Assembly (NCBI RefSeq): GCF_008000995.1
Contig: NZ_CP042828.1
Location: 2,170,001-2,234,000 of the forward strand
Direction: 5' to 3'
Origin: Ruania zhangjianzhongii
GTDB lineage: Bacteria; Actinomycetota; Actinomycetes; Actinomycetales; Beutenbergiaceae
DNA: 64,000 nucleotides
Part shown: one piece after another, positions 1 to 64,000 of the stretch
How positions within the stretch are numbered: the first letter of the stretch is position 1
How the letters are laid out: every line of letters starts with the position of its first letter
The notes under the pieces: model-generated
What the model was told of the DNA's origin: nothing
The model's input: the letters and a program-made list of their open reading frames with translations, nothing else
Databases searched by the model: none
Translations under genes and position numbers: made by a program

Positions 1-89
1 AGGGAGTCGGTGGGGCACCAGGCCCGCTGAGAGCACGCACCGTCGCGACAACCGGCGAGATCACCCGCCGCGGGTGGGCCGGATACGTC

Positions 90-95
90 TAGGGT
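90..95 (+). promoter_or_regulatory. -10 box TAGGGT, leaderless start
   Basis: TAGGGT fits the actinobacterial TANNNT -10 consensus and ends six bases before the ATG at 102, the spacing expected when transcription starts on the start codon. The rest of 1-101 shows no gene. Confidence 0.5.
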
Positions 96-101
96 GAGCC
101 C

Positions 102-1418
102 ATGGTGTGGTTTCAGGACGAAGGGCGCTGGATCGAGCGCCCGGCGATCGAGCAGGCGTGCGACCGGTTGCTCACCGAGGCGAAGGACCGGCTCGGCATC
201 AGCAGCTACCGCAGGGTGCTGCTGCTGCCGCCGGACATCACCCGCGCGCACGCCGGCGTCGGCTGGATCACGGAGTACCTCTACCACCGGCTGGACGAGG
301 CCGGCGCGCAGGTGCACGTCATCCCCACGCTGGGCCAGCACGTCCCGCACACCCCCGAGGACAACCGGTGGATGTTCGGCACCATCCCCGAGGAGCAGAT
401 CCACGCTCACGACTGGAAGGACGGGGTCACCCACGTCGGCACCGTTCCGGCGGAGTTCGTGCGCGAGCGCACCGGTGGCGCGGTCGACTGGGAGATGCCG
501 ATCGACCTGAACACGATGCTGATGACGCAGGACTGGGACCTGATCATCAACGTCGGCCACATCGTCCCGCACGAGGTGCTCGGCTTCGCCAACCACAACA
601 AGAACTACTTCATCGGGCTGGGCGGTAAGCGCACGCTCGGTGCCTCCCACCTGGCCTCGGCGGTCTACGGCATCGAGAACAACCTCGGCAACCTGCTCAC
701 CCCGGTGCGCGCCTGCTTCAACTACGCCGAGGAGCACTTCCTCGGCGGGCTGCCGGACGTCTACCTGCAGGTGGTGATGGACTACGCCGACGACGGCACC
801 CTGGCCCACACCGGTGTGTACGTGGGTGATGACCTGGATACCTACTACGCCGCCGCCCGCGCCTCGATGGCGCAGAACATCACTGCGTTCGACGAGCCGG
901 TGGACAAGATCGTCGCGGTGATGCAGGCCGACGAGTTCCGGGCCACCTGGGTGGCGAACAAAGCCGTCTACCGCACCCGGATGGCGATGGCCGACGGCGG
1001 TGAGCTGGTGATCATCGCTCCCGGGGTGGAGCGGTTCGGGGAGCAGCCGGAGGTCGATGCGCTGATCCGCAAGTACGGCTACCTGAGCAAGGAGGAAGTG
1101 CTCGCCAAGTACGCCACCGAGGCGGACATGCAGGAGATCCCGCACGCGACCGCCCACCTGGTGCACGGCAGCTCGGAGGGCCGGTTCACGATCACCTACG
1201 CCCCAGGGGCCCTCACCCGCGAGGACATCGAATCCGTGGGCTATCAGTACCTGGATCTGGCCGAGGCGTTGCGCCGGTACGATCCCGACGTGCTCGAGGA
1301 CGGCTGGAACACCCTGCCCGACGGCGAGCGGATCTACTTCATCTCCACCCCCTCGGCCGGTCTGTGGTCCACCCGGGATCGGCTCGCCTCCCGCGCCGGC
1401 CACGAGCAGCACCGGTGA
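102..1418 (+). CDS. LarA-like (lactate racemase family) protein
   Basis: 438 aa, related to LarA, the nickel-pincer lactate racemase, and to other DUF2088 2-hydroxyacid racemases/epimerases. Family signatures are visible: D-x-T-R (D45-T47-R48), a G-x-H loop (H80), P-H-x-x-x-G (H157) and a lysine ten residues later (K167), which aligns with the lysine that carries the nickel-pincer cofactor in LarA. The glycine pair that normally precedes that lysine (G-G-x-K) is here N-H-N-K. No larB, larC or larE cofactor genes lie in the window, so substrate and metallation are open. The following gene starts 14 bases downstream and may be cotranscribed. Probably cytoplasmic; no signal peptide. Confidence 0.75.
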   Translation: MVWFQDEGRWIERPAIEQACDRLLTEAKDRLGISSYRRVLLLPPDITRAHAGVGWITEYLYHRLDEAGAQVHVIPTLGQHVPHTPEDNRWMFGTIPEEQIHAHDWKDGVTHVGTVPAEFVRERTGGAVDWEMPIDLNTMLMTQDWDLIINVGHIVPHEVLGFANHNKNYFIGLGGKRTLGASHLASAVYGIENNLGNLLTPVRACFNYAEEHFLGGLPDVYLQVVMDYADDGTLAHTGVYVGDDLDTYYAAARASMAQNITAFDEPVDKIVAVMQADEFRATWVANKAVYRTRMAMADGGELVIIAPGVERFGEQPEVDALIRKYGYLSKEEVLAKYATEADMQEIPHATAHLVHGSSEGRFTITYAPGALTREDIESVGYQYLDLAEALRRYDPDVLEDGWNTLPDGERIYFISTPSAGLWSTRDRLASRAGHEQHR

Positions 1419-1431
1419 GCAGGAGACGCCC

Positions 1432-2631
1432 ATGCTCGACTTGATCGGCGACGACGCGAGCGGCTACCTGTCCGCGCCGGCCGAACGTTCCCGGTGGCAG
1501 GACACCTGGACCATGCAGCGCACCCGCCGGGAGGCGATGGCCCTGCTCGCCCGCACCTACGGCTCCTGGACTCGCACGCTGTGTGGCGCCCTGGCCACCG
1601 CTGTGCTGCTCGGCGGTGCCTATCTCCTCGGCCAGGGGGTGGCAGGTCTGGTCGACGACGGCGGACTGGTCGCCGTGGCACTGATGGTGGCCGCGGTGCT
1701 GCTGTTGCTGGCCGGCCTGGCCGGAGCGGGGTATGTGCTCTTCACCGGCACCCGGGTGGTCGGCGCGCTGCGCGCGTGGAGCTCAGCTCGATCGCGCGAC
1801 GGCGGTCCAGGCCTGCGGTTGTTGTTCACCCCCGCCGTCGTGGTCCGGCTGGTGCTCGCGGTGGTTCTGCTCGCTGCCTGCGTCACGCTGGTACTGGTCC
1901 GCACCGGCGTGCTGCTGGCCGAGACAGAGGAGACGGCAGGCGGGGCCCTGTGGCAGTGGTTCGCCGCGGCCGTGGCCGCCGGGAGCGCTCTCGCCGCTCT
2001 CAGCGGGGCGGTGCGTACGGGACTGGCGCTGCGCCGTCGGCCGGGACAGACCGCCACCGGCGGCTGGCAACAGACGCCGGCACAACCGGCCCACGGAGGT
2101 CCGACCGGGTACGCCCCGACCGGCCAGTGGGCCCCGCAGCCGGTCCACGATGCCCCGGACCCCGGCGTGGCGGGCGCAGAGCCCGGTGCCTTCCCAGACG
2201 CTGCTGCCGGGCAGGGCGGTGGTTCCGCGGTAGTAGCGCCCGAGGAGGCCGAGGAAGAGTGGGCGGCGACCCGGATGGTCAGCGATCTGCAGCCCGCGCC
2301 GGTGCCGTTGCGGGTCCGGCTGTCCGACGGGCAGGACGTGGCTGCCGACGGCCTCACCCTGATCGGCCGGTCCCCGGCCGGGCGGAACGGCGAGCAGGTG
2401 AGCGCACTGCTGGCGGTCACCGATAGCGCTGTGTCCAAGACGCATCTGGCGGTGCGGATGGCCGAGGGCAGGGCCTGGGTCACCGACCGTGCCTCGACCA
2501 ACGGCACGTTGCTGGTCCGCGACGGCGCTCAGCAGTCCCTCACGCCGTGGCAGGAGGCCTCGCTCGCTCCCGGCGACCGGCTGCTCCTGGGTGGGATGAC
2601 GCTGCAGGTCGAACCGGTCGACGTGCAGTGA
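1432..2631 (+). CDS. Membrane protein with C-terminal FHA domain
   Basis: 399 aa. An N-terminal cytoplasmic stretch of about 40 residues is followed by about four hydrophobic segments (near 47-70, 80-105, 138-160 and 176-198), a Pro/Ala/Gly-rich linker (about 205-285) and an FHA domain (about 295-397). The FHA phosphothreonine-binding signatures are present: I-G-R, S-K-T-H and S-T-N-G-T. FHA domains bind phosphothreonine on partner proteins; together with the membrane anchor this suggests a scaffold for Ser/Thr-kinase signalling, secretion or division, but no kinase or phosphatase is nearby. The ATG at 1432 follows an AGGAGA ribosome site. Confidence 0.8.
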   Translation: MLDLIGDDASGYLSAPAERSRWQDTWTMQRTRREAMALLARTYGSWTRTLCGALATAVLLGGAYLLGQGVAGLVDDGGLVAVALMVAAVLLLLAGLAGAGYVLFTGTRVVGALRAWSSARSRDGGPGLRLLFTPAVVVRLVLAVVLLAACVTLVLVRTGVLLAETEETAGGALWQWFAAAVAAGSALAALSGAVRTGLALRRRPGQTATGGWQQTPAQPAHGGPTGYAPTGQWAPQPVHDAPDPGVAGAEPGAFPDAAAGQGGGSAVVAPEEAEEEWAATRMVSDLQPAPVPLRVRLSDGQDVAADGLTLIGRSPAGRNGEQVSALLAVTDSAVSKTHLAVRMAEGRAWVTDRASTNGTLLVRDGAQQSLTPWQEASLAPGDRLLLGGMTLQVEPVDVQ

Positions 2632-2643
2632 TCCTGACGGTGG

Positions 2644-2649
2644 TACGGT
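2644..2649 (+). promoter_or_regulatory. -10 box TACGGT of the leuA leader
   Basis: TACGGT lies seven bases upstream of the leader-peptide ATG at 2657, so the leader peptide is probably translated from the very 5' end of the transcript. Confidence 0.5.
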
Positions 2650-2651
2650 GA

Positions 2652-4526
<1,875 letters not shown>

Positions 4527-4712
4527 CGGCGCGGCAGCGCCGACCCACCGTTTGCCTCGGGTGACAGGCCCTCGCTCGGCCGACCACCAGCCTCGCCGGG
4601 CGAGATCGATGAGCGGCGGCGACGGCCGCGATCCGGCCCATCCGCCACCATCGAGCAAGGGTGCCGTCTGGAGACACCAGCCTCCGGCGGCGCCCCTGTT
4701 GTGCCCCGGAAC

Positions 4713-6077
4713 TCAGCCCCCAGCTGAAGTGAGCCGCCGCCAGGCCCGGTCCCAGATGCGCTCGGTGGCCGGCACCAGCACCGGCAGGTCGGCGGCCATC
4801 CGCTCCAGCACCCGGGCACGGACCCCGAGCAGCGTGAGCACCATGGCGGTGGTGGTCACCATCCCGGCCAGGGCCATCGAGGCCAGCGCCCAGCGGTAGT
4901 CGGTCAGCGTGGCGGAGGAACCGCCGGCGCTGAGGTCGAGCACCACCCCCACAACGATCGCGACCACCATCGACGCCAGGAAACCACCCGAGTTCACCAC
5001 ACCGGTCGCCGTCGACATGCTCCGGGGGGTGTTGTAGTCCCGGGCGAGGTGGAAGCCGATCTGGGAGCCGGGTACTCCGGTGGCGAGCAGGGCGAACACA
5101 GCCGCGATCACCACTACCGGTGGTCGCCCGCCCGGCCAGAGCACCAGGGTGGCGATGCCTGCGATGCAGGTCAGGGCGACACCGAGGCCGAGCGCGGTGC
5201 GCCACTGCGGCTTACGCCCCGCCAGCGGACCGATCACCAGGCTCGCCACCAGGTTGCCCAGTACGTACACGGAGAGCAGGCTCGCGGCCGCGGCGTCGTC
5301 ATAGCCGAGCCCTTCGGTGAGGTAGGGGTAGCCCCAGATCAGCGAGACCACCGTGCCCGCGGTCATCGTGCTCTGATGCAGGAAGAACCCCAGCCGGTTC
5401 TCCCGCCGGGACCAGGCCGACCCCAGCGTTCCGCGGGCCTCTGGCTCGGCCGCTGCGGCGGTGATCGGGCCCGGATCGGTGCGGAAGGGAGCGGCCACGG
5501 CCGGGCGGAGCAGCAGGAGTGCGTACGCCACCGAGATACCGCCGGTGATCAGGAACGTCCGGGTCCAGCCCAGCGTGCCCAGCGCAAGCACCAGCGGCAC
5601 CGTCGCCGCGAAGTTGCCGAGCATCCCGACCAGCCCGGTGGCCATCGTCAGCAGCGCGTACCGGCGCCTCGGGAACCAGCCGGCCACCAGGCGGAGCACG
5701 GCGATGAACACGGCAGCATCGCCCACACCGAGCAGGGCACGGGCGAGCAGCGCCACCGGGTAGGCGGTGGCGAAGGCGAACAGCAGCTGAGCGGTACCCA
5801 TCGTCACGGTCGCGACCAGCAGCACGCGGCGCGGTCCGAACCGGTCGATGGCCACGCCCGCAGGTACCTGCATCGCGGCATAGACGCCGAGCTGGACCAT
5901 GATGAAACTGCCCAGCTCGGTGGCGGAGATGTCCCACCGGGCCACTGCGTCCGGACCGGCCACCCCGAGGGAGGCGCGGTGCACCATTCCGAAGAAGTAC
6001 ACGCCGACGGCGAGCAGCCAGACCGACCACGCGGAGCGGCGGACCGCATCGTCGATGCGGGAGAAGTGGCTGGTCAC
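4713..6077 (-). CDS. MFS transporter
   Basis: 454 aa, about twelve hydrophobic segments. The loop between segments 2 and 3 carries the MFS motif A variant D-R-F-G-P-R-R. The start is taken as GTG at 6077 because AGGA lies about ten bases upstream in the mRNA; an upstream in-frame start at 6125 has no ribosome site and would add a charged tail. It is divergent from recO with a 65-base gap. Substrate cannot be inferred from the sequence. Confidence 0.85.
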
Positions 6078-6130
6078 GGTGCTCCATCCTCCCACCGCGT
6101 GCCTGCCTGGGCGCTGTCGGTCCAATAGGT

Positions 6131-6136
6131 GACAAT
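6131..6136 (+). promoter_or_regulatory. -10 box GACAAT, leaderless recO
   Basis: GACAAT ends six bases before the recO GTG at 6143, matching the leaderless spacing seen at other genes in this window. Confidence 0.4.
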
Positions 6137-6142
6137 GGAACG

Positions 6143-6874
6143 GTGAAGCTCTACCGGGACGAGGCGATCGTGCTGCGCACCCACAAGCTGGGTGAGGCGG
6201 ACCGGATCGTGACTCTGCTGACCCGCCGGTACGGGCAGGTGCGGGCAGTGGCCAAGGGGGTGCGTCGCACCAGCTCCAAGTTCGGCGCTCGGCTGGAACC
6301 GTTCAGCGTGATCGACGTGCAGCTGTACGCTGGCCGCAACCTGGACGTGATCACCCAGGTGGAGACACTCGCCCCGCACGGACGGCCGCTGGGTGGCGAC
6401 TACTCCCGATACACCACGGCGACGGCGATGGTGGAGACCGCTGGCCGGCTGACCGAGATCCCCGGCGAGCCGGCCACCCAGCAGTACCTGCTGCTCTCCG
6501 GGGCGCTGGCTGCCCTGGCCGAGCAGCGCCACCCGGGCACGCTCATCCTGGACTCCTACCTGTTGCGCGCGCTGGCGATCGGCGGCTGGGCGCCGTCGTT
6601 CTCCGAGTGTGCCCGGTGCAGCGCCCCGGGGCCGCACCGGGCGTTCTCACCGCCGCTGGGCGGCGCAGTCTGTGGCGACTGCCGCCCGCCGGGCTCTGCC
6701 GCACCCGCCCCGGAGACGTTCATCCTCCTCGGTGCCCTGCTAGCCGGGGACTGGGCGGTGGCCGAGGACAGCGAGCCCCGGCACCGCAGCGAGGCCTCCG
6801 GGCTGGTGGCGGTGTTCACCCAGTGGCACCTGGAGCGCCAGCTCCGGTCGCTGCGGCTGGTGGAACGGGCATGA
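6143..6874 (+). CDS. recO: DNA repair protein RecO
   Basis: 243 aa. RecO acts with RecF and RecR to load RecA on SSB-coated gaps. The N-terminal OB-fold region opens with the typical [10 protein letters not shown] and L-G-E-A-D-R-I-V. A cysteine cluster C-A-R-C ... C-G-D-C at about residues 156-179 matches the zinc site found in many RecO proteins. Start is GTG. It is followed after 34 bases by uppS, a pairing common in actinobacteria. Confidence 0.95.
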
Positions 6875-6908
6875 GAATCCCTCGGTCACCCTCAGGCTGC
6901 GGGCAGCG

Positions 6909-7709
6909 GTGAGCGCGGCACACCCGCGCAGCGAGCCGATTCCACCGCCAGCGCATCCCTCCGGTGCCCGGCCACCGGACATTCCGCGGGAGCTGGTGCC
7001 CCGGCACGTGGCGATCGTGATGGACGGCAATGGCCGGTGGGCGAATGCCCGGGGCCTGACCCGCAACCAGGGGCACGCCGCCGGGGAGGCGGTGCTGCTG
7101 GACGTGGTGGCGGGCGCGATCGAGCTGGGCATCAGCCACATCAGTGCGTATGCGTTCTCCACCGAGAACTGGAAGCGCTCACCGGCAGAGGTGCGCTTCC
7201 TGATGGGCTTCAACCGGGATGTCCTGCGCCGCCGGCGGGACGAGATGAACGACTGGGGGGTACGGGTCCGGTGGGCGGGCCGCCGCCCGAAGCTGTGGCG
7301 CTCGGTGATCAACGAGCTGGAGGAGGCCGAGCGGCTCACTGCGGCCAACTCCACCTGCACCCTGACCATGTGCGTCAACTACGGCGGACGTGCCGAGATC
7401 ACCGACGCGGTCCGGGCGATCGGGCGCGAGGTGGCCGCCGGGCGGCTGAACCCGGAGAAGATCACCGAGCGCACCATCGCCCAGCACCTGGACGAACCGG
7501 ATATGCCGGATGTGGATCTGTTCCTGCGCACCTCCGGCGAGCAGCGCACGTCGAACTTCCTCATCTGGCAGTCCGCCTACGCCGAGATGGTGTTCCTGGA
7601 CAAGCACTGGCCGGACTGCGACCGCCGCGACCTCTGGGCGGCCGCGCAGACGTACGCCCGTCGGGACCGCCGGTACGGCGGAGCACAGGACCGGCCCACT
7701 GCGGGCTAA
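6909..7709 (+). CDS. uppS: Polyprenyl diphosphate synthase (cis, UppS family)
   Basis: 266 aa. It makes the long-chain polyprenyl diphosphate that becomes the lipid carrier for peptidoglycan and wall polymers. Family signatures: V-M-D-G-N-G-R-W-A with catalytic Asp near residue 38, G-H-x-x-G, F-S-T-E-N-W, and the C-terminal F-L-R-T-S-G-E-Q-R-x-S-N-F-L with W-Q. The first 30 residues are Pro/Ala-rich and variable. Start GTG at 6909 directly downstream of recO, so probably the same operon. Chain length (C50 versus C55) cannot be told. Confidence 0.95.
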
Positions 7710-7733
7710 CCGGGTGCGCTGGCCGGACCGGCT

Positions 7734-7779
7734 GCCGGCCCGCTGACCGGAGACCTGCCGGCCCGCTGACTGGAGACCT
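7734..7779. repeat. Two 23-bp tandem repeats
   Basis: Two adjacent 23-base units (7734-7756 and 7757-7779) differ at one base, with a partial third copy following. They lie between uppS and the lipoprotein gene; no function assigned. Confidence 0.7.
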
Positions 7780-7881
7780 GCTGGCCGCGATGGGCTGCGC
7801 TCCCCATCGACCTGTGCCGACTGCACCTCAGCCTGCCGGTAGGCTCCGCGGCATAGACAACACTGGCCGAGGGGCGGGGAG

Positions 7882-8988
7882 ATGGTGCGGAGTCGGTCGG
7901 GACTGCTGGTCGCGCTGGGGATCGGCGTCGGACTGGCAGGATGCGCTGGTCAGGCGGACGTGGAGCAGCCGAGCACCGATGCCAGCATCGACCTGGCAGA
8001 GGCGGTCGAGCTGATCGCGGAGAGCGCCGGCAGCGATCAGATCCAGAGCCTGCGCATGTCGACCAGCAACAACGACGTCGTCGCACGGATGGTGGTGGCC
8101 GGCCAACTGTCCACCTGGTCGTGGGACGGCGATGGCGAACCCACCCCTGTCGACATCAACCCCAGGGACTACCAGCGTTGGCCACAGAGCCCGACCGACC
8201 CGACCGCGATCGTGCAGGCCGTCCTGACGCTGCCGGAGTGCCCCGAGGGAACGATGGAGGCCACGGCGCTTCCGGGCGACGTGGTGCAGGTCCAGGTGGA
8301 CTGTCGCTCCGGGGGAGCTGAGGACCGCCAGCAACGCACCTACCTGGGCGGTGAGGAAGTCACGGCAGAGAGTCTGCACCTGACCGATCCCGACCAGCTC
8401 ACTGCCGCCGTCGCTCAGGCGCTGGCCATGCTCGAGGACCCGCCGGTCGCCGAGGTCGCAGTCACCCTCGGGCGGGAGCCCGAACTCCTCGTCCGCCCGG
8501 CCGAGCCGACGCCCACTCTCGCCGGTGAGAATGGCAGCTGCTTGCCCTATCTCGAACTGCGCGCCGATTCCAACGGTCTCCCGGAACAGTGGTACGGCTG
8601 CACCCAGGAGCTCGAGGTCACCGAGCTAGCGGAACCGTTCCACGCCGAGCTGGCACTTGAGGTCTCCGAACGTATCGAGGGTGCGGAACGCGTCTCCCTC
8701 CGACAGGAGTCGGACCTGCCGGTGTATCACGTCGACGCGGCGGCAGGTTCGTACCCGTTCGACGTCGCTGGCACGCCATTGTTCCGGGGAGGGACGATCG
8801 AGACTCCCTACGAGCCCGGCACCTACACCCCAGTGGCGGAGGTGGCCGAGGGCTGCCGCTGGGCGATCATGTCCGAGGACGGCGTCCGGGTCGATTCGGG
8901 GGAGGCGGACAGTGGGCGGCCCCAGGTAGCGCTCGAGGCCGGGCAGGACTTCTCCGTCATGGGCTGCGGCTTCTGGCAACTGACCTGA
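7882..8988 (+). CDS. Putative lipoprotein, unknown function
   Basis: 368 aa. The N-terminus has two arginines, a hydrophobic stretch and a lipobox L-A-G-C with Cys21, so it should be lipid-anchored outside the membrane. The remainder is acidic and contains several Cys residues that could form disulfides outside the cell. I do not recognise a family. The ATG at 7882 follows GGCGGGGAG. It converges with the VTT-domain membrane gene four bases downstream, so any terminator must lie inside coding sequence. Confidence 0.75.
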   Translation: MVRSRSGLLVALGIGVGLAGCAGQADVEQPSTDASIDLAEAVELIAESAGSDQIQSLRMSTSNNDVVARMVVAGQLSTWSWDGDGEPTPVDINPRDYQRWPQSPTDPTAIVQAVLTLPECPEGTMEATALPGDVVQVQVDCRSGGAEDRQQRTYLGGEEVTAESLHLTDPDQLTAAVAQALAMLEDPPVAEVAVTLGREPELLVRPAEPTPTLAGENGSCLPYLELRADSNGLPEQWYGCTQELEVTELAEPFHAELALEVSERIEGAERVSLRQESDLPVYHVDAAAGSYPFDVAGTPLFRGGTIETPYEPGTYTPVAEVAEGCRWAIMSEDGVRVDSGEADSGRPQVALEAGQDFSVMGCGFWQLT

Positions 8989-8992
8989 GCGG

Positions 8993-9526
8993 TCAGTGCA
9001 CCTGGACGTCGGCAGGCAGTTGCCCGGCTGCGCGCACCGCGCGCTTGCGCCGCAGCACCAGCCCGCCGGCCACTGCCGCGAGCACCAGCACCGCGATCAC
9101 GGCGATGCCGACAGGGCTACCGGCCGCCGCTGCCAGCGCCGCCTCCCACACCGCGAAGCCGACGGTCGCGTAGATCGCTCCCCACGCGATCGCTCCGGGG
9201 ATCTGCGCCAGCGCATACTTCCACCAGGTGATCCGCAGGACGCCGGCACCGGCCTGCACCATCGACTGGAAGCCCACCGTCAGGTAGCACACGGGCACCA
9301 CCAGCAAACCCCAGCGGCGGATCGCCTCGATACCGGCGTCGGCGCCGCCACCGGCGAGCCAGTCGTGCACCCGGCGCATTCGGCCCGAGGTGGGGTTGGT
9401 GCGCCGCAGTGCCTGGTCGGTGGGGATGCGGCCGAGCCAGTACATCATCTGGCCTCGCAGCCAGCCGCCGATGCTGAGCGCAGTCAACGCCACGGTGAAG
9501 GGGAGGCTGCTGAGGAAGTCCGGCAT
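8993..9526 (-). CDS. VTT/DedA-like (SNARE-associated fold) membrane protein
   Basis: 177 aa, small polytopic membrane protein. The central stretch V-P-V-C-Y-L-T-V-G-F followed by aromatic-Gly-rich and W-W-K-Y-A-L-A-Q-I-P-G segments resembles the VTT domain of DedA proteins, which are linked to undecaprenyl-phosphate or phospholipid flipping. The start is set at ATG 9526 because AGGAGG lies just upstream; a longer frame to 9574 lacks a ribosome site. The Arg/Gly motifs of classical DedA are only partly visible, so assignment is at fold level. Confidence 0.7.
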   Translation of the reverse strand: MPDFLSSLPFTVALTALSIGGWLRGQMMYWLGRIPTDQALRRTNPTSGRMRRVHDWLAGGGADAGIEAIRRWGLLVVPVCYLTVGFQSMVQAGAGVLRITWWKYALAQIPGAIAWGAIYATVGFAVWEAALAAAAGSPVGIAVIAVLVLAAVAGGLVLRRKRAVRAAGQLPADVQVH

Positions 9527-9621
9527 GCCGCCTCCTGTCGCTACCTCGTGGTCTGGGGAAGCGCAGCGCCGCAACCCGCCCTCATGTTATCGCAACACGA
9601 GCGTTGCTGAAGTGGGCGGAG

Positions 9622-10011
9622 TCACTCTTTTCCAGCGCAGTCCGCGCAGGTGCCGAACAGCTCGACCGTGTGCTCCATATCCGTGAAACCGTGTTCGGCT
9701 CCCCGCTGTGCCGCCCACTGCTCCACCGTCGCCGCATCCAGCTCGACGGTGGCCCCACAACGCCGGCACACCAGGTGGTGGTGGTGCTGCCGGGTGAGGC
9801 ACTTGCGATAGAGCGACTCGCCGTCGGTCGCCCGCAGCACGTCCACCTCACCCCGATCGGCAAGCACCTGCATCGTCCGGTACACGGTGGCCAGACCGAC
9901 CTCCTCACCGCGGTCGCGCAGCATCTCGTGCAGCTGCTGTGCGCTGCGGAAGTCGTCGGTGCCGTCCAACAGCTCGGCGACGGCGGTGCGCTGCCGGGTC
10001 ATCCGTTGCAC
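9622..10011 (-). CDS. zur: Zinc uptake regulator (Fur family)
   Basis: 129 aa Fur-family repressor: N-terminal winged helix (T-V-Y-R-T-M-Q-V-L recognition region), then H-H-H-H-L-V-C-R-R-C-G and a C-terminal C-A-D-C, the two Cys pairs of the structural zinc site. It follows znuACB in the same direction, separated by 11 bases, which identifies it as Zur rather than an iron Fur. The GTG at 10011 has AGGAGG seven bases upstream; the later ATG at 10002 is too far from it. With zinc bound it should repress znuACB, and itself if cotranscribed. Confidence 0.88.
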   Translation of the reverse strand: MQRMTRQRTAVAELLDGTDDFRSAQQLHEMLRDRGEEVGLATVYRTMQVLADRGEVDVLRATDGESLYRKCLTRQHHHHLVCRRCGATVELDAATVEQWAAQRGAEHGFTDMEHTVELFGTCADCAGKE

Positions 10012-10022
10012 TGGCCTACCTC

Positions 10023-10937
10023 CTACTCCGAAAGCCTGACGTCGTCCGGAACGTCCGGGTGCGGGTCGCCGCGGCGGCGCCGCCGCGGACGGACGATCGT
10101 GCGGACGATTGCCACTCCAGCGTAGACCGTCACCGCGAGCACCACGATGGTTGCGCCGGGGGAGAGCTGCTGGGTGAAGGTGATCAGCAGACCGCCCACG
10201 CACAGCAACGCGCCCAGGCCCATCGCCAAGCCCATCGTGCGCCGGAACGAGCTGGTCAGCTGCTGCGCGATCGCCACCGGCACGATCATCAGCGCGCTCA
10301 CCAGCAGCAGCCCGACCACTCGCATGGCGACCGTCACGGTCAGCGCCGCCACCACGGCGATCGCCAGGTTGAGCACTCGCACCGGCAGCCCGGTGGACCG
10401 GGCGAACTCCTCGTCCTGGCTGACCGCGAACAGGGCGGTGCGCGCGCCCAGGCCCACCACCAGGATGACGGCGGAGAGCACCACGGTGGTGAGCAGCTCG
10501 CTGGGGGAGACGGTCGCCAGGGAGCCGAACAGGTAGCTCATCAGGTTCGCGTTGGTGCCGCCGGCCACCCCGATCAGCACCACACCGCCGGCGATACCGC
10601 CGTAGAACAACAGGGCCAGGGCCACGTCACCACTGGTACGTCCCCGGGCGCTCACCACGTCGATCAGGATCGCCCCGATCACCGCGGCGACGACGGCGCC
10701 CAGCACTGCGTAGGCGTCGTTCGGCTCCGCATGGGTCCAGGCGCCAACGAGCCAGCCCATCGCCACCCCGGTCAGGGCGACATGGCCGACCCCGTCGCCA
10801 AGCAGGGACAGCCGACGCTGGACCAGGTAGGTGCCTACCACCGGCGCGGTGAAACCGACGATCAGTGCCGCCAGCAGCGAGCGCTGCAGCAAGGGCGAGG
10901 ACAGCGCCGTGGACATCATCTCCCACCAGGTACTCAT
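10023..10937 (-). CDS. znuB: Zinc ABC transporter permease
   Basis: 304 aa, about eight to nine transmembrane segments of the ABC-3 family that import Zn or Mn. The N-terminus places residues M-S-T-W-W-E-M-M before the first helix, and the conserved G-D-G-V-G-H-V-A-L-T-G-V-A segment of the family is present near residue 47. ATG overlaps the znuC stop in an ATGA arrangement, so the two are translationally coupled. Confidence 0.93.
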   Translation of the reverse strand: MSTWWEMMSTALSSPLLQRSLLAALIVGFTAPVVGTYLVQRRLSLLGDGVGHVALTGVAMGWLVGAWTHAEPNDAYAVLGAVVAAVIGAILIDVVSARGRTSGDVALALLFYGGIAGGVVLIGVAGGTNANLMSYLFGSLATVSPSELLTTVVLSAVILVVGLGARTALFAVSQDEEFARSTGLPVRVLNLAIAVVAALTVTVAMRVVGLLLVSALMIVPVAIAQQLTSSFRRTMGLAMGLGALLCVGGLLITFTQQLSPGATIVVLAVTVYAGVAIVRTIVRPRRRRRGDPHPDVPDDVRLSE

Positions 10938-11782
10938 GGCAGGCTCCGTTGCAGCACCGACTCGTCCCCGTAGCTCTCGTCCTCACCGTGATCGTCGTGC
11001 AGGTGCTGGTGACCGACGACCGCGTGAGCGCCGACGGCCAGGGGAGGATCGCCGTCGTGCACGATCCGGCCGTGCCGGAGCACTACGGCACGCTGCAGGA
11101 TCGAGGACATCCCGGCCACCTCGTGCAGCACGACCACGATGGTCATCCCCTCGCCGTGCAGCCGTTGCAGCAGCCGCATCAGGGTGTCCTGGGTGGGGGT
11201 GTCCACCCCGGCCATCGGTTCGTCCAGCAGCAGCAGGTCCGGCCGGCGCGCCAGCGCTCGGGCGATCGCCACCCGCTGCTGCTGACCGCCGGAGAGGTGC
11301 TGCACGGCGGTGTGCGCGCGATCGGCAAGATCCACGGTCTCGAGTGCGGCCAGGGCGCTGGCTCGGGCTCCACGGTGCAGGCGAAGGGTGCGCCGGTTCA
11401 GCAACCCGGTGAGCACGACTTCGATCGCCGTGGCTGGTAGACCCGAGGGGGCGGCAGCGCGTTGGGGCACGTACCCGACCCGCTCCCACGGCACGGCACG
11501 GCGAGCGGACAGCGAGGTACCGAACAGCCGCACCTGCCCCGTGCTCGCCGCAGTGATGCCGAGCAGGGCGCGCATCAAGGTGGACTTGCCCGACCCGTTG
11601 GCGCCGAGCAGCGCGAGTGCTTCACCGGCGCCGACCCGGAGGCTGACGTTCTGCAGCACGCGTGCGGAGTCGTAGGCCACGCTCAGCCCGGTCGCGTCGA
11701 TCACCGGGCTGCCCGGAGCGGGGTGACCGGTAGCGCCCAGCGCACCGGGTGCCGGGTGGTCGGGTGGCTGTGATGCGGTCAT
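10934..11782 (-). CDS. znuC: Zinc ABC transporter ATP-binding protein
   Basis: 282 aa ATPase of the zinc importer. Walker A is G-A-N-G-S-G-K-S-T, signature L-S-G-G-Q-Q-Q-R, Walker B L-L-L-L-D-E-P. The start is ATG 11782, overlapping the znuA stop as ATGA; a GTG two codons earlier is also possible. The C-terminus is His/Asp/Glu-rich (H-D-D-H-G-E-D-E), which may bind metal. Confidence 0.94.
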   Translation of the reverse strand: MTASQPPDHPAPGALGATGHPAPGSPVIDATGLSVAYDSARVLQNVSLRVGAGEALALLGANGSGKSTLMRALLGITAASTGQVRLFGTSLSARRAVPWERVGYVPQRAAAPSGLPATAIEVVLTGLLNRRTLRLHRGARASALAALETVDLADRAHTAVQHLSGGQQQRVAIARALARRPDLLLLDEPMAGVDTPTQDTLMRLLQRLHGEGMTIVVVLHEVAGMSSILQRAVVLRHGRIVHDGDPPLAVGAHAVVGHQHLHDDHGEDESYGDESVLQRSLP

Positions 11783-12867
11783 GGGCACTCCAGGGCAGCG
11801 GTCAGGGCGGTCAGGTTGGTGCGCATCACGCTGAGGTAGTCGGCGTCAGGGTCGGTGAGGGTCTCCAGCGGGTCCAGTCGCTGTACGGTGATCCCGAGCT
11901 CGTGAGCCAATGCTTCGGCCACATGGGGGTTGACCAGGGACTCGGTGAAGATCGTGCTCACGTTCTCGGTACGGATCACCTGGGCGATCTCCTGCAGCCG
12001 GGCCGGCGAGGGCTCGTTCTCCGGATCCAGACCGGCGATGCCGACCTGGTCGAAGCCGTACCGGGCGGCCAGGTAGCCGTACGCCTCGTGGCTGACCACG
12101 ATCACGTGCTGGGAGCAGGAGTCCAGGGCGGTCGCGAAGTCCTCGTCCAGACCGGTCAGCTCGCCGACCAGCTCTGCGGCATTGGCGGCATAGGTCTCGG
12201 CATTCTCCGGGTCGATCGCGCTGAGCGCCGCGGCGACCTGATCGGCCACGCCGGCCAGCCGGGTGGGGTCGAGCCAGAAGTGCGGGTCGGTGCCGGTGTG
12301 GCCGTGGCCGTCGTCATGGGCGTGGGTGTGGCCGTGCTCGTCTTCGTCGTGGCTGTGGCCTTGCTCGTCTTCGTCGTGGCTGTGGCCTTCGTGTTCCTCG
12401 GCGCTGTGGGCGTCCTCTTCGTGGCTCGCACCGTCGTGGCTCGCCTCGTCGTGGCTCGCACCGTCGTGCTCGTGATCTTCGTCGTCTTCATCGAGATGGC
12501 CGTCCTCGCCGAGCTGGTCGTCCTCGGCGGCGACCGTGTCGACCACCTGCGGCCCGTCGATCTCGGCGAGGGCGTCGTCCAGCGCAGGTTGAAACCCGGA
12601 CAGGGTGAGCACCAGCTCCGCGCTCTCCAGGGTGAGGACGTCGCGGGTAGTCAGCTCCAGATCGTGCGGTTCCGCGCCGGCGGGGGTGAGGGACTGGACC
12701 TCCACGTCGGGCCCACCGACCTGCTCAGCGACGAACTGCAGCGGGTAGAAGGAGGCGACCACGCTGACCTGCCCGGTAGTGGCATGGCCCGGGGCGCAGC
12801 CGCTGAGTGCGAGGGCGGCGACGGCGGCAGCAGCGAGCGTCCCCGCACACTTTCCGCCAACACTCAT
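11779..12867 (-). CDS. znuA: Zinc-binding lipoprotein of the ZnuABC importer
   Basis: 362 aa cluster A-1 solute-binding protein. Lipobox L-S-G-C with Cys24. Expected metal ligands include H68 in E-P-H-D-L-E and H196 in D-P-H-F-W-L-D-P. Between them (about 115-192) lies an unusually long His/Asp/Glu-rich loop built of imperfect H-S-H-D-E-D-E-like repeats, a hallmark of zinc- rather than manganese-binding members. The start is ATG 12867; a GAGAAT -10 box sits seven bases upstream and is covered by a Zur-box-like sequence, so the mRNA may be leaderless. First gene of znuA-znuC-znuB-zur. Confidence 0.94.
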   Translation of the reverse strand: MSVGGKCAGTLAAAAVAALALSGCAPGHATTGQVSVVASFYPLQFVAEQVGGPDVEVQSLTPAGAEPHDLELTTRDVLTLESAELVLTLSGFQPALDDALAEIDGPQVVDTVAAEDDQLGEDGHLDEDDEDHEHDGASHDEASHDGASHEEDAHSAEEHEGHSHDEDEQGHSHDEDEHGHTHAHDDGHGHTGTDPHFWLDPTRLAGVADQVAAALSAIDPENAETYAANAAELVGELTGLDEDFATALDSCSQHVIVVSHEAYGYLAARYGFDQVGIAGLDPENEPSPARLQEIAQVIRTENVSTIFTESLVNPHVAEALAHELGITVQRLDPLETLTDPDADYLSVMRTNLTALTAALECP

Positions 12868-12881
12868 GGGAACGATTCTCA
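12867..12881 (-). promoter_or_regulatory. Candidate Zur box over the znuA -10/start codon
   Basis: Read on the minus strand, TGAGAATCGTTCCCA resembles the Zur/Fur-type 7-1-7 operator (TGAAAATnATTTTCA). Five of seven half-site pairs are symmetric. It covers the GAGAAT -10 box (12875-12880) and touches the start codon, so binding would block initiation. Confidence 0.6.
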
Positions 12882-12970
12882 CTCCAGGGAGGGGGCGTGT
12901 CAAAGTGAGCGTGCTCACGCACCCGCGGATTCGCGCGCCCACCCGAAGGCCCGCACCTGCCACCCGTCGC

Positions 12971-13068
12971 CCGCGCAACTGAGTACCGAATGCGTTCCCC
13001 GCGCAACTGAGTACCGAATGGACATCGGAGGACCGAAAATTCGGTACTCCAGTGTCCAGATGGTCCTC
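12971..13068. repeat. Composite direct/inverted repeat
   Basis: The znuA-glyS gap (12868-13248) holds a 22-base sequence starting CCGCGCAACTGAG twice (12971-12992, 12999-13020) and its core GAGTACCGAA in inverse orientation at 13040-13049, giving a hairpin. GAGGACC (13028-13034) and GGTCCTC (13062-13068) form another nested pairing. Apart from this and the glyS -10 box, the gap holds no gene. Confidence 0.7.
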
Positions 13069-13183
13069 AGACAGATGTGCAGGAGGTAGTGCCGCCCGTC
13101 GGATGGGGCGCGGTGGTCGGGGTGCGGGGAAGTGCGTGGAGGCGGTGCTCGGCGGGGCGTGGAGGCGGTGCTCGGTGGACCGG

Positions 13184-13189
13184 TAGCCT
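13184..13189 (+). promoter_or_regulatory. -10 box TAGCCT, probable glyS promoter
   Basis: TAGCCT predicts a transcript start near 13196 and a 5' leader of about 50 bases ahead of glyS, consistent with that gene having a ribosome site. Confidence 0.4.
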
Positions 13190-13248
13190 GGTGCGCACGA
13201 ATCGCCCGGACCAGCCAGGTCGGGCTCGCCTATCCAGGAGTGTATGAA

Positions 13249-14637
13249 GTGGCCAAGGAGCCGTCGCGTCTCGATGCCGTCGTCAATCTCGCCAAGCGCC
13301 GGGGTTTCGTCTTCCCCTCGGGGGAGATCTACGGCGGTACCCGCTCCGCGTGGGACTACGGCCCATTGGGGGTGGAGCTGAAGGAGAACATCAAGCGGCA
13401 GTGGTGGCAGCACATGGTCCGCGGCCGCGACGACGTGGTGGGGCTCGACTCATCGGTGATCCTGCCGAAGCAGGTGTGGGTGGCCTCCGGGCACGTGGGC
13501 GTGTTCACCGACCCGCTGACCGAGTGCCTCTCCTGCCACAAGCGGTTCCGCGAGGACCAGATGATCGAGGAGTTCGAAGAGAAGAAGGGTCGTTCCCCGG
13601 AAGGCGGCCTCGCCGAGATCGCCTGCCCGAACTGTGGGACCCGTGGCCAGTGGACCGAGCCCCGTGACTTCAACATGATGCTGAAGACCCACCTCGGTGT
13701 GCTCGAGGACGAGTCCGGGTTGCACTACCTGCGCCCGGAGACCGCACAGGGCATCTTCGTCAACTTCGCCTCGGTGATGAGTGCCGCGCGGAAGAAGCCA
13801 CCGTTCGGCATCGGCCAGATCGGTAAGTCGTTCCGGAACGAGATCACCCCAGGCAACTTCATCTTCCGCACCCGTGAGTTCGAGCAGATGGAGATGGAGT
13901 TCTTCGTCCAGCCGGGCAGCGACGAGGAGTGGCACCAGTACTGGATCGACAACCGCACCGACTGGTACACCGATCTGGGCATCGACCGCGAGAACCTGCG
14001 CCACTTCGAACACCCGACCGAGAAGCTCTCCCATTACTCCAAGCGCACCGTGGACATCGAGTACCGGTTCGGATTCTCCGGCAGCGAGTGGGGTGAGCTG
14101 GAAGGTATCGCCAACCGCACCGACTTCGACCTGTCGACGCACACCGAGCACTCCGGTCAGGACCTGTCCGTCTTCGACCAGGCCACCGGCCAGCGGTGGG
14201 TGCCGTACGTGATCGAGCCTGCGGCCGGCCTGACCCGCTCGTTGATGGCCTTCCTGGTGGAGGCCTATGCCGAGGACGAGGCTCCGAACGCCAAGGGTGG
14301 GGTGGACAAGCGCACCGTGCTGCGCCTGGACCACCGGCTCGCCCCAGTGAAGGCGGCGGTCTTGCCGCTCTCCCGGAACGAGGCGCTGTCCCCGGTGGCC
14401 CGAGACCTGGCCGCTGAGCTGCGGAAGAACTGGAACGTGGACTTCGACGACGCCGGCGCCATCGGGCGCCGCTACCGCCGTCAGGACGAGATCGGCACTC
14501 CGTACTGCGTCACCGTGGACTTCGACTCCCTGGAGGACCAAGCGGTCACCATCCGGGAGCGGGACAGCATGACCCAGGAACGTGTCGGCCTCGATCAGGT
14601 GCAGGCCTACCTCGGCGCCCGTCTGGTCGGAGCCTGA
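13249..14637 (+). CDS. glyQS: Glycyl-tRNA synthetase (homodimeric type)
   Basis: 462 aa, the size of the dimeric class II GlyRS. It charges tRNA-Gly in the cytoplasm. Visible: F-P-S-G-E-I-Y-G-G near the N-terminus, W-D-Y-G-P-L-G (motif 1 region), C-L-S-C ... C-P-N-C zinc-type cysteines, [16 protein letters not shown] motif 2, and a C-terminal anticodon-binding domain. The GTG at 13249 has AGGAG nearby and starts at the conserved N-terminus; the longer frame to 13132 would cross the promoter. Confidence 0.96.
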
Positions 14638-14641
14638 CCGA

Positions 14642-15865
14642 GTGGGCCACAAGCACGCCGGGCACAGCTCAGTAGAGCTGGCCGCCGGACCCGCACGCCG
14701 GGTCCGGCGCGTGCTGGCCGGGATCACCATCCCGCTGCTGCTCGCCACGCTGATCGGCCTCGCCGTGCTCTGGCCGCGTGGCGACACCCCGGTCGGTTCG
14801 CAGCCGAGCCCGTTCGAGGGGTCACAGTTCGTGCTGGCCGAGGTGGTGGAGGTCACCGGGGAGACCGGCAAGGAGATCCGCGCCGAGCTGGAGGACGGCT
14901 CCGGGGACGTGGTCCCGGTGCAGGTGCCGCCGGAGATCATGGCCGGCGGGGTGGATGCGGGCGACCAGATCCGGGTGTTCTTCACCGCCAGTGCGATGGG
15001 ATCAGGCAGCCCGTACGTGTTCGTGGACTTCGTTCGCGACCTTCCGTTGCTGCTGCTCGCCGGCGTGTATCTGCTCGTGGTGCTCGCCGTGGCGCGGGTG
15101 CGCGGGCTGATGGCGATCGTCGGCCTGCTCGCCTCGATGGGTGTCGTCGTGGTGTTCCTCCTGCCTGCGCTGATGGCCGGGGGACCGCCGTTACCGATCA
15201 CCTTGGTAGGGGCGAGCGCGATGATGTTCATCGCCGTCTATCTGGCCCATGGCGTCTCGATTCGGACCACCACCGCGCTGCTCGGTACCTTCGTCGGTCT
15301 GGCGATCACCACGCTGCTGGCTGCCTGGTCTACCAGCGCCGCCGAGCTGTCCGGCGGTAGCTCGGACGCGTCGATCATGATGAACGCCATGCTGCCCGGG
15401 GTCGGGGTGCGCGAGCTACTGCTCTGCGGGATCGTGATAGCCGGCCTCGGTGCTCTCAATGACGTGACCATCACGCAGGCCTCGGCCGTCTGGGAGCTGC
15501 ACTCCGAGTCCCCGCATGCGCCGCGGCGGAGGCTGTTCTCCCGGGCGATGCGGATCGGCCGGGACCACATCGCCTCCACGGTGTACACGCTCGCGTTCGC
15601 CTACGTCGGAGCTGCGCTGCCAACTCTGATGCTGGTGATGCTGTACGACCGCACGCTGGGCTCGACGCTGACTGCCGGGGAGATCGCCGAGGAGCTCGTG
15701 CGCACCCTGGTCTCCTCGATCGGACTGGTGCTAGCCATCCCGGCGACCACCGCGCTCGCGGCCCTGCTGGTGCGCACCCGCGGCGCAGCGTCGGGCGCGA
15801 GTAGCACGACAGCGGGCGACGGGGACGCGGAACTGACCGGCGGAGCGGCTGGCAGCGACCGCTGA
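14642..15865 (+). CDS. YibE/F-like membrane protein
   Basis: 407 aa. One N-terminal hydrophobic segment (about 20-45), an extracytoplasmic domain of about 90 residues, then seven or so membrane segments. The G-A-L-N-D-V-T-I-T-Q-A-S-A motif and overall plan match the YibE/F family, membrane proteins of uncertain function found in many Firmicutes and Actinobacteria. Start GTG at 14642, five bases after the glyQS stop, so probably read from the same transcript. Confidence 0.85.
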   Translation: MGHKHAGHSSVELAAGPARRVRRVLAGITIPLLLATLIGLAVLWPRGDTPVGSQPSPFEGSQFVLAEVVEVTGETGKEIRAELEDGSGDVVPVQVPPEIMAGGVDAGDQIRVFFTASAMGSGSPYVFVDFVRDLPLLLLAGVYLLVVLAVARVRGLMAIVGLLASMGVVVVFLLPALMAGGPPLPITLVGASAMMFIAVYLAHGVSIRTTTALLGTFVGLAITTLLAAWSTSAAELSGGSSDASIMMNAMLPGVGVRELLLCGIVIAGLGALNDVTITQASAVWELHSESPHAPRRRLFSRAMRIGRDHIASTVYTLAFAYVGAALPTLMLVMLYDRTLGSTLTAGEIAEELVRTLVSSIGLVLAIPATTALAALLVRTRGAASGASSTTAGDGDAELTGGAAGSDR

Positions 15866-15956
15866 CGTGCGAAGGTCCTCAGGCACTGACCCGCGGTACC
15901 CGCGCAGGTGCCGGGCCCGCTAGGTGGACGGAGCCACGCGCTGACGAGGCCGTTCG

Positions 15957-15962
15957 TAGACT
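15957..15962 (+). promoter_or_regulatory. -10 box TAGACT, leaderless glycosyltransferase
   Basis: TAGACT ends six bases before the GTG at 15969. The neighbouring GTG at 15966 would leave only three bases, so 15969 is preferred. Confidence 0.5.
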
Positions 15963-15968
15963 GACGTG

Positions 15969-17150
15969 GTGTCCCTGCGCGTCGCGATGATCAGCGTGCA
16001 CACCTCCCCGGGTGCTGCACCGGGGGCCGGTGATGTGGGCGGGATGAACGTCGTCATCCGCCAGCTGAGCCGCGAGCTCGCCCGCCTAGGTTCCGCCGTC
16101 GAGATCCTTACCCGCCGCACCGACCCCGAGGCGCCCGCCAGCATCGAGCTCGACCCGGGTGTGCGGCTGCGGCACCTGGACGCCGGACCAGCTGAAGTGC
16201 TGCCGAAGAGCGCGCACGAAGCGCTGGTGCCCGAGTTCGCCAAGGCCCTCGGCGCGCTACCGGCGTACGACCTGGTGCACGCCCATCACTGGTACTCCGG
16301 CGTGGCGGCGCAAGCGGCTGCCGCCGCCTGGGGCGCGCCGCTGGTGCAGTCCCTGCACAGCATCGCGGCTGCCCCGCACACCCCGCTCAGTGCGGGCGAG
16401 CGGCCGGAGTCGCCGGGACGGCTCGCCGCCGAGGAGGCGCTGGCGAGCCAGGCCGATGCGCTGCACGCGGTCAGCGCCGCTGAACGGGACATCATTGTCG
16501 ACCGTCTGGGTGCCAGCCGCGGCCGGGTCACCGTGATCCCGCCAGGGGTGGACACCCGTCAGTTCCACCCAGGGCGTGCCGCCAGGCCCGGGGCGGACTA
16601 CCTGCTCATGGCCGCCCGGCTGGAGCCGCTCAAGGGCGCCGATCTGGCGATCGAGACGTTGGCCCGGATCGACCCGGCGCTGGTGGGCGAGCTGATCATC
16701 TCCGGTGGCGCGACCAGCGGGTTCGACGACTACGTCGCTGGCCTGCACCAGTTGGTGGCCGACCGCGGTGTGGCGGAGCGGGTCCGCTTCGTCGGCGCAC
16801 GCGACCGGGATGAGCTGGCCCGGTTGATGGCCGGAGCGCGGCTCTTCCTCAATCCGTCACACTCGGAGACCTACGGCCTCACCGTGCTGGAAGCCTCGGC
16901 AAGTGGTGTGCCGGTGGTCGCTGCCGCCGCCGGTGGGCTGGTGGAAGCGGTCCGGCACGGCGAGACCGGCCTCGTGTTGCACCACCGCGACCCACAACTC
17001 TGGGCCGATGCGGTGACCGGTCTGCTCCGGGACCCGGCCGAAGCCCGCCGGGTTGCCGAGGGAGGCCTCGTCCATGCTCGGCGACATACCTGGGCGCTGA
17101 TGGCGGAGCGGACGCTCGCCGCCTACCGAGGACTCCTTCAGCGATCCTGA
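15969..17150 (+). CDS. GT4 glycosyltransferase, MshA-like
   Basis: 393 aa retaining GT-B enzyme. The N-terminus H-T-S-P-G-A-A-P-G-A-G-D-V-G-G-M-N resembles MshA, which makes the first glycosylated intermediate of mycothiol from UDP-GlcNAc and inositol phosphate. Further family residues: D-L-V-H-A-H-H-W-Y-S-G, P-P-G-V-D, A-A-R-L-E-P-L-K-G and the C-terminal E-T-Y-G-L-T-V-L-E-A-S-A-S-G motif. The acceptor loop Q-S-L-H-S differs from typical MshA, and no other mycothiol gene is nearby, so this could be another GT4 sugar transferase. Confidence 0.8.
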   Translation: MSLRVAMISVHTSPGAAPGAGDVGGMNVVIRQLSRELARLGSAVEILTRRTDPEAPASIELDPGVRLRHLDAGPAEVLPKSAHEALVPEFAKALGALPAYDLVHAHHWYSGVAAQAAAAAWGAPLVQSLHSIAAAPHTPLSAGERPESPGRLAAEEALASQADALHAVSAAERDIIVDRLGASRGRVTVIPPGVDTRQFHPGRAARPGADYLLMAARLEPLKGADLAIETLARIDPALVGELIISGGATSGFDDYVAGLHQLVADRGVAERVRFVGARDRDELARLMAGARLFLNPSHSETYGLTVLEASASGVPVVAAAAGGLVEAVRHGETGLVLHHRDPQLWADAVTGLLRDPAEARRVAEGGLVHARRHTWALMAERTLAAYRGLLQRS

Positions 17151-17172
17151 CTCGGCTGGCCGCGGTGACACC

Positions 17173-17778
17173 TCATTCCGGCGGTGAGCCGGTGCGAAGC
17201 CAGAAGACCGTGTCGGCGAGGACCTGGGCGTGGTCCAGCTCGGGGTGCCCCAGGAGGCGCTGCAGCCGGAGCCCGTCGGCAATAGCCACGACCAGCCGGG
17301 CCGCGGTCACAGGATCCGCGGACGAGGCCCAGCGCCCAGCAGACTGCTCGAGCGTGATCCCGGCCGCGATCCGGGCGACAAGGCGGTCGTACCGGTCCGT
17401 AAACCACTGGTTGGTCGGATGATCCGGGCTGGTGCTCTCGGCTGACAGTACGGTCATCAGCTCGACTAGGTGCGGGGTCTTGGCGTTGTGGCGCACGCCG
17501 TCGACGAATCCGTCGACCTCGTCTTCGTGCGCAGCGGCGGCCTGGACGTGAGCGGCGGTCTCTTCCTCGCGCACCTCGACGACGGCCTGCAGCAGGTCGG
17601 CCTTGGAACGGAAGTAGTGCAGCAGTCCCTGTTGGGTGAGCCCGCACGCCTCGGCGATTCGCTGCAGGGAGCCGGATCTGTACCCGTCTCGGGCGAAGAT
17701 CCGGGTGGCCTCGGCGACGATCCGGTCCCGTGTCTGCTGTCCCTTAGCGGTCTTTCCTCGGGCAGAACGCGACTCCAT
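17173..17778 (-). CDS. TetR-family repressor of the adjacent sugar/sulfatase locus
   Basis: 201 aa. N-terminal TetR helix-turn-helix (R-I-V-A-E-A-T-R-I-F-A-R-D-G-Y ... L-T-Q-Q-G-L-L-H-Y-F) followed by an all-helical ligand domain. It is divergent from the ABC/sulfatase operon across a 155-base gap that contains a perfect 22-bp palindrome, the likely operator. The TAGGGT box six bases before the ATG suggests a leaderless transcript. Probable ligand is a carbohydrate or derivative taken up by the operon, by context only. Confidence 0.88.
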   Translation of the reverse strand: MESRSARGKTAKGQQTRDRIVAEATRIFARDGYRSGSLQRIAEACGLTQQGLLHYFRSKADLLQAVVEVREEETAAHVQAAAAHEDEVDGFVDGVRHNAKTPHLVELMTVLSAESTSPDHPTNQWFTDRYDRLVARIAAGITLEQSAGRWASSADPVTAARLVVAIADGLRLQRLLGHPELDHAQVLADTVFWLRTGSPPE

Positions 17779-17784
17779 GTATGG

Positions 17785-17790
17785 ACCCTA
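17785..17790 (-). promoter_or_regulatory. -10 box TAGGGT, leaderless tetR
   Basis: On the minus strand TAGGGT ends six bases upstream of the tetR ATG at 17778. Confidence 0.5.
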
Positions 17791-17894
17791 TCGGTCGGTG
17801 AGCGGCCGTTCGGGGCCGTTCGATGGGCATGGACGTCTCGGTGCTCGCGGCCGGCAACGGGTACCCGCTTGCTAAATCGTGCCGAGTCCCCATA

Positions 17895-17916
17895 ACCTAC
17901 CGAGTACTCGGTAGGT
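17895..17916. promoter_or_regulatory. Perfect 22-bp palindrome, probable TetR operator
   Basis: Half-site ACCTACCGAGT followed by its exact complement ACTCGGTAGGT. It ends 17 bases before the binding-protein ATG and directly before its AAGGGAG ribosome site, so a bound dimer would block the sugar operon's promoter or transcript start. A perfect 11-bp half-site is typical of TetR operators. Confidence 0.85.
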
Positions 17917-17933
17917 AAACAAGGGAGACAAAG

Positions 17934-19373
17934 ATGCCTTCGCGATCCATCGTGACTAGACGTTCGCTGCTCGCGGCCAGTGCCGGCTTGTTCGCCCTGG
18001 CCGGGTGCTCGCAGTCCGAGCCGACTGGCGGAGCGGACAAGATCACCTGGCGGGACCACCTGATGGCGCCGCGGCCGCTGAGCATGGAGATGTTCGAGGC
18101 GTTCACCTCCAGTGCAGGGATGCAGGTCGAGTACTCCGACTACGACGCTCCAGGCCTGGGGCAGGCACTGCAGCTGGCCAAGCAGAGCGGACAGATGCCG
18201 GACGTGTTCGCCCTCGGCGGTCTGGAACTGCCTGCAGCCACCCTGTTCGAACAAGGGTGGTTCGCGGCGCTGCCGTTGTCCGACGCGTCTGTGGACCTCC
18301 TGCCCGAGGAGGCCAAGCTGCCAGGCATCACGGCCTTCGACGGCGCGCAGTACAGCCTGCCCATCTTCTCGGCACGCGATGGCAACGCCTACACCTGGTA
18401 CCTGTCCTCCACCGTGGAGGAGGCAGGCCTGGACCCAGACTCCCCACCCGAGACCTACGACGAGTTCCGGCAGGCGTGCCGGGCCGTGGTGCAGAGCAGC
18501 GGGGGCAGCGTCCAGGGCTGGATGGCCAAGCTCGGTGCGATCGACCACATGGGCAGCAACATCAATAATCTCGTGCAGGCCGCCGGTTTTCAGGGCGCCA
18601 ACGGCCTCGACTACCGGACCGGTGAGTTCTCGTTCGCGTCCGATCCGTACCTCACCGTGCTCGAGTTCCTGCTGTCGCTGAAGCAAGACCAGCTGATGCT
18701 GCCGGGCTCGGTCCAGCTCAAGGACTCGCCCGCGATCACCCGCTGGGCTGCCGGTGAGGCGGCGTTCCATATCAACGACTCGCACGTGGCGGGTGTGGTG
18801 AAGAACCAGGCCGAGGAGGTGGCGGGGGAGCTTCGCGTGGGCAACGTGCTCGTCCCCGACAAGGGGACGCCCCCGCAGATGTACTGCAACGCCACGGGTG
18901 GGATGTTCTGGCTCAGCCAGGAGTCGGAGAACCAGGATGCCGTCGGTCAGCTGCTCGACACCTTCTGCACCGAGGACTACTTCGTGCGCCTCGCAGCCAT
19001 GATGGGCAGGCCACCCTTGCTGCTCGACGCGGTGAAGTCAGCCGAGGTGCTGCCCGCGTATGCGCAGGCGCAGGACTGGAACGCCCAGCAGGTCCACCTC
19101 GGCCCGATCCCCTCGGTCCGCAACCCCGCGGTCGTCACCGTCTCCAGCCAGACCCGCCCGGTTCAGCCGGACTTCGGGGACATCGTGGAGGGCTTGTTCT
19201 CGGGACAGATCACCGATGCCAGGCGGGCGCTGACCGAGCTCGACTCCGCACTGTCGACCGAGCGGGACCGCGCAATCGAGGCAGCAGCCCAGAAGGGGGC
19301 CGTGGCCAGCGTCGAGGACTGGAGCTTCATCGACTGGCAGCCCGGCGCCGACTACACCACCCAGACCGGCTAG
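17934..19373 (+). CDS. Sugar ABC transporter substrate-binding lipoprotein
   Basis: 479 aa cluster B (family 1 type) extracellular binding protein. Signal sequence with T-R-R-S-L-L-A and lipobox L-A-G-C, Cys25; the twin arginines allow Tat export. The body shows the usual P-D-V-F-A-L and A-A-F-H-I-N-D type segments. AAGGGAG precedes the ATG. It heads an operon with a sulfatase, two permeases and a propeller-like protein; no ATPase is present, as is common for this importer class, where a shared MsiK-type ATPase is used. Ligand probably an oligosaccharide, possibly sulfated. Confidence 0.88.
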   Translation: MPSRSIVTRRSLLAASAGLFALAGCSQSEPTGGADKITWRDHLMAPRPLSMEMFEAFTSSAGMQVEYSDYDAPGLGQALQLAKQSGQMPDVFALGGLELPAATLFEQGWFAALPLSDASVDLLPEEAKLPGITAFDGAQYSLPIFSARDGNAYTWYLSSTVEEAGLDPDSPPETYDEFRQACRAVVQSSGGSVQGWMAKLGAIDHMGSNINNLVQAAGFQGANGLDYRTGEFSFASDPYLTVLEFLLSLKQDQLMLPGSVQLKDSPAITRWAAGEAAFHINDSHVAGVVKNQAEEVAGELRVGNVLVPDKGTPPQMYCNATGGMFWLSQESENQDAVGQLLDTFCTEDYFVRLAAMMGRPPLLLDAVKSAEVLPAYAQAQDWNAQQVHLGPIPSVRNPAVVTVSSQTRPVQPDFGDIVEGLFSGQITDARRALTELDSALSTERDRAIEAAAQKGAVASVEDWSFIDWQPGADYTTQTG

Positions 19374-19427
19374 TTCGCCCCTGCTCCTTTGACTGGCCGA
19401 GACGAGCACCGCAGACGAAAGGCACAG

Positions 19428-20753
19428 ATGTCCCATCGCGCAGCCACCATGACCGAGACCGCACCCACGGCGGGCCGCCGTCCTCACATCGTGCTGATCG
19501 TCGCCGACGACCTCGGCTACGGCGACCTCAGCTGCACCGGATCCTCGCTCGTACGCACCCCCCGCATCGACAGCTTGGCCCGTGATGGCGCGCTCTTCAG
19601 CAACATGTATGCGCCGGCGCCGACCTGCACGCCCTCGAGAGCCGGGCTGATGACCGGCCGCTACGCGCAACGGGTCGGGCTGCCGCGGGTCATCTTTCCC
19701 GAGGAACCGCTGGGACTCTCGGGCGAGGAGACGACGGTCGCGGAGATGCTCGCGCACGCGGGCTACCGCTGCGGGATCTTCGGCAAGTGGCACCTGGGGG
19801 CGCGTGCGGACCATCATCCACGCCGACACGGGTTCGACCGGTTCGTCGGGCTTCCCTACAGCAACGACATGCACCCGCTCCGGCTCTGGGTCGACGACCA
19901 GGAGCTGCCCGAGCCCGTCGACCAGACGATGCTCACCCGGCGTTATACCGATGAGGCGATCGACTTCATCGACGCCGCGGGGGACCAGCCGTTCTTCGTC
20001 TACCTCCCGCACACGATGCCGCACATCCCGCTGCATGTGGAAGAGAGCTTCCGTGGCACGTCCGATGCCGGCACCTATGGCGACACGGTTGAGTGCATCG
20101 ATCACCACGTCGGCCGGCTGCTGGACCATCTCGAGCAGCGAGGCCTAGCCGAGGACACCGTGGTGATCTTCACCAGCGACAATGGGCCGTGGTTCGAGGG
20201 CGGCACCGGTGGGCTGCGAGGCCGCAAGATCGACACCTACGAGGGTGGCATCAAGATGCCGTTCGTCGCCCGCTGGCCGGGCGTCATCGAGGAGGGGCGG
20301 CGCGTCGAGGGGCTGGGCTGCTTTATCGACCTGCTTCCGACGTTCGCCGCGCTCGCGGGCACCACCCCGCCCGCCGACATCGACGGGATCGACATCAGCG
20401 CCCTGCTCACCGGCGGTACGGCCGGGCAGGACCGCTCGCTGTTCTTCCTCAGCAACTGGTCGCTCAACGCGGTGCGCCGGGGGCGGTGGAAGCTCCATCT
20501 GGACCGGTTCCCCACCAAGGACCGCCGCGAGCTGCCGCAGTTGTTCGACCTGGAGCGTGATCCGCAGGAGTGCTACAACCTGCGTTCGCTGTTCCCGGAC
20601 GAGTTCGACGCACTGCTCGAGAGGGCCACTGCCTTCGCCGAGGAGATCGCGGCACAACGCCCGCAGGCCGAGGCCCGGGCGGGTATGGCGCCGGAGCAGA
20701 TCTACGATCCCGCCACCTTCGGCACCGACGCGCCACCGCGGGAGTCTGCGTGA
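19428..20753 (+). CDS. Sulfatase, S1 family, cytoplasmic
   Basis: 441 aa. The signature C-T-P-S-R-A-G places the formylglycine precursor at Cys67; metal ligands D27-D28 precede it and D-N-G-P-W-F and G-K-W-H-L-G motifs follow. It should hydrolyse sulfate esters after Cys67 is oxidised by a formylglycine-generating enzyme, which is not in this window. There is no signal peptide, so desulfation is likely inside the cell after uptake by the flanking ABC importer. ATG 19428 follows GAAAGG; earlier in-frame starts lack one. Its stop overlaps the next gene (GTGA). Confidence 0.92.
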   Translation: MSHRAATMTETAPTAGRRPHIVLIVADDLGYGDLSCTGSSLVRTPRIDSLARDGALFSNMYAPAPTCTPSRAGLMTGRYAQRVGLPRVIFPEEPLGLSGEETTVAEMLAHAGYRCGIFGKWHLGARADHHPRRHGFDRFVGLPYSNDMHPLRLWVDDQELPEPVDQTMLTRRYTDEAIDFIDAAGDQPFFVYLPHTMPHIPLHVEESFRGTSDAGTYGDTVECIDHHVGRLLDHLEQRGLAEDTVVIFTSDNGPWFEGGTGGLRGRKIDTYEGGIKMPFVARWPGVIEEGRRVEGLGCFIDLLPTFAALAGTTPPADIDGIDISALLTGGTAGQDRSLFFLSNWSLNAVRRGRWKLHLDRFPTKDRRELPQLFDLERDPQECYNLRSLFPDEFDALLERATAFAEEIAAQRPQAEARAGMAPEQIYDPATFGTDAPPRESA

Positions 20754-21676
20754 GCGTCCCCGCTCTCTCCGCGCGCCATCGGCGCGTCCGGCGTACCGAG
20801 CTGTGGGCGTACGCGTTCCTGCTGCCGACGATCGTGCTGTATGGCGTGTTCACCGTGTACCCGATCGTGGGCAGCTACTGGTACTCGTTCGTCGACTGGA
20901 ACGGCTTCGATGCGATCAAGACCTTCGTCGGGCTGGACAACTATCGGGAAGCGCTGAGCGACCCGCTGTTCTGGAACGCCTTCAAGGTGACGATCCTGTT
21001 CACCGTGGTGGCCGTGCCGGTCAAGGTGTTCTCCGGTTTCCTGCTCGCGCTGGTACTGAACTCGCCGCGCATGCCGTGGAAGGGGTTCTTCCGCACCGGC
21101 TTCTTCCTCCCGGTGGTGACGACGACGGCCATCGTCGGTGTCGTGATGCAGTTCATCTTCGATCCGACGTCCGGCCCCGTGAACGGTGCTCTGCTCGAAC
21201 TTGGTCTGACGGACGAGGGCGTGAACTTCCTCGGCGACGCGCGCACCGCGCTCTGGACCGTGGTGGCCGTCTTCGTCTGGAAGTGGTTCGGCCAGACCTT
21301 GATCTACTGGCTGGCGGCGCTGCAGACGATCCCGACGGAGCTGTACGAGGCCGCCAGCATTGACGGGGCCTCTTCGCCTCGCAGGATGTGGTCGATCACC
21401 CTGCCGCTGCTCAAGCCCTTCACGATCATCATCACGCTGCTCACCCTCGAAAGCACCCTGCACGTCTTCGACCTGATGCTGACGATGACTGGCGGTGGTC
21501 CGTTCTTCGCGACCCAGGTGGTGGAGATCTTCATCTACGAGCAGGCGTTCGCCTCGAGCGTGCCCCGGCTCGGCTATGCCTCGGCGGTTGCCGTGCTGTT
21601 CGGGCTGTTCGTGTTCGTGGTCGGCCTGTTCCAGCTTGTCGGGGTCCGTGCGGTGCAGAGAGCGAGGCAGGCATGA
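20750..21676 (+). CDS. Sugar ABC transporter permease 1
   Basis: 308 aa, six membrane segments, MalF/UgpA type. The EAA loop is E-A-A-S-I-D-G-A-S followed by W-S-I-T-L-P-L-L, where the ATPase docks. The GTG at 20750 overlaps the sulfatase stop by four bases, so translation is coupled. Confidence 0.93.
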   Translation: MSVPALSARHRRVRRTELWAYAFLLPTIVLYGVFTVYPIVGSYWYSFVDWNGFDAIKTFVGLDNYREALSDPLFWNAFKVTILFTVVAVPVKVFSGFLLALVLNSPRMPWKGFFRTGFFLPVVTTTAIVGVVMQFIFDPTSGPVNGALLELGLTDEGVNFLGDARTALWTVVAVFVWKWFGQTLIYWLAALQTIPTELYEAASIDGASSPRRMWSITLPLLKPFTIIITLLTLESTLHVFDLMLTMTGGGPFFATQVVEIFIYEQAFASSVPRLGYASAVAVLFGLFVFVVGLFQLVGVRAVQRARQA

Positions 21677-22596
21677 CGACGACGCCACCGACCGTGCTCG
21701 CGGCGCGCGAGCGTTCCCGGTCACGAGTCAGCGCCAGCCCACCGACTCCGAACGGCAGACGTCGGTTCACCTGGCGAACCCTGTCCGTCTGGTTCGGTAC
21801 CGCGGTGCTGCTCTGCATCCTGGCTGCCTGGATCTACCCGTTCCTGTGGATGGTCTCTGCGGCGCTGAAGTCACCGTTGGAGGTCTTCGACGCCGGTCTG
21901 GGGCTGATCCCGGAGGACCCGCAGTGGTCCAACTTCACGCGGGCCTGGGTGGATGCTCAGTTCGGCAGATATCTACGCAATACGGTGATCGTCACGGTCG
22001 CCACGGTCGTGATCGTCGTCGTGCGGTGCGCGATGGCCGGGTACGTGCTGGCTCGCCGTCGCTTCTACGGCCGCCGCCTCATTCTGGTGCTGCTCGTCGC
22101 GACCTTGTTCGTGCCCACGGGATACACGATCATTCCCGTGGTCGACCTGGCGACGAACCTCCACCTGCTCAACTCGCTGTGGGGCATGATCATCGCGATG
22201 TCGGGAGGGGCACATGTTGCCTCGATCCTGCTGTACGTCGGCTACTTCCACCAGCTCCCCAGGGAGCTCGAGGAGGCCGCGATCGTCGACGGCGCGGGCT
22301 TCCTGCGGACCTTCTTGCGGGTGATGCTCCCGATGGCAGGTCCGGTGACTGCGACGGTGACGCTGATGACCTTCATGGCGACCTGGAACGCCTTCTTCTT
22401 GCCCCTGGTGTTCACGTTCTCCCGGCCAGACCTGCGCACGCTCTCGGTCGGGATGCTCGCCTTCGTCGGTGAGAACTCCACCGACTGGTCGGGCATGGCC
22501 GCCGCCGCGGTGATCTCGCTGCTGCCGATGGTGATCCTGTTCGTCGTGCTGCAACGCTACTTCGTGGAGGGCATTGCTGGAGCGATCAAGGCCTGA
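21673..22596 (+). CDS. Sugar ABC transporter permease 2
   Basis: 307 aa, MalG/UgpE type with six membrane segments after a basic Ser/Pro-rich N-terminus of about 33 residues. EAA loop E-A-A-I-V-D-G-A-G-F followed by R-V-M-L-P-M. ATG overlaps the stop of permease 1 (ATGA). Confidence 0.93.
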   Translation: MTTTPPTVLAARERSRSRVSASPPTPNGRRRFTWRTLSVWFGTAVLLCILAAWIYPFLWMVSAALKSPLEVFDAGLGLIPEDPQWSNFTRAWVDAQFGRYLRNTVIVTVATVVIVVVRCAMAGYVLARRRFYGRRLILVLLVATLFVPTGYTIIPVVDLATNLHLLNSLWGMIIAMSGGAHVASILLYVGYFHQLPRELEEAAIVDGAGFLRTFLRVMLPMAGPVTATVTLMTFMATWNAFFLPLVFTFSRPDLRTLSVGMLAFVGENSTDWSGMAAAAVISLLPMVILFVVLQRYFVEGIAGAIKA

Positions 22597-22687
22597 ACGC
22601 TGTCACGACGGCGGTCGCGGAGGTCGCCGGAGGCATCCGTACCCGTCACCGCTGTCAACCGAAGTCTGCAAGAAGAGGAGCAGAGCA

Positions 22688-24301
22688 ATGGATCGCCGTA
22701 CCCTGATCACCTCGGTGCCGCTCGGAGCCGGCCTGGCCGCGATCGGTATCCCCTTCGCAGGATCGGCCACGACGACCGAGCAACCGACTGCTGTGCCGAG
22801 CACCGTCTTCGCCACGATGGAGGTCGAGGAGCGGGCGTCCGTCGTGGTGCCGAGCGTGGGCGACCTGTGGCCGTCGTGCTGGGCCGAGGACGACCATCTG
22901 TACGCCGCTAACGGTGACGGCCGGGGCTTCGGCCCGGCACCCGGGCCGGACATCGCTATCAACCGGATCTCGGGGACGCCCGAGGAGGGCGACCTGACGG
23001 GAACCAGGCTCGCGGTGGCCGGCGAGGTGGCGCCGGTCTGGAGCGGCCCAGACTTCAATCGCAAACCGACAGGCATCGCGTGTGTCGACGGCGTGCTGTA
23101 CGTCGCGGTGCAGGACCTCGCCAAGCACACCTTCGACAGCGCGCCGGCCGCGACCATCTCTCGCTCGACCGATCACGGCCGCACCTGGACCTGGGACCCC
23201 AGCGGCCCGATGTTCTCCGGCGGCGTGTTCACCACGATCATGTTCCTTGACTACGGCAAGGACTATGCCGACGCCCCGGACGAGTACGTGTACCTGTACG
23301 GCATCGATCACAACTGGCGTCAGGCGCAAGACGTCTTCCTCGCCCGGGTCTCGCGGCGGCACGTGCAGGACCGGACGGAATGGCAGTTCTTTACCGGGCG
23401 CCAGCCGTCCGGCGACGCCACGTGGTCGCATCACATCGATGCACGGCGTCCGGTACTGCACGACGAGACGCGCAGCTATCAGGAGATCTTCTCCGAGCAG
23501 GGCGCGCACAACCTGCTGCCGCTGGCGCAGGGGTCCGTCGTCTACAACCGGCCCCTGCAGCGGTACTTCCTGACGGGCTGGAACGCCTACCAGTGGATGA
23601 TCTACGACGCGCCCACACCGTGGGGCCCGTGGGGCAAGTCGGTCAAGGACTTCGGGGGCGCCTGGACCCCGGACAAGCACGGCGGCTACACACCGACGAT
23701 TCCAACAAAGTTCATCTCGGCCGACGGCCGGCAGATGTGGGTGCAGTCGAACGTCTGCGGCCCCTGCGGGGCCGAACCGAAGGGCCGGTACAACTTCAAC
23801 CTTCGACGGCTCTCGGTCACTCCGGCCGACCCGGTCCCGGAGCGCAATGAGCGTGATGGGAGAAATCTCGCGTTGCTGCCGGGCGCGGTGGCGGTGCAGC
23901 GATGCCTGCACGTCGGTGACGCAAGCGTGCTCTCTGACGAGTCGACGGAACGTAGTGAGGACGACTGGAACAACGAGCGCAAAGACGCGAGCTGGTGGGG
24001 ATACACGTGGCCGCGACCGGTGCGGGTCAACGAGCTCGTCTATAGCACCGGCGACCTCTTCGACAACGGCGGCTGGTTCGCGAGCGACCTGCGGGTGCAG
24101 ATGCGACGCCGAGGAGTGTGGCGTGATGTGCCCAGGCAGCAGGTCTCGCCCGCATACCCCTACTCGCGCGCGGCCGGATCGCGCGCACGGTACACGTTCC
24201 AGTTTCGGACCGCGATCACCGACGGCATCCGCATCATCGGCCGGCCGGGCGGGGAACGGACGTTCACTTCGATCAGCGAGCTGAGCGCGCACTTCCGTTA
24301 G
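22688..24301 (+). CDS. Secreted propeller-like protein, DUF4185-like
   Basis: 537 aa with an N-terminal signal (D-R-R-T-L-I-T, hydrophobic core, A-G-S-A cleavage area). The mature part has repeated short beta-blade patterns: D-L-W-P-S-C-W-A-E-D, L-Y-A-A-N-G-D-G-R-G, R-S-T-D-H-G-R-T-W-T, and W-S-H-H-I-D-A-R, which resemble the sialidase-like Asp-box and DUF4185 proteins. The last 130 residues look like a discoidin-type carbohydrate-binding module. GAGGAG precedes the ATG. Position as last gene of the operon suggests extracellular processing or recognition of the glycan that the importer takes up; catalytic activity is not demonstrated by the sequence. Confidence 0.7.
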   Translation: MDRRTLITSVPLGAGLAAIGIPFAGSATTTEQPTAVPSTVFATMEVEERASVVVPSVGDLWPSCWAEDDHLYAANGDGRGFGPAPGPDIAINRISGTPEEGDLTGTRLAVAGEVAPVWSGPDFNRKPTGIACVDGVLYVAVQDLAKHTFDSAPAATISRSTDHGRTWTWDPSGPMFSGGVFTTIMFLDYGKDYADAPDEYVYLYGIDHNWRQAQDVFLARVSRRHVQDRTEWQFFTGRQPSGDATWSHHIDARRPVLHDETRSYQEIFSEQGAHNLLPLAQGSVVYNRPLQRYFLTGWNAYQWMIYDAPTPWGPWGKSVKDFGGAWTPDKHGGYTPTIPTKFISADGRQMWVQSNVCGPCGAEPKGRYNFNLRRLSVTPADPVPERNERDGRNLALLPGAVAVQRCLHVGDASVLSDESTERSEDDWNNERKDASWWGYTWPRPVRVNELVYSTGDLFDNGGWFASDLRVQMRRRGVWRDVPRQQVSPAYPYSRAAGSRARYTFQFRTAITDGIRIIGRPGGERTFTSISELSAHFR

Positions 24302-24410
24302 GCGGCAGGGCCCTGGTGCTGGTGTTCGACCACCGGTGCGGAGCCCCATCGCCTCCACGCTGTGGTGCTGACCTGCCCGTGCACCCGGAACGGCCTGAGA
24401 GAATGGCACC

Positions 24411-25604
24411 GTGAGTGGACTGCAGATCGGAACTATCGCCGTCGGCACCCCCGTGGTGCTCGCGCCGATGGCTGGCGTGACCAACGCGCCGTTTCGGCGA
24501 CTGTGCCGGGAGGCCGGTGCCGCCGGGCTGCCTGAGGACCGCACCGCTGACCTGTCGGCGAGCCCGGCGCCCGCTGGTCTGTATGTCGCCGAGATGGTCA
24601 CCTCGCGGGCCCTGGTGGAGCGTACGCCGGAGTCCATGCGGATCATCTCCCACGACTCCGGCGAGGCGGTGCGCAGCGTGCAGCTCTACGGTGTGGATCC
24701 GGCCACCGTCCGTGCCGCGGTGCGCATGCTGGTCACCGAGGATCGCGCCGACCATATCGACCTGAACTTCGGCTGCCCCGTGCCCAAGGTCACCCGCAAG
24801 GGTGGGGGAGCGGTGCTGCCCTGGAAGAGCGACCTGTTCGGCGCGATCGTGACCGCCGCCGCTGAGGAGACCCGCGGCAGCGACGTGCCGCTGACGATCA
24901 AGATGCGGATGGGTATCGACGCCGATCACCTCACCTATCTCGATGCCGCCCGCCGTGCCCAGGATGCCGGCGTCGCGGCGGTCGCCCTGCACGCCCGCAC
25001 GGCCGCCGACTACTACTCCGGTACAGCCCACTGGGACGCGATCGCCACCTTGAAGCAGGAGATCACCGAAGTTCCCGTGCTCGGCAACGGCGATATCTGG
25101 TCTGCTGAGGATGCGTTGGCGATGGTGTCGTACACCGGATGCGACGGCGTGGTGGTGGGCCGCGGTTGCCAGGGCCGGCCGTGGCTGTTCACCGATCTGG
25201 TGGCAGGCTTCGCCGGATCGGATCTGCGGGTGCGCCCCGGGTTGGCCGAAGTGGCCGAGGTGATCCGGCGACACGCGGTGCTGATGGTCGAGCACTTCGG
25301 GACCGAGCTGAAGGCGCTGCGTGAGCTGCGCAAGCACCTGTCCTGGTACATGAAGGGCTACGTGGTCGGGGGTGAGGCCCGGCGTCAGCTCGGCCTGGTC
25401 AGCTCGCTGGCCGAGCTGGACGAACGCCTCGACGCCCTCGACCTCTCTCAGCCCTACCCGGGAGAGGGTGCGGAGGGCCCGCGCGGGCGCGCCGGCACCC
25501 CGAAGACGCCGCATGTGCCGGAGGGCTGGCTCGAGTCGCGCGCGATGGACGAGGCGTGGTTGCAGCTGCTCGCGGAGGCGGAGTCCTCGGTCTCCGGCGG
25601 CTGA
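24411..25604 (+). CDS. dusB: tRNA-dihydrouridine synthase
   Basis: 397 aa flavoenzyme that reduces uridine to dihydrouridine in tRNA. FMN-binding TIM barrel with A-P-M-A-G-V-T-N-A-P-F, catalytic Cys in N-F-G-C-P-V, the basic R-K-G-G-G-A loop and V-V-G-R-G-C-Q-G-R-P-W near the phosphate site; C-terminal helical tRNA-binding domain. An insertion after G-A-A-G (about residues 38-52) separates the first strand from the Y-V-A-E-M motif. GTG at 24411 is preceded by GAGAAT six bases upstream, so it is probably leaderless. Confidence 0.94.
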   Translation: MSGLQIGTIAVGTPVVLAPMAGVTNAPFRRLCREAGAAGLPEDRTADLSASPAPAGLYVAEMVTSRALVERTPESMRIISHDSGEAVRSVQLYGVDPATVRAAVRMLVTEDRADHIDLNFGCPVPKVTRKGGGAVLPWKSDLFGAIVTAAAEETRGSDVPLTIKMRMGIDADHLTYLDAARRAQDAGVAAVALHARTAADYYSGTAHWDAIATLKQEITEVPVLGNGDIWSAEDALAMVSYTGCDGVVVGRGCQGRPWLFTDLVAGFAGSDLRVRPGLAEVAEVIRRHAVLMVEHFGTELKALRELRKHLSWYMKGYVVGGEARRQLGLVSSLAELDERLDALDLSQPYPGEGAEGPRGRAGTPKTPHVPEGWLESRAMDEAWLQLLAEAESSVSGG

Positions 25605-25640
25605 CTCGGCCGTGCGGGTCTCCTCAGGCGCCCAGGAAAC

Positions 25641-25717
25641 ATTGAGAGAGCGGCGCTCTTGTATTTGGGTCTGTGGTGGATCTACTCTGGCATTCAGAGA
25701 GCAGAGCTCACTAATAT
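25641..25717 (+). promoter_or_regulatory. Promoter with two similar semi-palindromes
   Basis: ATTGAGAGAGCGGCGCTCTT (25641-25660) and a related sequence at 25692-25710 share ATT-S-AGAGAGCnnnGCTC. The second abuts a TAATAT -10 box at 25712-25717. GGAG before the ATG at 25733 gives an ordinary leader. Two matching dyads over one promoter suggest an operator pair; no cognate regulator is adjacent. Confidence 0.5.
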
Positions 25718-25732
25718 GACTGGAGATCTCTC

Positions 25733-26389
25733 ATGGGTGATCGGACCCCACGCCACCTGCTCGCCCCGACAGTGGGTGCCGGGGTGTTCATGGCCCTCTA
25801 CCTGCTACTTCGGCCGTACGGTGACGCCGGCTCGACGGCCGAGGCAGCGCAGGCCTTCGGCTCGACCCGGTGGGTCGTCGCGCACCTGTGCGGAGCGCTG
25901 GCTATCGCCTCGATCGGGCGCCTAGGTCTACGGCTGGCCGACCTGTACCAGTCCCGACCTGCGCGGCTGGCGCGGTGGACCGGACTTGCCGGTGCGGTTC
26001 TTGCGCTGCCCTACTACGGCGCGGAGGCATTCGGCCTGCACGCCATCGGTAGCCGTGCACTGATCGAGCCGGCCGCGTTCGATCTCGTCGACCAGGTGCG
26101 CAACCAGCCGATCGCGCTGACGATGTTCGCTCTCGGCCTGGTGTTCCTGGCCGTCGCCGGAGTCTCCTGTGCGCTCGCGTTCTCGCGGGCCCAGCCCGGC
26201 GGACGTGGTCGCGCTGTGTGGCCGTTGGGCGTGCTGATCGCGCTCCTGGCACCGCAGTTCTATCTGCCGCCGGTGGGCCGGGTCGCCTACGGGGCGCTGT
26301 TCCTGATCGCGGCTGCGGTGTTGGTGGTCGAGCTGGCGCGCGCCGAGCGGTCAGCCACAACTCGCGTACCCGCCCGGGTGGCCGGCTGA
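25733..26389 (+). CDS. Integral membrane protein, unknown function
   Basis: 218 aa with about six hydrophobic segments and a short basic C-terminus. No family recognised; the arrangement is like small DUF4386-type actinobacterial membrane proteins but no motif fixes this. It has its own regulated-looking promoter and ends before a 12-bp hairpin terminator. Confidence 0.7.
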   Translation: MGDRTPRHLLAPTVGAGVFMALYLLLRPYGDAGSTAEAAQAFGSTRWVVAHLCGALAIASIGRLGLRLADLYQSRPARLARWTGLAGAVLALPYYGAEAFGLHAIGSRALIEPAAFDLVDQVRNQPIALTMFALGLVFLAVAGVSCALAFSRAQPGGRGRAVWPLGVLIALLAPQFYLPPVGRVAYGALFLIAAAVLVVELARAERSATTRVPARVAG

Positions 26390-26411
26390 GCGAGGGCCAC
26401 AGCGATCGGCA

Positions 26412-26449
26412 TCGGCGCGGAGGCCCCGCGGGTAGAACCTCCGCGCCGA
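26412..26449. terminator. 12-bp perfect hairpin between convergent genes
   Basis: TCGGCGCGGAGG (26412-26423) pairs with CCTCCGCGCCGA (26438-26449) over a 14-base loop. It lies between the plus-strand membrane gene and the minus-strand GH13 gene and could stop transcripts from both sides. Confidence 0.7.
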
Positions 26450-26470
26450 GAAAGTGCCTCCGGGGGCGCT

Positions 26471-26510
26471 GCCGGGGGCGGTGCGGTAGCGCCGGGGGCG
26501 GTGCGGTTAC
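26471..26510. repeat. Two 20-bp tandem repeats
   Basis: GCCGGGGGCGGTGCGGTAGC and a copy with one change sit side by side; the second runs into the stop codon of the GH13 gene at 26507. Confidence 0.7.
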
Positions 26511-28279
26511 GCCTGGGTGACCTGCACCCACACTGCGACGTCCGGCTCCAGGAGCGCTGCGCCGTCGTCGGCGTGAGGAAGGTTCGCACTGGCCAGCAGC
26601 ACGGGCAGGTCCTCCGGGATCGGCACCGTGTGTGTGCCCAGATTCACCAGCGCGAGCACCTCACCGTTCTGCGCGGCCAGCACTGACTCCGCGCCGCCGA
26701 GCAGACCGTCCACCCACGCCAGCGAGCCCGCGCCGAGCTCGAAGTCACGGCGCAGCCGCAGTGCCGTGCGGTAGAGCTCCAGCGTGGAGCCCGGCACACC
26801 CTCCTGAGCATCGCGCGCAAACGGGGCCCACTGCGCCGGCTGCGGTAGCCAGGTGGCACCGGTGGCGGAGAAGCCGAACCCAGGAGCGTCGGCCTCCCAT
26901 GGCAGCGGAACCCGGCAGCCGTCGCGGCCCTTCTCCTCACCGCCGGTGCGGTGAAAGGTGGGGTCCTCGCGCACATCGTCCGGGAGCGTGGTGTGCTCGG
27001 GCAGCCCGAGCTCCTCACCCTGGTACAGGTAGGCCGACCCAGGCAGGGCCAGCATCAGCAGTGCCGCTGCACGAGCTCGGCGCAGGCCGAGGTCGGCATC
27101 GGGCTGCGCATCCTCGGCACCGATTCCGTTCGGTCCCTTCCCGGTCTCGGCCAGGCCGAGGCGGGAGCTGGCGCGGACGACGTCGTGGTTGGACATCACC
27201 CAGGTGGTCGGCGCGCCGACAGCATCGCTGCTGTTCAGCCCCCCGGTGATCGAGGCCCGGAGCCGGGCAGCGTCCCACGGGGTGCAGAGGAAATCGAAGT
27301 TGAAGGCCTGGTGCATCTCGTCGGGCCGCACGTACCGGGCCAGCGACTCCAGACTCTCCACCCAGGCCTCTGCCACCAGGGCGCGCTCACCCTCGTAGCC
27401 GGTCAGCACCTGGCGCCAGCGGCGATAGACCTCGTGTACCCCGGGCTGGTCCCACATCGGCGCCTGGGCGTGGTCCTCCGCAGCGTCCTCGGCAGTGTCT
27501 TCCTGGCCACTGACCATCTCGGTGCGGATACCCCAGTCCGGGAACTCCTGGTCCTTGATCAGTCCGTTCGCCACATCCACGCGGAACCCGTCCACACCGC
27601 GGTCCAGCCAGAACCGGAGCACGTCGTCGAACTCCGCACGGACCTCCTCGTTCTCCCAGTTCAGGTCCGGCTGATGGGTATCGAACATGTGCAGGTACCA
27701 CTGTCCCGGTGTGCCATCCGGGTTCGTGATCCGGCTCCAGGCGCGCCCGCCAAAGGTGCTGACCCAGTTGGTCGGCGGTTCGTTGCCGTCGGTGCCTCGC
27801 CCGTCGCGGAAGATGTACCGGTTGCGCTCGGCCGAGCCGGGAGCGGAGGCCAGCGCCGCCTGGAACCAGACGTGCTCGTCGGAAGTGTGGTTCGGCACCA
27901 GGTCAACGATCACGCGCAGGCCGAGCTGGTGCGCACGGGCGATCAGCGCGTCAGCGTCGGCGAGCGTGCCGAACCGGGGATCTACCTCCCGGTAGTCGGC
28001 CACGTCGTACCCGGCGTCGTGCTGGGGCGAGGTGTAGAAGGGGGACAGCCAGATGGCGTCCACGCCCAGACTGGCCAGGTGGGGCAGCCGCGCGGTGATA
28101 CCGGGCAGATCGCCCATCCCGTCCCCGTCGGAATCAGCGAACGAGCGCGGGTAGATCTGATAGATGACCGCCGTGCGCCACCACTGCGCGTCCGGCCCGG
28201 CCGGCCGGTGGATCAGGGTGCTGGTGGTCTGGTCGAGGGTGCCGAGGGGCATAGATTGAGAAGCTGTCACGGCCTCCAT
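26507..28279 (-). CDS. GH13 alpha-glucosidase / oligo-1,6-glucosidase
   Basis: 590 aa. Hydrolyses alpha-glucosidic bonds of maltose, isomaltose or related oligosaccharides in the cytoplasm. All four GH13 regions are visible: D-L-V-P-N-H-T-S, G-F-R-V-D-V-A-N-G with the nucleophile Asp, A-E-A-W-V-E with the acid/base Glu, and S-N-H-D-V-V-R with the transition-state Asp. A C-terminal beta domain follows. The start at 28279 has no good ribosome site; Met10 is an alternative. Divergent from dgt. Confidence 0.92.
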   Translation of the reverse strand: MEAVTASQSMPLGTLDQTTSTLIHRPAGPDAQWWRTAVIYQIYPRSFADSDGDGMGDLPGITARLPHLASLGVDAIWLSPFYTSPQHDAGYDVADYREVDPRFGTLADADALIARAHQLGLRVIVDLVPNHTSDEHVWFQAALASAPGSAERNRYIFRDGRGTDGNEPPTNWVSTFGGRAWSRITNPDGTPGQWYLHMFDTHQPDLNWENEEVRAEFDDVLRFWLDRGVDGFRVDVANGLIKDQEFPDWGIRTEMVSGQEDTAEDAAEDHAQAPMWDQPGVHEVYRRWRQVLTGYEGERALVAEAWVESLESLARYVRPDEMHQAFNFDFLCTPWDAARLRASITGGLNSSDAVGAPTTWVMSNHDVVRASSRLGLAETGKGPNGIGAEDAQPDADLGLRRARAAALLMLALPGSAYLYQGEELGLPEHTTLPDDVREDPTFHRTGGEEKGRDGCRVPLPWEADAPGFGFSATGATWLPQPAQWAPFARDAQEGVPGSTLELYRTALRLRRDFELGAGSLAWVDGLLGGAESVLAAQNGEVLALVNLGTHTVPIPEDLPVLLASANLPHADDGAALLEPDVAVWVQVTQA

Positions 28280-28444
28280 TGTGTGTGACCCGGTCCGAGC
28301 GTGGCAAAAGCCGCGGGGGCGCCGGGACTTGCGGCGCTCCGGTGGGCGTCAGCCCCCGGCCCCCGCCGCTGTGCGGCCCGCACCCGCCGCGGCGGCGCCC
28401 AGCACCCGCCGCGGCACCAGCACGGAGCCGGCAAGCCCAGCGTC

Positions 28445-28450
28445 TAAGGT
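28445..28450 (+). promoter_or_regulatory. -10 box TAAGGT, leaderless dgt
   Basis: TAAGGT ends seven bases before the GTG at 28458, which supports that start over in-frame starts farther upstream. Confidence 0.5.
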
Positions 28451-28457
28451 GGACCGC

Positions 28458-29744
28458 GTGGCAAGAGACGAGGTGCCGGTCAGCGGCTACGGGGCGCTGG
28501 ACACCGAGCGGTGGTACGCAGAACCACCCAAGTCCGCCCACCGCACCCCGTTCGAACGCGACCGGGCACGCATCGTGCACTCCTCAGCGCTGCGCCGCCT
28601 CGGGGCCAAGACTCAGGTGCTCGGCCCCGGGACCGACGACTTCGCCCGCACTCGCCTCACCCACTCCCTCGAGGTGGCCCAGGTAGGCCGTGAGCTGGGC
28701 AAATCCCTCGGCTGCGACCCCGATGTGGTGGACACCGCCTGCCTCGCCCATGACCTGGGGCACCCACCGTTCGGGCACAACGGGGAGACCGCACTGCACC
28801 AGGTGGCCGCGGGAATCGGGGGATTCGAAGGGAATGCGCAGACCCTGCGGCTGCTCACCCGGCTGGAACCGAAGACGTTCACCCCGGAAGGGCTCGGCGT
28901 CGGCCTCAACCTCACCCGTGCCAGCCTGGACGCCGCCACCAAGTACCCGTGGTTCGCCGGCCGCGGGCCGATCCGCGCGGACGGCAGCACCACGCACAAG
29001 TTCGGCGTGTACACCGACGACGAACCGGTGTTCCGCTGGCTGCGGCAGGGGGCGCCGGAACTGAAGCGGTGCATCGAGGCGCAGGTGATGGACCTGGCTG
29101 ACGACATCTCCTACTCGGTGCACGACGTGGAGGACGCAGTGTTCTCCCGCCGGGTGGACCTGAGCACCATCACCGGCGAGATGCAGCGGGACGAGGTGAT
29201 CACGCTGGTGCGCCGGTGGTATGACCCACCGGTCGGAGACGACGTCCTGGACGCCGCGATCGAGGAGCTCACCTCGCTCGACTTCTGGGTGCACCGCTAT
29301 GACGGCACCCGCCGCGGGCAAGCACGGCTCAAGGACATGACCAGCCAGCTGATCGGCCGGTTCTGCAGCGCGGCCGCCGAGGCCACCCGGACCCAGTTCG
29401 GTGACGGTCGGCTGGTGCGCTACGACGCCGATGTGGTGGTCCCGGACTCGGTGCTCGCCGAGATCACCGTCCTGAAGGGCATCGCCGCCACCTATGTGAT
29501 GGCCCCGCGTGAGGACGAACCGCTCTACCAGCGCCAACGCCTTATTCTCACCGACCTGGTTGCCGTGCTGTACGACCGGGCCGAGATCGCGCTCGCCGAG
29601 ATGTTCGCTGAGGACTTCGGACACGCCAGTGATGATGACATCCGGCTGCGCGTGGTGGTGGACCAGGTGGCGTCCCTGACCGATCTCTCGGCGCTGGAGT
29701 GGCACGCCCGGATGTGCGGCCCGGACGTCGGCACCGCGCTGTAG
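28458..29744 (+). CDS. dgt: dNTP triphosphohydrolase (dGTPase family)
   Basis: 428 aa HD-domain enzyme that cleaves dNTPs to nucleoside and triphosphate. HD motif: R-L-T-H-S-L-E-V-A ... A-H-D-L-G-H-P-P-F-G-H-N-G-E, with further E/D ligands (D-L-A-D-D-I-S-Y-S). N-terminal R-T-P-F-E-R-D-R-A-R-I-V-H-S matches the family. The upstream stretch 28281-28457 is low-complexity Pro/Ala/Arg coding noise and was excluded. Followed after 53 bases by dnaG, an order conserved across Actinobacteria. Confidence 0.95.
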   Translation: MARDEVPVSGYGALDTERWYAEPPKSAHRTPFERDRARIVHSSALRRLGAKTQVLGPGTDDFARTRLTHSLEVAQVGRELGKSLGCDPDVVDTACLAHDLGHPPFGHNGETALHQVAAGIGGFEGNAQTLRLLTRLEPKTFTPEGLGVGLNLTRASLDAATKYPWFAGRGPIRADGSTTHKFGVYTDDEPVFRWLRQGAPELKRCIEAQVMDLADDISYSVHDVEDAVFSRRVDLSTITGEMQRDEVITLVRRWYDPPVGDDVLDAAIEELTSLDFWVHRYDGTRRGQARLKDMTSQLIGRFCSAAAEATRTQFGDGRLVRYDADVVVPDSVLAEITVLKGIAATYVMAPREDEPLYQRQRLILTDLVAVLYDRAEIALAEMFAEDFGHASDDDIRLRVVVDQVASLTDLSALEWHARMCGPDVGTAL

Positions 29745-29797
29745 CCGGTCGGTGGACGAGCGCCAGTCCGCCGGCCCATCCGGCCTACACTCGTGCC

Positions 29798-31813
29798 ATG
29801 GCTGGGCTCATTCGTCGCGAGGACATCACCGCGGTCCGCGAACGGGCCAAGATCGAGGAGATCGTCGGCCAGCACGTGACGCTGCGCAGCGCAGGCGTGG
29901 GCTCGATGAAGGGTCTGTGCCCGTTCCACGATGAGCGCAGCCCGTCCTTCCACGTCCGCCCGCACCTGGGGCTGTGGCACTGCTTCGGCTGCGGTGAGGG
30001 TGGTGACGTGATCTCGTTCGTGCAGAAGATCGATCACCTCACCTTCACCGAGGCCGTGGAGACCCTCGCTGCGAAGGCGGGGATGCAGCTGCGCTACGAG
30101 GACGACGGTGGGCCGCGCCGCAGCCCGCACGAGGCCGGCCGCCGGCAGCGGCTGCTGGACGCCCACCGAGTGGCAGCGGAGTACTACGTGGCGCAGCTGG
30201 CCAGCCCGGAGGCGCAGACTGGCCGGGACTTCCTCACCGCCCGAGGGTTCGACCGCAGTGCGGCCGAGCAGTTCGGCATCGGCTACGCACCCAAGGGCTG
30301 GGACAACCTCGGCCGGCACCTGCGGACAAAGAACTTCACGCAGGAGGAGCTGACCGCCTCCGGGCTGCTGTCCCAGGGCCAGCGCGGCAGCTACGACAGG
30401 TTCCGCGGACGGCTGGTGTGGCCGATACGCGACCCGGCGGGCGCCGTCGTCGGCTTCGGGGCGCGCAAGCTCTACGACGACGACCCCGGACCGAAGTACC
30501 TGAACACCCCCGAGACCCAGATCTACAAGAAGTCCCAGGTGCTCTACGGCATCGACCTGGCCAAACGGGAGATCGCGAAGAACCGCCGCGTGGTGGTGGT
30601 CGAGGGTTACACCGACGTGATGGCGATGCACCTGGCTGGCGTCGGTACTGCGGTGGCCACCTGCGGCACCGCCTTCGGGACCGATCACATCAAGATCGTG
30701 CGCCGGCTGCTCGGGGACTCCGCCAGCTCGGCGGCAGGGGTGATGCTCTCCTCCGGTAGTGCCGTGGGCGGTGAGGTGATCTTCACCTTCGACGGCGACG
30801 CAGCGGGGCAGAAGGCCGCACTGCGGGCGTTCGAGCAGGACCAACGGTTCGCGTCCCAGACGTTTGTGGCCGTGGAGCCGTCCGGGATGGACCCGTGCGA
30901 CCTGCGGCAGGCAGGCGGTGATGAGGCAGTGCGCTCGTTGGTGGCCGAGCGTGAGCCGCTGTTCCGGTTCGCGATCCGGTCCGTGCTGGCGCAGGTGGAC
31001 CTGAACACTGCCGAAGGGCGGGTGTCCGGACTGCGGGTGGCCGCGCCGGTGGTGGCCCGGATCCGCGACCACGCCCTGCGCGGGGAGTACGCCCGGGAGC
31101 TGGCGGGGTGGCTGGGCATGGAGGAGTCGTCGGTGCGGCAGGCGGTCAGCCGGGCAGCACGGGCGCCTCGAGCAGCCGGCGACGGCGGAGGTCACCAGGG
31201 CGGTCGTCCTGGCCCAGGTCCGGGGCCAGGTGGGGACGGCCCCTCCGGGCGTGGCGGGGAGCAGAACGGTGGCGCGCGGGCCGCGGCCCTCCGGTATGCC
31301 GATGATCCGGTGGCGCGGCTGGAACGGCAGGTGCTGGAGGTGGTGCTGCAGCTACCGCAGCACGCCCTGGAGGCCGGTTTCGACGATCTGGGCGCGGACA
31401 CCTTCGTGGTGCCGGCGCACCGGGCGGTGCACGATGTGATCCGCGCGGCTGGCGGAGTGCAGGGGTTCGGTCAGATCGCCGAGCAGCTGGCCGCGAGCGG
31501 AGCGGGAACGAACGCGACCGAACGGGCGGCAGCCTCCTGGGCGGAGCAGGTGCGCGGGTTGGCCGAGGGGCCGGTGGGAGTGCTGGTCACCGAGCTGGCC
31601 GTGGCGCCGTTGCCGCAGGACCGCGCGGAGGAGCTCGGCGGCTACGCACGCGGCGTGCTGACCGCACTGTTGCGGATGGGAATGACCCGTCAGGTGGCCG
31701 ACGTGAAGGGCAGACTGCAGCGGATGGATCCGAACGATCCGGCCTACGCGGAGGCGTTCGCGGACCTCGTCCAGCTCGAGGAACGGCGCCGTCAGCTGAA
31801 CGACTCGGCGTAG
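29798..31813 (+). CDS. dnaG: DNA primase
   Basis: 671 aa. Makes RNA primers for replication. Zinc-binding domain C-P-F-H ... C-F-G-C (about 41-67), RNA polymerase domain with V-V-V-E-G-Y-T-D-V-M toprim motif (about 267-276) and F-D-G-D-A-A-G metal site, then C-terminal helicase-binding domain. A 15-residue Ser/Ala/Gly insert (G-D-S-A-S-S-A-A-G-V-M-L-S-S-G-S) sits just before the second toprim strand and a Gly/Pro-rich linker at about 456-485. TACACT at 29786-29791 lies six bases before the ATG, suggesting a leaderless mRNA. Confidence 0.97.
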   Translation: MAGLIRREDITAVRERAKIEEIVGQHVTLRSAGVGSMKGLCPFHDERSPSFHVRPHLGLWHCFGCGEGGDVISFVQKIDHLTFTEAVETLAAKAGMQLRYEDDGGPRRSPHEAGRRQRLLDAHRVAAEYYVAQLASPEAQTGRDFLTARGFDRSAAEQFGIGYAPKGWDNLGRHLRTKNFTQEELTASGLLSQGQRGSYDRFRGRLVWPIRDPAGAVVGFGARKLYDDDPGPKYLNTPETQIYKKSQVLYGIDLAKREIAKNRRVVVVEGYTDVMAMHLAGVGTAVATCGTAFGTDHIKIVRRLLGDSASSAAGVMLSSGSAVGGEVIFTFDGDAAGQKAALRAFEQDQRFASQTFVAVEPSGMDPCDLRQAGGDEAVRSLVAEREPLFRFAIRSVLAQVDLNTAEGRVSGLRVAAPVVARIRDHALRGEYARELAGWLGMEESSVRQAVSRAARAPRAAGDGGGHQGGRPGPGPGPGGDGPSGRGGEQNGGARAAALRYADDPVARLERQVLEVVLQLPQHALEAGFDDLGADTFVVPAHRAVHDVIRAAGGVQGFGQIAEQLAASGAGTNATERAAASWAEQVRGLAEGPVGVLVTELAVAPLPQDRAEELGGYARGVLTALLRMGMTRQVADVKGRLQRMDPNDPAYAEAFADLVQLEERRRQLNDSA

Positions 31814-31889
31814 CCAGCTGGCGAAAGTGTGGGGAGAACTACCCGGCGCGGTTCGTGCGTCATCGTCGGTGTTCCTCTAGCCTGCGGGT

Positions 31890-33077
31890 ATGAGTGAACC
31901 GCAGGGACCACACGAGCAGCAGCCGTACGGGGGAGCAGGAAACACGCCGCCGCCCGGTCCGCAGGGAGCCCCAGGCGGGCAGGATCAAGGCTTTGGTGCC
32001 CCATCCGGCGACCAGCCGACTCAGGCCTTTGGCGCCGCTTCTGGGGGCCAGCAGCCGGGCTACGGCGCCCCGGGCGAGCAGCCCACCCAGGCATTCGGTG
32101 CCGCCTCGGGCGGGCAGCCGGGGTACGGCGCTCCGGGTGAGCAGCCGGGGTACGGCGCTCCGGGCCAGCAGCCCGGTGCGCAGCCGCCGGCGGGTGGCCA
32201 GCCGGGGTATGGCGCCCCAGGGCAGCAGCCCGGGTACGGCGCTCCCGGTCAGCAGCCGGGCCAGCAGCCGGGCCAGCAGCCGGGTTACGGTGCACCTGGT
32301 CAGCAGCCGGGCCAGCAGCCAGGCTACGGCGCGCCAGGTGGCGGGTTCGGCCAGCAGCCAGGCTATGGAGCGCCGGGCGGCCCCGGCGGCTATCCGCCCG
32401 GTGGCCCGGGTGGGCCCGGTGGGCCGGGCGGATCGACCCCGTGGTACTCCCGGTGGTACGTCTGGGTTGCCGCGGTACTGGTGATCGCGCTCGTGGTGTT
32501 CGGCATCGTGAGGCTCACCGGAGGCGGCGACGAGCCGCCACCGACCACCGACCCCACCACGACGGAGCCGACGGACGAGCCCACGGATGAGCCGACCGAC
32601 GAGCCGACCGATGAGCCCACGGACGAGCCGACCGACGAGCCCACCGACCAGAACACCGGTGGATCGCCGCAGGAGTTGGCTCTCGGTGAGACCGCGACCG
32701 TCGATGACACCTGGGACGTCACCGTTCAGGACCCGAACATGGACGCCAACCAGGCGGTGATCGACGAGGGCAACCCCGAGGCGCCGGACGGGATGGTCTA
32801 CGTGACGGTCTACGTCACCGCCACCAACACCGGCGAAGAGGCAGCGTCGGTCTACGACGGCATCGCGATGGCGTACGTGGACGAGAACGGTGAGCAGTTC
32901 GGTGGTTCGAGCGCAGTGGCGCCGGACGATGCGTACAGCCTCCCGGAGGTTGCTCCGGGTGAGAACGCCACGGGCAGCTACGTCTTCGAGGTCCCGGAGG
33001 GCAGCCAGGGAGGTTACTGGCTGCTCCAGTCCAGGACGACCGACACTGCTGAGATCGTCGCCTACGCCAACAACTGA
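31890..33077 (+). CDS. Pro/Gly/Gln-rich membrane protein with exported domain
   Basis: 395 aa. Residues 1-185 are repeats of G-Y-G-A-P-G-Q-Q-P type, low complexity and probably disordered in the cytoplasm. One membrane segment (about 190-210) leads to a T-D-E-P-T repeat spacer and then a beta-rich domain of about 135 residues resembling DUF4352 immunoglobulin-like domains. Topology: cytoplasmic tail, extracellular domain. TAGCCT six bases before the ATG suggests leaderless translation. The gene at 53521 has the same plan. Confidence 0.8.
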   Translation: MSEPQGPHEQQPYGGAGNTPPPGPQGAPGGQDQGFGAPSGDQPTQAFGAASGGQQPGYGAPGEQPTQAFGAASGGQPGYGAPGEQPGYGAPGQQPGAQPPAGGQPGYGAPGQQPGYGAPGQQPGQQPGQQPGYGAPGQQPGQQPGYGAPGGGFGQQPGYGAPGGPGGYPPGGPGGPGGPGGSTPWYSRWYVWVAAVLVIALVVFGIVRLTGGGDEPPPTTDPTTTEPTDEPTDEPTDEPTDEPTDEPTDEPTDQNTGGSPQELALGETATVDDTWDVTVQDPNMDANQAVIDEGNPEAPDGMVYVTVYVTATNTGEEAASVYDGIAMAYVDENGEQFGGSSAVAPDDAYSLPEVAPGENATGSYVFEVPEGSQGGYWLLQSRTTDTAEIVAYANN

Positions 33078-33097
33078 TGGCCTAGCGCGATCCGGAC

Positions 33098-33140
33098 GAA
33101 AGCGCCGGTCCCACCCCGCCAGGGGAGGGCCGGCGCTTTC
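33098..33140 (+). terminator. 11-bp GC-rich hairpin terminator
   Basis: GAAAGCGCCGG (33098-33108) pairs with CCGGCGCTTTC (33130-33140), 20 bases after the preceding stop. The right arm ends in CTTTC, a short U-rich tail. Confidence 0.8.
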
Positions 33141-33208
33141 GCATCCACGTGAACGGTGGTGACCAGCGCCCCGCGGGCCCGCGACTCCGCCCGCCCGCCC
33201 TCCACCTG

Positions 33209-33272
33209 CCGCGAGTGGCCAGTAGTGGTGGGTGTTTGGCGGCTGAGACCCACCACTACCGGCAACTCGCGG
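33209..33272. repeat. Long inverted repeat, 25-bp arms
   Basis: Arms 33209-33233 and 33248-33272 match at 23 of 25 positions around a 14-base loop. Both arms open with CCGCGAGT-GCC. It separates convergent transcription of the membrane-protein gene and the CAT tRNA. Confidence 0.8.
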
Positions 33273-33283
33273 ACGCCACACGG

Positions 33284-33357
33284 TGCCCCAGGTGGGGCTT
33301 GAACCCACGACCGACGGATTATGAGTCCGCTGCTCTGACCGGCTGAGCTACTGGGGC
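33284..33357 (-). tRNA. tRNA with CAT anticodon (Met elongator or Ile2)
   Basis: On the minus strand a 74-base cloverleaf: acceptor GCCCCAG paired with CTGGGGC, D arm with TAGCTCAG, anticodon loop CTCATAA, and T arm GGTTCAAGC. The 3' CCA is not encoded. CAT could be elongator Met or lysidine-modified Ile2; identity needs comparison with the other CAT tRNAs of the genome. Confidence 0.93.
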
Positions 33358-33443
33358 AGGACACAGGTGCGTCCGGCGCCGGCACGCGATCGCCCCGGCG
33401 CCACAATCGTAATGGGTGCCCGGGAGGGGTTACCGTCGTGTCC

Positions 33444-33947
33444 ATGCGTCGATCAGTGCGTCAGCTGCCCGAACCCGTCCGTGACCGGATCCCGCCCAAG
33501 GCGCGGGTGCTGGTCGTGCGCAAGCTCGGTGATGGCTCGTGGGCGGTGGTGACCACGGAGCGTCTCCTGGTGATGGGTGAGGAGCAGACGGTGCTCGACC
33601 GCCCCTGGGCCGAGGTGGACCGGGCCACGATGGACTCCGACACGGAGGAGCTCGCCGTCACCTGGGTGGACGGCAGCCCGCCGGACGTGCTGGCCGTGGG
33701 GGAGGACCCGGGCGTCTCCGACTTCACTTTCGCGGTCAAGGAGCGAGTGGACCACTCACTGGTGCACCTCGAGCTGGAGCAGCTGCCCAGCGGTGGAGTG
33801 CTCCGGGGCGCGATCCGGCGCAACCCGGACGGCAGCCTGTTCTCCCAGGTCACCATCTCTGGCGCACGCCGCGCGCCCGCCGACCTGGAGGCCCGTGCCA
33901 CCGAGCTGGAGGCGCGGGTCAGAAGTGTTGTCGGTCTCACTCCCTGA
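33444..33947 (+). CDS. Conserved actinobacterial protein, unknown function
   Basis: 167 aa, soluble, mixed alpha/beta with W-A-V-V-T-T-E-R-L-L-V and L-P-S-G-G-V-L-R-G-A-I-R-R type segments; resembles a short PH-like actinobacterial family often found beside tRNA genes, function unknown. The ATG at 33444 sits seven bases after TACCGT (33431-33436), favouring a leaderless start; a GTG at 33438 is the alternative. Confidence 0.7.
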   Translation: MRRSVRQLPEPVRDRIPPKARVLVVRKLGDGSWAVVTTERLLVMGEEQTVLDRPWAEVDRATMDSDTEELAVTWVDGSPPDVLAVGEDPGVSDFTFAVKERVDHSLVHLELEQLPSGGVLRGAIRRNPDGSLFSQVTISGARRAPADLEARATELEARVRSVVGLTP

Positions 33948-34002
33948 GGCCCGGGACGGCGGTCCGGAGCGCCGAGGATCGCTGGTAATGTTGTCGTCGC
34001 GA

Positions 34003-34075
<73 letters not shown>

Positions 34076-34078
34076 CCG

Positions 34079-34830
34079 AAACTGTTGATGTTCCGCCAAT
34101 CTGGAGAAAGTAGAACTGGACCATCGTGGTCCACGTTCACTTTTACTCCACGTTCTGAGCTGAGACGGTACGGCTGGGGTCAGGTCCAGCGGGTGTAGCG
34201 GTGGCTGGCTGACAGTCTCAGGCGACACGTAGGCGCTCTGACTGGTCCTGACGTTCCGATGCCCTAGTTTGGTTGGCATTCTCCGGTCCGATGCCCCGTC
34301 CAGGTGCATCAGAGTGGCCATCGACTTGCGGAAGATGTGCGAGCCGCGAACGTCCTCCAGTCGGGCGCTGTCCAGCAGGTCGCGGAAGTGCTTGTTCGTG
34401 TTCGAGGGATCGCGTAGGCCACGCTCTCCCTGCCCGTCAGCGCGCCGACCGGGGGCCGGAAGATTAAGCCGCGCTGGTTCGCCAGCAGGTGCTTTTGACG
34501 GTTCCGCAGACGATCCAACATCCACGGCGGGAGTACCAACGGTCGCGCGCCGTGCTTGGTGGAGGCGTTTCGGACTCTCGTCAGCCCTTCTCCTTTGATC
34601 CGGGTCACGGTCCAGCCGCCGATAGTGACCATGCCGTCCTGCCAGTTCACGTCTGACCAGCGCACAGCCGCCGCTTCCCCGACACGGACCCCGATACAGG
34701 CCATGAATGCCACCAGGTCGCCCATGTCGCGGGAGCGCGCGCGTCCCCCGGCCCCTTCGTTGTCCTAGTGCGGATGGGGTGGTTGTTATCGACGGCCTTC
34801 AGGAACGTCACGGAGGTGTTCACGCTGCCG
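34079..34830 (-). pseudogene. Degenerate tyrosine recombinase (integrase)
   Basis: On the minus strand the catalytic domain is spread over three frames. K-A-V-D-N-N-H-P-I-R-T is in one frame near 34750-34830; then M-G-D-L-V-A-F-M-A-C-I-G-V-R-V-G-E-A holds the first catalytic Arg; after a shift near 34420-34440 come H-I-F-R-K-S (HxxR), L-G-H-R-N-V and the A-Y-V tyrosine. At least two frameshifts and an upstream stop inactivate it. The last frame reads on into tRNA-Asn. Place and orientation fit the integrase that inserted the island. Confidence 0.85.
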
Positions 34831-34864
34831 CCGCGCTCGATCCCCGAGGAACCGACGTTGGCTA

Positions 34865-35125
34865 GTGCCGCTGGTCGACCTTGACCCGACTGCCCGGGCA
34901 GCGGCCGCGCAAGTTCTTGTCCACCATCTCCATGGATCCGGGGAGTGGACGGTCATCTCACTGGCGCGGGCGTTGGTCGACCTCGACCCGACGACCACAG
35001 CTGTGGCGATGCGAGCGCTCATGAACCACCTCTCAGATGCGCCGGTCTGGGCGAGAAGTGACAGCTGGGATGCGCTCGTGGCGTTGGTCGATCTCGCCAC
35101 CATTGAGACGGGTCGGGTTCAGTAG
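34865..35125 (+). pseudogene. Fragment of a helical-repeat protein
   Basis: An 86-codon frame with two related units, L-V-D-L-D-P-T-A-R-A-A-A-A-Q-V-L and L-V-D-L-D-P-T-T-T-A-V-A-M-R-A-L, each followed by H-L or N-H-L. This repeat style occurs in large actinobacterial repeat proteins. No start context or domains remain, and it overlaps the permease end, so it is read as a remnant; chance coding is possible. Confidence 0.4.
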
Positions 35126-35898
35126 TCGCCGGAGCCGCGTAGGTAGCGCTGGAGGACGGTGGAGCCGACCAGTTTCCAGATTCGGTCGGCGAGGAAGCCG
35201 AGGATCCCGAAGCAGAGGACTCCGACGAAGATGTGGTCGGTTCGGAAGTAGGTGCGGGCGTTCCAGACGAGGAATCCGATGCCTGAGCGGGCGGCGAGTG
35301 CTTCGGCGGCGACCACTACGAGGAAGGCGTTGGCCAGGGCCAGGCGCATGCCGGTGAAGATGCTGGGCATTGCGGATGGGATCACGACTTGTGCGAGTAC
35401 TTGGGCGCGGTTTGCGCCGAAGCAGCGGGCTGCGTCGATCTTGTCTGTGGGTACCGATGCGCCTCCGGCCGCTGTGCTGACCACGACGACGAAGGCGCAT
35501 GCCCAGGCGATCAGGTTGACTTTGGATTCTTCGCCGATGCCGAACCACAGCATGAACAGCGAGGTGAGTGCGATGGCGGGTACGAACCGGAAGAAGTGGA
35601 TGAACGGGTCGATGGCGGCCCGTACATACTTGGAGGCGCCCGCGAGGATGCCCACGGGGATGGCGATCGCGCAGCCCAGCAGCCAGCCGAGGAGGACGCG
35701 CTGGACGCTGATGCCGATGTTCTCCACGAGGCTGCCGTCGAGCAGCAGTTGCCAGGCCGACTGTATGACCGTGATGGGGCCTGGTAGGACGCTGGGATCC
35801 ATCCCGGAGGCTGCGAGCTCCCAGCCTCCGAGGACTGCGATGACGGCGACGATGGAGAGTGCGTATAGCCGGACGTTCTGGCCCTTCCGAGTCCTCAT
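35119..35898 (-). CDS. ABC permease, nitrate/sulfonate/sulfate-ester class
   Basis: 259 aa, six membrane segments, SsuC/TauC/AtsB type. The EAA-like loop is D-A-A-R-C-F-G-A-N followed by V-V-I-P-S-A-M-P. ATG overlaps the ATPase stop (ATGA). Last gene of a gntR-binding protein-ATPase-permease operon. Confidence 0.9.
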   Translation of the reverse strand: MRTRKGQNVRLYALSIVAVIAVLGGWELAASGMDPSVLPGPITVIQSAWQLLLDGSLVENIGISVQRVLLGWLLGCAIAIPVGILAGASKYVRAAIDPFIHFFRFVPAIALTSLFMLWFGIGEESKVNLIAWACAFVVVVSTAAGGASVPTDKIDAARCFGANRAQVLAQVVIPSAMPSIFTGMRLALANAFLVVVAAEALAARSGIGFLVWNARTYFRTDHIFVGVLCFGILGFLADRIWKLVGSTVLQRYLRGSGDY

Positions 35899-36713
35899 AC
35901 GGCACCTCGGTCCCACAGCACCTTCACCTCGGACGAGATGTTTTCGTCCACCTCACGCATGATGCGCACGAAGTCAGTATCGAATTCGTCGCGGGGGTAG
36001 GGCAGGTCGACGTTGAAGATGTTCTTGATTCCGGATTCGGGTGGCGCTGTCATCACGGCTATGCGTTGCCCTAGGAGCACCGCTTCTCGGACGTCGTGGG
36101 TGATGTAGAGGACGGTCTTACGTTCTTGTTGCCACAGTCGCACGAGTTCTTGTTGGAGGAATCGGCGGCTCTGGGCGTCCAGGGCCGCGAAGGGTTCGTC
36201 CATGAGGATCATCTCGGGCTGCACTGCGAGCACGCGAGCGATCTGTACGCGCTGTTTCATGCCGCCGGAGAGTTGGTCCGGGTAGCGGTCTGCCGCATCG
36301 GCCAGGCCCACCTTGTCCAAGTACTCCAACGCCAGGGCGCGGGCTTGACGGCGTCCGCGCCCGGACATACGCAGGGCAAACTCGACATTGCCACGCGCGG
36401 TGCGCCAGTCCATCAATGGTGAATCTACGGACTGGAAGACCACTGCGCGGTCCGGACCGGGGCCGCGCACTGCCTCGCCGCCGGCGCGTACGGTGCCTGC
36501 GGTCGGCATATGGGTACCGGCCACAAGCTTCAGCAACGTTGACTTCCCGCAACCACTGGGGCCTACTAGGACGAAGAATTCCCCTTCCTTGATCGTCAGA
36601 TCGAGATCTCTGAGGACCCACGTATGGTTGTCGAAGGAGATCCCGACTTGCTCCAGATCGATCGACTGGCTTGTCGGTAGAAGTGTCTCGCTCGGCTCAG
36701 GTCTGGTGCTCAT
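35895..36713 (-). CDS. ABC ATPase, nitrate/sulfonate/sulfate-ester class
   Basis: 272 aa, SsuB/TauB/AtsC type. Walker A G-P-S-G-C-G-K-S-T, signature L-S-G-G-M-K-Q-R, Walker B M-I-L-M-D-E-P-F-A-A-L-D, switch H in T-H-D-V-R-E-A. ATG overlaps the binding-protein stop. Confidence 0.94.
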   Translation of the reverse strand: MSTRPEPSETLLPTSQSIDLEQVGISFDNHTWVLRDLDLTIKEGEFFVLVGPSGCGKSTLLKLVAGTHMPTAGTVRAGGEAVRGPGPDRAVVFQSVDSPLMDWRTARGNVEFALRMSGRGRRQARALALEYLDKVGLADAADRYPDQLSGGMKQRVQIARVLAVQPEMILMDEPFAALDAQSRRFLQQELVRLWQQERKTVLYITHDVREAVLLGQRIAVMTAPPESGIKNIFNVDLPYPRDEFDTDFVRIMREVDENISSEVKVLWDRGAV

Positions 36714-37690
36714 TCGACCTCAGCTCCGTCGATTCCCTCGAGGATGGAGAGGTCGATGCTCCCCTCGATGTCCGTCTCGGCGGGGATCTCTCCATTGTCG
36801 ATCAGGAACTCTTGAATGTTCAGCAGATTCTCGCGATGTTCTTCGGTGAAGCGCAGCCCGGGATTGCTGATCTCGAGCGAGGGCTGCAGTACCGCAGCCT
36901 CGCCACCGGTTGCGGCCGCGGTGATCTCGGCGGCACCGGCCATGTCCTCGCTGATGTAGCCGTTGGCCGCCCCCAGGGCGGTCAACATCTGCTCGACCGT
37001 GTCAGGGTTCGCCTCGACGTAGTCCCGTGTGCTGAGCAAGTACATGCCCTGAAGCGCCAGCACCTCACTGTCATCACCTACCTGCGTGATGGTCTCGATG
37101 CCCTCCGCTTCGGGGATACCCACTCCGAAGATGAAGCCACCCTGGATCTCGCCTCCACGAAGGGCCCCCACCAACTCGTAGACTCCCGGGAACTCCACCT
37201 GCTCGACCGAGTCCTCAACGCCATAGGCTTCCAACCATCGCTGACTGGAGTATGCCTGCGCGGTACCCGGCAGGACCCCGATCGCTTGTCCCGCCAGATC
37301 TTCAGGACTGCTCAGGCTGCTGTCCATGTAGAACTGGTGGAACCCTGGTTCCGGGCTTGAGGTCGCGCCCAAGACCACCAAGCGCTCCGAGACTGAACTC
37401 ACGGCCGCGAAGTCCATCCCAAACGCAAAGTCCGCTTGACCTGTCGTCAAGGCCTGGATGCCCTCGACGCCGGTCTGGAAGATCGCAGGTTCGACCGCGA
37501 GACCCTGTTCCTGGAAGTAGCCTTGGTCCTCAGCCACGAACACAGGCGCGCCGATCGTGAACGAGTCCACGGCGATGGTCACCGACGCGCCATCGCCGCC
37601 AGACGGCGACGCGTCGCCGGTGCAGGCGGACAAAGCGAGGATGCTGGCGCAGGCAGCAGCGGCCAGAGCGCTCGCGCGAACTAGTCTCAT
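36710..37690 (-). CDS. ABC substrate-binding lipoprotein, SsuA/NMT1 type
   Basis: 326 aa. Lipobox L-S-A-C with Cys23. The mature protein follows the SsuA/TauA/AtsR plan: V-A-E-D-Q-G-Y-F-Q-E-Q-G-L near the N-terminus, A-L-T-T-G-Q-A-D-F-A-F, and L-A-G-Q-A-I-G-V. Pairing with a divergent cytoplasmic sulfatase suggests a sulfate ester or sulfonate as ligand, as in the Ats systems of pseudomonads; taurine, nitrate or a pyrimidine precursor cannot be excluded from sequence alone. Confidence 0.87.
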   Translation of the reverse strand: MRLVRASALAAAACASILALSACTGDASPSGGDGASVTIAVDSFTIGAPVFVAEDQGYFQEQGLAVEPAIFQTGVEGIQALTTGQADFAFGMDFAAVSSVSERLVVLGATSSPEPGFHQFYMDSSLSSPEDLAGQAIGVLPGTAQAYSSQRWLEAYGVEDSVEQVEFPGVYELVGALRGGEIQGGFIFGVGIPEAEGIETITQVGDDSEVLALQGMYLLSTRDYVEANPDTVEQMLTALGAANGYISEDMAGAAEITAAATGGEAAVLQPSLEISNPGLRFTEEHRENLLNIQEFLIDNGEIPAETDIEGSIDLSILEGIDGAEVE

Positions 37691-37738
37691 AGGTCACTCC
37701 AAGAGGTCAGGGTGGGGTTTGTGGAAGTGGGGGAGTGG

Positions 37739-38473
37739 TCAAAAACGCGGCGTGCGGACGATGTGCAGCGCCATGCCGTCGGTTCGGTAGTACAACTCGC
37801 TGTAGATCACTACATCGCCGGCATCGGTCAGGCTCACCTGCTTGGTGAGCAAGGTATGTGCTCCCGGGGCGAGGTTCAGATGATGAGCAACCGCAACTGG
37901 CGCACCCACAGCGGTGAGCTCGGCTTCCATCCGGACGACTCGCGTGCGTGCGTTTTGGTGCAGGAGAGTGAGCATGTGTTCGTCGATGTCTCGCAGCGGA
38001 GTGGGGTCGAACGCGTGACCGTTGATCACCGGAGGCAGCCATTCGATGAACGTGACCAAGGGCTCGCCGTCGGCGGTGAAGGTGCGCTCCACCCGCCAGA
38101 CCTCATCCTCCGGTTGAAGTTCCAGCGGGGTAGCCACGTGAGCAGGGCACGGCACGACCTCGATCGAGACCGCAGCGAGCCCGGCGGTCTTGCCAGCGGT
38201 TTCGATGGCTTCGCGCATGGGCGCGAAGTCAGTGAGGTTCTGCGCCAACGGGGTCGTTCGCTCTCGCACGAACGTGCCTACTCCCCATCGGCGGACGAGC
38301 AACCCCTCGTTCCACAGTTGCAGTAGCGCCTCGCGCAGGGTGTTTCGGCTGACGTCGAGGCTCGCCGCGAGATCCTTCTCCCCGGGCAAGCGCGCACCCG
38401 GGAGCAAGTCCTGGGTGATCATCTGCCGCAACTCTGCCGCTACGTCGTGCGGTAGGCGCCGTCGTGGTCGCAT
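37739..38473 (-). CDS. GntR/HutC-family regulator
   Basis: 244 aa. Winged helix at the N-terminus (L-P-G-E-K-D-L-A-A-S-L-D-V-S-R-N-T-L-R-E-A-L) and a UTRA ligand domain typical of HutC types (Q-P-E-D-E-V-W-R-V-E-R-T-F near 115-127). It starts the transporter operon (48 bases to the binding protein) and diverges from the sulfatase, with a dyad in between. GAGGAG lies before the ATG. Probably senses the imported ligand or its desulfated product. Confidence 0.9.
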   Translation of the reverse strand: MRPRRRLPHDVAAELRQMITQDLLPGARLPGEKDLAASLDVSRNTLREALLQLWNEGLLVRRWGVGTFVRERTTPLAQNLTDFAPMREAIETAGKTAGLAAVSIEVVPCPAHVATPLELQPEDEVWRVERTFTADGEPLVTFIEWLPPVINGHAFDPTPLRDIDEHMLTLLHQNARTRVVRMEAELTAVGAPVAVAHHLNLAPGAHTLLTKQVSLTDAGDVVIYSELYYRTDGMALHIVRTPRF

Positions 38474-38497
38474 ACAACGGTCTCCTCATTGAAGTCC

Positions 38498-38512
38498 AGA
38501 GGTCCAACCTCT
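38498..38512. promoter_or_regulatory. Dyad AGAGGT-CCA-ACCTCT, candidate GntR operator
   Basis: Six-base perfect arms around three bases, between the gntR start and the sulfatase start and just upstream of TATGCT/TAATGT -10-like boxes reading toward the sulfatase. Spacing suits a GntR dimer controlling both directions. Confidence 0.6.
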
Positions 38513-38598
38513 ATGCTTGTAATGTACTCGCAGACCGCCGGATCGTGTCAAGCACCGGCCTGTCGCCCCTGCCAACTCCCAGCACACGGAGGTGCTCC

Positions 38599-40011
38599 TT
38601 GCCCACCAACTTCGTCGTCATCTTCCTCGACGATCACGCCCAATGGGCGCTGAGCACCTACGGCAACAGCGAAGTTCGGACACCGAACCTGGACTATCTC
38701 GCCAACACCGGTACCCGAATGGACAACGCGTTCACGCCGACACCGGTGTGCTCGCCCAGCCGCGCCTGCTTCCTCAGTGGCAAGACAGCGTCACAGCACG
38801 GTGTGCATGACTATCTGGATGTCTGGGCGACCGGTGCGAATGAGCGCAACTGGATGGAGCGAGAGCGCACGCTGCCTGAGATCCTGCATGAGGCCGGCTA
38901 CACGACCGGCTTGTCCGGCAAGTGGCACCTCGGTCGCAACTTCGAACCAGCAGCCGGCTTCGACTACTGGCACGAGCTCGGCGACGTGAACTCCGATCCC
39001 ACACTGATCAGCCCCTGGCCGACTGCTGCTGCCGCGCCGCAAGCGCAGAATCCGCACAACGTGACCGACCGGGCAGTGGAGTTCCTCCGGGCTCGTGACT
39101 CCGCATCACCATTCTTCCTTTTCGTTGGCTACTACGGCACCCACTCGCCTTGGAGAGGACGCCCCGAACGGCTGGTCTCCGGCTACCGCCAGTGCTCCTT
39201 CGCCGACGTGCCCGTCGAACCAACCCACCCCTTCGGCCGACTCTCCTCCGAGTCGCTCATGCCAGAGACTCGCGACCGGCGCGAAGCACTCTCGCAGTAC
39301 TACGCCTCAGTGACTGCGACGGACGAGCAGGTAGGACGTCTGGTGGACGAACTGGACGCCCAGGGCGTGCGCGAGGACACCATGATCATCTACACCTCGG
39401 ATCACGGACTCAACCTGGGCCACCACGGAATCTGGGGCAAAGGCAACGGCACGAAGCCGTACAACATGGTGGATGAGTCAATACGCATCCCGCTCATCAT
39501 CAACCAGCCAGGAACCGTACTGCCCAGCCAGGTTCGCGGCGAGTACGTCACCCACTGTGACCTGTTCTCCACAGTGCTCGAGCACGCCGAAGTCGAAGCA
39601 CCCGAGGAGCAGGAACGCAGTCCCCGCCCAAGCCGCAGCTACCTGCCTCTCCTACGCGGCGGAAAAGCGCCGGACATGGAACAGATCGTGTTCGGCGAAT
39701 ACGGCGACCTGCGAATGGCACGCACCCCGGACCGCAAACTGCTCCTACGTCCAGACACCGGACGACACGAACTATTCGACCTGGACCGCGACCCACGCGA
39801 GACCCGAAACTTCTACAACACGCCAGGCTACGAGCAAGATGTTCAACAACTCACCACCCGGATCGAAGAGCACTTTGCCCGGCACAGCGACCCAGACACC
39901 GACGGCCTCACGGTGCGCCAACAGCCCTCCTTCAACCCCGAGGAGTACTGGAACCACCCCGACTACGACAACCTATGGTGGGAACGCAACGCCCAGCCGG
40001 CACGAGCCTGA
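38599..40011 (+). CDS. Sulfatase, S1 family, cytoplasmic
   Basis: 470 aa. C-S-P-S-R-A puts the formylglycine precursor at Cys51; D11-D12 and later Y-T-S-D-H-G and H-H-G-I-W-G-K-G are metal and sulfate ligands of the family, and G-K-W-H-L-G is present. No signal peptide. The start is TTG 38599 with GGAGG six bases upstream; the frame extends to 38464 but that part crosses the operator and promoter. Divergent from the ABC importer and GntR gene: import then intracellular desulfation is the likely scheme. The island encodes no formylglycine-generating enzyme. Confidence 0.92.
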   Translation: MPTNFVVIFLDDHAQWALSTYGNSEVRTPNLDYLANTGTRMDNAFTPTPVCSPSRACFLSGKTASQHGVHDYLDVWATGANERNWMERERTLPEILHEAGYTTGLSGKWHLGRNFEPAAGFDYWHELGDVNSDPTLISPWPTAAAAPQAQNPHNVTDRAVEFLRARDSASPFFLFVGYYGTHSPWRGRPERLVSGYRQCSFADVPVEPTHPFGRLSSESLMPETRDRREALSQYYASVTATDEQVGRLVDELDAQGVREDTMIIYTSDHGLNLGHHGIWGKGNGTKPYNMVDESIRIPLIINQPGTVLPSQVRGEYVTHCDLFSTVLEHAEVEAPEEQERSPRPSRSYLPLLRGGKAPDMEQIVFGEYGDLRMARTPDRKLLLRPDTGRHELFDLDRDPRETRNFYNTPGYEQDVQQLTTRIEEHFARHSDPDTDGLTVRQQPSFNPEEYWNHPDYDNLWWERNAQPARA

Positions 40012-40379
40012 CCACCAGCACGGTCCGAGACCTAGCCGAAGATCGGTGTCCACGGTCGGCTCCCGCAGGATCTCTGCGGCTGTGATTTGTCGATGGGGTT
40101 CGGGCGGATACGCACGTGGGTACCAATCGCGGACTCGTTGCCGCTGTATGCCGAGAGTGGCATGCCCGAGGACGCCTTCTCTGACTAGGCTCGTTTACCT
40201 GAGCGGAAACCGTCCCGTTCACTGGTTGACGCGTCTGCCCGACAATGCTGCGGGGAACTTCGCCGGCTACCGTGCCGACTGCGGTCTGTTAAATCGCGCG
40301 ATTCCTCGTAGGCACATTCGACCAGTGTCGCGGCGTCTGGCAGGCACGACTCTGGCTTTCACATCCTGAGGCCGAGGTC
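40012..40379. other. No recognisable gene
   Basis: All frames are short. A stretch near 40260-40370 may be the eroded core-binding part of the recombinase remnant that follows, but no motif proves it. Confidence 0.4.
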
Positions 40380-40860
40380 GCGACCCGCCACGAGGTCGCG
40401 ACGATGACGGCCGCGATTCCAGAGACTCTGCGGATCGCGGTGCCGTTGGCTGCCTGGTGTGCGATGTAGCCCGGTGAAGCGGTCGGGCTGGAGGGCCGCG
40501 ACATGGAGTATCTGGTTGATCCGACACGGGCGACATTGCGCGTGCGCCGCCAATGGAACACCAAGCCGCATGCGATTACCAACGGCCATTCGGGAGGCGA
40601 GCGTGCTTGGGCGACCAGCTAGGCAAGCGAGCCCAAGATGATGTGGACCGCCCGCCGGCCGGACTTGTGCAACCTTCGCCACCACCGCCACACCGCAGCC
40701 AGCACTTCGATGAGCCCTTGGAACGACGCGAATCTCAGGTCGGCGAGGTAACGCAGGACCGCTCGTCTTCAGTCGACGGGCGATGGCTGCCCTCAGCGAC
40801 TGACTGTGTACGACTCGACATCACGCGACGTTGTGGCCTCGTCCACTCCCTGAGGCACGC
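40380..40860 (+). pseudogene. Second tyrosine recombinase remnant
   Basis: Frame 40380-40622 reads H-E-V-A-T-M-T-A-A-I-P-E-T-L, L-A-A-W-C-A-M, a TAG stop, P-G-E-A-V-G-L and R-V-R-R-Q-W-N-T-K. In intact phage-type integrases the stop position is the catalytic Arg of the L-R-x-G-E box. Farther on, in another frame near 40655-40700, D-L-C-N-L-R-H-H-R-H-T resembles the HxxR box. It marks an older insertion inside the island. Confidence 0.7.
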
Positions 40861-40942
40861 GTAGGCGCCAGGGCGCGTTTCGATGTACGCGACACCGTCG
40901 ATGCGGCCCATATTTGGAACAGCGTTCAGTAGAGTGGTGCGC

Positions 40943-41746
40943 GTGGCTCATCAGCATCAGGAAAACAGCCTTGCGCCTGCCGTAGCTCGCGCCGTCCAGA
41001 TCTTGACGATTCTCGCCGAGGCCCAGGGTTCGCCACAGAGCCTTGCTGAGCTCGCTCGTGCACTCGGAGCAGCGAAGTCCTCGGTGTCGAATGTGTGCAC
41101 CGAGCTAGAGGAGGCGCGTCTGGTGCACCGTACGGAGCGTGGGTACAGCCTGGGGCGCCGCACGGTCGAGCTCGGGGGCTCTTACCTAGCCACGTTTGAT
41201 CAAGTTCGTGAGTTCTACAGGGTTGTGGCTGACTCAGAGGTTCTGCGCAACGAACTTGTCCAGATCGCGGTGCTCGACGGTGTGGAGGCCCTGTACCTCG
41301 CGCGTCATGAGGGGCGCGCCCCGCTACGACTAACGGCGAGTATCGGAGAGAAGCTTCCCGCATCGCTGTCGGCGGTGGGCGTGGCACTGCTTGCGCAGAT
41401 GGATCTACGAGAGGTGGACGCCCTCTATGAGGGGGTGGAGATGCCCCGGTTGACCGAGCGCTCGGCAAGTTCTCTAGACGCTCTGCACCGCAAGCTCGAG
41501 ATTACTCGAGAGCGAGGCTACTCCCTCGACAGGGGCGAGGTGTTCCCGAATGCGATCGGCGTCGCCGTCGCGGGCCCGACCCTCTGCCTTGGCGACGTGC
41601 CGTTCGCTCTCTGCGTTTCCACGTTCGACCGGTCCGGAGCGCCTGATCTCTCACCTGAGGCGCTGGAGCGGATCGTGGCAGCGCTCCACGAAACGGCGCG
41701 GCTGCTGTCCAATCCGATGACGGGGCGGGCATTGGCGGCCAGGTGA
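40943..41746 (+). CDS. IclR-family regulator
   Basis: 267 aa. N-terminal winged helix (A-V-Q-I-L-T-I-L-A-E-A ... S-L-A-E-L-A-R-A-L-G-A-A-K-S-S-V) and an IclR effector domain (Y-L-A-R-H-E-G, L-P-A-S-L-S-A-V-G, R-G-Y-S-L-D-R-G-E, G-V-A-V-A-G-P). Start taken at GTG 40943, seven bases after TAGAGT (40930-40935), a leaderless pattern; an ATG at 40883 would lengthen it by 20 residues. Just upstream of the HD/TRAP genes and likely their regulator. A TACTGAAYG motif occurs before its own gene (minus strand, near 40924-40932) and before the HD gene (41814-41822). Confidence 0.88.
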   Translation: MAHQHQENSLAPAVARAVQILTILAEAQGSPQSLAELARALGAAKSSVSNVCTELEEARLVHRTERGYSLGRRTVELGGSYLATFDQVREFYRVVADSEVLRNELVQIAVLDGVEALYLARHEGRAPLRLTASIGEKLPASLSAVGVALLAQMDLREVDALYEGVEMPRLTERSASSLDALHRKLEITRERGYSLDRGEVFPNAIGVAVAGPTLCLGDVPFALCVSTFDRSGAPDLSPEALERIVAALHETARLLSNPMTGRALAAR

Positions 41747-41886
41747 CTCGCCGGCGCTCCTGATCGACCTTCTTTGAGCGAGATTCCAGCTCCCGTCAGA
41801 CCTCTTGCGTCAGCATACTGAATGGCGTACAGTCCCTGGAACGGTCGAAGTTGCAGGGATGCGACTGGACCAGTACCGCGGTCGTT

Positions 41887-42561
41887 ATGTGGCGACGCAT
41901 GCGGACGAAGCGACTGATCGGCGTAGAGAGTGGGTATTCGAACGTGTCGGAGTTCGTGAAACATGACCTGGACCTCCCGGACGATGTCCGAAGGGGAGTG
42001 GTGGTATCGCTGCCGCTGATTGCAGAGATCGAAGACGCAGCGCTACGCAACAAGGTGATCGACGCCTGGGCACTCGCGCTTTGCGAGAATGGCTACGGCG
42101 CGGTAGAGGAATTGCCAGGCTCGGGGATGCCTGGGGCGCCAGAGGTGGGTGACCAGACCCACCACCTTCTTGGGGTTACCCGTATCGCTCTGGGAATCAA
42201 GGACTCGCTCGAGAAGACCTTGGACGAGCCGCTCGGCGTATCCCGAGATGTGGTCCTTGCGGCCGCGCTGTGTCACGACCTCGGCAAGCCGTTCGAGTAT
42301 GCGCCCGAGAACCGCCGGAGGTGGGATACGAATCCTGGAGCGTACGGTAGGCCATCGCTTCGGCACCCCACCTACGGCGCACACATTGCGATGGTGGTGG
42401 ACATGCCCGAGGAGGTCGTCAACACCTGCGGTTACCACTCGCCAGAAGGGCGCTTTATCGACCGAAGCCTAGCGGCAACGATCGTCCACTATGCGGACGA
42501 TGCGTACTGGTTCACTCTCGAGGTTGCCAAGAACTGGGAAACAAAGGTCCCGCGTCTCTGA
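41887..42561 (+). CDS. HD-domain protein, probable metal-dependent hydrolase or oxygenase
   Basis: 224 aa from ATG 41887. Metal ligands of an HD domain are visible: H-H-L-L-G (first His), C-H-D-L-G-K (the HD pair), R-H-P-T-Y-G-A-H, G-Y-H-S-P-E-G and H-Y-A-D-D (final Asp). The extra His residues suggest a two-metal site as in HD-GYP-like and mixed-valent diiron members. It precedes a TRAP importer by 28 bases to the first possible start, so it probably acts on the imported compound. The start is uncertain: no clear ribosome site before 41887 or Met at 41899. Confidence 0.8.
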   Translation: MWRRMRTKRLIGVESGYSNVSEFVKHDLDLPDDVRRGVVVSLPLIAEIEDAALRNKVIDAWALALCENGYGAVEELPGSGMPGAPEVGDQTHHLLGVTRIALGIKDSLEKTLDEPLGVSRDVVLAAALCHDLGKPFEYAPENRRRWDTNPGAYGRPSLRHPTYGAHIAMVVDMPEEVVNTCGYHSPEGRFIDRSLAATIVHYADDAYWFTLEVAKNWETKVPRL

Positions 42562-42615
42562 AGGAGCCTTCAGAGACTCATTCGTACGGTGCTGTACAGA
42601 AGGGAATTGCTGAAA

Positions 42616-43644
42616 ATGGTTCAAAGAAGTTCCGTCATGCCAAGGATGGCAGCTGCACTGATGGTCGGCAGTGTGGTCGCGGTGTTGAGCGCCTGCGGTG
42701 GTGACTCGTCCGGTAACGGCGAGGTCGAGTTGGTGATCGCTGGCACGCTGCCCGCTAATACGGCAATGATCCAGGGCGCTGACCGCGTCGCCGAGCAAGT
42801 AGCGCAAGACTCCGACGGTTCCCTGACAGTCGAGGTCTACCCAGACGGTCAGCTAGGCGGCGAACCGGAGATGCTTGAAGCACTGAGCACCGGCACTGTC
42901 GATGTCGCCATGGTCGGCGCTCCGCTGATCGCAACGCACTGCCCGAGTCTGGGCATGACCTCGCTCCCATACGTGGTCCAGGGCGACACACCGGAGGAGC
43001 AATACGCAAACCTGCAGCGCATCGTTGAAACGGAGCAGCACGCCGACGCCATCGAGGAGTGTGCCGCGGCCGCGGGGTTTCGAGTGATCGACGACAGCTG
43101 GTGGTACGGGAACCGAGAGCTTACATCGAACATCGCTATTCGCACTCCCGAGGACCTGGCTGGACTTCGGGTCCGCACTCCTGAAGGCGCCCTGCACTCC
43201 GAACCGTTTGCCGCGCTCGGCGCAGAGCCGGTCCCGATGGCCCAGTCGGAGGTGTACACCGCGCTGGAAACCGGCGTGATCGATGCCCAAGAGAATCCGT
43301 TTGCGACGACGTTCAAGCACGCGTTCTACGAGGTGCAGAGCTACCTCAGCCTCACGGGGCTCATGACTCACAATCAGGTGATCGTCATGTCCGAGGAGCG
43401 GTTCTCATCGCTGTCCGCGGAACAGCAGGAGGCCCTGTCCACCGCAGTCAGCGATGCGGGAGCTTGGCAGTCGGAGCAGCAGATGGCAGAGAACGCTGAA
43501 CTGCGCGACACACTCGAGTCTGAGGGCATGGAGGTAATCGAGCCCGATCTTGATGCCTTCCGTGCGGCGACTGAGGAGTTCGTGCAGGCCTACTTTGATG
43601 AGCACGGTCTGGACCTAGACGCGCTCCGATCGGTGCAACAGTGA
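42616..43644 (+). CDS. dctP: TRAP transporter solute-binding protein
   Basis: 342 aa. Lipobox L-S-A-C, Cys27, so membrane-anchored as usual in Gram-positives. DctP-type features: Y-P-D-G-Q-L-G-G-E-P-E-M-L, L-A-G-L-R-V-R-T-P-E, the conserved Arg that binds the ligand carboxylate in that stretch, and G-V-I-D-A-Q-E-N-P. ATG 42616 has AGAAGGGA ten bases upstream; an earlier GTG at 42589 lacks one. Ligand probably an organic acid. Confidence 0.93.
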   Translation: MVQRSSVMPRMAAALMVGSVVAVLSACGGDSSGNGEVELVIAGTLPANTAMIQGADRVAEQVAQDSDGSLTVEVYPDGQLGGEPEMLEALSTGTVDVAMVGAPLIATHCPSLGMTSLPYVVQGDTPEEQYANLQRIVETEQHADAIEECAAAAGFRVIDDSWWYGNRELTSNIAIRTPEDLAGLRVRTPEGALHSEPFAALGAEPVPMAQSEVYTALETGVIDAQENPFATTFKHAFYEVQSYLSLTGLMTHNQVIVMSEERFSSLSAEQQEALSTAVSDAGAWQSEQQMAENAELRDTLESEGMEVIEPDLDAFRAATEEFVQAYFDEHGLDLDALRSVQQ

Positions 43645-43708
43645 CCTGGCCGGCCCGGCATCCCGTCCCGATCCGAAATGAGGATCGGACACCGACGAGG
43701 GAGCCGGT

Positions 43709-44230
43709 GTGAGCGCTGCGTTGGAAGCGGGTGACAAGATCCTCAACTCGGCGCTTCGCGTTGCTGCGGTGGTCTTGGTGCTGGGGATGCTCACCGTGGT
43801 CTGTGGCTCGGTCGCTTTGCGAGCCTTGGGCACCGTGGTATTCGGAGCAGACGAACTCACCCGACTCCTGCTGACGTGGACGGTGGCAGTCGGCGTGGTG
43901 CTCGGCGCCCGGGAGGGAGGTCACCTAGCCATCGAGGCTGTGACCGATCGGCTAACCGGGTGGACTAGGCGTTCAGTTCTTGGACTGGGAGCGATCGTTT
44001 CGATCGGCTTCCTCCTCATCCTCACCTGGACAGGCTTGCAGTACGCGATCGCTGGATTCACCCGGGGCGCCCCGACTCCGTCTCTGGGCATCTCGACCGG
44101 CTGGGCCGCATTGTCTTGGCCAGTCTGCGGCTTCTTGACAATGCTGTACGTGCTACGCGACCTGGTCGCCGGCGTCACCGTTGGCCCGCCGGACCCACCG
44201 GACGATGCAGAGGTATCCGGACTGGTATGA
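43709..44230 (+). CDS. dctQ: TRAP transporter small permease
   Basis: 173 aa with four membrane segments; D-E-L-T-R-L-L-L-T-W and E-G-G-H-L-A-I-E are the DctQ signatures. GTG start after GAGGGAG. Confidence 0.92.
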   Translation: MSAALEAGDKILNSALRVAAVVLVLGMLTVVCGSVALRALGTVVFGADELTRLLLTWTVAVGVVLGAREGGHLAIEAVTDRLTGWTRRSVLGLGAIVSIGFLLILTWTGLQYAIAGFTRGAPTPSLGISTGWAALSWPVCGFLTMLYVLRDLVAGVTVGPPDPPDDAEVSGLV

Positions 44231-44270
44231 GAAACGAAAACTTCTGGATGGTTGTCGTCGGGTGGTCCCG

Positions 44271-45560
44271 ATGACTGAAGTGGTTGTGTACCTAGTTGCG
44301 ACCTTCGTGATCCTTCTAGCGGTCGGCGTGCCTATCGGTTATGTCCTGGGCATCGCAGGAGTGGGATACTTCCTACTGTTCCAGGACTTCGGGCCAGCAA
44401 TGCAGACTGTGCCCCAGGTCATGCTCTCGTCGACTAGCTCCTTCTCGCTGGCCGCGATCCCGTTCTTCATCTTCGTCGGCCAGCTGATGTCTGAGACCGG
44501 CGTATCGGACCGGATTGTCATCTTCGCACGTGCTGTGATCGGCCACGTCCGAGGTGGCCTTGCGATGGTGGCCCTGTTCTCCAGCCTGCTGGTAGCAGCC
44601 TTCTCCGGCTCGTCCGTGGCAAATGCCGTGGGCACCGGGTCGGTGACGATTCCGGCGATGATCAGAGCGAAGTACCCTCGCCCGTTCGCGGCCGCTGTCG
44701 AGGCGACCTCAAGCTCGATGGGCACAGTCGTGCCACCGAGCGTTGCAATGATCGTCTATGCGTCGATCACCGGAGTCAGCGTCAAGGCGCTGTTCATCGC
44801 CGGCTATCTACCCGCGGCGCTCTACACCATCGGCGTCCTCATTGTGATCGGCGTGGTGGCGCGACGAGCTGGCTTCGGTGTCGACGAGAAGTCCTCCTTC
44901 CGAACGCGGCTGCGCACTTTCCGTGGTGCCATCGGTCCTATCCTCATCCCAGTTGTCGTCATGGGCGGCATCCTCGCCGGAGTGATGACTGCGACCGAGG
45001 CCGGTGCCGTTGCTGGCCTGTACACCCTCGTCTTGGCAGGTGTTGCCTACCGGTCGCTGAGCTGGAAGAAGTTGGTTCGCGTGTTGGTCGCCACGGCACG
45101 GACGACCGGAGTCGTGATGCTCATCGTCGCCGCCGCCGGGATCGTAGGATGGATCCTGGCGCGTGAGCGCGTACCTGCGAGCGTCGCCGAACTCGCGTTG
45201 GGAACCTTCGAGAGTCAACTCGGGATCCTGCTCATGCTGATCGTGATGCTGGTTCTTCTGGGGACCTTCATGGAAACCTTGTCAGCGCTGGCGATTACCG
45301 CTCCAATCATCGTCGGGATCGGCACCACGGCCGGGATCGATCCCCTGCTTCTCGGTCTCGTCACCGTGCTATCGCTGTCGATCGGGATGATCACGCCCCC
45401 AGTGGGTGTCGTGCTGTTCGTCACCACGAAGATCGCCGAGACACGGATTGAGGCCTCATCCAGGGCACTGATCCCGTTTCTGGCAGTGCTCATCATCGGA
45501 ACAGCGCTGATCGCAATCTTCCCAGACGCGGCACTCTGGCTCCCACGCCAATTCGAGTAG
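44271..45560 (+). CDS. dctM: TRAP transporter large permease
   Basis: 429 aa, the usual DctM length, with about eleven hydrophobic segments; A-I-P-F-F-I-F-V-G, S-G-S-S-V-A-N-A-V-G-T-G and T-P-P-V-G are family motifs. The start is ATG 44271, after the dctQ stop; an upstream overlapping start would add a hydrophilic tail. Last gene before a strong hairpin. Confidence 0.94.
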   Translation: MTEVVVYLVATFVILLAVGVPIGYVLGIAGVGYFLLFQDFGPAMQTVPQVMLSSTSSFSLAAIPFFIFVGQLMSETGVSDRIVIFARAVIGHVRGGLAMVALFSSLLVAAFSGSSVANAVGTGSVTIPAMIRAKYPRPFAAAVEATSSSMGTVVPPSVAMIVYASITGVSVKALFIAGYLPAALYTIGVLIVIGVVARRAGFGVDEKSSFRTRLRTFRGAIGPILIPVVVMGGILAGVMTATEAGAVAGLYTLVLAGVAYRSLSWKKLVRVLVATARTTGVVMLIVAAAGIVGWILARERVPASVAELALGTFESQLGILLMLIVMLVLLGTFMETLSALAITAPIIVGIGTTAGIDPLLLGLVTVLSLSIGMITPPVGVVLFVTTKIAETRIEASSRALIPFLAVLIIGTALIAIFPDAALWLPRQFE

Positions 45561-45620
45561 CCGTCGAAACTCCCTGGGGAAGGGAGAGTGCTGATCGGGT
45601 TGGGGCTCGATGCAGCACAA

Positions 45621-45660
45621 GGAACCGTGCCTCGCCAGCGAACTGGCGAGGCACGGTTCC
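45621..45660 (+). terminator. 18-bp perfect hairpin
   Basis: Arms 45621-45638 (GGAACCGTGCCTCGCCAG) and 45643-45660 are exact complements around CGAA. It lies 60 bases after dctM and ends the TRAP operon, inside the island. The rest of 45561-45902 holds only this, attR and a second hairpin. Confidence 0.88.
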
Positions 45661-45827
45661 ACTATCCGAAGAACTAGTAGGCCCCCGGCGCCGGGCCACT
45701 CCATGCACCAGAGACGCTGCGGGCGCCAGAGTTCACCTTCTCCACGGTGCGCAACGACCTCCGTGTGGAGTGCCAGGCCAGAGGGCATAAGTCGCGACAT
45801 CCTTAGTCATGGACCGAAGCGAGCACG

Positions 45828-45852
45828 ACTGGTTTGAGTCCAGTCGGGGAGC
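45828..45852 (+). repeat. attR (copy of the tRNA-Asn 3' end)
   Basis: ACTGGTTTGAGTCCAGTCGG and the following GGAGC repeat the tRNA end with one C-to-T change and one deleted G. It is the far boundary of the island; flanking PGRP and mutase genes have core-like composition. Confidence 0.85.
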
Positions 45853-45856
45853 GAGC

Positions 45857-45886
45857 AGGTCCGGAATCTGGGGAGATTTCGGACCT
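45857..45886. terminator. 13-bp hairpin beside attR
   Basis: AGGTCCGGAATCT and AGATTTCGGACCT pair at 12 of 13 positions around GGGG. It follows the minus-strand PGRP gene. Before integration it would have lain directly after tRNA-Asn, so it may be the displaced tRNA terminator. Confidence 0.7.
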
Positions 45887-45902
45887 TGTGCTTTGCCCGC
45901 GT

Positions 45903-47651
45903 TCACCACACGTCGAGCGTGTACAGGTACGAGGTGCGGCGAGGTACGTCGCTGGGGGAGTCCACCCCACGAGAGAGCAGTCGGTAGCGAGTCCGCCGCG
46001 AGGGACTGACCGTCGTGGTCGCCTTGCCACGGCTGACCTGGATGTCCCGCACCGTGCGCCAGTTCCCGTTCGTGAGCTGGCGCTGCAGCCGCACCTCGCC
46101 GGTCACCCCACCCTTCGGGCTGATCCAGCCGATGTAGAGCGTGGTGTTCTTACCCGCTGGACCTTCCTTCGGCCCGCTGAGGTCCAGGATGGTGCGCCCG
46201 TTCGAGCCCACGCAGCGCAGCCGGTGCCAGTTGCTGGTCCCGTTTGGGTGGGTCACGTCGATCTGCTGGCTCCGCGCCCGGATCGCCCGCACCCGCCAGT
46301 AGGCGGTGTCCCGCGGCCCGACCACGGTCGAACCCTTCCCGCTGGTGACCGTGATGTCGCGGATGTTCTGCCAACTGCCGTTCGCCCGCCGGCGCTGCAG
46401 CCGCACCGTGCCGTTCACCGGGACGCCGTTGTACTCCCAAAGCACGTGCAGCCGGGTACCGGTCGAGGCCACCGCACCACCGGGCCCCGCCAGCCGCAGC
46501 TTCACCCGGTTCTTCAGCCGGTTCTGGGTGCCGCTGCGGATCGTGCTGAGCCGGGCATAGAGGTAACGGCCCGGGCAGGCGGTGGACTTGGTGTCCCGGT
46601 GCCCGGAGATCACCGGCAGCCGGCGGGCACCGTCGTTCGTGTAGTTCGCCGTGTTGTAGGCGTAGTGCACGCCGTGCACGTCGAACTTCCAGGCGAACAG
46701 GTCCGCGTACGAGGTCAGCACTCGGCTCGGGATGTTGCGCTCGTGGAAGTTGCCGATCGCCGCCACCCCGAAGGACTGCGAGTTGTAGGACTTCGTGTGC
46801 GCGGCGATCACCGGTCGGTGCACACCGCCGTAGGCGCCTTCCCAGATCCGGCCGAACCGGTCGATGAGGAAGTTGTACCCGATGTCGTAGAAGTCCCGGC
46901 TGAGCACGTGGTAGCGGTAGATCGACCGGATGATGCCGCGCACCTCACCGGAGGAGTAGGAGTTCGCTGTGGCGGTGTGGTGCACGAACCCGCCGCGGAT
47001 GTCCCCATAGGCGACCCCGTCCTGGTTCTGCCGCAGTGACTCGTCGGCGCCCCAGTTCGCTCGCGAGGCCATCGTCGGCTTGTCGATGATCCAGCGCCCG
47101 GGCACCCCGGCAGTCGTGGCCGTCTCCGGTTCCGCGGCGCTGAGCGCCGAACGCGGCATCGGTTCCGGGTGGATCAGGGTCAGGGACAGATCCTCGGGCA
47201 CGTCCCCGGAGACCGAGACCTCCACCGCATCGGCGCCCCGGGTCCACAGCGGTTCCGTGCCGGCCACGTCCGCCCGACCAGCGGTGTGCTCGTCCGGAGG
47301 AAGCGCAGACCATGGTGACCACACGCCGTCGGTGCGCAGGCGCACGTACGGCTCCGGGACGCCGTCACCGGTCCAGGTGAGCGCCACCAGCTCGAACGTG
47401 GCCGTCTCCCACGCCGCGGTACGTCCACCTCCGACGTCGCCGACCGGGATCCTGCTCACGCCCTGGTCGTCCGGACCCTCCGGTGTGTTCAGCGGGGCCG
47501 GATCGGCATCATCGGAGGGCGCCGCCCACGCACCGATCGCCGGTCCCAGCGCCAGCCCGGTCCCGGCCATCGCCACCAGTGCTGACCTCCGGCTCAGACC
47601 GGTGCGTTCGCCCGTTGTGCTGATGTCGTCATTGCGCATGTCTGCCATCAT
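45903..47651 (-). CDS. Tat-exported PGRP/amidase-type protein
   Basis: 582 aa. Signal with S-R-R-S-A-L-V and a hydrophobic core ending A-W-A-A-P, Tat-like. A region of about 130 residues of unknown fold comes first; then a PGRP/Amidase_2 domain (about 190-340) with zinc ligands in F-V-H-H-T and H-R-D-T-K-S-T-A-C-P-G, which should cleave the MurNAc-L-Ala bond of peptidoglycan. Two related C-terminal units (R-L-Q-R-R-R-A-N-G-S-W and R-L-Q-R-Q-L-T-N-G-N-W) are likely beta-sandwich wall-binding repeats. ATG 47651 follows GGGAG. Confidence 0.88.
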   Translation of the reverse strand: MMADMRNDDISTTGERTGLSRRSALVAMAGTGLALGPAIGAWAAPSDDADPAPLNTPEGPDDQGVSRIPVGDVGGGRTAAWETATFELVALTWTGDGVPEPYVRLRTDGVWSPWSALPPDEHTAGRADVAGTEPLWTRGADAVEVSVSGDVPEDLSLTLIHPEPMPRSALSAAEPETATTAGVPGRWIIDKPTMASRANWGADESLRQNQDGVAYGDIRGGFVHHTATANSYSSGEVRGIIRSIYRYHVLSRDFYDIGYNFLIDRFGRIWEGAYGGVHRPVIAAHTKSYNSQSFGVAAIGNFHERNIPSRVLTSYADLFAWKFDVHGVHYAYNTANYTNDGARRLPVISGHRDTKSTACPGRYLYARLSTIRSGTQNRLKNRVKLRLAGPGGAVASTGTRLHVLWEYNGVPVNGTVRLQRRRANGSWQNIRDITVTSGKGSTVVGPRDTAYWRVRAIRARSQQIDVTHPNGTSNWHRLRCVGSNGRTILDLSGPKEGPAGKNTTLYIGWISPKGGVTGEVRLQRQLTNGNWRTVRDIQVSRGKATTTVSPSRRTRYRLLSRGVDSPSDVPRRTSYLYTLDVW

Positions 47652-47786
47652 CGTCTCCCGTGACCTGATCGTGACCACACCGTAGTGCCTGCCGATGCTG
47701 CGCGCCGGGAGCAGCCACCCGCGTGCCCGGTGCCCGGTTACGATCGAGGTGGGCCGCGCGTCGATGCGCGGGAGAAGGAGGGCTTC

Positions 47787-50700
47787 GTGACCACCACCAT
47801 CGGCCACACCCCCGCCGGCGAACCAGAGCCGGCTACTACCGTCCCGCTGCGGTTCGTGACCGCGGCCAGCCTGTTCGACGGGCACGACGCCGCGATCACC
47901 GTGATGCGCCGGATCATCCAGGCTCAGGGCGCTGAGGTGATCCACCTGGGCCACGACCGCTCGGTCCGGGAGGTGGTCCGCGCCGCACTGCAGGAAGACG
48001 CCGACGGCGTGGCGATCTCCTCCTACCAGGGCGGCCACCTGGAGTACTTCCGCTACCTGGTGGACTCCCTCGCGGAGGCCGGGGCCGGCCACATCCGGGT
48101 GTTCGGCGGCGGTGGCGGCACGATCACCCACGAGGAGATCGCGGAGCTGACAGAGGCCGGGGTCGAGCGCCTCTACCACCCGGACGACGGCCTCAAGCTC
48201 GGTCTGACCGGCATGATCGAGGACCTCGTCACCCGCACTCAGGCACCGCGCCGGCCGGCCGCTACACCCGGGAGGCTCCCGGACCGGGAGGACGATGCCG
48301 GTGTGGGCCGGCTGCTCAGCGCCATCGAGGATGGTCTTCTCACCGACGACGGCGCAGCCCGGCTGGGCCTGTCGGCTCACCCAGGCGCCACTCGCCCGGG
48401 CGGAGCCGCCCCGGTGGTCGGGATCACCGGCACCGGCGGGTCCGGCAAGTCCTCGGTGATCGACGAGCTGGTGCTGCGGTTCCTCACCGCCTTTCCCGAG
48501 CTGCGGATCGGCGTGCTCGCCGTGGACCCGACCCGCCGGCGCACCGGGGGTGCACTGCTCGGCGACCGGATCCGGATGAACGCACTTCGCTCGGACCGGG
48601 TGTACTTCAGGTCGATGGCCACCCGGCGCCAGGACGTGAGCGTGAGCGAGGTGCTCGCCGAGTCGATTCGCGCGCTACAGGGCTGCGGGTTCGACCTGGT
48701 GATCGTGGAGACCGCCGGGATCGGCCAGTCGGACTCGGCGGTGGTGGAGCTGGTGGACGTGCCGGTCTACGTGATGACCAGTGAGTACGGCGCCGCCAGC
48801 CAGCTGGAGAAGATCGACATGATCGACTTCGCCGAGCTGGTGATCCTGAACAAGTTCGACCGCCGCGGCGGCGAGGACGCGCTGCGGGACGTGCGCAAGC
48901 AGTGGCGCCGCAACCGGTTGGCGTTCGACACCCCGGACGAGGAGGTGCCGGTCTATCCCACCGTCGCCAGCCACTTCCATGACGACGGCCTGACCCGCGC
49001 GTTCGAGGCCCTGCTGGCCCGGCTCGGCGACGGCTGGCAGCCCGAGCAGCCGCTCACCGGGGGAGCAGGAGCCGGTGGCAGCCTCATCCCCGGGTGCAGA
49101 GTGCGCTACCTGGCCGAGATCGCCGAACAGGGCCAGGACCTCACCCGCAGGGTCGAGACCGAAGCCGACGCCGCCGAGGCGGCACAGCGGTACTGGACCA
49201 GCCTGCGTGACCTGGCCGACCCGGCGCTCCCGGAACCGCTCGAGCCCTACCCGACCTCCGCCGTCGAGAGCGAGGAGACGCTGGTCCGGCTACGCACGCT
49301 GTACGCCGACGCACTGGCCCGCCTGAGCGAGGACTCTCTGGAGCTCTTGCGCGCCTGGCCGCAGCGCCGCGCCGCGCTCACCGCCACCCGCGGCACGTAC
49401 CAGGTGCGCGGCCGGGAGATCAGCGTGGAGAACTACAGCACCTCGCTGTCCGGCACGGCACTGCCACGGGTGGCGCCACCGCAGTTCCGATCCTGGGGTG
49501 ACCTGCTGCGGTTCCTGCACCAGGAGAACACCCCCGGGGCCTTCCCCTACACCGCCGGCGTGTATCCGTATCGTCGACAGACCGAGGACCCGACCCGGAT
49601 GTTCGCCGGCGAGGGACCGCCGGAGCGCACCAACCGCCGGTTCCACTACCTCGCCGCCGGGCAGGGCGTGGCTCGGCTGTCCACCGCGTTCGACTCGGTC
49701 ACCCTGTACGGCCAGGACCCCGCCACCCGCCCGGACGTGTACGGAAAGGTCGGCAACTCCGGCGTGAGCGTGCCGACGCTGGACGATATGAAGCGGCTGT
49801 ACTCCGGATTCGACCTGTGCGCACCGGCGACCTCGGTGTCGATGACCATCAACGGGCCGGCGCCGATCATCCTGGCGATGTTCTTCCACACCGCGATCGA
49901 CCAGCAGGTGGAGAAGCACCTGCGCGCCGACCCGCAGCGGTGGCAGGCGGCTCAGCAGAAGATCGGCGAGATACTCGGTGGCCGGCAGCAGCCGGTCTAC
50001 CGCGGTGAGCTGCCCGACGGCAACGACGGGCTGGGCCTCGGCCTGCTCGGGGTGACCGGGGCCGAGGTGACCGACCCGCAGACCTACGCCCGGATCGCCG
50101 CCGAGACCCTGGCCGCAGTGCGCGGCACGGTGCAGGCGGACATCCTCAAGGAAGACCAGGCGCAGAACACCTGCATCTTCGGCACCGAGTTCGCGCTGCG
50201 GATGATGGGGGACATCCAGCAGTACTTCATCGACGCCCGCGTGCGGAACTTCTACTCGGTGTCCATCTCCGGCTACCACATCGCCGAGGCCGGAGCGAAC
50301 CCGATCACCCAGCTCGCCTTCACCCTGGCCAACGGGTTCACGATCGTGGAGTACTACCTGGCCCGCGGGATGGCCATCGACGACGTCGCCCCGCACCTGT
50401 CCTTCTTCTTCTCCAACGGGATGGACCCGGAGTACGCGGTGATCGGTCGGGTGGCCCGGCGGATATGGGCTCGGGCGATGCGCGACCGGTATGGCGCGAG
50501 CCCGCGGGGGCAGATGCTGAAGTATCACATCCAGACCTCCGGGCGGTCGCTACACGCTCAGGAGATCGAGTTCAACGACATCCGTACGACGTTGCAGGCG
50601 CTGTATGCGAGCTTCGACGCCTGCAACAGCCTGCACACCAACGCCTATGACGAGGCGGTCACCACCCCCACTGAGGAGTCCGTGCGCCGAGCGGTGGCGA

Positions 50701-51224
50701 TCCAGATGATCGTGGCCCGCGAGTTCGGCCTCAGCGGCTGCGAGAACCCGTGGCAGGGCAGCTACATCATCGGCGAGCTCACCGACCTGGTGGAGCAGGC
50801 GGTCTACGCCGAGTTCGAAGCGCTGAGCAGGCGGGGCGGGGTCCTCGGTGCGATGGAGTCGATGTACCAGCGCGGCAAGATCCAGGACGAGTCGATGGTC
50901 TACGAGCAGCGCAAGCACGACGGGTCGCTCCCGATCGTGGGCGTGAACACGTTCCTGCCCACCGAGCACAGTGGCGAGATCGAGGTATCGATCGACCTGG
51001 TGCGCTCCAGTGCCGCGGAGAAGGATGCCCAGGTAGCCTCGGTGAGTGACTGGCAGGAGGCGAGGAACGCCGTCGACTCGGGTGCGCTGAGCAGGCTTCA
51101 GGAGGTGGCGCGCAGGGGCGAGAACACCTTCGCCGCGCTGATGGAGGCGGTGCGCAGCCACAGCCTCGGCCAGATCACCCAGGCGCTGTACCAGGTGGGC
51201 GGTCAGTACCGGCGGTCGATGTGA
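47787..51224 (+). CDS. icmF: Fused acyl-CoA mutase (isobutyryl-CoA mutase family)
   Basis: 1145 aa, B12-dependent. Order: cobalamin-binding domain (about 10-150), G-protein chaperone of the MeaB/MeaI type with Walker A G-T-G-G-S-G-K-S-S (about 213-221) and N-K-F-D, a linker, and the large substrate domain (about 545-1145). This fused plan is that of IcmF, which interconverts isobutyryl- and n-butyryl-CoA. At the substrate-specificity pair, Gln793 (A-Q-N-T-C-I-F) is as in IcmF but Tyr593 (G-V-Y-P-Y-R) replaces the usual Phe; Tyr occurs there in methylmalonyl-CoA mutase. GTG 47787 follows GAAGGAGG; a longer frame is rejected. Confidence 0.92.
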   Translation: MTTTIGHTPAGEPEPATTVPLRFVTAASLFDGHDAAITVMRRIIQAQGAEVIHLGHDRSVREVVRAALQEDADGVAISSYQGGHLEYFRYLVDSLAEAGAGHIRVFGGGGGTITHEEIAELTEAGVERLYHPDDGLKLGLTGMIEDLVTRTQAPRRPAATPGRLPDREDDAGVGRLLSAIEDGLLTDDGAARLGLSAHPGATRPGGAAPVVGITGTGGSGKSSVIDELVLRFLTAFPELRIGVLAVDPTRRRTGGALLGDRIRMNALRSDRVYFRSMATRRQDVSVSEVLAESIRALQGCGFDLVIVETAGIGQSDSAVVELVDVPVYVMTSEYGAASQLEKIDMIDFAELVILNKFDRRGGEDALRDVRKQWRRNRLAFDTPDEEVPVYPTVASHFHDDGLTRAFEALLARLGDGWQPEQPLTGGAGAGGSLIPGCRVRYLAEIAEQGQDLTRRVETEADAAEAAQRYWTSLRDLADPALPEPLEPYPTSAVESEETLVRLRTLYADALARLSEDSLELLRAWPQRRAALTATRGTYQVRGREISVENYSTSLSGTALPRVAPPQFRSWGDLLRFLHQENTPGAFPYTAGVYPYRRQTEDPTRMFAGEGPPERTNRRFHYLAAGQGVARLSTAFDSVTLYGQDPATRPDVYGKVGNSGVSVPTLDDMKRLYSGFDLCAPATSVSMTINGPAPIILAMFFHTAIDQQVEKHLRADPQRWQAAQQKIGEILGGRQQPVYRGELPDGNDGLGLGLLGVTGAEVTDPQTYARIAAETLAAVRGTVQADILKEDQAQNTCIFGTEFALRMMGDIQQYFIDARVRNFYSVSISGYHIAEAGANPITQLAFTLANGFTIVEYYLARGMAIDDVAPHLSFFFSNGMDPEYAVIGRVARRIWARAMRDRYGASPRGQMLKYHIQTSGRSLHAQEIEFNDIRTTLQALYASFDACNSLHTNAYDEAVTTPTEESVRRAVAIQMIVAREFGLSGCENPWQGSYIIGELTDLVEQAVYAEFEALSRRGGVLGAMESMYQRGKIQDESMVYEQRKHDGSLPIVGVNTFLPTEHSGEIEVSIDLVRSSAAEKDAQVASVSDWQEARNAVDSGALSRLQEVARRGENTFAALMEAVRSHSLGQITQALYQVGGQYRRSM

Positions 51225-51246
51225 CCGGCCTGCCCGGTGGCGGGGC

Positions 51247-51591
51247 TCAGGACTCCTCGGGCTCCGGTGAGAGGTCCTCGCACCAGTCCTCGGGGGAGAG
51301 GAGGCCTTCGTCGTCGTCGTTCTCGTCCAAGCACTCCTCGTAGGCCTCCTCCTCCTGCTGCTCGTCGACCTGTGAGGTGAGGCTGCTGAGCAGGGGGAAG
51401 GCGATGGCGATGCAGATCAGCGCGACCACGCAGCCGACCCGGGTGGCGACGTTCTGTGAGCTGCTCGGGCGGTGCGCTTCCGGGTCGGCGTAGCGCCAGG
51501 CCACGGTTCCGCGCCACATGCCCATCGGGCTGATCGCACCCCAGAGGCACAGGGCCGCCGTGATCACCAGCATGATGTAGACGAAGATCAT
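51247..51591 (-). CDS. Small membrane protein, DUF6199-like
   Basis: 114 aa with two membrane segments (about 3-22 and 52-72), a short loop W-R-Y-A-D-P-E-A-H-R-P-S-S-S resembling actinobacterial DUF6199 proteins, and a strongly acidic 40-residue C-terminal tail. Function unknown. Convergent with icmF; 22 bases separate the stops. Confidence 0.7.
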   Translation of the reverse strand: MIFVYIMLVITAALCLWGAISPMGMWRGTVAWRYADPEAHRPSSSQNVATRVGCVVALICIAIAFPLLSSLTSQVDEQQEEEAYEECLDENDDDEGLLSPEDWCEDLSPEPEES

Positions 51592-51699
51592 TGGAGGGAC
51601 GGTAGCGCATAGCTACGATCTGCTCGGCTGCCGGTGCGCAGACGGTGTAAGAGCGGTGAAAGGTAATCGTTGAAGACGACGGCGGAACCTAGGTAAGGT

Positions 51700-51713
51700 T
51701 GTGAGCGCTCACA
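51700..51713. promoter_or_regulatory. Perfect LacI-type operator TGTGAGCGCTCACA
   Basis: A 14-bp perfect palindrome with central CG, the form bound by LacI/GalR regulators, 65 bases before the GH51 start. No lacI gene is in the window, so the regulator acts from elsewhere. An in-frame GTG inside this site is not the true start. Confidence 0.85.
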
Positions 51714-51778
51714 TCGCTGGTGGTGCCGTGTCGTACCCCGGTGAGCTGCCTCAGTACACCCTGACATCGGAGTCTTGC

Positions 51779-53332
51779 ATGCCTGCACCGGGCAGTCCGT
51801 CCGCACCGATCACCGCGATCATCAACCTCGACGTGCCCGGGCCGGTGATCAGCAGGCACATATATGGGCACTTCGCCGAGCACCTGGGCCGGTGCATCTA
51901 CGGCGGCTTCTATGTGGGCGAGGACTCCGACCTGCCGAACGAGGGCGGGATACGGCTGGACGTGGTGGAGGCGCTGCGCGGGCTGCGCATCCCGAACCTG
52001 CGCTGGCCGGGCGGCTGCTTTGCCGACGAGTACCACTGGCGCGACGGTGTCGGCCCGCGCCAGGAACGGCCCCGGATGGTGAACAGCCACTGGGGTGACG
52101 TGGTGGAGGACAACTCCTTCGGCACCCATGAGTTCATGGCGCTGTGCGAGCTGCTCGGTGCTGAGCCCTATGTGAACGGCAACGTCGGCTCCGGGACCGT
52201 GCGCGAGATGAGTGACTGGGTGGAGTACCTCACCCGCGGTGACGACTCCCCGATGGCGGCCCTGCGCCGCGAGCACGGGCGGGACGAGCCGTGGCAGGTG
52301 AAGTTCTGGGGACTGGGCAACGAGCCGTGGGGCTGTGGCGGGAACATGACCGCTTCGCACTACGCCGAGGAGGCTCGACGGTACGCCACCTACTGCCGGG
52401 ACCATGGCGAGAACCGGCTCTACCGGATCGCGGCCGGGGCGAACTCCGACGACTACGCCTGGACCGAGACGTTGATGAAGGCCCTGAACCCGCTCGGCGG
52501 CTGCGGCCGGGATCCACGCGGGCTGTACCAGGCGGTCTCGGTGCACTACTACACGATTCCGGGCACCTGGCAGGACAAGGGCAGCGCAACCGAGTTCACC
52601 GAACAGGACTACTACCGCACCCTGGTCAAGGCCGCGTATACCGATGAGCTGCTGCGTGGGCACTCGAACGTGATGGACTGCTACGACCCGGAGAAGAAGG
52701 TCGGCCTGGTGCTGGACGAGTGGGGTACCTGGTGGAATGTGGAGGAAGGCACGAACCCCGGGTTCCTGTACCAGCAGAACACCCTCCGCGATGCGCTGGT
52801 GGCCAGTACGCACTTCGACATCTTCCACGCCCATGCCGACCGACTGGTGATGGCCAATATCGCCCAGACGGTGAACGTGCTGCAGGCGATGATCCTCACG
52901 GACATCAACACTGACTCCCGTGAGCTCGTGCTGACCCCGACCTACCACGTGTTCGAGATGAATGCTGGGCACCAGGATGCCGCCAGCCTGCGCGTGGATT
53001 TCCCCGGTGGACTGCCGGTGCGCGCGGTGGACGGCGAGGAGCTGACCACGGTGTCCGCCTCGGCCAGCAGCAAGGACGGCCGGGTGCTGATCTCGCTGTC
53101 CAACCTGGACGCGGGCGAGCCGACAACGGTCGACCTCGACCTGCGTGGAGGAACGGTGAGCGATGTGCGTACCCGGATCCTCACCGCTGGTGAGCTGGAC
53201 GCACACAACGCTCCAGGTCGCGGCGCGCAGGTGCAGCCGGTGGTGCACGAGCAGGTGACAGCGACCGAGCGGGGCCTGCGGGTGGAACTGCCGGCGCACT
53301 CGTTCGTGACCGTCAGCGCGGCTGTGGCGTGA
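51779..53332 (+). CDS. GH51 alpha-L-arabinofuranosidase
   Basis: 517 aa, cytoplasmic. Releases terminal arabinofuranose from arabinan or arabinoxylan oligosaccharides. The TIM barrel shows [19 protein letters not shown], the acid/base Glu in G-L-G-N-E-P-W and the nucleophile Glu in L-D-E-W-G-T-W; a C-terminal beta domain follows. The ATG at 51779 has GGAG eight bases upstream. The LacI-type operator implies induction by a sugar. Confidence 0.94.
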
Positions 53333-53520
53333 CTGTGAGCGCGGTCTGAGGGGTTGGCCGTTGCCGTGACGCTGGCCGGGCGCGTGGTCGGCCCGCGCGC
53401 CGGCAGGGGAGAACGGCCCATACAGTCGGCTATCTGAGGTGAGGCCGGGGGCCTAAGATGGGCGCGGTCCCACATGCGTTTCGAGCGTGACGTGCGTTGC
53501 GCTCTCCCAGGGGAGGAACT

Positions 53521-55614
53521 TTGGCGTACCGCTTCAACCCACCACCCGGCTGGCCGCAACCGCCAGAGGGCTGGCGACCGCCGGAAGGCTGGCAGCCGGA
53601 CCCGTCGTGGCCGGCAGCACCGCAGGGCTGGGAGTACTGGGTGGCCGACGGGTCGGCGCCGAGCACTCCTGGTGGCGATGCGGCGGCGCCGGCGGAGGCT
53701 CCTGCGCCGGGTGCGCCGGGTGCGCCGGGTGCGCCGGGTGCGCCGGGTGCGCCGGATGCTGAGGCAACGGCTACCCCGGATGGTCCGACGCCGGAAGTTG
53801 GGGCAGCGGCTACTCCGGATGCGCCTACTCCGGGTGCTGGGGCAGCACCTGCGCCGCAGGCACCCGCGGCACCGAGCGCCGACGCGCCGGCGGGGACCGA
53901 ACCAGGGGTGTCCCACGGGGCAGTTCCGAGCCAGAGCCCGGAGCCTGAGGCGTCGACCGCTGCGACGGCGCGCGCGGCCGAGAACGCAGAGATCGACGAC
54001 GCGCCGACCATCTTCGTCCGGAAAGCACCCCCGCCGCTGGCTGCTCCGACGCCTGCGCCGGAGTCCGCACCTGCTCCGACGCCTGCGGCTGCGGATGCGG
54101 ATGCGGCGGCGCCAGAGTCGACATCCGCACCGGAAGCTGCGGACTCGGGCCGGCACCGCGCCCCCGATGTGGCCTCGGACGAACCGACTCCAGAGGGCCC
54201 AGGACGGCGTGCGGGGGTGGACGGCCCGTCGGACAGCGGAATCGACACGGCCGCCGACCCGAATCCGTCAGGTGACGTGCCGACTCCTGATGCCTCCGCG
54301 GCCCCCGCGGCCCCCGCGGCTCCCGCGGATCCTGAGGACCCCGCGGCCGCTGAGGCCCACGAGGCTCCGGACGAGGCCGGCACTACGCAACTGCCGGCCC
54401 CCGCGGCCGCAGAAGAGTCCGCACTGCCGCCCACCATGGACGACCCCACCCAGCAGTTCCCGGCGAGCACGCCGACGCGTCAGATGCCGCAGTGGGGCGG
54501 CGTCCCGCAGCAGCCCGCACCCGGTCAGCAGCCCGCACCCGGTCAGCAGCCCCCGCCGCCGGCTGGTGGCCCGCAGGCTCCGCAGCAACCCGCGCCTGCC
54601 GGTCCGGCGAGTTCGCAGGCTCCGCCACCGCAACAGCCGCAGTGGGGGACCGGTCCGGCCAGCAGCCAGTCCTTCCAGCAGGCCGGCCCGTTCGGCGCGG
54701 TACCGGCAGCGCCCTACGCCGGTGGCTACCAGCAACAGAGTCCACAACCCCCTCCGCCCGGGACCGCGCCGTCGGGTCCTCAGGCGAGCATGCCGCAGCA
54801 GCCCGGCGGCGCCTACTCCGCTGCACCGCCGCCCGGATCGGGCCCGCAGTTCGGCGGCCCGGCCGGCAGCCAGCCCTTCCAGCAGGCCGGCCCGTTCGGC
54901 CCCGGGGATGTGCCGGCAACGAAGAACCGCACACCGCAGATCGTGGTGGGAATCGCGATCGCGATCATGGTCGCACTCCTGCTCTTTCTCGGCTTCCGGC
55001 TCGTGGGAGGCGACGACGAGTCGACCGGATCAGCGTCCACCCCCACCGCCACGGCTCCCAGTACCGATCCGGCTGACGATCCCACCACGCCCGCGCAGAC
55101 CGACGATCCCACTGACGACCCGACCGACCAGCAGACCGACGGCTCCGGCGGGAGCGGCAATCTGGCCGCGCTCGGCCCCGGTGAACCGGCAGTGGTGGCC
55201 GGCGTCAGCGGTGAGCCGGAGGTCGAGGTCGCCCTGGTGAGCGTCGAGCGGGGCTGGCAGCCGCAAGGATCACAGACGGCGATGTGCCCCGACCCCGCCG
55301 GGGAGTACCTCGCGCTGGAGTTCGAGTTCACTACCCTGCCTGCGCTGGCCGACGGTACCGGCAGCTACAGCTTCGCCGGCTTCGAGGTCGGACTAGCGAA
55401 CGACAATGGCACCGCACTCGATACCAATGGGGTCTCCGGTCTGTTCTGCCTGAACGCCGACCAGCGCGCGCCCTCCGAGGTGGGTCCAGGTGAGAGCTTC
55501 ACCGGCTGGGCCGTGGTCGACGCACCCGCCGAAGCCAGTCAGGTGCTCTGGGAGCCCTTCCTCGACTTCACCGGCACGCAGGCAACCTACGCCTGGTCGA
55601 TCGCCGATTTCTGA
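53521..55614 (+). CDS. Large Pro/Ala-rich membrane protein with exported domain
   Basis: 697 aa. Residues 1-40 (F-N-P-P-P-G-W-P and repeated P-E-G-W) form the short W/P motif found at the N-terminus of many actinobacterial membrane proteins. A 430-residue Pro/Ala/Gln-rich stretch with G-A-P repeats (9-base DNA repeats near 53705-53755) is probably disordered. One membrane segment (about 477-497) and a T-D-D-P spacer lead to an extracellular domain of about 150 residues with two Cys. The start is TTG 53521 after GGGGAGG. Same architecture as the gene at 31890; function unknown. Confidence 0.8.
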   Translation: MAYRFNPPPGWPQPPEGWRPPEGWQPDPSWPAAPQGWEYWVADGSAPSTPGGDAAAPAEAPAPGAPGAPGAPGAPGAPDAEATATPDGPTPEVGAAATPDAPTPGAGAAPAPQAPAAPSADAPAGTEPGVSHGAVPSQSPEPEASTAATARAAENAEIDDAPTIFVRKAPPPLAAPTPAPESAPAPTPAAADADAAAPESTSAPEAADSGRHRAPDVASDEPTPEGPGRRAGVDGPSDSGIDTAADPNPSGDVPTPDASAAPAAPAAPADPEDPAAAEAHEAPDEAGTTQLPAPAAAEESALPPTMDDPTQQFPASTPTRQMPQWGGVPQQPAPGQQPAPGQQPPPPAGGPQAPQQPAPAGPASSQAPPPQQPQWGTGPASSQSFQQAGPFGAVPAAPYAGGYQQQSPQPPPPGTAPSGPQASMPQQPGGAYSAAPPPGSGPQFGGPAGSQPFQQAGPFGPGDVPATKNRTPQIVVGIAIAIMVALLLFLGFRLVGGDDESTGSASTPTATAPSTDPADDPTTPAQTDDPTDDPTDQQTDGSGGSGNLAALGPGEPAVVAGVSGEPEVEVALVSVERGWQPQGSQTAMCPDPAGEYLALEFEFTTLPALADGTGSYSFAGFEVGLANDNGTALDTNGVSGLFCLNADQRAPSEVGPGESFTGWAVVDAPAEASQVLWEPFLDFTGTQATYAWSIADF

Positions 55615-55643
55615 CCCTTGCACCCGGAACGCTGAACTGAGCC

Positions 55644-56129
55644 ATGGCACTACGTGATATCCGCATCGTCGGCGACCCCGTCCTGCGCACCCCGTGCGCA
55701 GAGATCACCACGATCGACGAGCGGGTCCGGGCGCTGGTCACCGACCTGCTGGAGACTGTCGACGCGGATGGCCGAGCGGGGCTGGCGGCCAACCAGATCG
55801 GAGTGAGCCTGCGGGCCTTCTCCTGGAACATCGACGGCGAGGTCGGCTACGTCCTCAACCCGCACCTCGCGCAGGTGTCCGACGAGGTGCAGAACGGCGA
55901 CGAGGGGTGTCTGTCCGTACCTGGACTGTGGTACCCGACCACTCGCGGCGCCTACGCACGGGTGACCGGCACAGATCTGGCCGGCAACGCCGTCACCGTG
56001 GCGGGAGAGGGCCTGATGGCGCGCTGCCTGCAGCACGAGTACGACCACCTGGACGGCAAGCTCTACCTGTCCCGACTGGCCGGGCAGGTGCGCAAGGATG
56101 CGCTGCGCACAGTGCGGGAGCGCTTCTGA
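55644..56129 (+). CDS. def: Peptide deformylase
   Basis: 161 aa. Removes formyl from nascent proteins. All three motifs: [13 protein letters not shown] with the metal Cys, and H-E-Y-D-H with the two metal His and catalytic Glu. Motif I has N where most have P/T before Q, a common actinobacterial variant. Confidence 0.96.
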
Positions 56130-56262
56130 AACCTGGTGAAGGGAAGACAGAACCGGAGAACTAAGGCACAATGGGCCACGGACGCCGCGAGCGGTTTCTG
56201 GAAGTGAACGTCGCGAGATCGTTGGGGAAGACGCATCTCGACCGGTCACAGAAGGGAACAGC

Positions 56263-56763
56263 ATGTCAGGTCAGAGCACCCGCGGTGTTGTTTTCGTGCA
56301 CTCATCGCCCCGCGCTTTGTGCCCGCACGTGGAGTGGGCCGCTGGGTCCGTGCTGAACGCGCACGTCGCGTTCGACTGGACTGCGCAGCCCGCGGCCCCC
56401 GAGATGTTTCGGGCTGAACTGTCCTGGGCCGGCCCTGCCGGAACCGGGGCGCGGCTCGCGTCGGCGCTCCGCGGCTGGAATCACCTCCGTTACGAGGTGA
56501 CCGAGGAAGCCAGCCGCGGCGTCGACGGCGGTCGCTGGAGCCATACTCCCGAGCTGGGCATCTTCCACGCCCAGATCGACGTTCATGGCAACGTCGTCAT
56601 CCCCGAGGACCGGGTGCGAGCGGCGATGGAGCACGCCGGCGAGCCGGCCCGGATGCGGCACGAGCTCGAGCTGGCGCTCGGCCAGGCCTGGGACGACGAG
56701 CTCGAGCCGTTCCGGTACGCGGGTGCCGGCGCTCCGGTGCGCTGGCTGCACCGGGTGGGCTGA
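56263..56763 (+). CDS. DUF3145 protein
   Basis: 166 aa, conserved in Actinobacteria and usually near the fab genes, as here. Two related alpha/beta halves: V-E-W-A-A-G-S-V-L-N and I-D-V-H-G-N-V-V-I-P-E-D-R. Function unknown. GAAGGGAA precedes the ATG. Confidence 0.85.
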   Translation: MSGQSTRGVVFVHSSPRALCPHVEWAAGSVLNAHVAFDWTAQPAAPEMFRAELSWAGPAGTGARLASALRGWNHLRYEVTEEASRGVDGGRWSHTPELGIFHAQIDVHGNVVIPEDRVRAAMEHAGEPARMRHELELALGQAWDDELEPFRYAGAGAPVRWLHRVG

Positions 56764-56774
56764 GGCAGAGTCTT

Positions 56775-56809
56775 CTCAGCGGCGCGGCAGGAGGGGCCGC
56801 GCCGCTGAG
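56775..56809 (+). terminator. 14-bp perfect hairpin terminator
   Basis: CTCAGCGGCGCGGC (56775-56788) pairs with its complement at 56796-56809, 12 bases after the DUF3145 stop; TTGTG follows. Confidence 0.85.
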
Positions 56810-56839
56810 TTGTGCCTACCCATCCGCCGGAGACCTGTC

Positions 56840-56898
56840 GAGGTACTTTGCGATGATGGAGGTAGCAAAATCGCACCTCTGTGCGCGAAAAGTACCTC
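56840..56898. repeat. Nested inverted repeat
   Basis: GAGGTACTTT (56840-56849) pairs with AAAGTACCTC (56889-56898). Inside, TGCGAT (56849-56854) pairs with ATCGCA (56870-56875), and GAGGT (56859-56863) can alternatively pair with ACCTC (56875-56879). It separates convergent DUF3145 and fabF. Confidence 0.7.
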
Positions 56899-56931
56899 CG
56901 CGGCGGGCACGGACTGGACAGGCGGTCGAGC

Positions 56932-58178
56932 TCAGTCGTTGGTGATCACGACGGCGACGTTGTGCCCGCCGAAGCCGAACGCGTTGTTCACCGCAGCGAT
57001 CGAACCGGCCGGCAGCTCACGGGGAACGTCCCGGACCAGGTCGATGCTCAGGTCTGGCTCCGGGTCGGTGACATTGATCGTGGGCGGCGCCGTGCGCTCG
57101 TGCACGGCGAGAATGGTCAGCAACGTCTCCAGCGCGCCGGCACCACCGAGCAGATGACCGGTCATCGACTTCGTCGCCGAGACCGCCACATGCTCGGCCG
57201 CGGAGCCGAGAGTGCGCACGATCGCTTCAGCCTCGATCCCATCTCCCACCGGGGTGGAGGTGGCGTGGGCATTCACGTGCACCAGGTCGGCGGCCGTCAC
57301 TCCTGCGTTCTCCAGGGCCAGCCGCAGCGCACGCTCCTGACCGGCGCGCCGGTGGGGTCCGGGGGAGCGATCGCATAGGCGTCCGCGGTCATCCCCACAC
57401 CGGCGACGCGCGCGTAGATCTTCGCCCCACGGGCTTTCGCGTGCTCTTCGCTCTCCAGCACCACGATGGCTGCGCCCTCGCCGAGCACGAACCCGTCCCG
57501 GTTCACGTCGTAGGGGCGGGAGGCGGCAGCGGGGTCGTCGTTGCGGGTGGACAGGGCCTGCATCTTCGCGAACGACGCGATCGGCAGCGGGTGCGTGGCA
57601 GCTTCGGTGCCGCCGGCCACCACCACGTCTGCACGGCCGGTGCGGATCATCTCCAGCCCGTAGCCGATCGCCTCCGCCCCGGAGGCGCACGCGGAGACGG
57701 GGGTGTGCGATCCGGCTTTCGCACCGACTTCGATGGACACGTAGGCCGCGGGGGAGTTCGGCATCAGCATCGGCACGGTCAGCGGCATGATCCGGCGCAC
57801 CCCCTTCTCCTTGATGGTGTCCCAGGCATCCACCAGCGTGGTGACCCCGCCGATACCGGAGGCCACCACCGAACCCAGCCGTTCGCCGTCGACCTCTGGT
57901 GCGCCGGCATCCGCCCACGCCTCGCGTGCGGCGATGATCGCGAACTGAGCGCTCGGGTCCATCCGGCGCATTTCCTGCCGGGTGAGCATCTGATCGGCCG
58001 GTACCGCCAGCTGTCCGGCGAAGGTGACCGGCAGGTCGTACTTCGCCACCCAGTCCTGCTCCAACGTGCGGACCCCGGACCGTCCTGCCAGGGCGCCTTC
58101 CCAGGTCGTGGCCAGTTCGCCGCCGAGTGGGTTCGTGGTACCGAGGCCGGTGACGACGACGTTCGTCTGGTCCGTCAT
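56932..58178 (-). pseudogene. fabF: 3-oxoacyl-ACP synthase II, frameshifted
   Basis: The condensing enzyme that elongates acyl-ACP. The N-terminal frame runs from ATG 58178 (GGAG upstream) and carries the catalytic Cys in V-S-A-C-A-S-G-A. Near 57341-57352, at CCGGCGCGCCGG, the frame breaks; it would continue A-P-P-D-P-T-G-A ... then in another frame G-Q-E-R-A-L-R-L-A to the end, which carries both catalytic His (V-N-A-H-A-T-S-T and T-K-S-M-T-G-H). One missing or two extra bases explain it. As read, the product loses both His. An assembly indel is at least as likely as a true mutation. Confidence 0.9.
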
Positions 58179-58320
58179 GAGGGTCTCCAAGGGGATGTGT
58201 CAGCTGGTAGACGTCGGGCGCGTACTCACGCAGAGCACGCGCCCGACGGCGCCGAGGTGGTGCCGGCGCCGGATGTGGTCCCCGACCGGGCGGCGCGTGC
58301 GCACCGAGGTCGGGGGAGGG

Positions 58321-58569
58321 TCAGGACTGTGCCTGCGCGATGTACTTGACGGCGTCGCCGACGGTGGCGAGGTTCTTCACCTCTTCGTCGGGGATGCGCA
58401 CATCGAACTTCTCCTCGGCCAGGGTGACGATGGTCATCATGGAGAGAGAGTCGATGTCGAGGTCGTCGGTGAAGGACTTGTCCGACTGGACGGCGTCCGT
58501 CTCCAACCCGGTCTCCTCGTTCACGATCTCTGCGAGGCCGGCCAGGATGTCCTCTTCACTGTGCGCCAT
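58321..58569 (-). CDS. acpP: Acyl carrier protein
   Basis: 82 aa, acidic. D-I-D-S-L-S holds the serine for 4'-phosphopantetheine. Carrier of acyl chains for the Fab enzymes; lies between fabH and fabF with about 140-base gaps either side. Confidence 0.95.
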   Translation of the reverse strand: MAHSEEDILAGLAEIVNEETGLETDAVQSDKSFTDDLDIDSLSMMTIVTLAEEKFDVRIPDEEVKNLATVGDAVKYIAQAQS

Positions 58570-58706
58570 AACTGCTCCGTTTCTCGTTGTCAGGCTTGTG
58601 GTTAGGTGCGAGCGGGTCTAGTGTCCCCGACTCGCGGGTGCTACGGCCACCGCGGCGCGCGGCAGACCTGGTGTTAGTGACGTGGTGTGGACCACGTGCC
58701 GGCTCC

Positions 58707-59762
58707 TCACGGCAGCACCACGACCTGCGCGGCGTAGACCAGTCCGGCGCCGAACCCGATCTGCAGGGCGATGTCGCCGCTGTGGGCCTGTCCTTCGCGC
58801 AGCAGCCGCTCAGCGGCCAGCGGGATGGAGGCCGCCGAGGTGTTGCCGGTGTCGGCGATATCGCGGCCGACCACGATGTCCCCACGGAACTTGATCAGCT
58901 TCAACAGCTGGTCGGTGATCCGCATGTTCGCCTGGTGCGGGATGAACACATCGATGTCGGTGATCTCCAGACCGGCCGCGGCCACGGCACGGCGCGCGAC
59001 GTCCGGCATCGAGGAGATCACCCACTTGAAGACCGTCGGGCCCTGCTGGCGCAGCGTCGGCGTGGTCATCGCACTGACCTCCTCGGCCAGCTCGGGGGTC
59101 TCCGGCTCCGGCTCGCCCATCTCCAGGCGGCGGTAGTCCAACCAGGAGCGGGTCTGGTAGATCGCGTCGGCCTTGCTGCCGTTGCTGCCCCAGACGGTCG
59201 GGGCGATCCCGGGTGTGTCGCTCGGTCCGACGATGGCCGCGCCAGCGCCGTCACCGAGCAGGAACGAGATGGTCCGGTCGGAGGGGTCGATGAAGTCGCT
59301 CATCTTCTCCACACCGATCACCAGCACGTGCTCGATGCCGCCCGAGCGCACCAGGGCATCGGCCTGGGCGATGCCGTAGGCGTAGCCCGCGCACGCAGCG
59401 GAGATGTCATAGGCCGGAGCCGGTGTGGCACCGATCTCATCGGCAACGAGCGCGGCCAGCGATGGCGTCTGCTCGAAGTGGGTGACGGTGGAGATCAGCA
59501 CGGCGCCAAGGTCTGCGCCGGTCAGACCCGCCTTGGCCAGTGCATCGCGGGCGGCGCCGACGGCCAGGTCCTTGACGGTGAACTCAGCATGGGCGCGAGC
59601 GCGGGTGCGGATGCCGGTGCGCTGCTGGATCCACTCGTCCGAGGAGTTGATCGGGCCGACGATGTCATCGTTGGGCACCAGGTTCTGCCCCCGCATCCCA
59701 CCGATCGCGAGGATCCTGCTGCCGGCCACCGGAGGGGCGAGCGCGAGCGTCGGCTTGGTCAT
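58707..59762 (-). CDS. fabH: 3-oxoacyl-ACP synthase III
   Basis: 351 aa. Starts fatty acid chains from acyl-CoA and malonyl-ACP. Catalytic Cys in S-A-A-C-A-G-Y, His in I-P-H-Q-A-N-M-R-I and Asn in D-T-G-N-T-S-A-A-S. ATG overlaps the fabD stop by one base (TGATG), so it is coupled to fabD. Confidence 0.95.
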   Translation of the reverse strand: MTKPTLALAPPVAGSRILAIGGMRGQNLVPNDDIVGPINSSDEWIQQRTGIRTRARAHAEFTVKDLAVGAARDALAKAGLTGADLGAVLISTVTHFEQTPSLAALVADEIGATPAPAYDISAACAGYAYGIAQADALVRSGGIEHVLVIGVEKMSDFIDPSDRTISFLLGDGAGAAIVGPSDTPGIAPTVWGSNGSKADAIYQTRSWLDYRRLEMGEPEPETPELAEEVSAMTTPTLRQQGPTVFKWVISSMPDVARRAVAAAGLEITDIDVFIPHQANMRITDQLLKLIKFRGDIVVGRDIADTGNTSAASIPLAAERLLREGQAHSGDIALQIGFGAGLVYAAQVVVLP

Positions 59763-60697
59763 CAGTTCTCCTCGGTGGCGGATGTGATCAGGGCAACGGC
59801 AGCGTCCAGGTCGTCCGGGCCCTTCAGGGCTACAGTCTCCACCCCGCGCATGCTGCGGCGGGCCAGACCCGCCAGCACCCCTCCGGGAGCCAGCTCGATC
59901 GCGCGAGTCACGCCTGCCTCGAGCATCGTCTGCTGGCACAGGTCCCAGCGGACCGGGGAGGAGATCTGGGCGACCAGGCGCGCCAGCGCCTGCTCACCCG
60001 AGGTGAGGGCTGCACCGTCGAAGTTGCTGAGCAGCTGCAGCTGGGGGTCGGCGGCGTCCACCTCTGCCGCAGCCGTCTGCACGGTCTGCACCGCGGCGGC
60101 CATGTACTCGGTGTGGAAGGCACCGGCCACGGCGAGTGGGATCACCCGGGCGCGAGCCGGGGGCTCGGCCGCCAGTGCGTCCAGATCGGTGAGCAGACCG
60201 GCGGCCACCACCTGGCCGCCGCCGTTGACGTTCGCGCCCACCAGGTCATGGGCGGCCAGGGCCGCGTCGACCTCTTCCGGGTTGCCACCGACCACGGCGC
60301 TCATCCCAGTGGGGGCCTGATCGGCCGCCTCGGCCATCGCTCGACCCCGGACGCCGACCAGGCCGAGCGCGTCGGCGGGCGAGAGCGCACCGGCGGCGGC
60401 AGCGGCGGCGAACTCGCCGACGGAGTGTCCGGCGGCCAGCTGTGCCCAGACGATGCGGCTGCCGGCGCGCGCCTCCAGGGCGTGCAGGCTGACCAGCGAG
60501 GTTGCCACGATCAGCGGCTGGGCCACTTGGGTGTCCTTGATGGTGTCCGCATCGGCCGTGGTCCCGAGTGCGTGCAGGTCCACCTGCGCTGCCTCGCTCA
60601 GTTCGGCGAGCAGGTCGGCCGTGCCGTCCAGCTCGAGCCACGGCGCGAGCATGCCTGGACTCTGGGCGCCCTGACCAGGGCTGAGTAGTGCGATCAC
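59762..60697 (-). CDS. fabD: Malonyl-CoA:ACP transacylase
   Basis: 311 aa. Moves malonyl from CoA to ACP. G-Q-G-A-Q near the N-terminus, catalytic Ser in G-H-S-V-G-E. GTG 60697 with AAAGGTGAG upstream is chosen over a longer frame that runs into the fasR-fabD gap. First gene of the fab operon. Confidence 0.95.
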   Translation of the reverse strand: MIALLSPGQGAQSPGMLAPWLELDGTADLLAELSEAAQVDLHALGTTADADTIKDTQVAQPLIVATSLVSLHALEARAGSRIVWAQLAAGHSVGEFAAAAAAGALSPADALGLVGVRGRAMAEAADQAPTGMSAVVGGNPEEVDAALAAHDLVGANVNGGGQVVAAGLLTDLDALAAEPPARARVIPLAVAGAFHTEYMAAAVQTVQTAAAEVDAADPQLQLLSNFDGAALTSGEQALARLVAQISSPVRWDLCQQTMLEAGVTRAIELAPGGVLAGLARRSMRGVETVALKGPDDLDAAVALITSATEEN

Positions 60698-60776
60698 CGT
60701 TCTCACCTTTCCGCGTGCGACCTGCGATCGGGCACGACGGATCGCACCAGGTTGCCGAAGGCCGTTTGTCTGAATC

Positions 60777-61955
60777 CTACAAAGCCACCCCACCGGCGAG
60801 CTGCCCGACGGCGATCGCGATCTGCAGCACGAACCCCTCCCGCGCATCGACCGGGTCCCAGCCGGTCACGGTGGCAATGCGGCGAAGCCGGTAGCGCACC
60901 GTGTTCGGGTGCACGTACAGCAGCCGGGCAGTGGCCTCGAGCGAGCGGCCCTCGTTCAGATAGGTGCTCAGCGTGGTCAGCAGCGGTCCGCCGACTTTTT
61001 GCAGCGGCTGGTACACCTCGGTGAGGAGCGTGCGCCGGGCGTCATTGTCCCCGGTGAGCACCCGCTCGGGGAGCAGCTCGTCGGCGAGGACCGGGCGTGG
61101 GGCCGTGGGCCAGGCCTGTACCGCCTGCAGGGCACTGAGTGCAGCCCGGGCGGACCGGCCGGCCTCGGCGAGCTCGGGCACCTCCGGGCCGATCACCACT
61201 GGGCCGGAGCCGAACCGGGGCAGCAGTGCTCCGGCCTGGTCCCGCAGGTTCCCCTCACCGCCGAGCACCACGATCAGCCGGTTGCCCTGGATACCCACCA
61301 GGGCGTCCTGGGCGGCGCGGCGGGCGGCCCGGCGCAGCTCGGCTGCGCCCACCTCGTCGAGCGGATCGTCTGCGGTGCCCACCATCACCAGCGCGCTGCC
61401 GCGACCGGCCCAGCCCAGCGCCGCCACCCGTGAGTGCAGTGAGTCGTCCGGGTCGCCTCGCAGCAGGGAGTCCACCACCAGCGCCTCCAGGCGGGCATCC
61501 CACGCACCCCGGCTCTCCGCGGCGCGGGCGTAGACCTCGGCAGCGGAGAAGGCCACCTCCCGGGAGTAGAGCAGGACCGCCTCCCGCAGGGCCGAGTGCT
61601 GCCCCGGGGCGGCCAGCTCCTCGGTGTGCTGCTCCACCACCTCCACCACGATCCGCACCAGCTGCAGGGTGTGCTGCAGCGAGATCGATCGGGTCAGCTC
61701 GGGCGGGGCGGCACGGAAGATCTCGCTGGCGTTGTAGGCGCCGCGGCCTGGGTTCTCGTACCAGGCGATGAAGCTGGCGATCCCGGACTGGGCGACCAGT
61801 CCGATCCAGGAACGATCCTCGGCGGGCAGCGCCCGGTACCAGCCGAGCTCGCTGTCCAACCGCCGCAGTGCAGCCGCGGTGAGCAGGTCGCTGCCGCCGC
61901 GCAGCCGCCGGACCATCTCGCCGGTGGCCACCGCATCGCCGGGGGAGGTGGTCAT
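60777..61955 (-). CDS. fasR: PucR-type regulator, probable FasR
   Basis: 392 aa. C-terminal PucR helix-turn-helix (L-E-A-T-A-R-L-L-Y-V-H-P-N-T-V-R-Y-R-L); central region is GGDEF-like in size but without the catalytic motif. Its place immediately upstream of fabD-fabH-acpP-fabF is that of FasR, the activator of fatty acid synthesis in Streptomyces and mycobacteria that senses long-chain acyl-CoA. ATG 61955 lies seven bases after TATCCT (61963-61968, minus strand), a leaderless pattern. Confidence 0.88.
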   Translation of the reverse strand: MTTSPGDAVATGEMVRRLRGGSDLLTAAALRRLDSELGWYRALPAEDRSWIGLVAQSGIASFIAWYENPGRGAYNASEIFRAAPPELTRSISLQHTLQLVRIVVEVVEQHTEELAAPGQHSALREAVLLYSREVAFSAAEVYARAAESRGAWDARLEALVVDSLLRGDPDDSLHSRVAALGWAGRGSALVMVGTADDPLDEVGAAELRRAARRAAQDALVGIQGNRLIVVLGGEGNLRDQAGALLPRFGSGPVVIGPEVPELAEAGRSARAALSALQAVQAWPTAPRPVLADELLPERVLTGDNDARRTLLTEVYQPLQKVGGPLLTTLSTYLNEGRSLEATARLLYVHPNTVRYRLRRIATVTGWDPVDAREGFVLQIAIAVGQLAGGVAL

Positions 61956-61981
61956 GAGCACGAGGATACGAGGGCTGACGA

Positions 61982-61998
61982 TTGTGGGAAACCCACAA
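61982..61998. promoter_or_regulatory. Perfect dyad TTGTGGG-AAA-CCCACAA
   Basis: Seven-base perfect arms around AAA, upstream of the fasR -10 box; candidate operator for fasR autoregulation or for the divergent gene at 62105. Confidence 0.6.
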
Positions 61999-62092
61999 AG
62001 AGCCGGCGTGGCGAGGATCACCGGGTCCGCTGCCGCCCCCGACCGGGTGGAGGTCCGGCTCGGCTCACCAGGAGATGGGAATCTCTTGGCGT

Positions 62093-62098
62093 TACCCT
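62093..62098 (+). promoter_or_regulatory. -10 box TACCCT, leaderless
   Basis: TACCCT ends six bases before the ATG at 62105. Confidence 0.5.
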
Positions 62099-62104
62099 GA
62101 CGCT

Positions 62105-62789
62105 ATGGGATGGCGCGAACAGGTCCGGAAGGTCTTCCGTGCTGCTCCCGCCGAGCGCGGGCCGCAGCGGCGAGAGAGCAGTGCCCCACCGCCACCGGAC
62201 GCCGCCCGCGAGGATCGGCTGCGCGCCGTGCTCGCCGAGGACCCCAATGACGTGGCCGCGTTCAACGAGCTCGCCGAGATCGTCCGCGGGCGTGCCGCGG
62301 AGGTCGCTGCACCGGACCCGTTAGCAGCCGATGCCTCTCCGATCAGCTCAGCTGACGCCGCGAACACCGCCCACTGGGCCCTGGCCGAAGAGCTCGCCGG
62401 GAAGCCGCACGGCTGGTACGCGCTGATCGAGATGGCTCGGCTCTCCCTGGATGAAGATCGGGGAGGGCGCGATGCGCCGGTTGGGTGCCGCGTGCGAGCG
62501 GGACCACAGCGGTGCCGCCCTGATCCAAGGTGTCCGGATGCTCCGGGAGGCCCACCTGCCTGCCGAGGCTCTCGGCCTGGGCGTGGGGCACTGGTCACCG
62601 GCCGACCACGACCCGGAAGCGGGCCGGGAGATCGTCCAGGCGGCGCTGGATGCCGACCGGCCTGCGGAGGCCCGCCGGCACCTGCGCGACCTGGCCGAGC
62701 TCGGCGCTCGGCAGCGCGGCACGGCCCGGGTGGTGGCCGAGCTCGAGCCGTTCGTGCAGGCGGCCGAGACGGCGCCCGCGGGAGACTAG
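62105..62789 (+). pseudogene. Helical-repeat (TPR-like) protein, frameshifted
   Basis: About 228 residues if repaired. The first frame reads N-D-V-A-A-F-N-E-L-A-E-I-V and W-Y-A-L-I-E-M-A-R-L-S-L-D-E-D-R, then breaks at a run of four G (62460-62463). With one G removed it continues E-G-A-M-R-R-L-G-A-A-C-E and A-R-R-H-L-R-D-L-A-E-L to the stop. Helical hairpins of this kind occur in an actinobacterial protein encoded between fasR and aceE; role unknown. The single-base gain in a homopolymer could be a sequencing error. Confidence 0.75.
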
Positions 62790-62804
62790 CCGGCGCCGGC
62801 CGGC

Positions 62805-62860
62805 CCGCGACTTGCCAAAATCCGTTGCCCAGATCGTGTGTGTGGGCAACGGATTCTGAC
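62805..62860. repeat. Inverted repeat with CCGCGACTTGCC edge
   Basis: AATCCGTTGCCCA (62819-62831) pairs perfectly with TGGGCAACGGATT (62843-62855) around an 11-base loop; the left flank at 62805-62816 is CCGCGACTTGCC. It separates two convergent genes and can serve as a two-way terminator. Confidence 0.75.
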
Positions 62861-62897
62861 CAGTCGGCAGCCTAGGGCAGCCGGGTTACGGCAACGG

Positions 62898-64000
62898 TCA
62901 GGAGTCTCCGCCGGCCGAGCCGGTGGTGCCGGCGTTCACATCCAGCAGCCGGTACTTCTCCACCGCCTGGCCCGGCGCCGCCTCGTCCACCTCGCCGCGC
63001 TGGGCCAGGGCCTGCAGCGCACGGGTGACGATCGACTCGGTGTCGATGAGGAAGTGCCGGCGCACCGAGGGCCGGGTGTCGGAGAAGCCGAAGCCGTCCG
63101 CCCCGAGCGTCAGGTAGTCGCCCGGTACCCAGGCCCGGATCTGGTCCGGCACCTGGAAGTCGTAGTCCGAGGTGCCGATGAACGGGCCTTCGGCACCGGA
63201 CAGCTTCGAGGTGACGTAGGCCTGGCGCTGCTCGCCACCGGGGTTGATGAAGGCCTCCCGGTCTGCCGCCAGACCGTCCCGGCGCAGCTCGTTCCAGCTG
63301 GTCACCGACCAGACCCCGGCGCGTACGCCCCAGTCCTCGGCGAGTACCTCGCGGGCCTTGAGCGCCCACGGCACCGCCACACCCGAGGCGAGGAGCTGGA
63401 CCACGGGACCATCGCCGTCGGCCGGAGCCTCGAGCTGGTAGATGCCGTTGAGGATCCCCTCGACATCGACGTTCTCCGGCTCGCTCGGCTGCAGCATCGG
63501 CTCGTTGTACACGGTGAGGTAGTAGATGACGTTCGGGTCGCGCTCATCTTCGCCGTACATCCGCTGGAGACCGTCCTTGACGATGTGCCGGATCTCGTAC
63601 CCGTACGCCGGGTCGTAGTGCACCACCGCGGTGTTCGTGGAGGCGAGCACGGGGGAGTGCCCGTCCGCATGCTGCAGGCCCTCACCGGTGAGCGTGGTGC
63701 GACCGGCGGTGGCGCCGATGAGGAACCCGCGGGTGAGCTGGTCGCCGGCGGCCCAGAACTGGTCACCGGTGCGCTGGAACCCGAACATCGAGTAGTAGAA
63801 GTAGAACGGAACCATGACCTCGCCGTGGGTGGCGTAGGAGGTGCCGACCGCTTGGAACGCCGCTGCGGACCCGGCCTCGTTGATGCCGGTGTGCATCAGC
63901 CCACCGGACTCGGACTCCTTGTAGGACAGCAGCAGGTCCCGGTCCACCGGCAGGTAGTGCTGACCGGTGGTGTTGAAGATCTTCAGGCTCGGGAAGATCG
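62898..64000 (-). CDS. aceE: Pyruvate dehydrogenase E1 (homodimeric), 3' part
   Basis: The frame runs off the window end, giving about the last 367 of roughly 900 residues. Sequence such as [31 protein letters not shown] and [11 protein letters not shown] is typical of the AceE C-terminal half (pyrimidine-binding and C-terminal domains). It decarboxylates pyruvate for acetyl-CoA synthesis with separate E2/E3, feeding the neighbouring fab pathway. Confidence 0.95.

Follow-up and report, generated by a model that had tools for sequence, protein, structure and literature searches.

The 64,000-nucleotide stretch of the Ruania zhangjianzhongii genome analyzed here (hereafter, the window) contains a tRNA-Asn gene followed by remnants of two recombinases, the genes for two importers and, 11.8 kb away, a second, degenerate copy of the tRNA 3' end. 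The features of this locus, in the order of their coordinates and with the source of each assignment, are the following.

34003..34077, plus strand: intact tRNA-Asn (GTT) gene, the 3' end of which is the proximal repeat copy (ARAGORN)
34051..34076, plus strand: attachment repeat, tRNA-side copy (repeat search)
34226..34740, minus strand: remnant A, the catalytic half of a tyrosine recombinase in two frames, 34740-34450 and 34432-34226 (Pfam, PHROGs, relatives)
35119..35916, minus strand: ABC permease, PF00528 (Pfam)
35895..36713, minus strand: ABC ATPase, of the nitrate/taurine/sulfonate type by its best matches, all of them below cut-off (Pfam, NCBIfam)
36710..37690, minus strand: ABC substrate-binding protein, NMT1, SsuA-like below cut-off (Pfam, NCBIfam)
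37739..38473, minus strand: GntR/UTRA regulator (Pfam)
38464..40011, plus strand: sulfatase, PF00884 (Pfam)
40365..40565, plus strand: remnant B, part of a second tyrosine recombinase, interrupted by an in-frame stop (comparison with relatives)
40883..41746, plus strand: IclR regulator (Pfam)
41851..42561, plus strand: HD-domain protein (Pfam, NCBIfam, alignment)
42589..43644, plus strand: TRAP substrate-binding protein DctP (Pfam, NCBIfam)
43709..44230, plus strand: TRAP small permease DctQ (Pfam)
44181..45560, plus strand: TRAP large permease DctM (Pfam, NCBIfam)
45828..45852, plus strand: attachment repeat, displaced host copy, degenerate (repeat search, alignment with the nearest genus-mate)
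45903..48380, minus strand: flanking host amidase ORF, the true start of which lies well inside (domain search)

The tRNA-Asn gene is also recognized by the Rfam model RF00005 (34003-34075, 70.8 bits). A search of the same genome with the tRNA region as the query (E<=0.001) yielded six matches, and because the other five are tRNA-Arg (three), tRNA-Lys and tRNA-Thr genes, the tRNA-Asn gene appears, from this similarity search, to be present in a single copy. The last 26 nucleotides of this gene are found again at 45828-45852, differing by one substitution and one deletion, exactly as had been predicted from the sequence, downstream of the tRNA and in the same orientation. The ungapped core of the repeat (34051-34072 and 45828-45849) is identical at 21 of 22 positions (95%) with a spacing of 11,777, and reading through one deleted base extends it to 34051-34076 and 45828-45852. 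Among 300 sequences generated by a first-order Markov model of 34101-46500, no match to the 22-mer exceeded 17/22, a value reached once. The original prediction described both attachment sites as degenerate; this holds for the distal copy but not for the tRNA-side copy, which is intact.

The boundaries of the block, previously defined by the repeats alone, are now delineated by two additional lines of evidence, a GC change-point and an empty site in a related genome. When 124 kb of the genome were searched for a change in GC content, the left edge being restricted to 30000-40000 and the right edge to 40000-50000, the best segment was 33980-45940, and the edges within 3 log units of the best span 33820-34080 and 45600-46280. 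The GC content of the island is 0.630 compared to 0.665-0.707 in 355 windows of the same length outside it; at a finer scale, the twelve 1-kb bins of 34001-46000 have values of 0.615-0.639, and the remaining 52 bins 0.648-0.751 across the window. The composition-corrected tetranucleotide distance of the island is 0.178, above the maximum of 0.164 for 46 outside windows (mean 0.118), each of which was left out of its own reference. The compositional shift noticed originally is thus borne out by GC bins, change-point and tetranucleotide distance alike, and the composition differs from that of the flanks, with the edges of the difference falling at the repeats. Between DctM and the displaced copy, 3' of the DctM gene, there is a perfect 18-bp inverted repeat with a 4-nt loop (45621-45660) that resembles a terminator hairpin.

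The locus was compared across eight genomes of the genus including the present one, that is, with seven genus-mates, among which G004 is the nearest. In G004, the left flank aligns up to position 710 of the locus (L043), where tRNA-Asn ends, and the alignment of the right flank begins at position 685, inside the tRNA, and continues beyond the join at 83-88% identity, such that tRNA-Asn runs directly into the DNA found here to the right of 45828. The empty site that the original prediction had named as a check, with tRNA-Asn joined to the DNA right of 45852, therefore exists. An inverted repeat that follows the tRNA-Asn gene of G004 has a counterpart here, recognized by eye, to the right of the displaced copy. 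An ungapped comparison of the 60 nt just outside the join gives 0.52 on the host side versus 0.43 on the island side; because of indels, even the host side scores weakly here, and the case is carried by the long alignment. With the island as the query, no match was detected in the loci of the seven genus-mates (6.0-11.5 kb fetched per locus; blastn, E<=1e-5), so no relative with the same genes and without the repeats was found among these loci.

The other genus-mates do not reproduce the join of G004: a near-base-precise empty site is seen in only one of the seven, which counts against the reading as an inserted island. In G002, four genes lie between tRNA-Asn and the amidase, encoding a BrkB family protein, a DUF4235 protein, an iron-containing redox enzyme and a CDGSH protein (L044, 3277-6202); a second tRNA end was not found at that locus, and no PF00589 match is listed on that contig. 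In G001, G003, G005 and G006, IcmF lies approximately 0.2-1.4 kb from tRNA-Asn, and the amidase domain is not between them. The 8-kb stretch fetched from G007 contains tRNA-Asn and its left neighbors, and IcmF was not seen in it. In the present genome, the listed start of the amidase ORF (45903-48380) is too early, as the first part of this ORF overlaps IcmF on the opposite strand.

Remnant A lies on the minus strand and points at tRNA-Asn. Its single-frame pieces score 21.7 and 19.1 bits against PF00589 (cut-off 27.1), and the match to a PHROG integrase family is at 1.2e-11. A full-length relative in G003 (451 aa, PF00589 at 73 bits) aligns to 34740-34450 at 37% identity and to 34432-34226 at 30%, in both cases within its C-terminal catalytic half. 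The N-terminal half was not found by homology: the G003 protein and the N-terminal piece of a relative in G010, a member of another genus, both lacked matches (E<=10) on the minus strand beyond 34740, as far as the region extends. The recombinase had originally been described as broken over three frames against the tRNA; it is indeed broken and adjacent, but homology supports two frames. The third frame (34649-34952) was rejected, having no family match at E<=1 in Pfam or PHROGs.

A piece of remnant A is matched in four of 24 family genomes, the present one included. The relative in G010, itself split over two frames in the assembly (L075, G010:C31, 4989-6456), ends 78 bases from tRNA-Asn in the same relative orientation, and the one in G003 has a tRNA-Arg gene nearby. 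Because the relatives are distant (at most 44% identity) and the one in G003 is located by tRNA-Arg, the site specificity of remnant A rests on G010 and on the position of the remnant itself. Fourteen phage records, phages of Arthrobacter and Rhodococcus among them, match a remnant A piece, ten of these being listed at 35-39% identity. We also considered whether the site is a busy integration hotspot and rejected this notion: PF00589 occurs within 3 kb of the gene next to tRNA-Asn in only two of the 24 family genomes, the present one (the remnant, below cut-off) and G010, as compared by eye, with adjacency to tRNA-Asn checked in the eight genomes of the genus and in G010.

Taken as a whole, the locus is a decayed, tRNA-anchored genomic island of approximately 11.8 kb that carries foreign genes for two nutrient importers, with an intact tRNA, a displaced fragment, an integrase remnant and an empty site in G004. 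It is very likely that the element was inserted at tRNA-Asn by a tyrosine integrase and that the integrase and the displaced copy decayed later. Under this scenario, a mobile element with the integrase now represented by remnant A would have had a version of the tRNA-Asn 3' end in its attachment site and would have recombined this site with the chromosomal gene; the copy brought by the element would have restored the tRNA, and the original host 3' end, together with the downstream DNA, would have been displaced by 11.8 kb to its present place at 45828. The tRNA-side copy, being part of an apparently single-copy tRNA gene, would have been kept intact; the displaced copy and the integrase, free of such selection, could decay. 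Since both have decayed, the island probably can no longer leave on its own, and because a search of this genome with a remnant A piece detected nothing further at E<=0.001, we infer, as did the original prediction, that it is fixed. A donor or an intact copy of the island was not found, and a plasmid megablast search with the whole island yielded no match.

This arrangement closely resembles the islands collected in Islander, which, as characterized in the description of that database (PMC4383910), have an intact tDNA at one end, a displaced 3' fragment at the other and a tyrosine integrase near the tDNA, and the length distribution of which peaks at 13.6 kbp. The present island, at 11.8 kb, is not far from this peak, and it likewise has tyrosine-integrase sequence beside the tDNA and a displaced fragment in the same orientation. 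"Damaged" fragments, in which a small deletion lies 3 bp upstream of the discriminator, are also provided for in that description (PMC4383910); the deletion observed here is in a run of G 2-6 bases upstream of the discriminator, its place within the run being ambiguous. In contrast, the Islander filter, as described there, demands an intact integrase reading frame, and none is left here. Because the PF00589 match falls below the cut-off (21.7 bits) and is split over frames, we file the locus as a decayed island and not as a database-grade Islander entry. The action of a tyrosine integrase at a tRNA 3' end is also shared with the actinomycete integrative and conjugative elements, at least as these are presented in PMC3218068; in contrast to such elements, no replication, transfer or conjugation genes were detected when ten island ORFs were searched with the Pfam models.

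The second recombinase calls for a separate account. Over 67 residues, remnant B shares 54% identity with a 416-aa integrase encoded elsewhere in the same genome, and the assignment of the remnant comes from such relatives, its pieces having no integrase match in Pfam or PHROGs. Among its 19 other matches, four were examined, and the respective stretches contain a tRNA-Ser gene (three cases) or a tRNA-Ala gene (one). Remnant B thus derives from another type of integrase, one that need not have moved the island. Hence, two dead recombinases are present, as originally proposed, but the second is a scrap of about 67 residues of a different kind. Two integrases related to remnant B, with open frames of approximately 416 aa, are found in this genome in stretches that each contain a tRNA-Ser gene (L073 and L074) and perhaps belong to other integrated elements.

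The location of remnant B between the two importer units, together with its different type and the tRNA genes near the relatives examined, raises the possibility that the island is composite, with an ABC-sulfatase unit that came with recombinase A and a TRAP unit that came with recombinase B, arriving in turn, the internal repeat being no longer visible. A third copy of the tRNA end was not found inside the island by a fuzzy search, and the tetranucleotide difference between the two halves (0.217) does not exceed that between pairs of host chunks (mean 0.242, sd 0.035); against this background, a composite origin appears rather unlikely. Far less probable is an ancestral block that was cleanly excised in G004: excision would produce the same join, which would then be a deletion, but the loci of all seven genus-mates are devoid of island matches, the ABC binding protein and the HD protein found no match in the seven genomes under the thresholds applied, and the composition of the island is foreign. 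The notion of a coincidence, with ordinary recombination as the route of the cargo and a fortuitous tRNA-end repeat, found no support and can be practically dismissed, given the gap between the best chance match and the one observed, and the coincidence of the composition edges and the empty-site join with the repeats.

Turning to the cargo, domain searches bear out the two small-molecule uptake modules that had been predicted, one of the ABC type with a GntR/UTRA regulator and one of the TRAP type with an IclR regulator. The gene divergent from the ABC unit encodes a protein with a PF00884 domain (E 8.8e-54) that begins only at residue 49, and for this reason the start of the ORF is probably annotated too early. 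The protein contains a Cys-x-Pro-Ser-Arg motif, which we take to be the mark of type I sulfatases, and so, by domain and motif, is predicted to be an enzyme of this type. Matches at E<=1e-60 were detected in 18 of 396 genomes of the order, the present one included, the best elsewhere being 43% identical (at most three candidates scored per genome among the matches listed). The ABC binding protein is far more isolated: at E<=1e-20, it was detected in the present genome alone, both among 396 genomes of the order and among 396 genomes of the phylum, a set in which the order is itself represented (five candidates scored per genome among the matches listed). A scan of named genomes, by a method that detects close relatives only, returned one distant match (27% identity) in a Woesearchaeota MAG, and the sole plasmid relative, from Paenibacillus, is 23% identical. 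On that plasmid (L087, approximately 4410-8458), the gene for the relative directly follows an aryl-sulfate sulfotransferase gene and lies beside its own ATPase and permease genes. For the three ABC parts, models of aliphatic sulfonate, taurine and nitrate importers rank among the best NCBIfam matches, but every one of these matches is below the curated cut-off, so that a substrate is not assigned, and the matches of the sulfatase are below cut-off as well. The idea that the ABC unit imports a sulfate ester cleaved by the sulfatase has about an even chance of being correct, with the divergent sulfatase gene and the sulfotransferase gene on the plasmid in its favor.

In the TRAP unit, DctP and DctM pass the respective NCBIfam cut-offs (dctP and dctM), and the best match of DctP elsewhere among the 24 family genomes is 39% identical. 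The HD-domain protein encoded next to DctP is rare in the order, where it was found at E<=1e-15 in two of 396 genomes, the present one and G022, which has two copies; it matches 91 plasmid records. Nine loci outside the window were read, which were picked from match listings and are not a random sample; in seven, a gene for a relative of this protein lies directly beside an importer gene. The importers are an oligopeptide-type ABC system (L070), amino-acid-type ABC systems (L089, and L085 and L086, the same locus in two strains) and MFS transporters (L088, L090 and L092); the two loci where the HD gene is not beside an importer (L091 and L093) are archaeal and the most distant, at 28-29% identity. 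Ten aligned HD sequences retain H105, H142, D143, K146, H172 and H196, a pattern that fits the metal site of HD domains. No solved structure was matched by sequence at E<=0.1, and a literature search on the context of this protein returned no matching paper that contained "HD domain". We tentatively suggest that the HD protein could represent a family of uptake-coupled enzymes that has been repeatedly paired with unrelated importers, TRAP, two kinds of ABC and MFS; were that so, it would act on, or sense, a freshly imported compound. The HD protein might act on an organic or sugar acid taken up by the TRAP unit, a proposal with less than an even chance of being right.

Because the sister species retains an empty site, the gain of the two uptake units can be dated to the time after the split of the present lineage from this sequenced species. 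Events of this kind are well known, and the island is a cleanly delimited, clear case of acquisition at a tRNA site that is otherwise ordinary. The one part of it that may open a new question is the association of the HD protein with importers.
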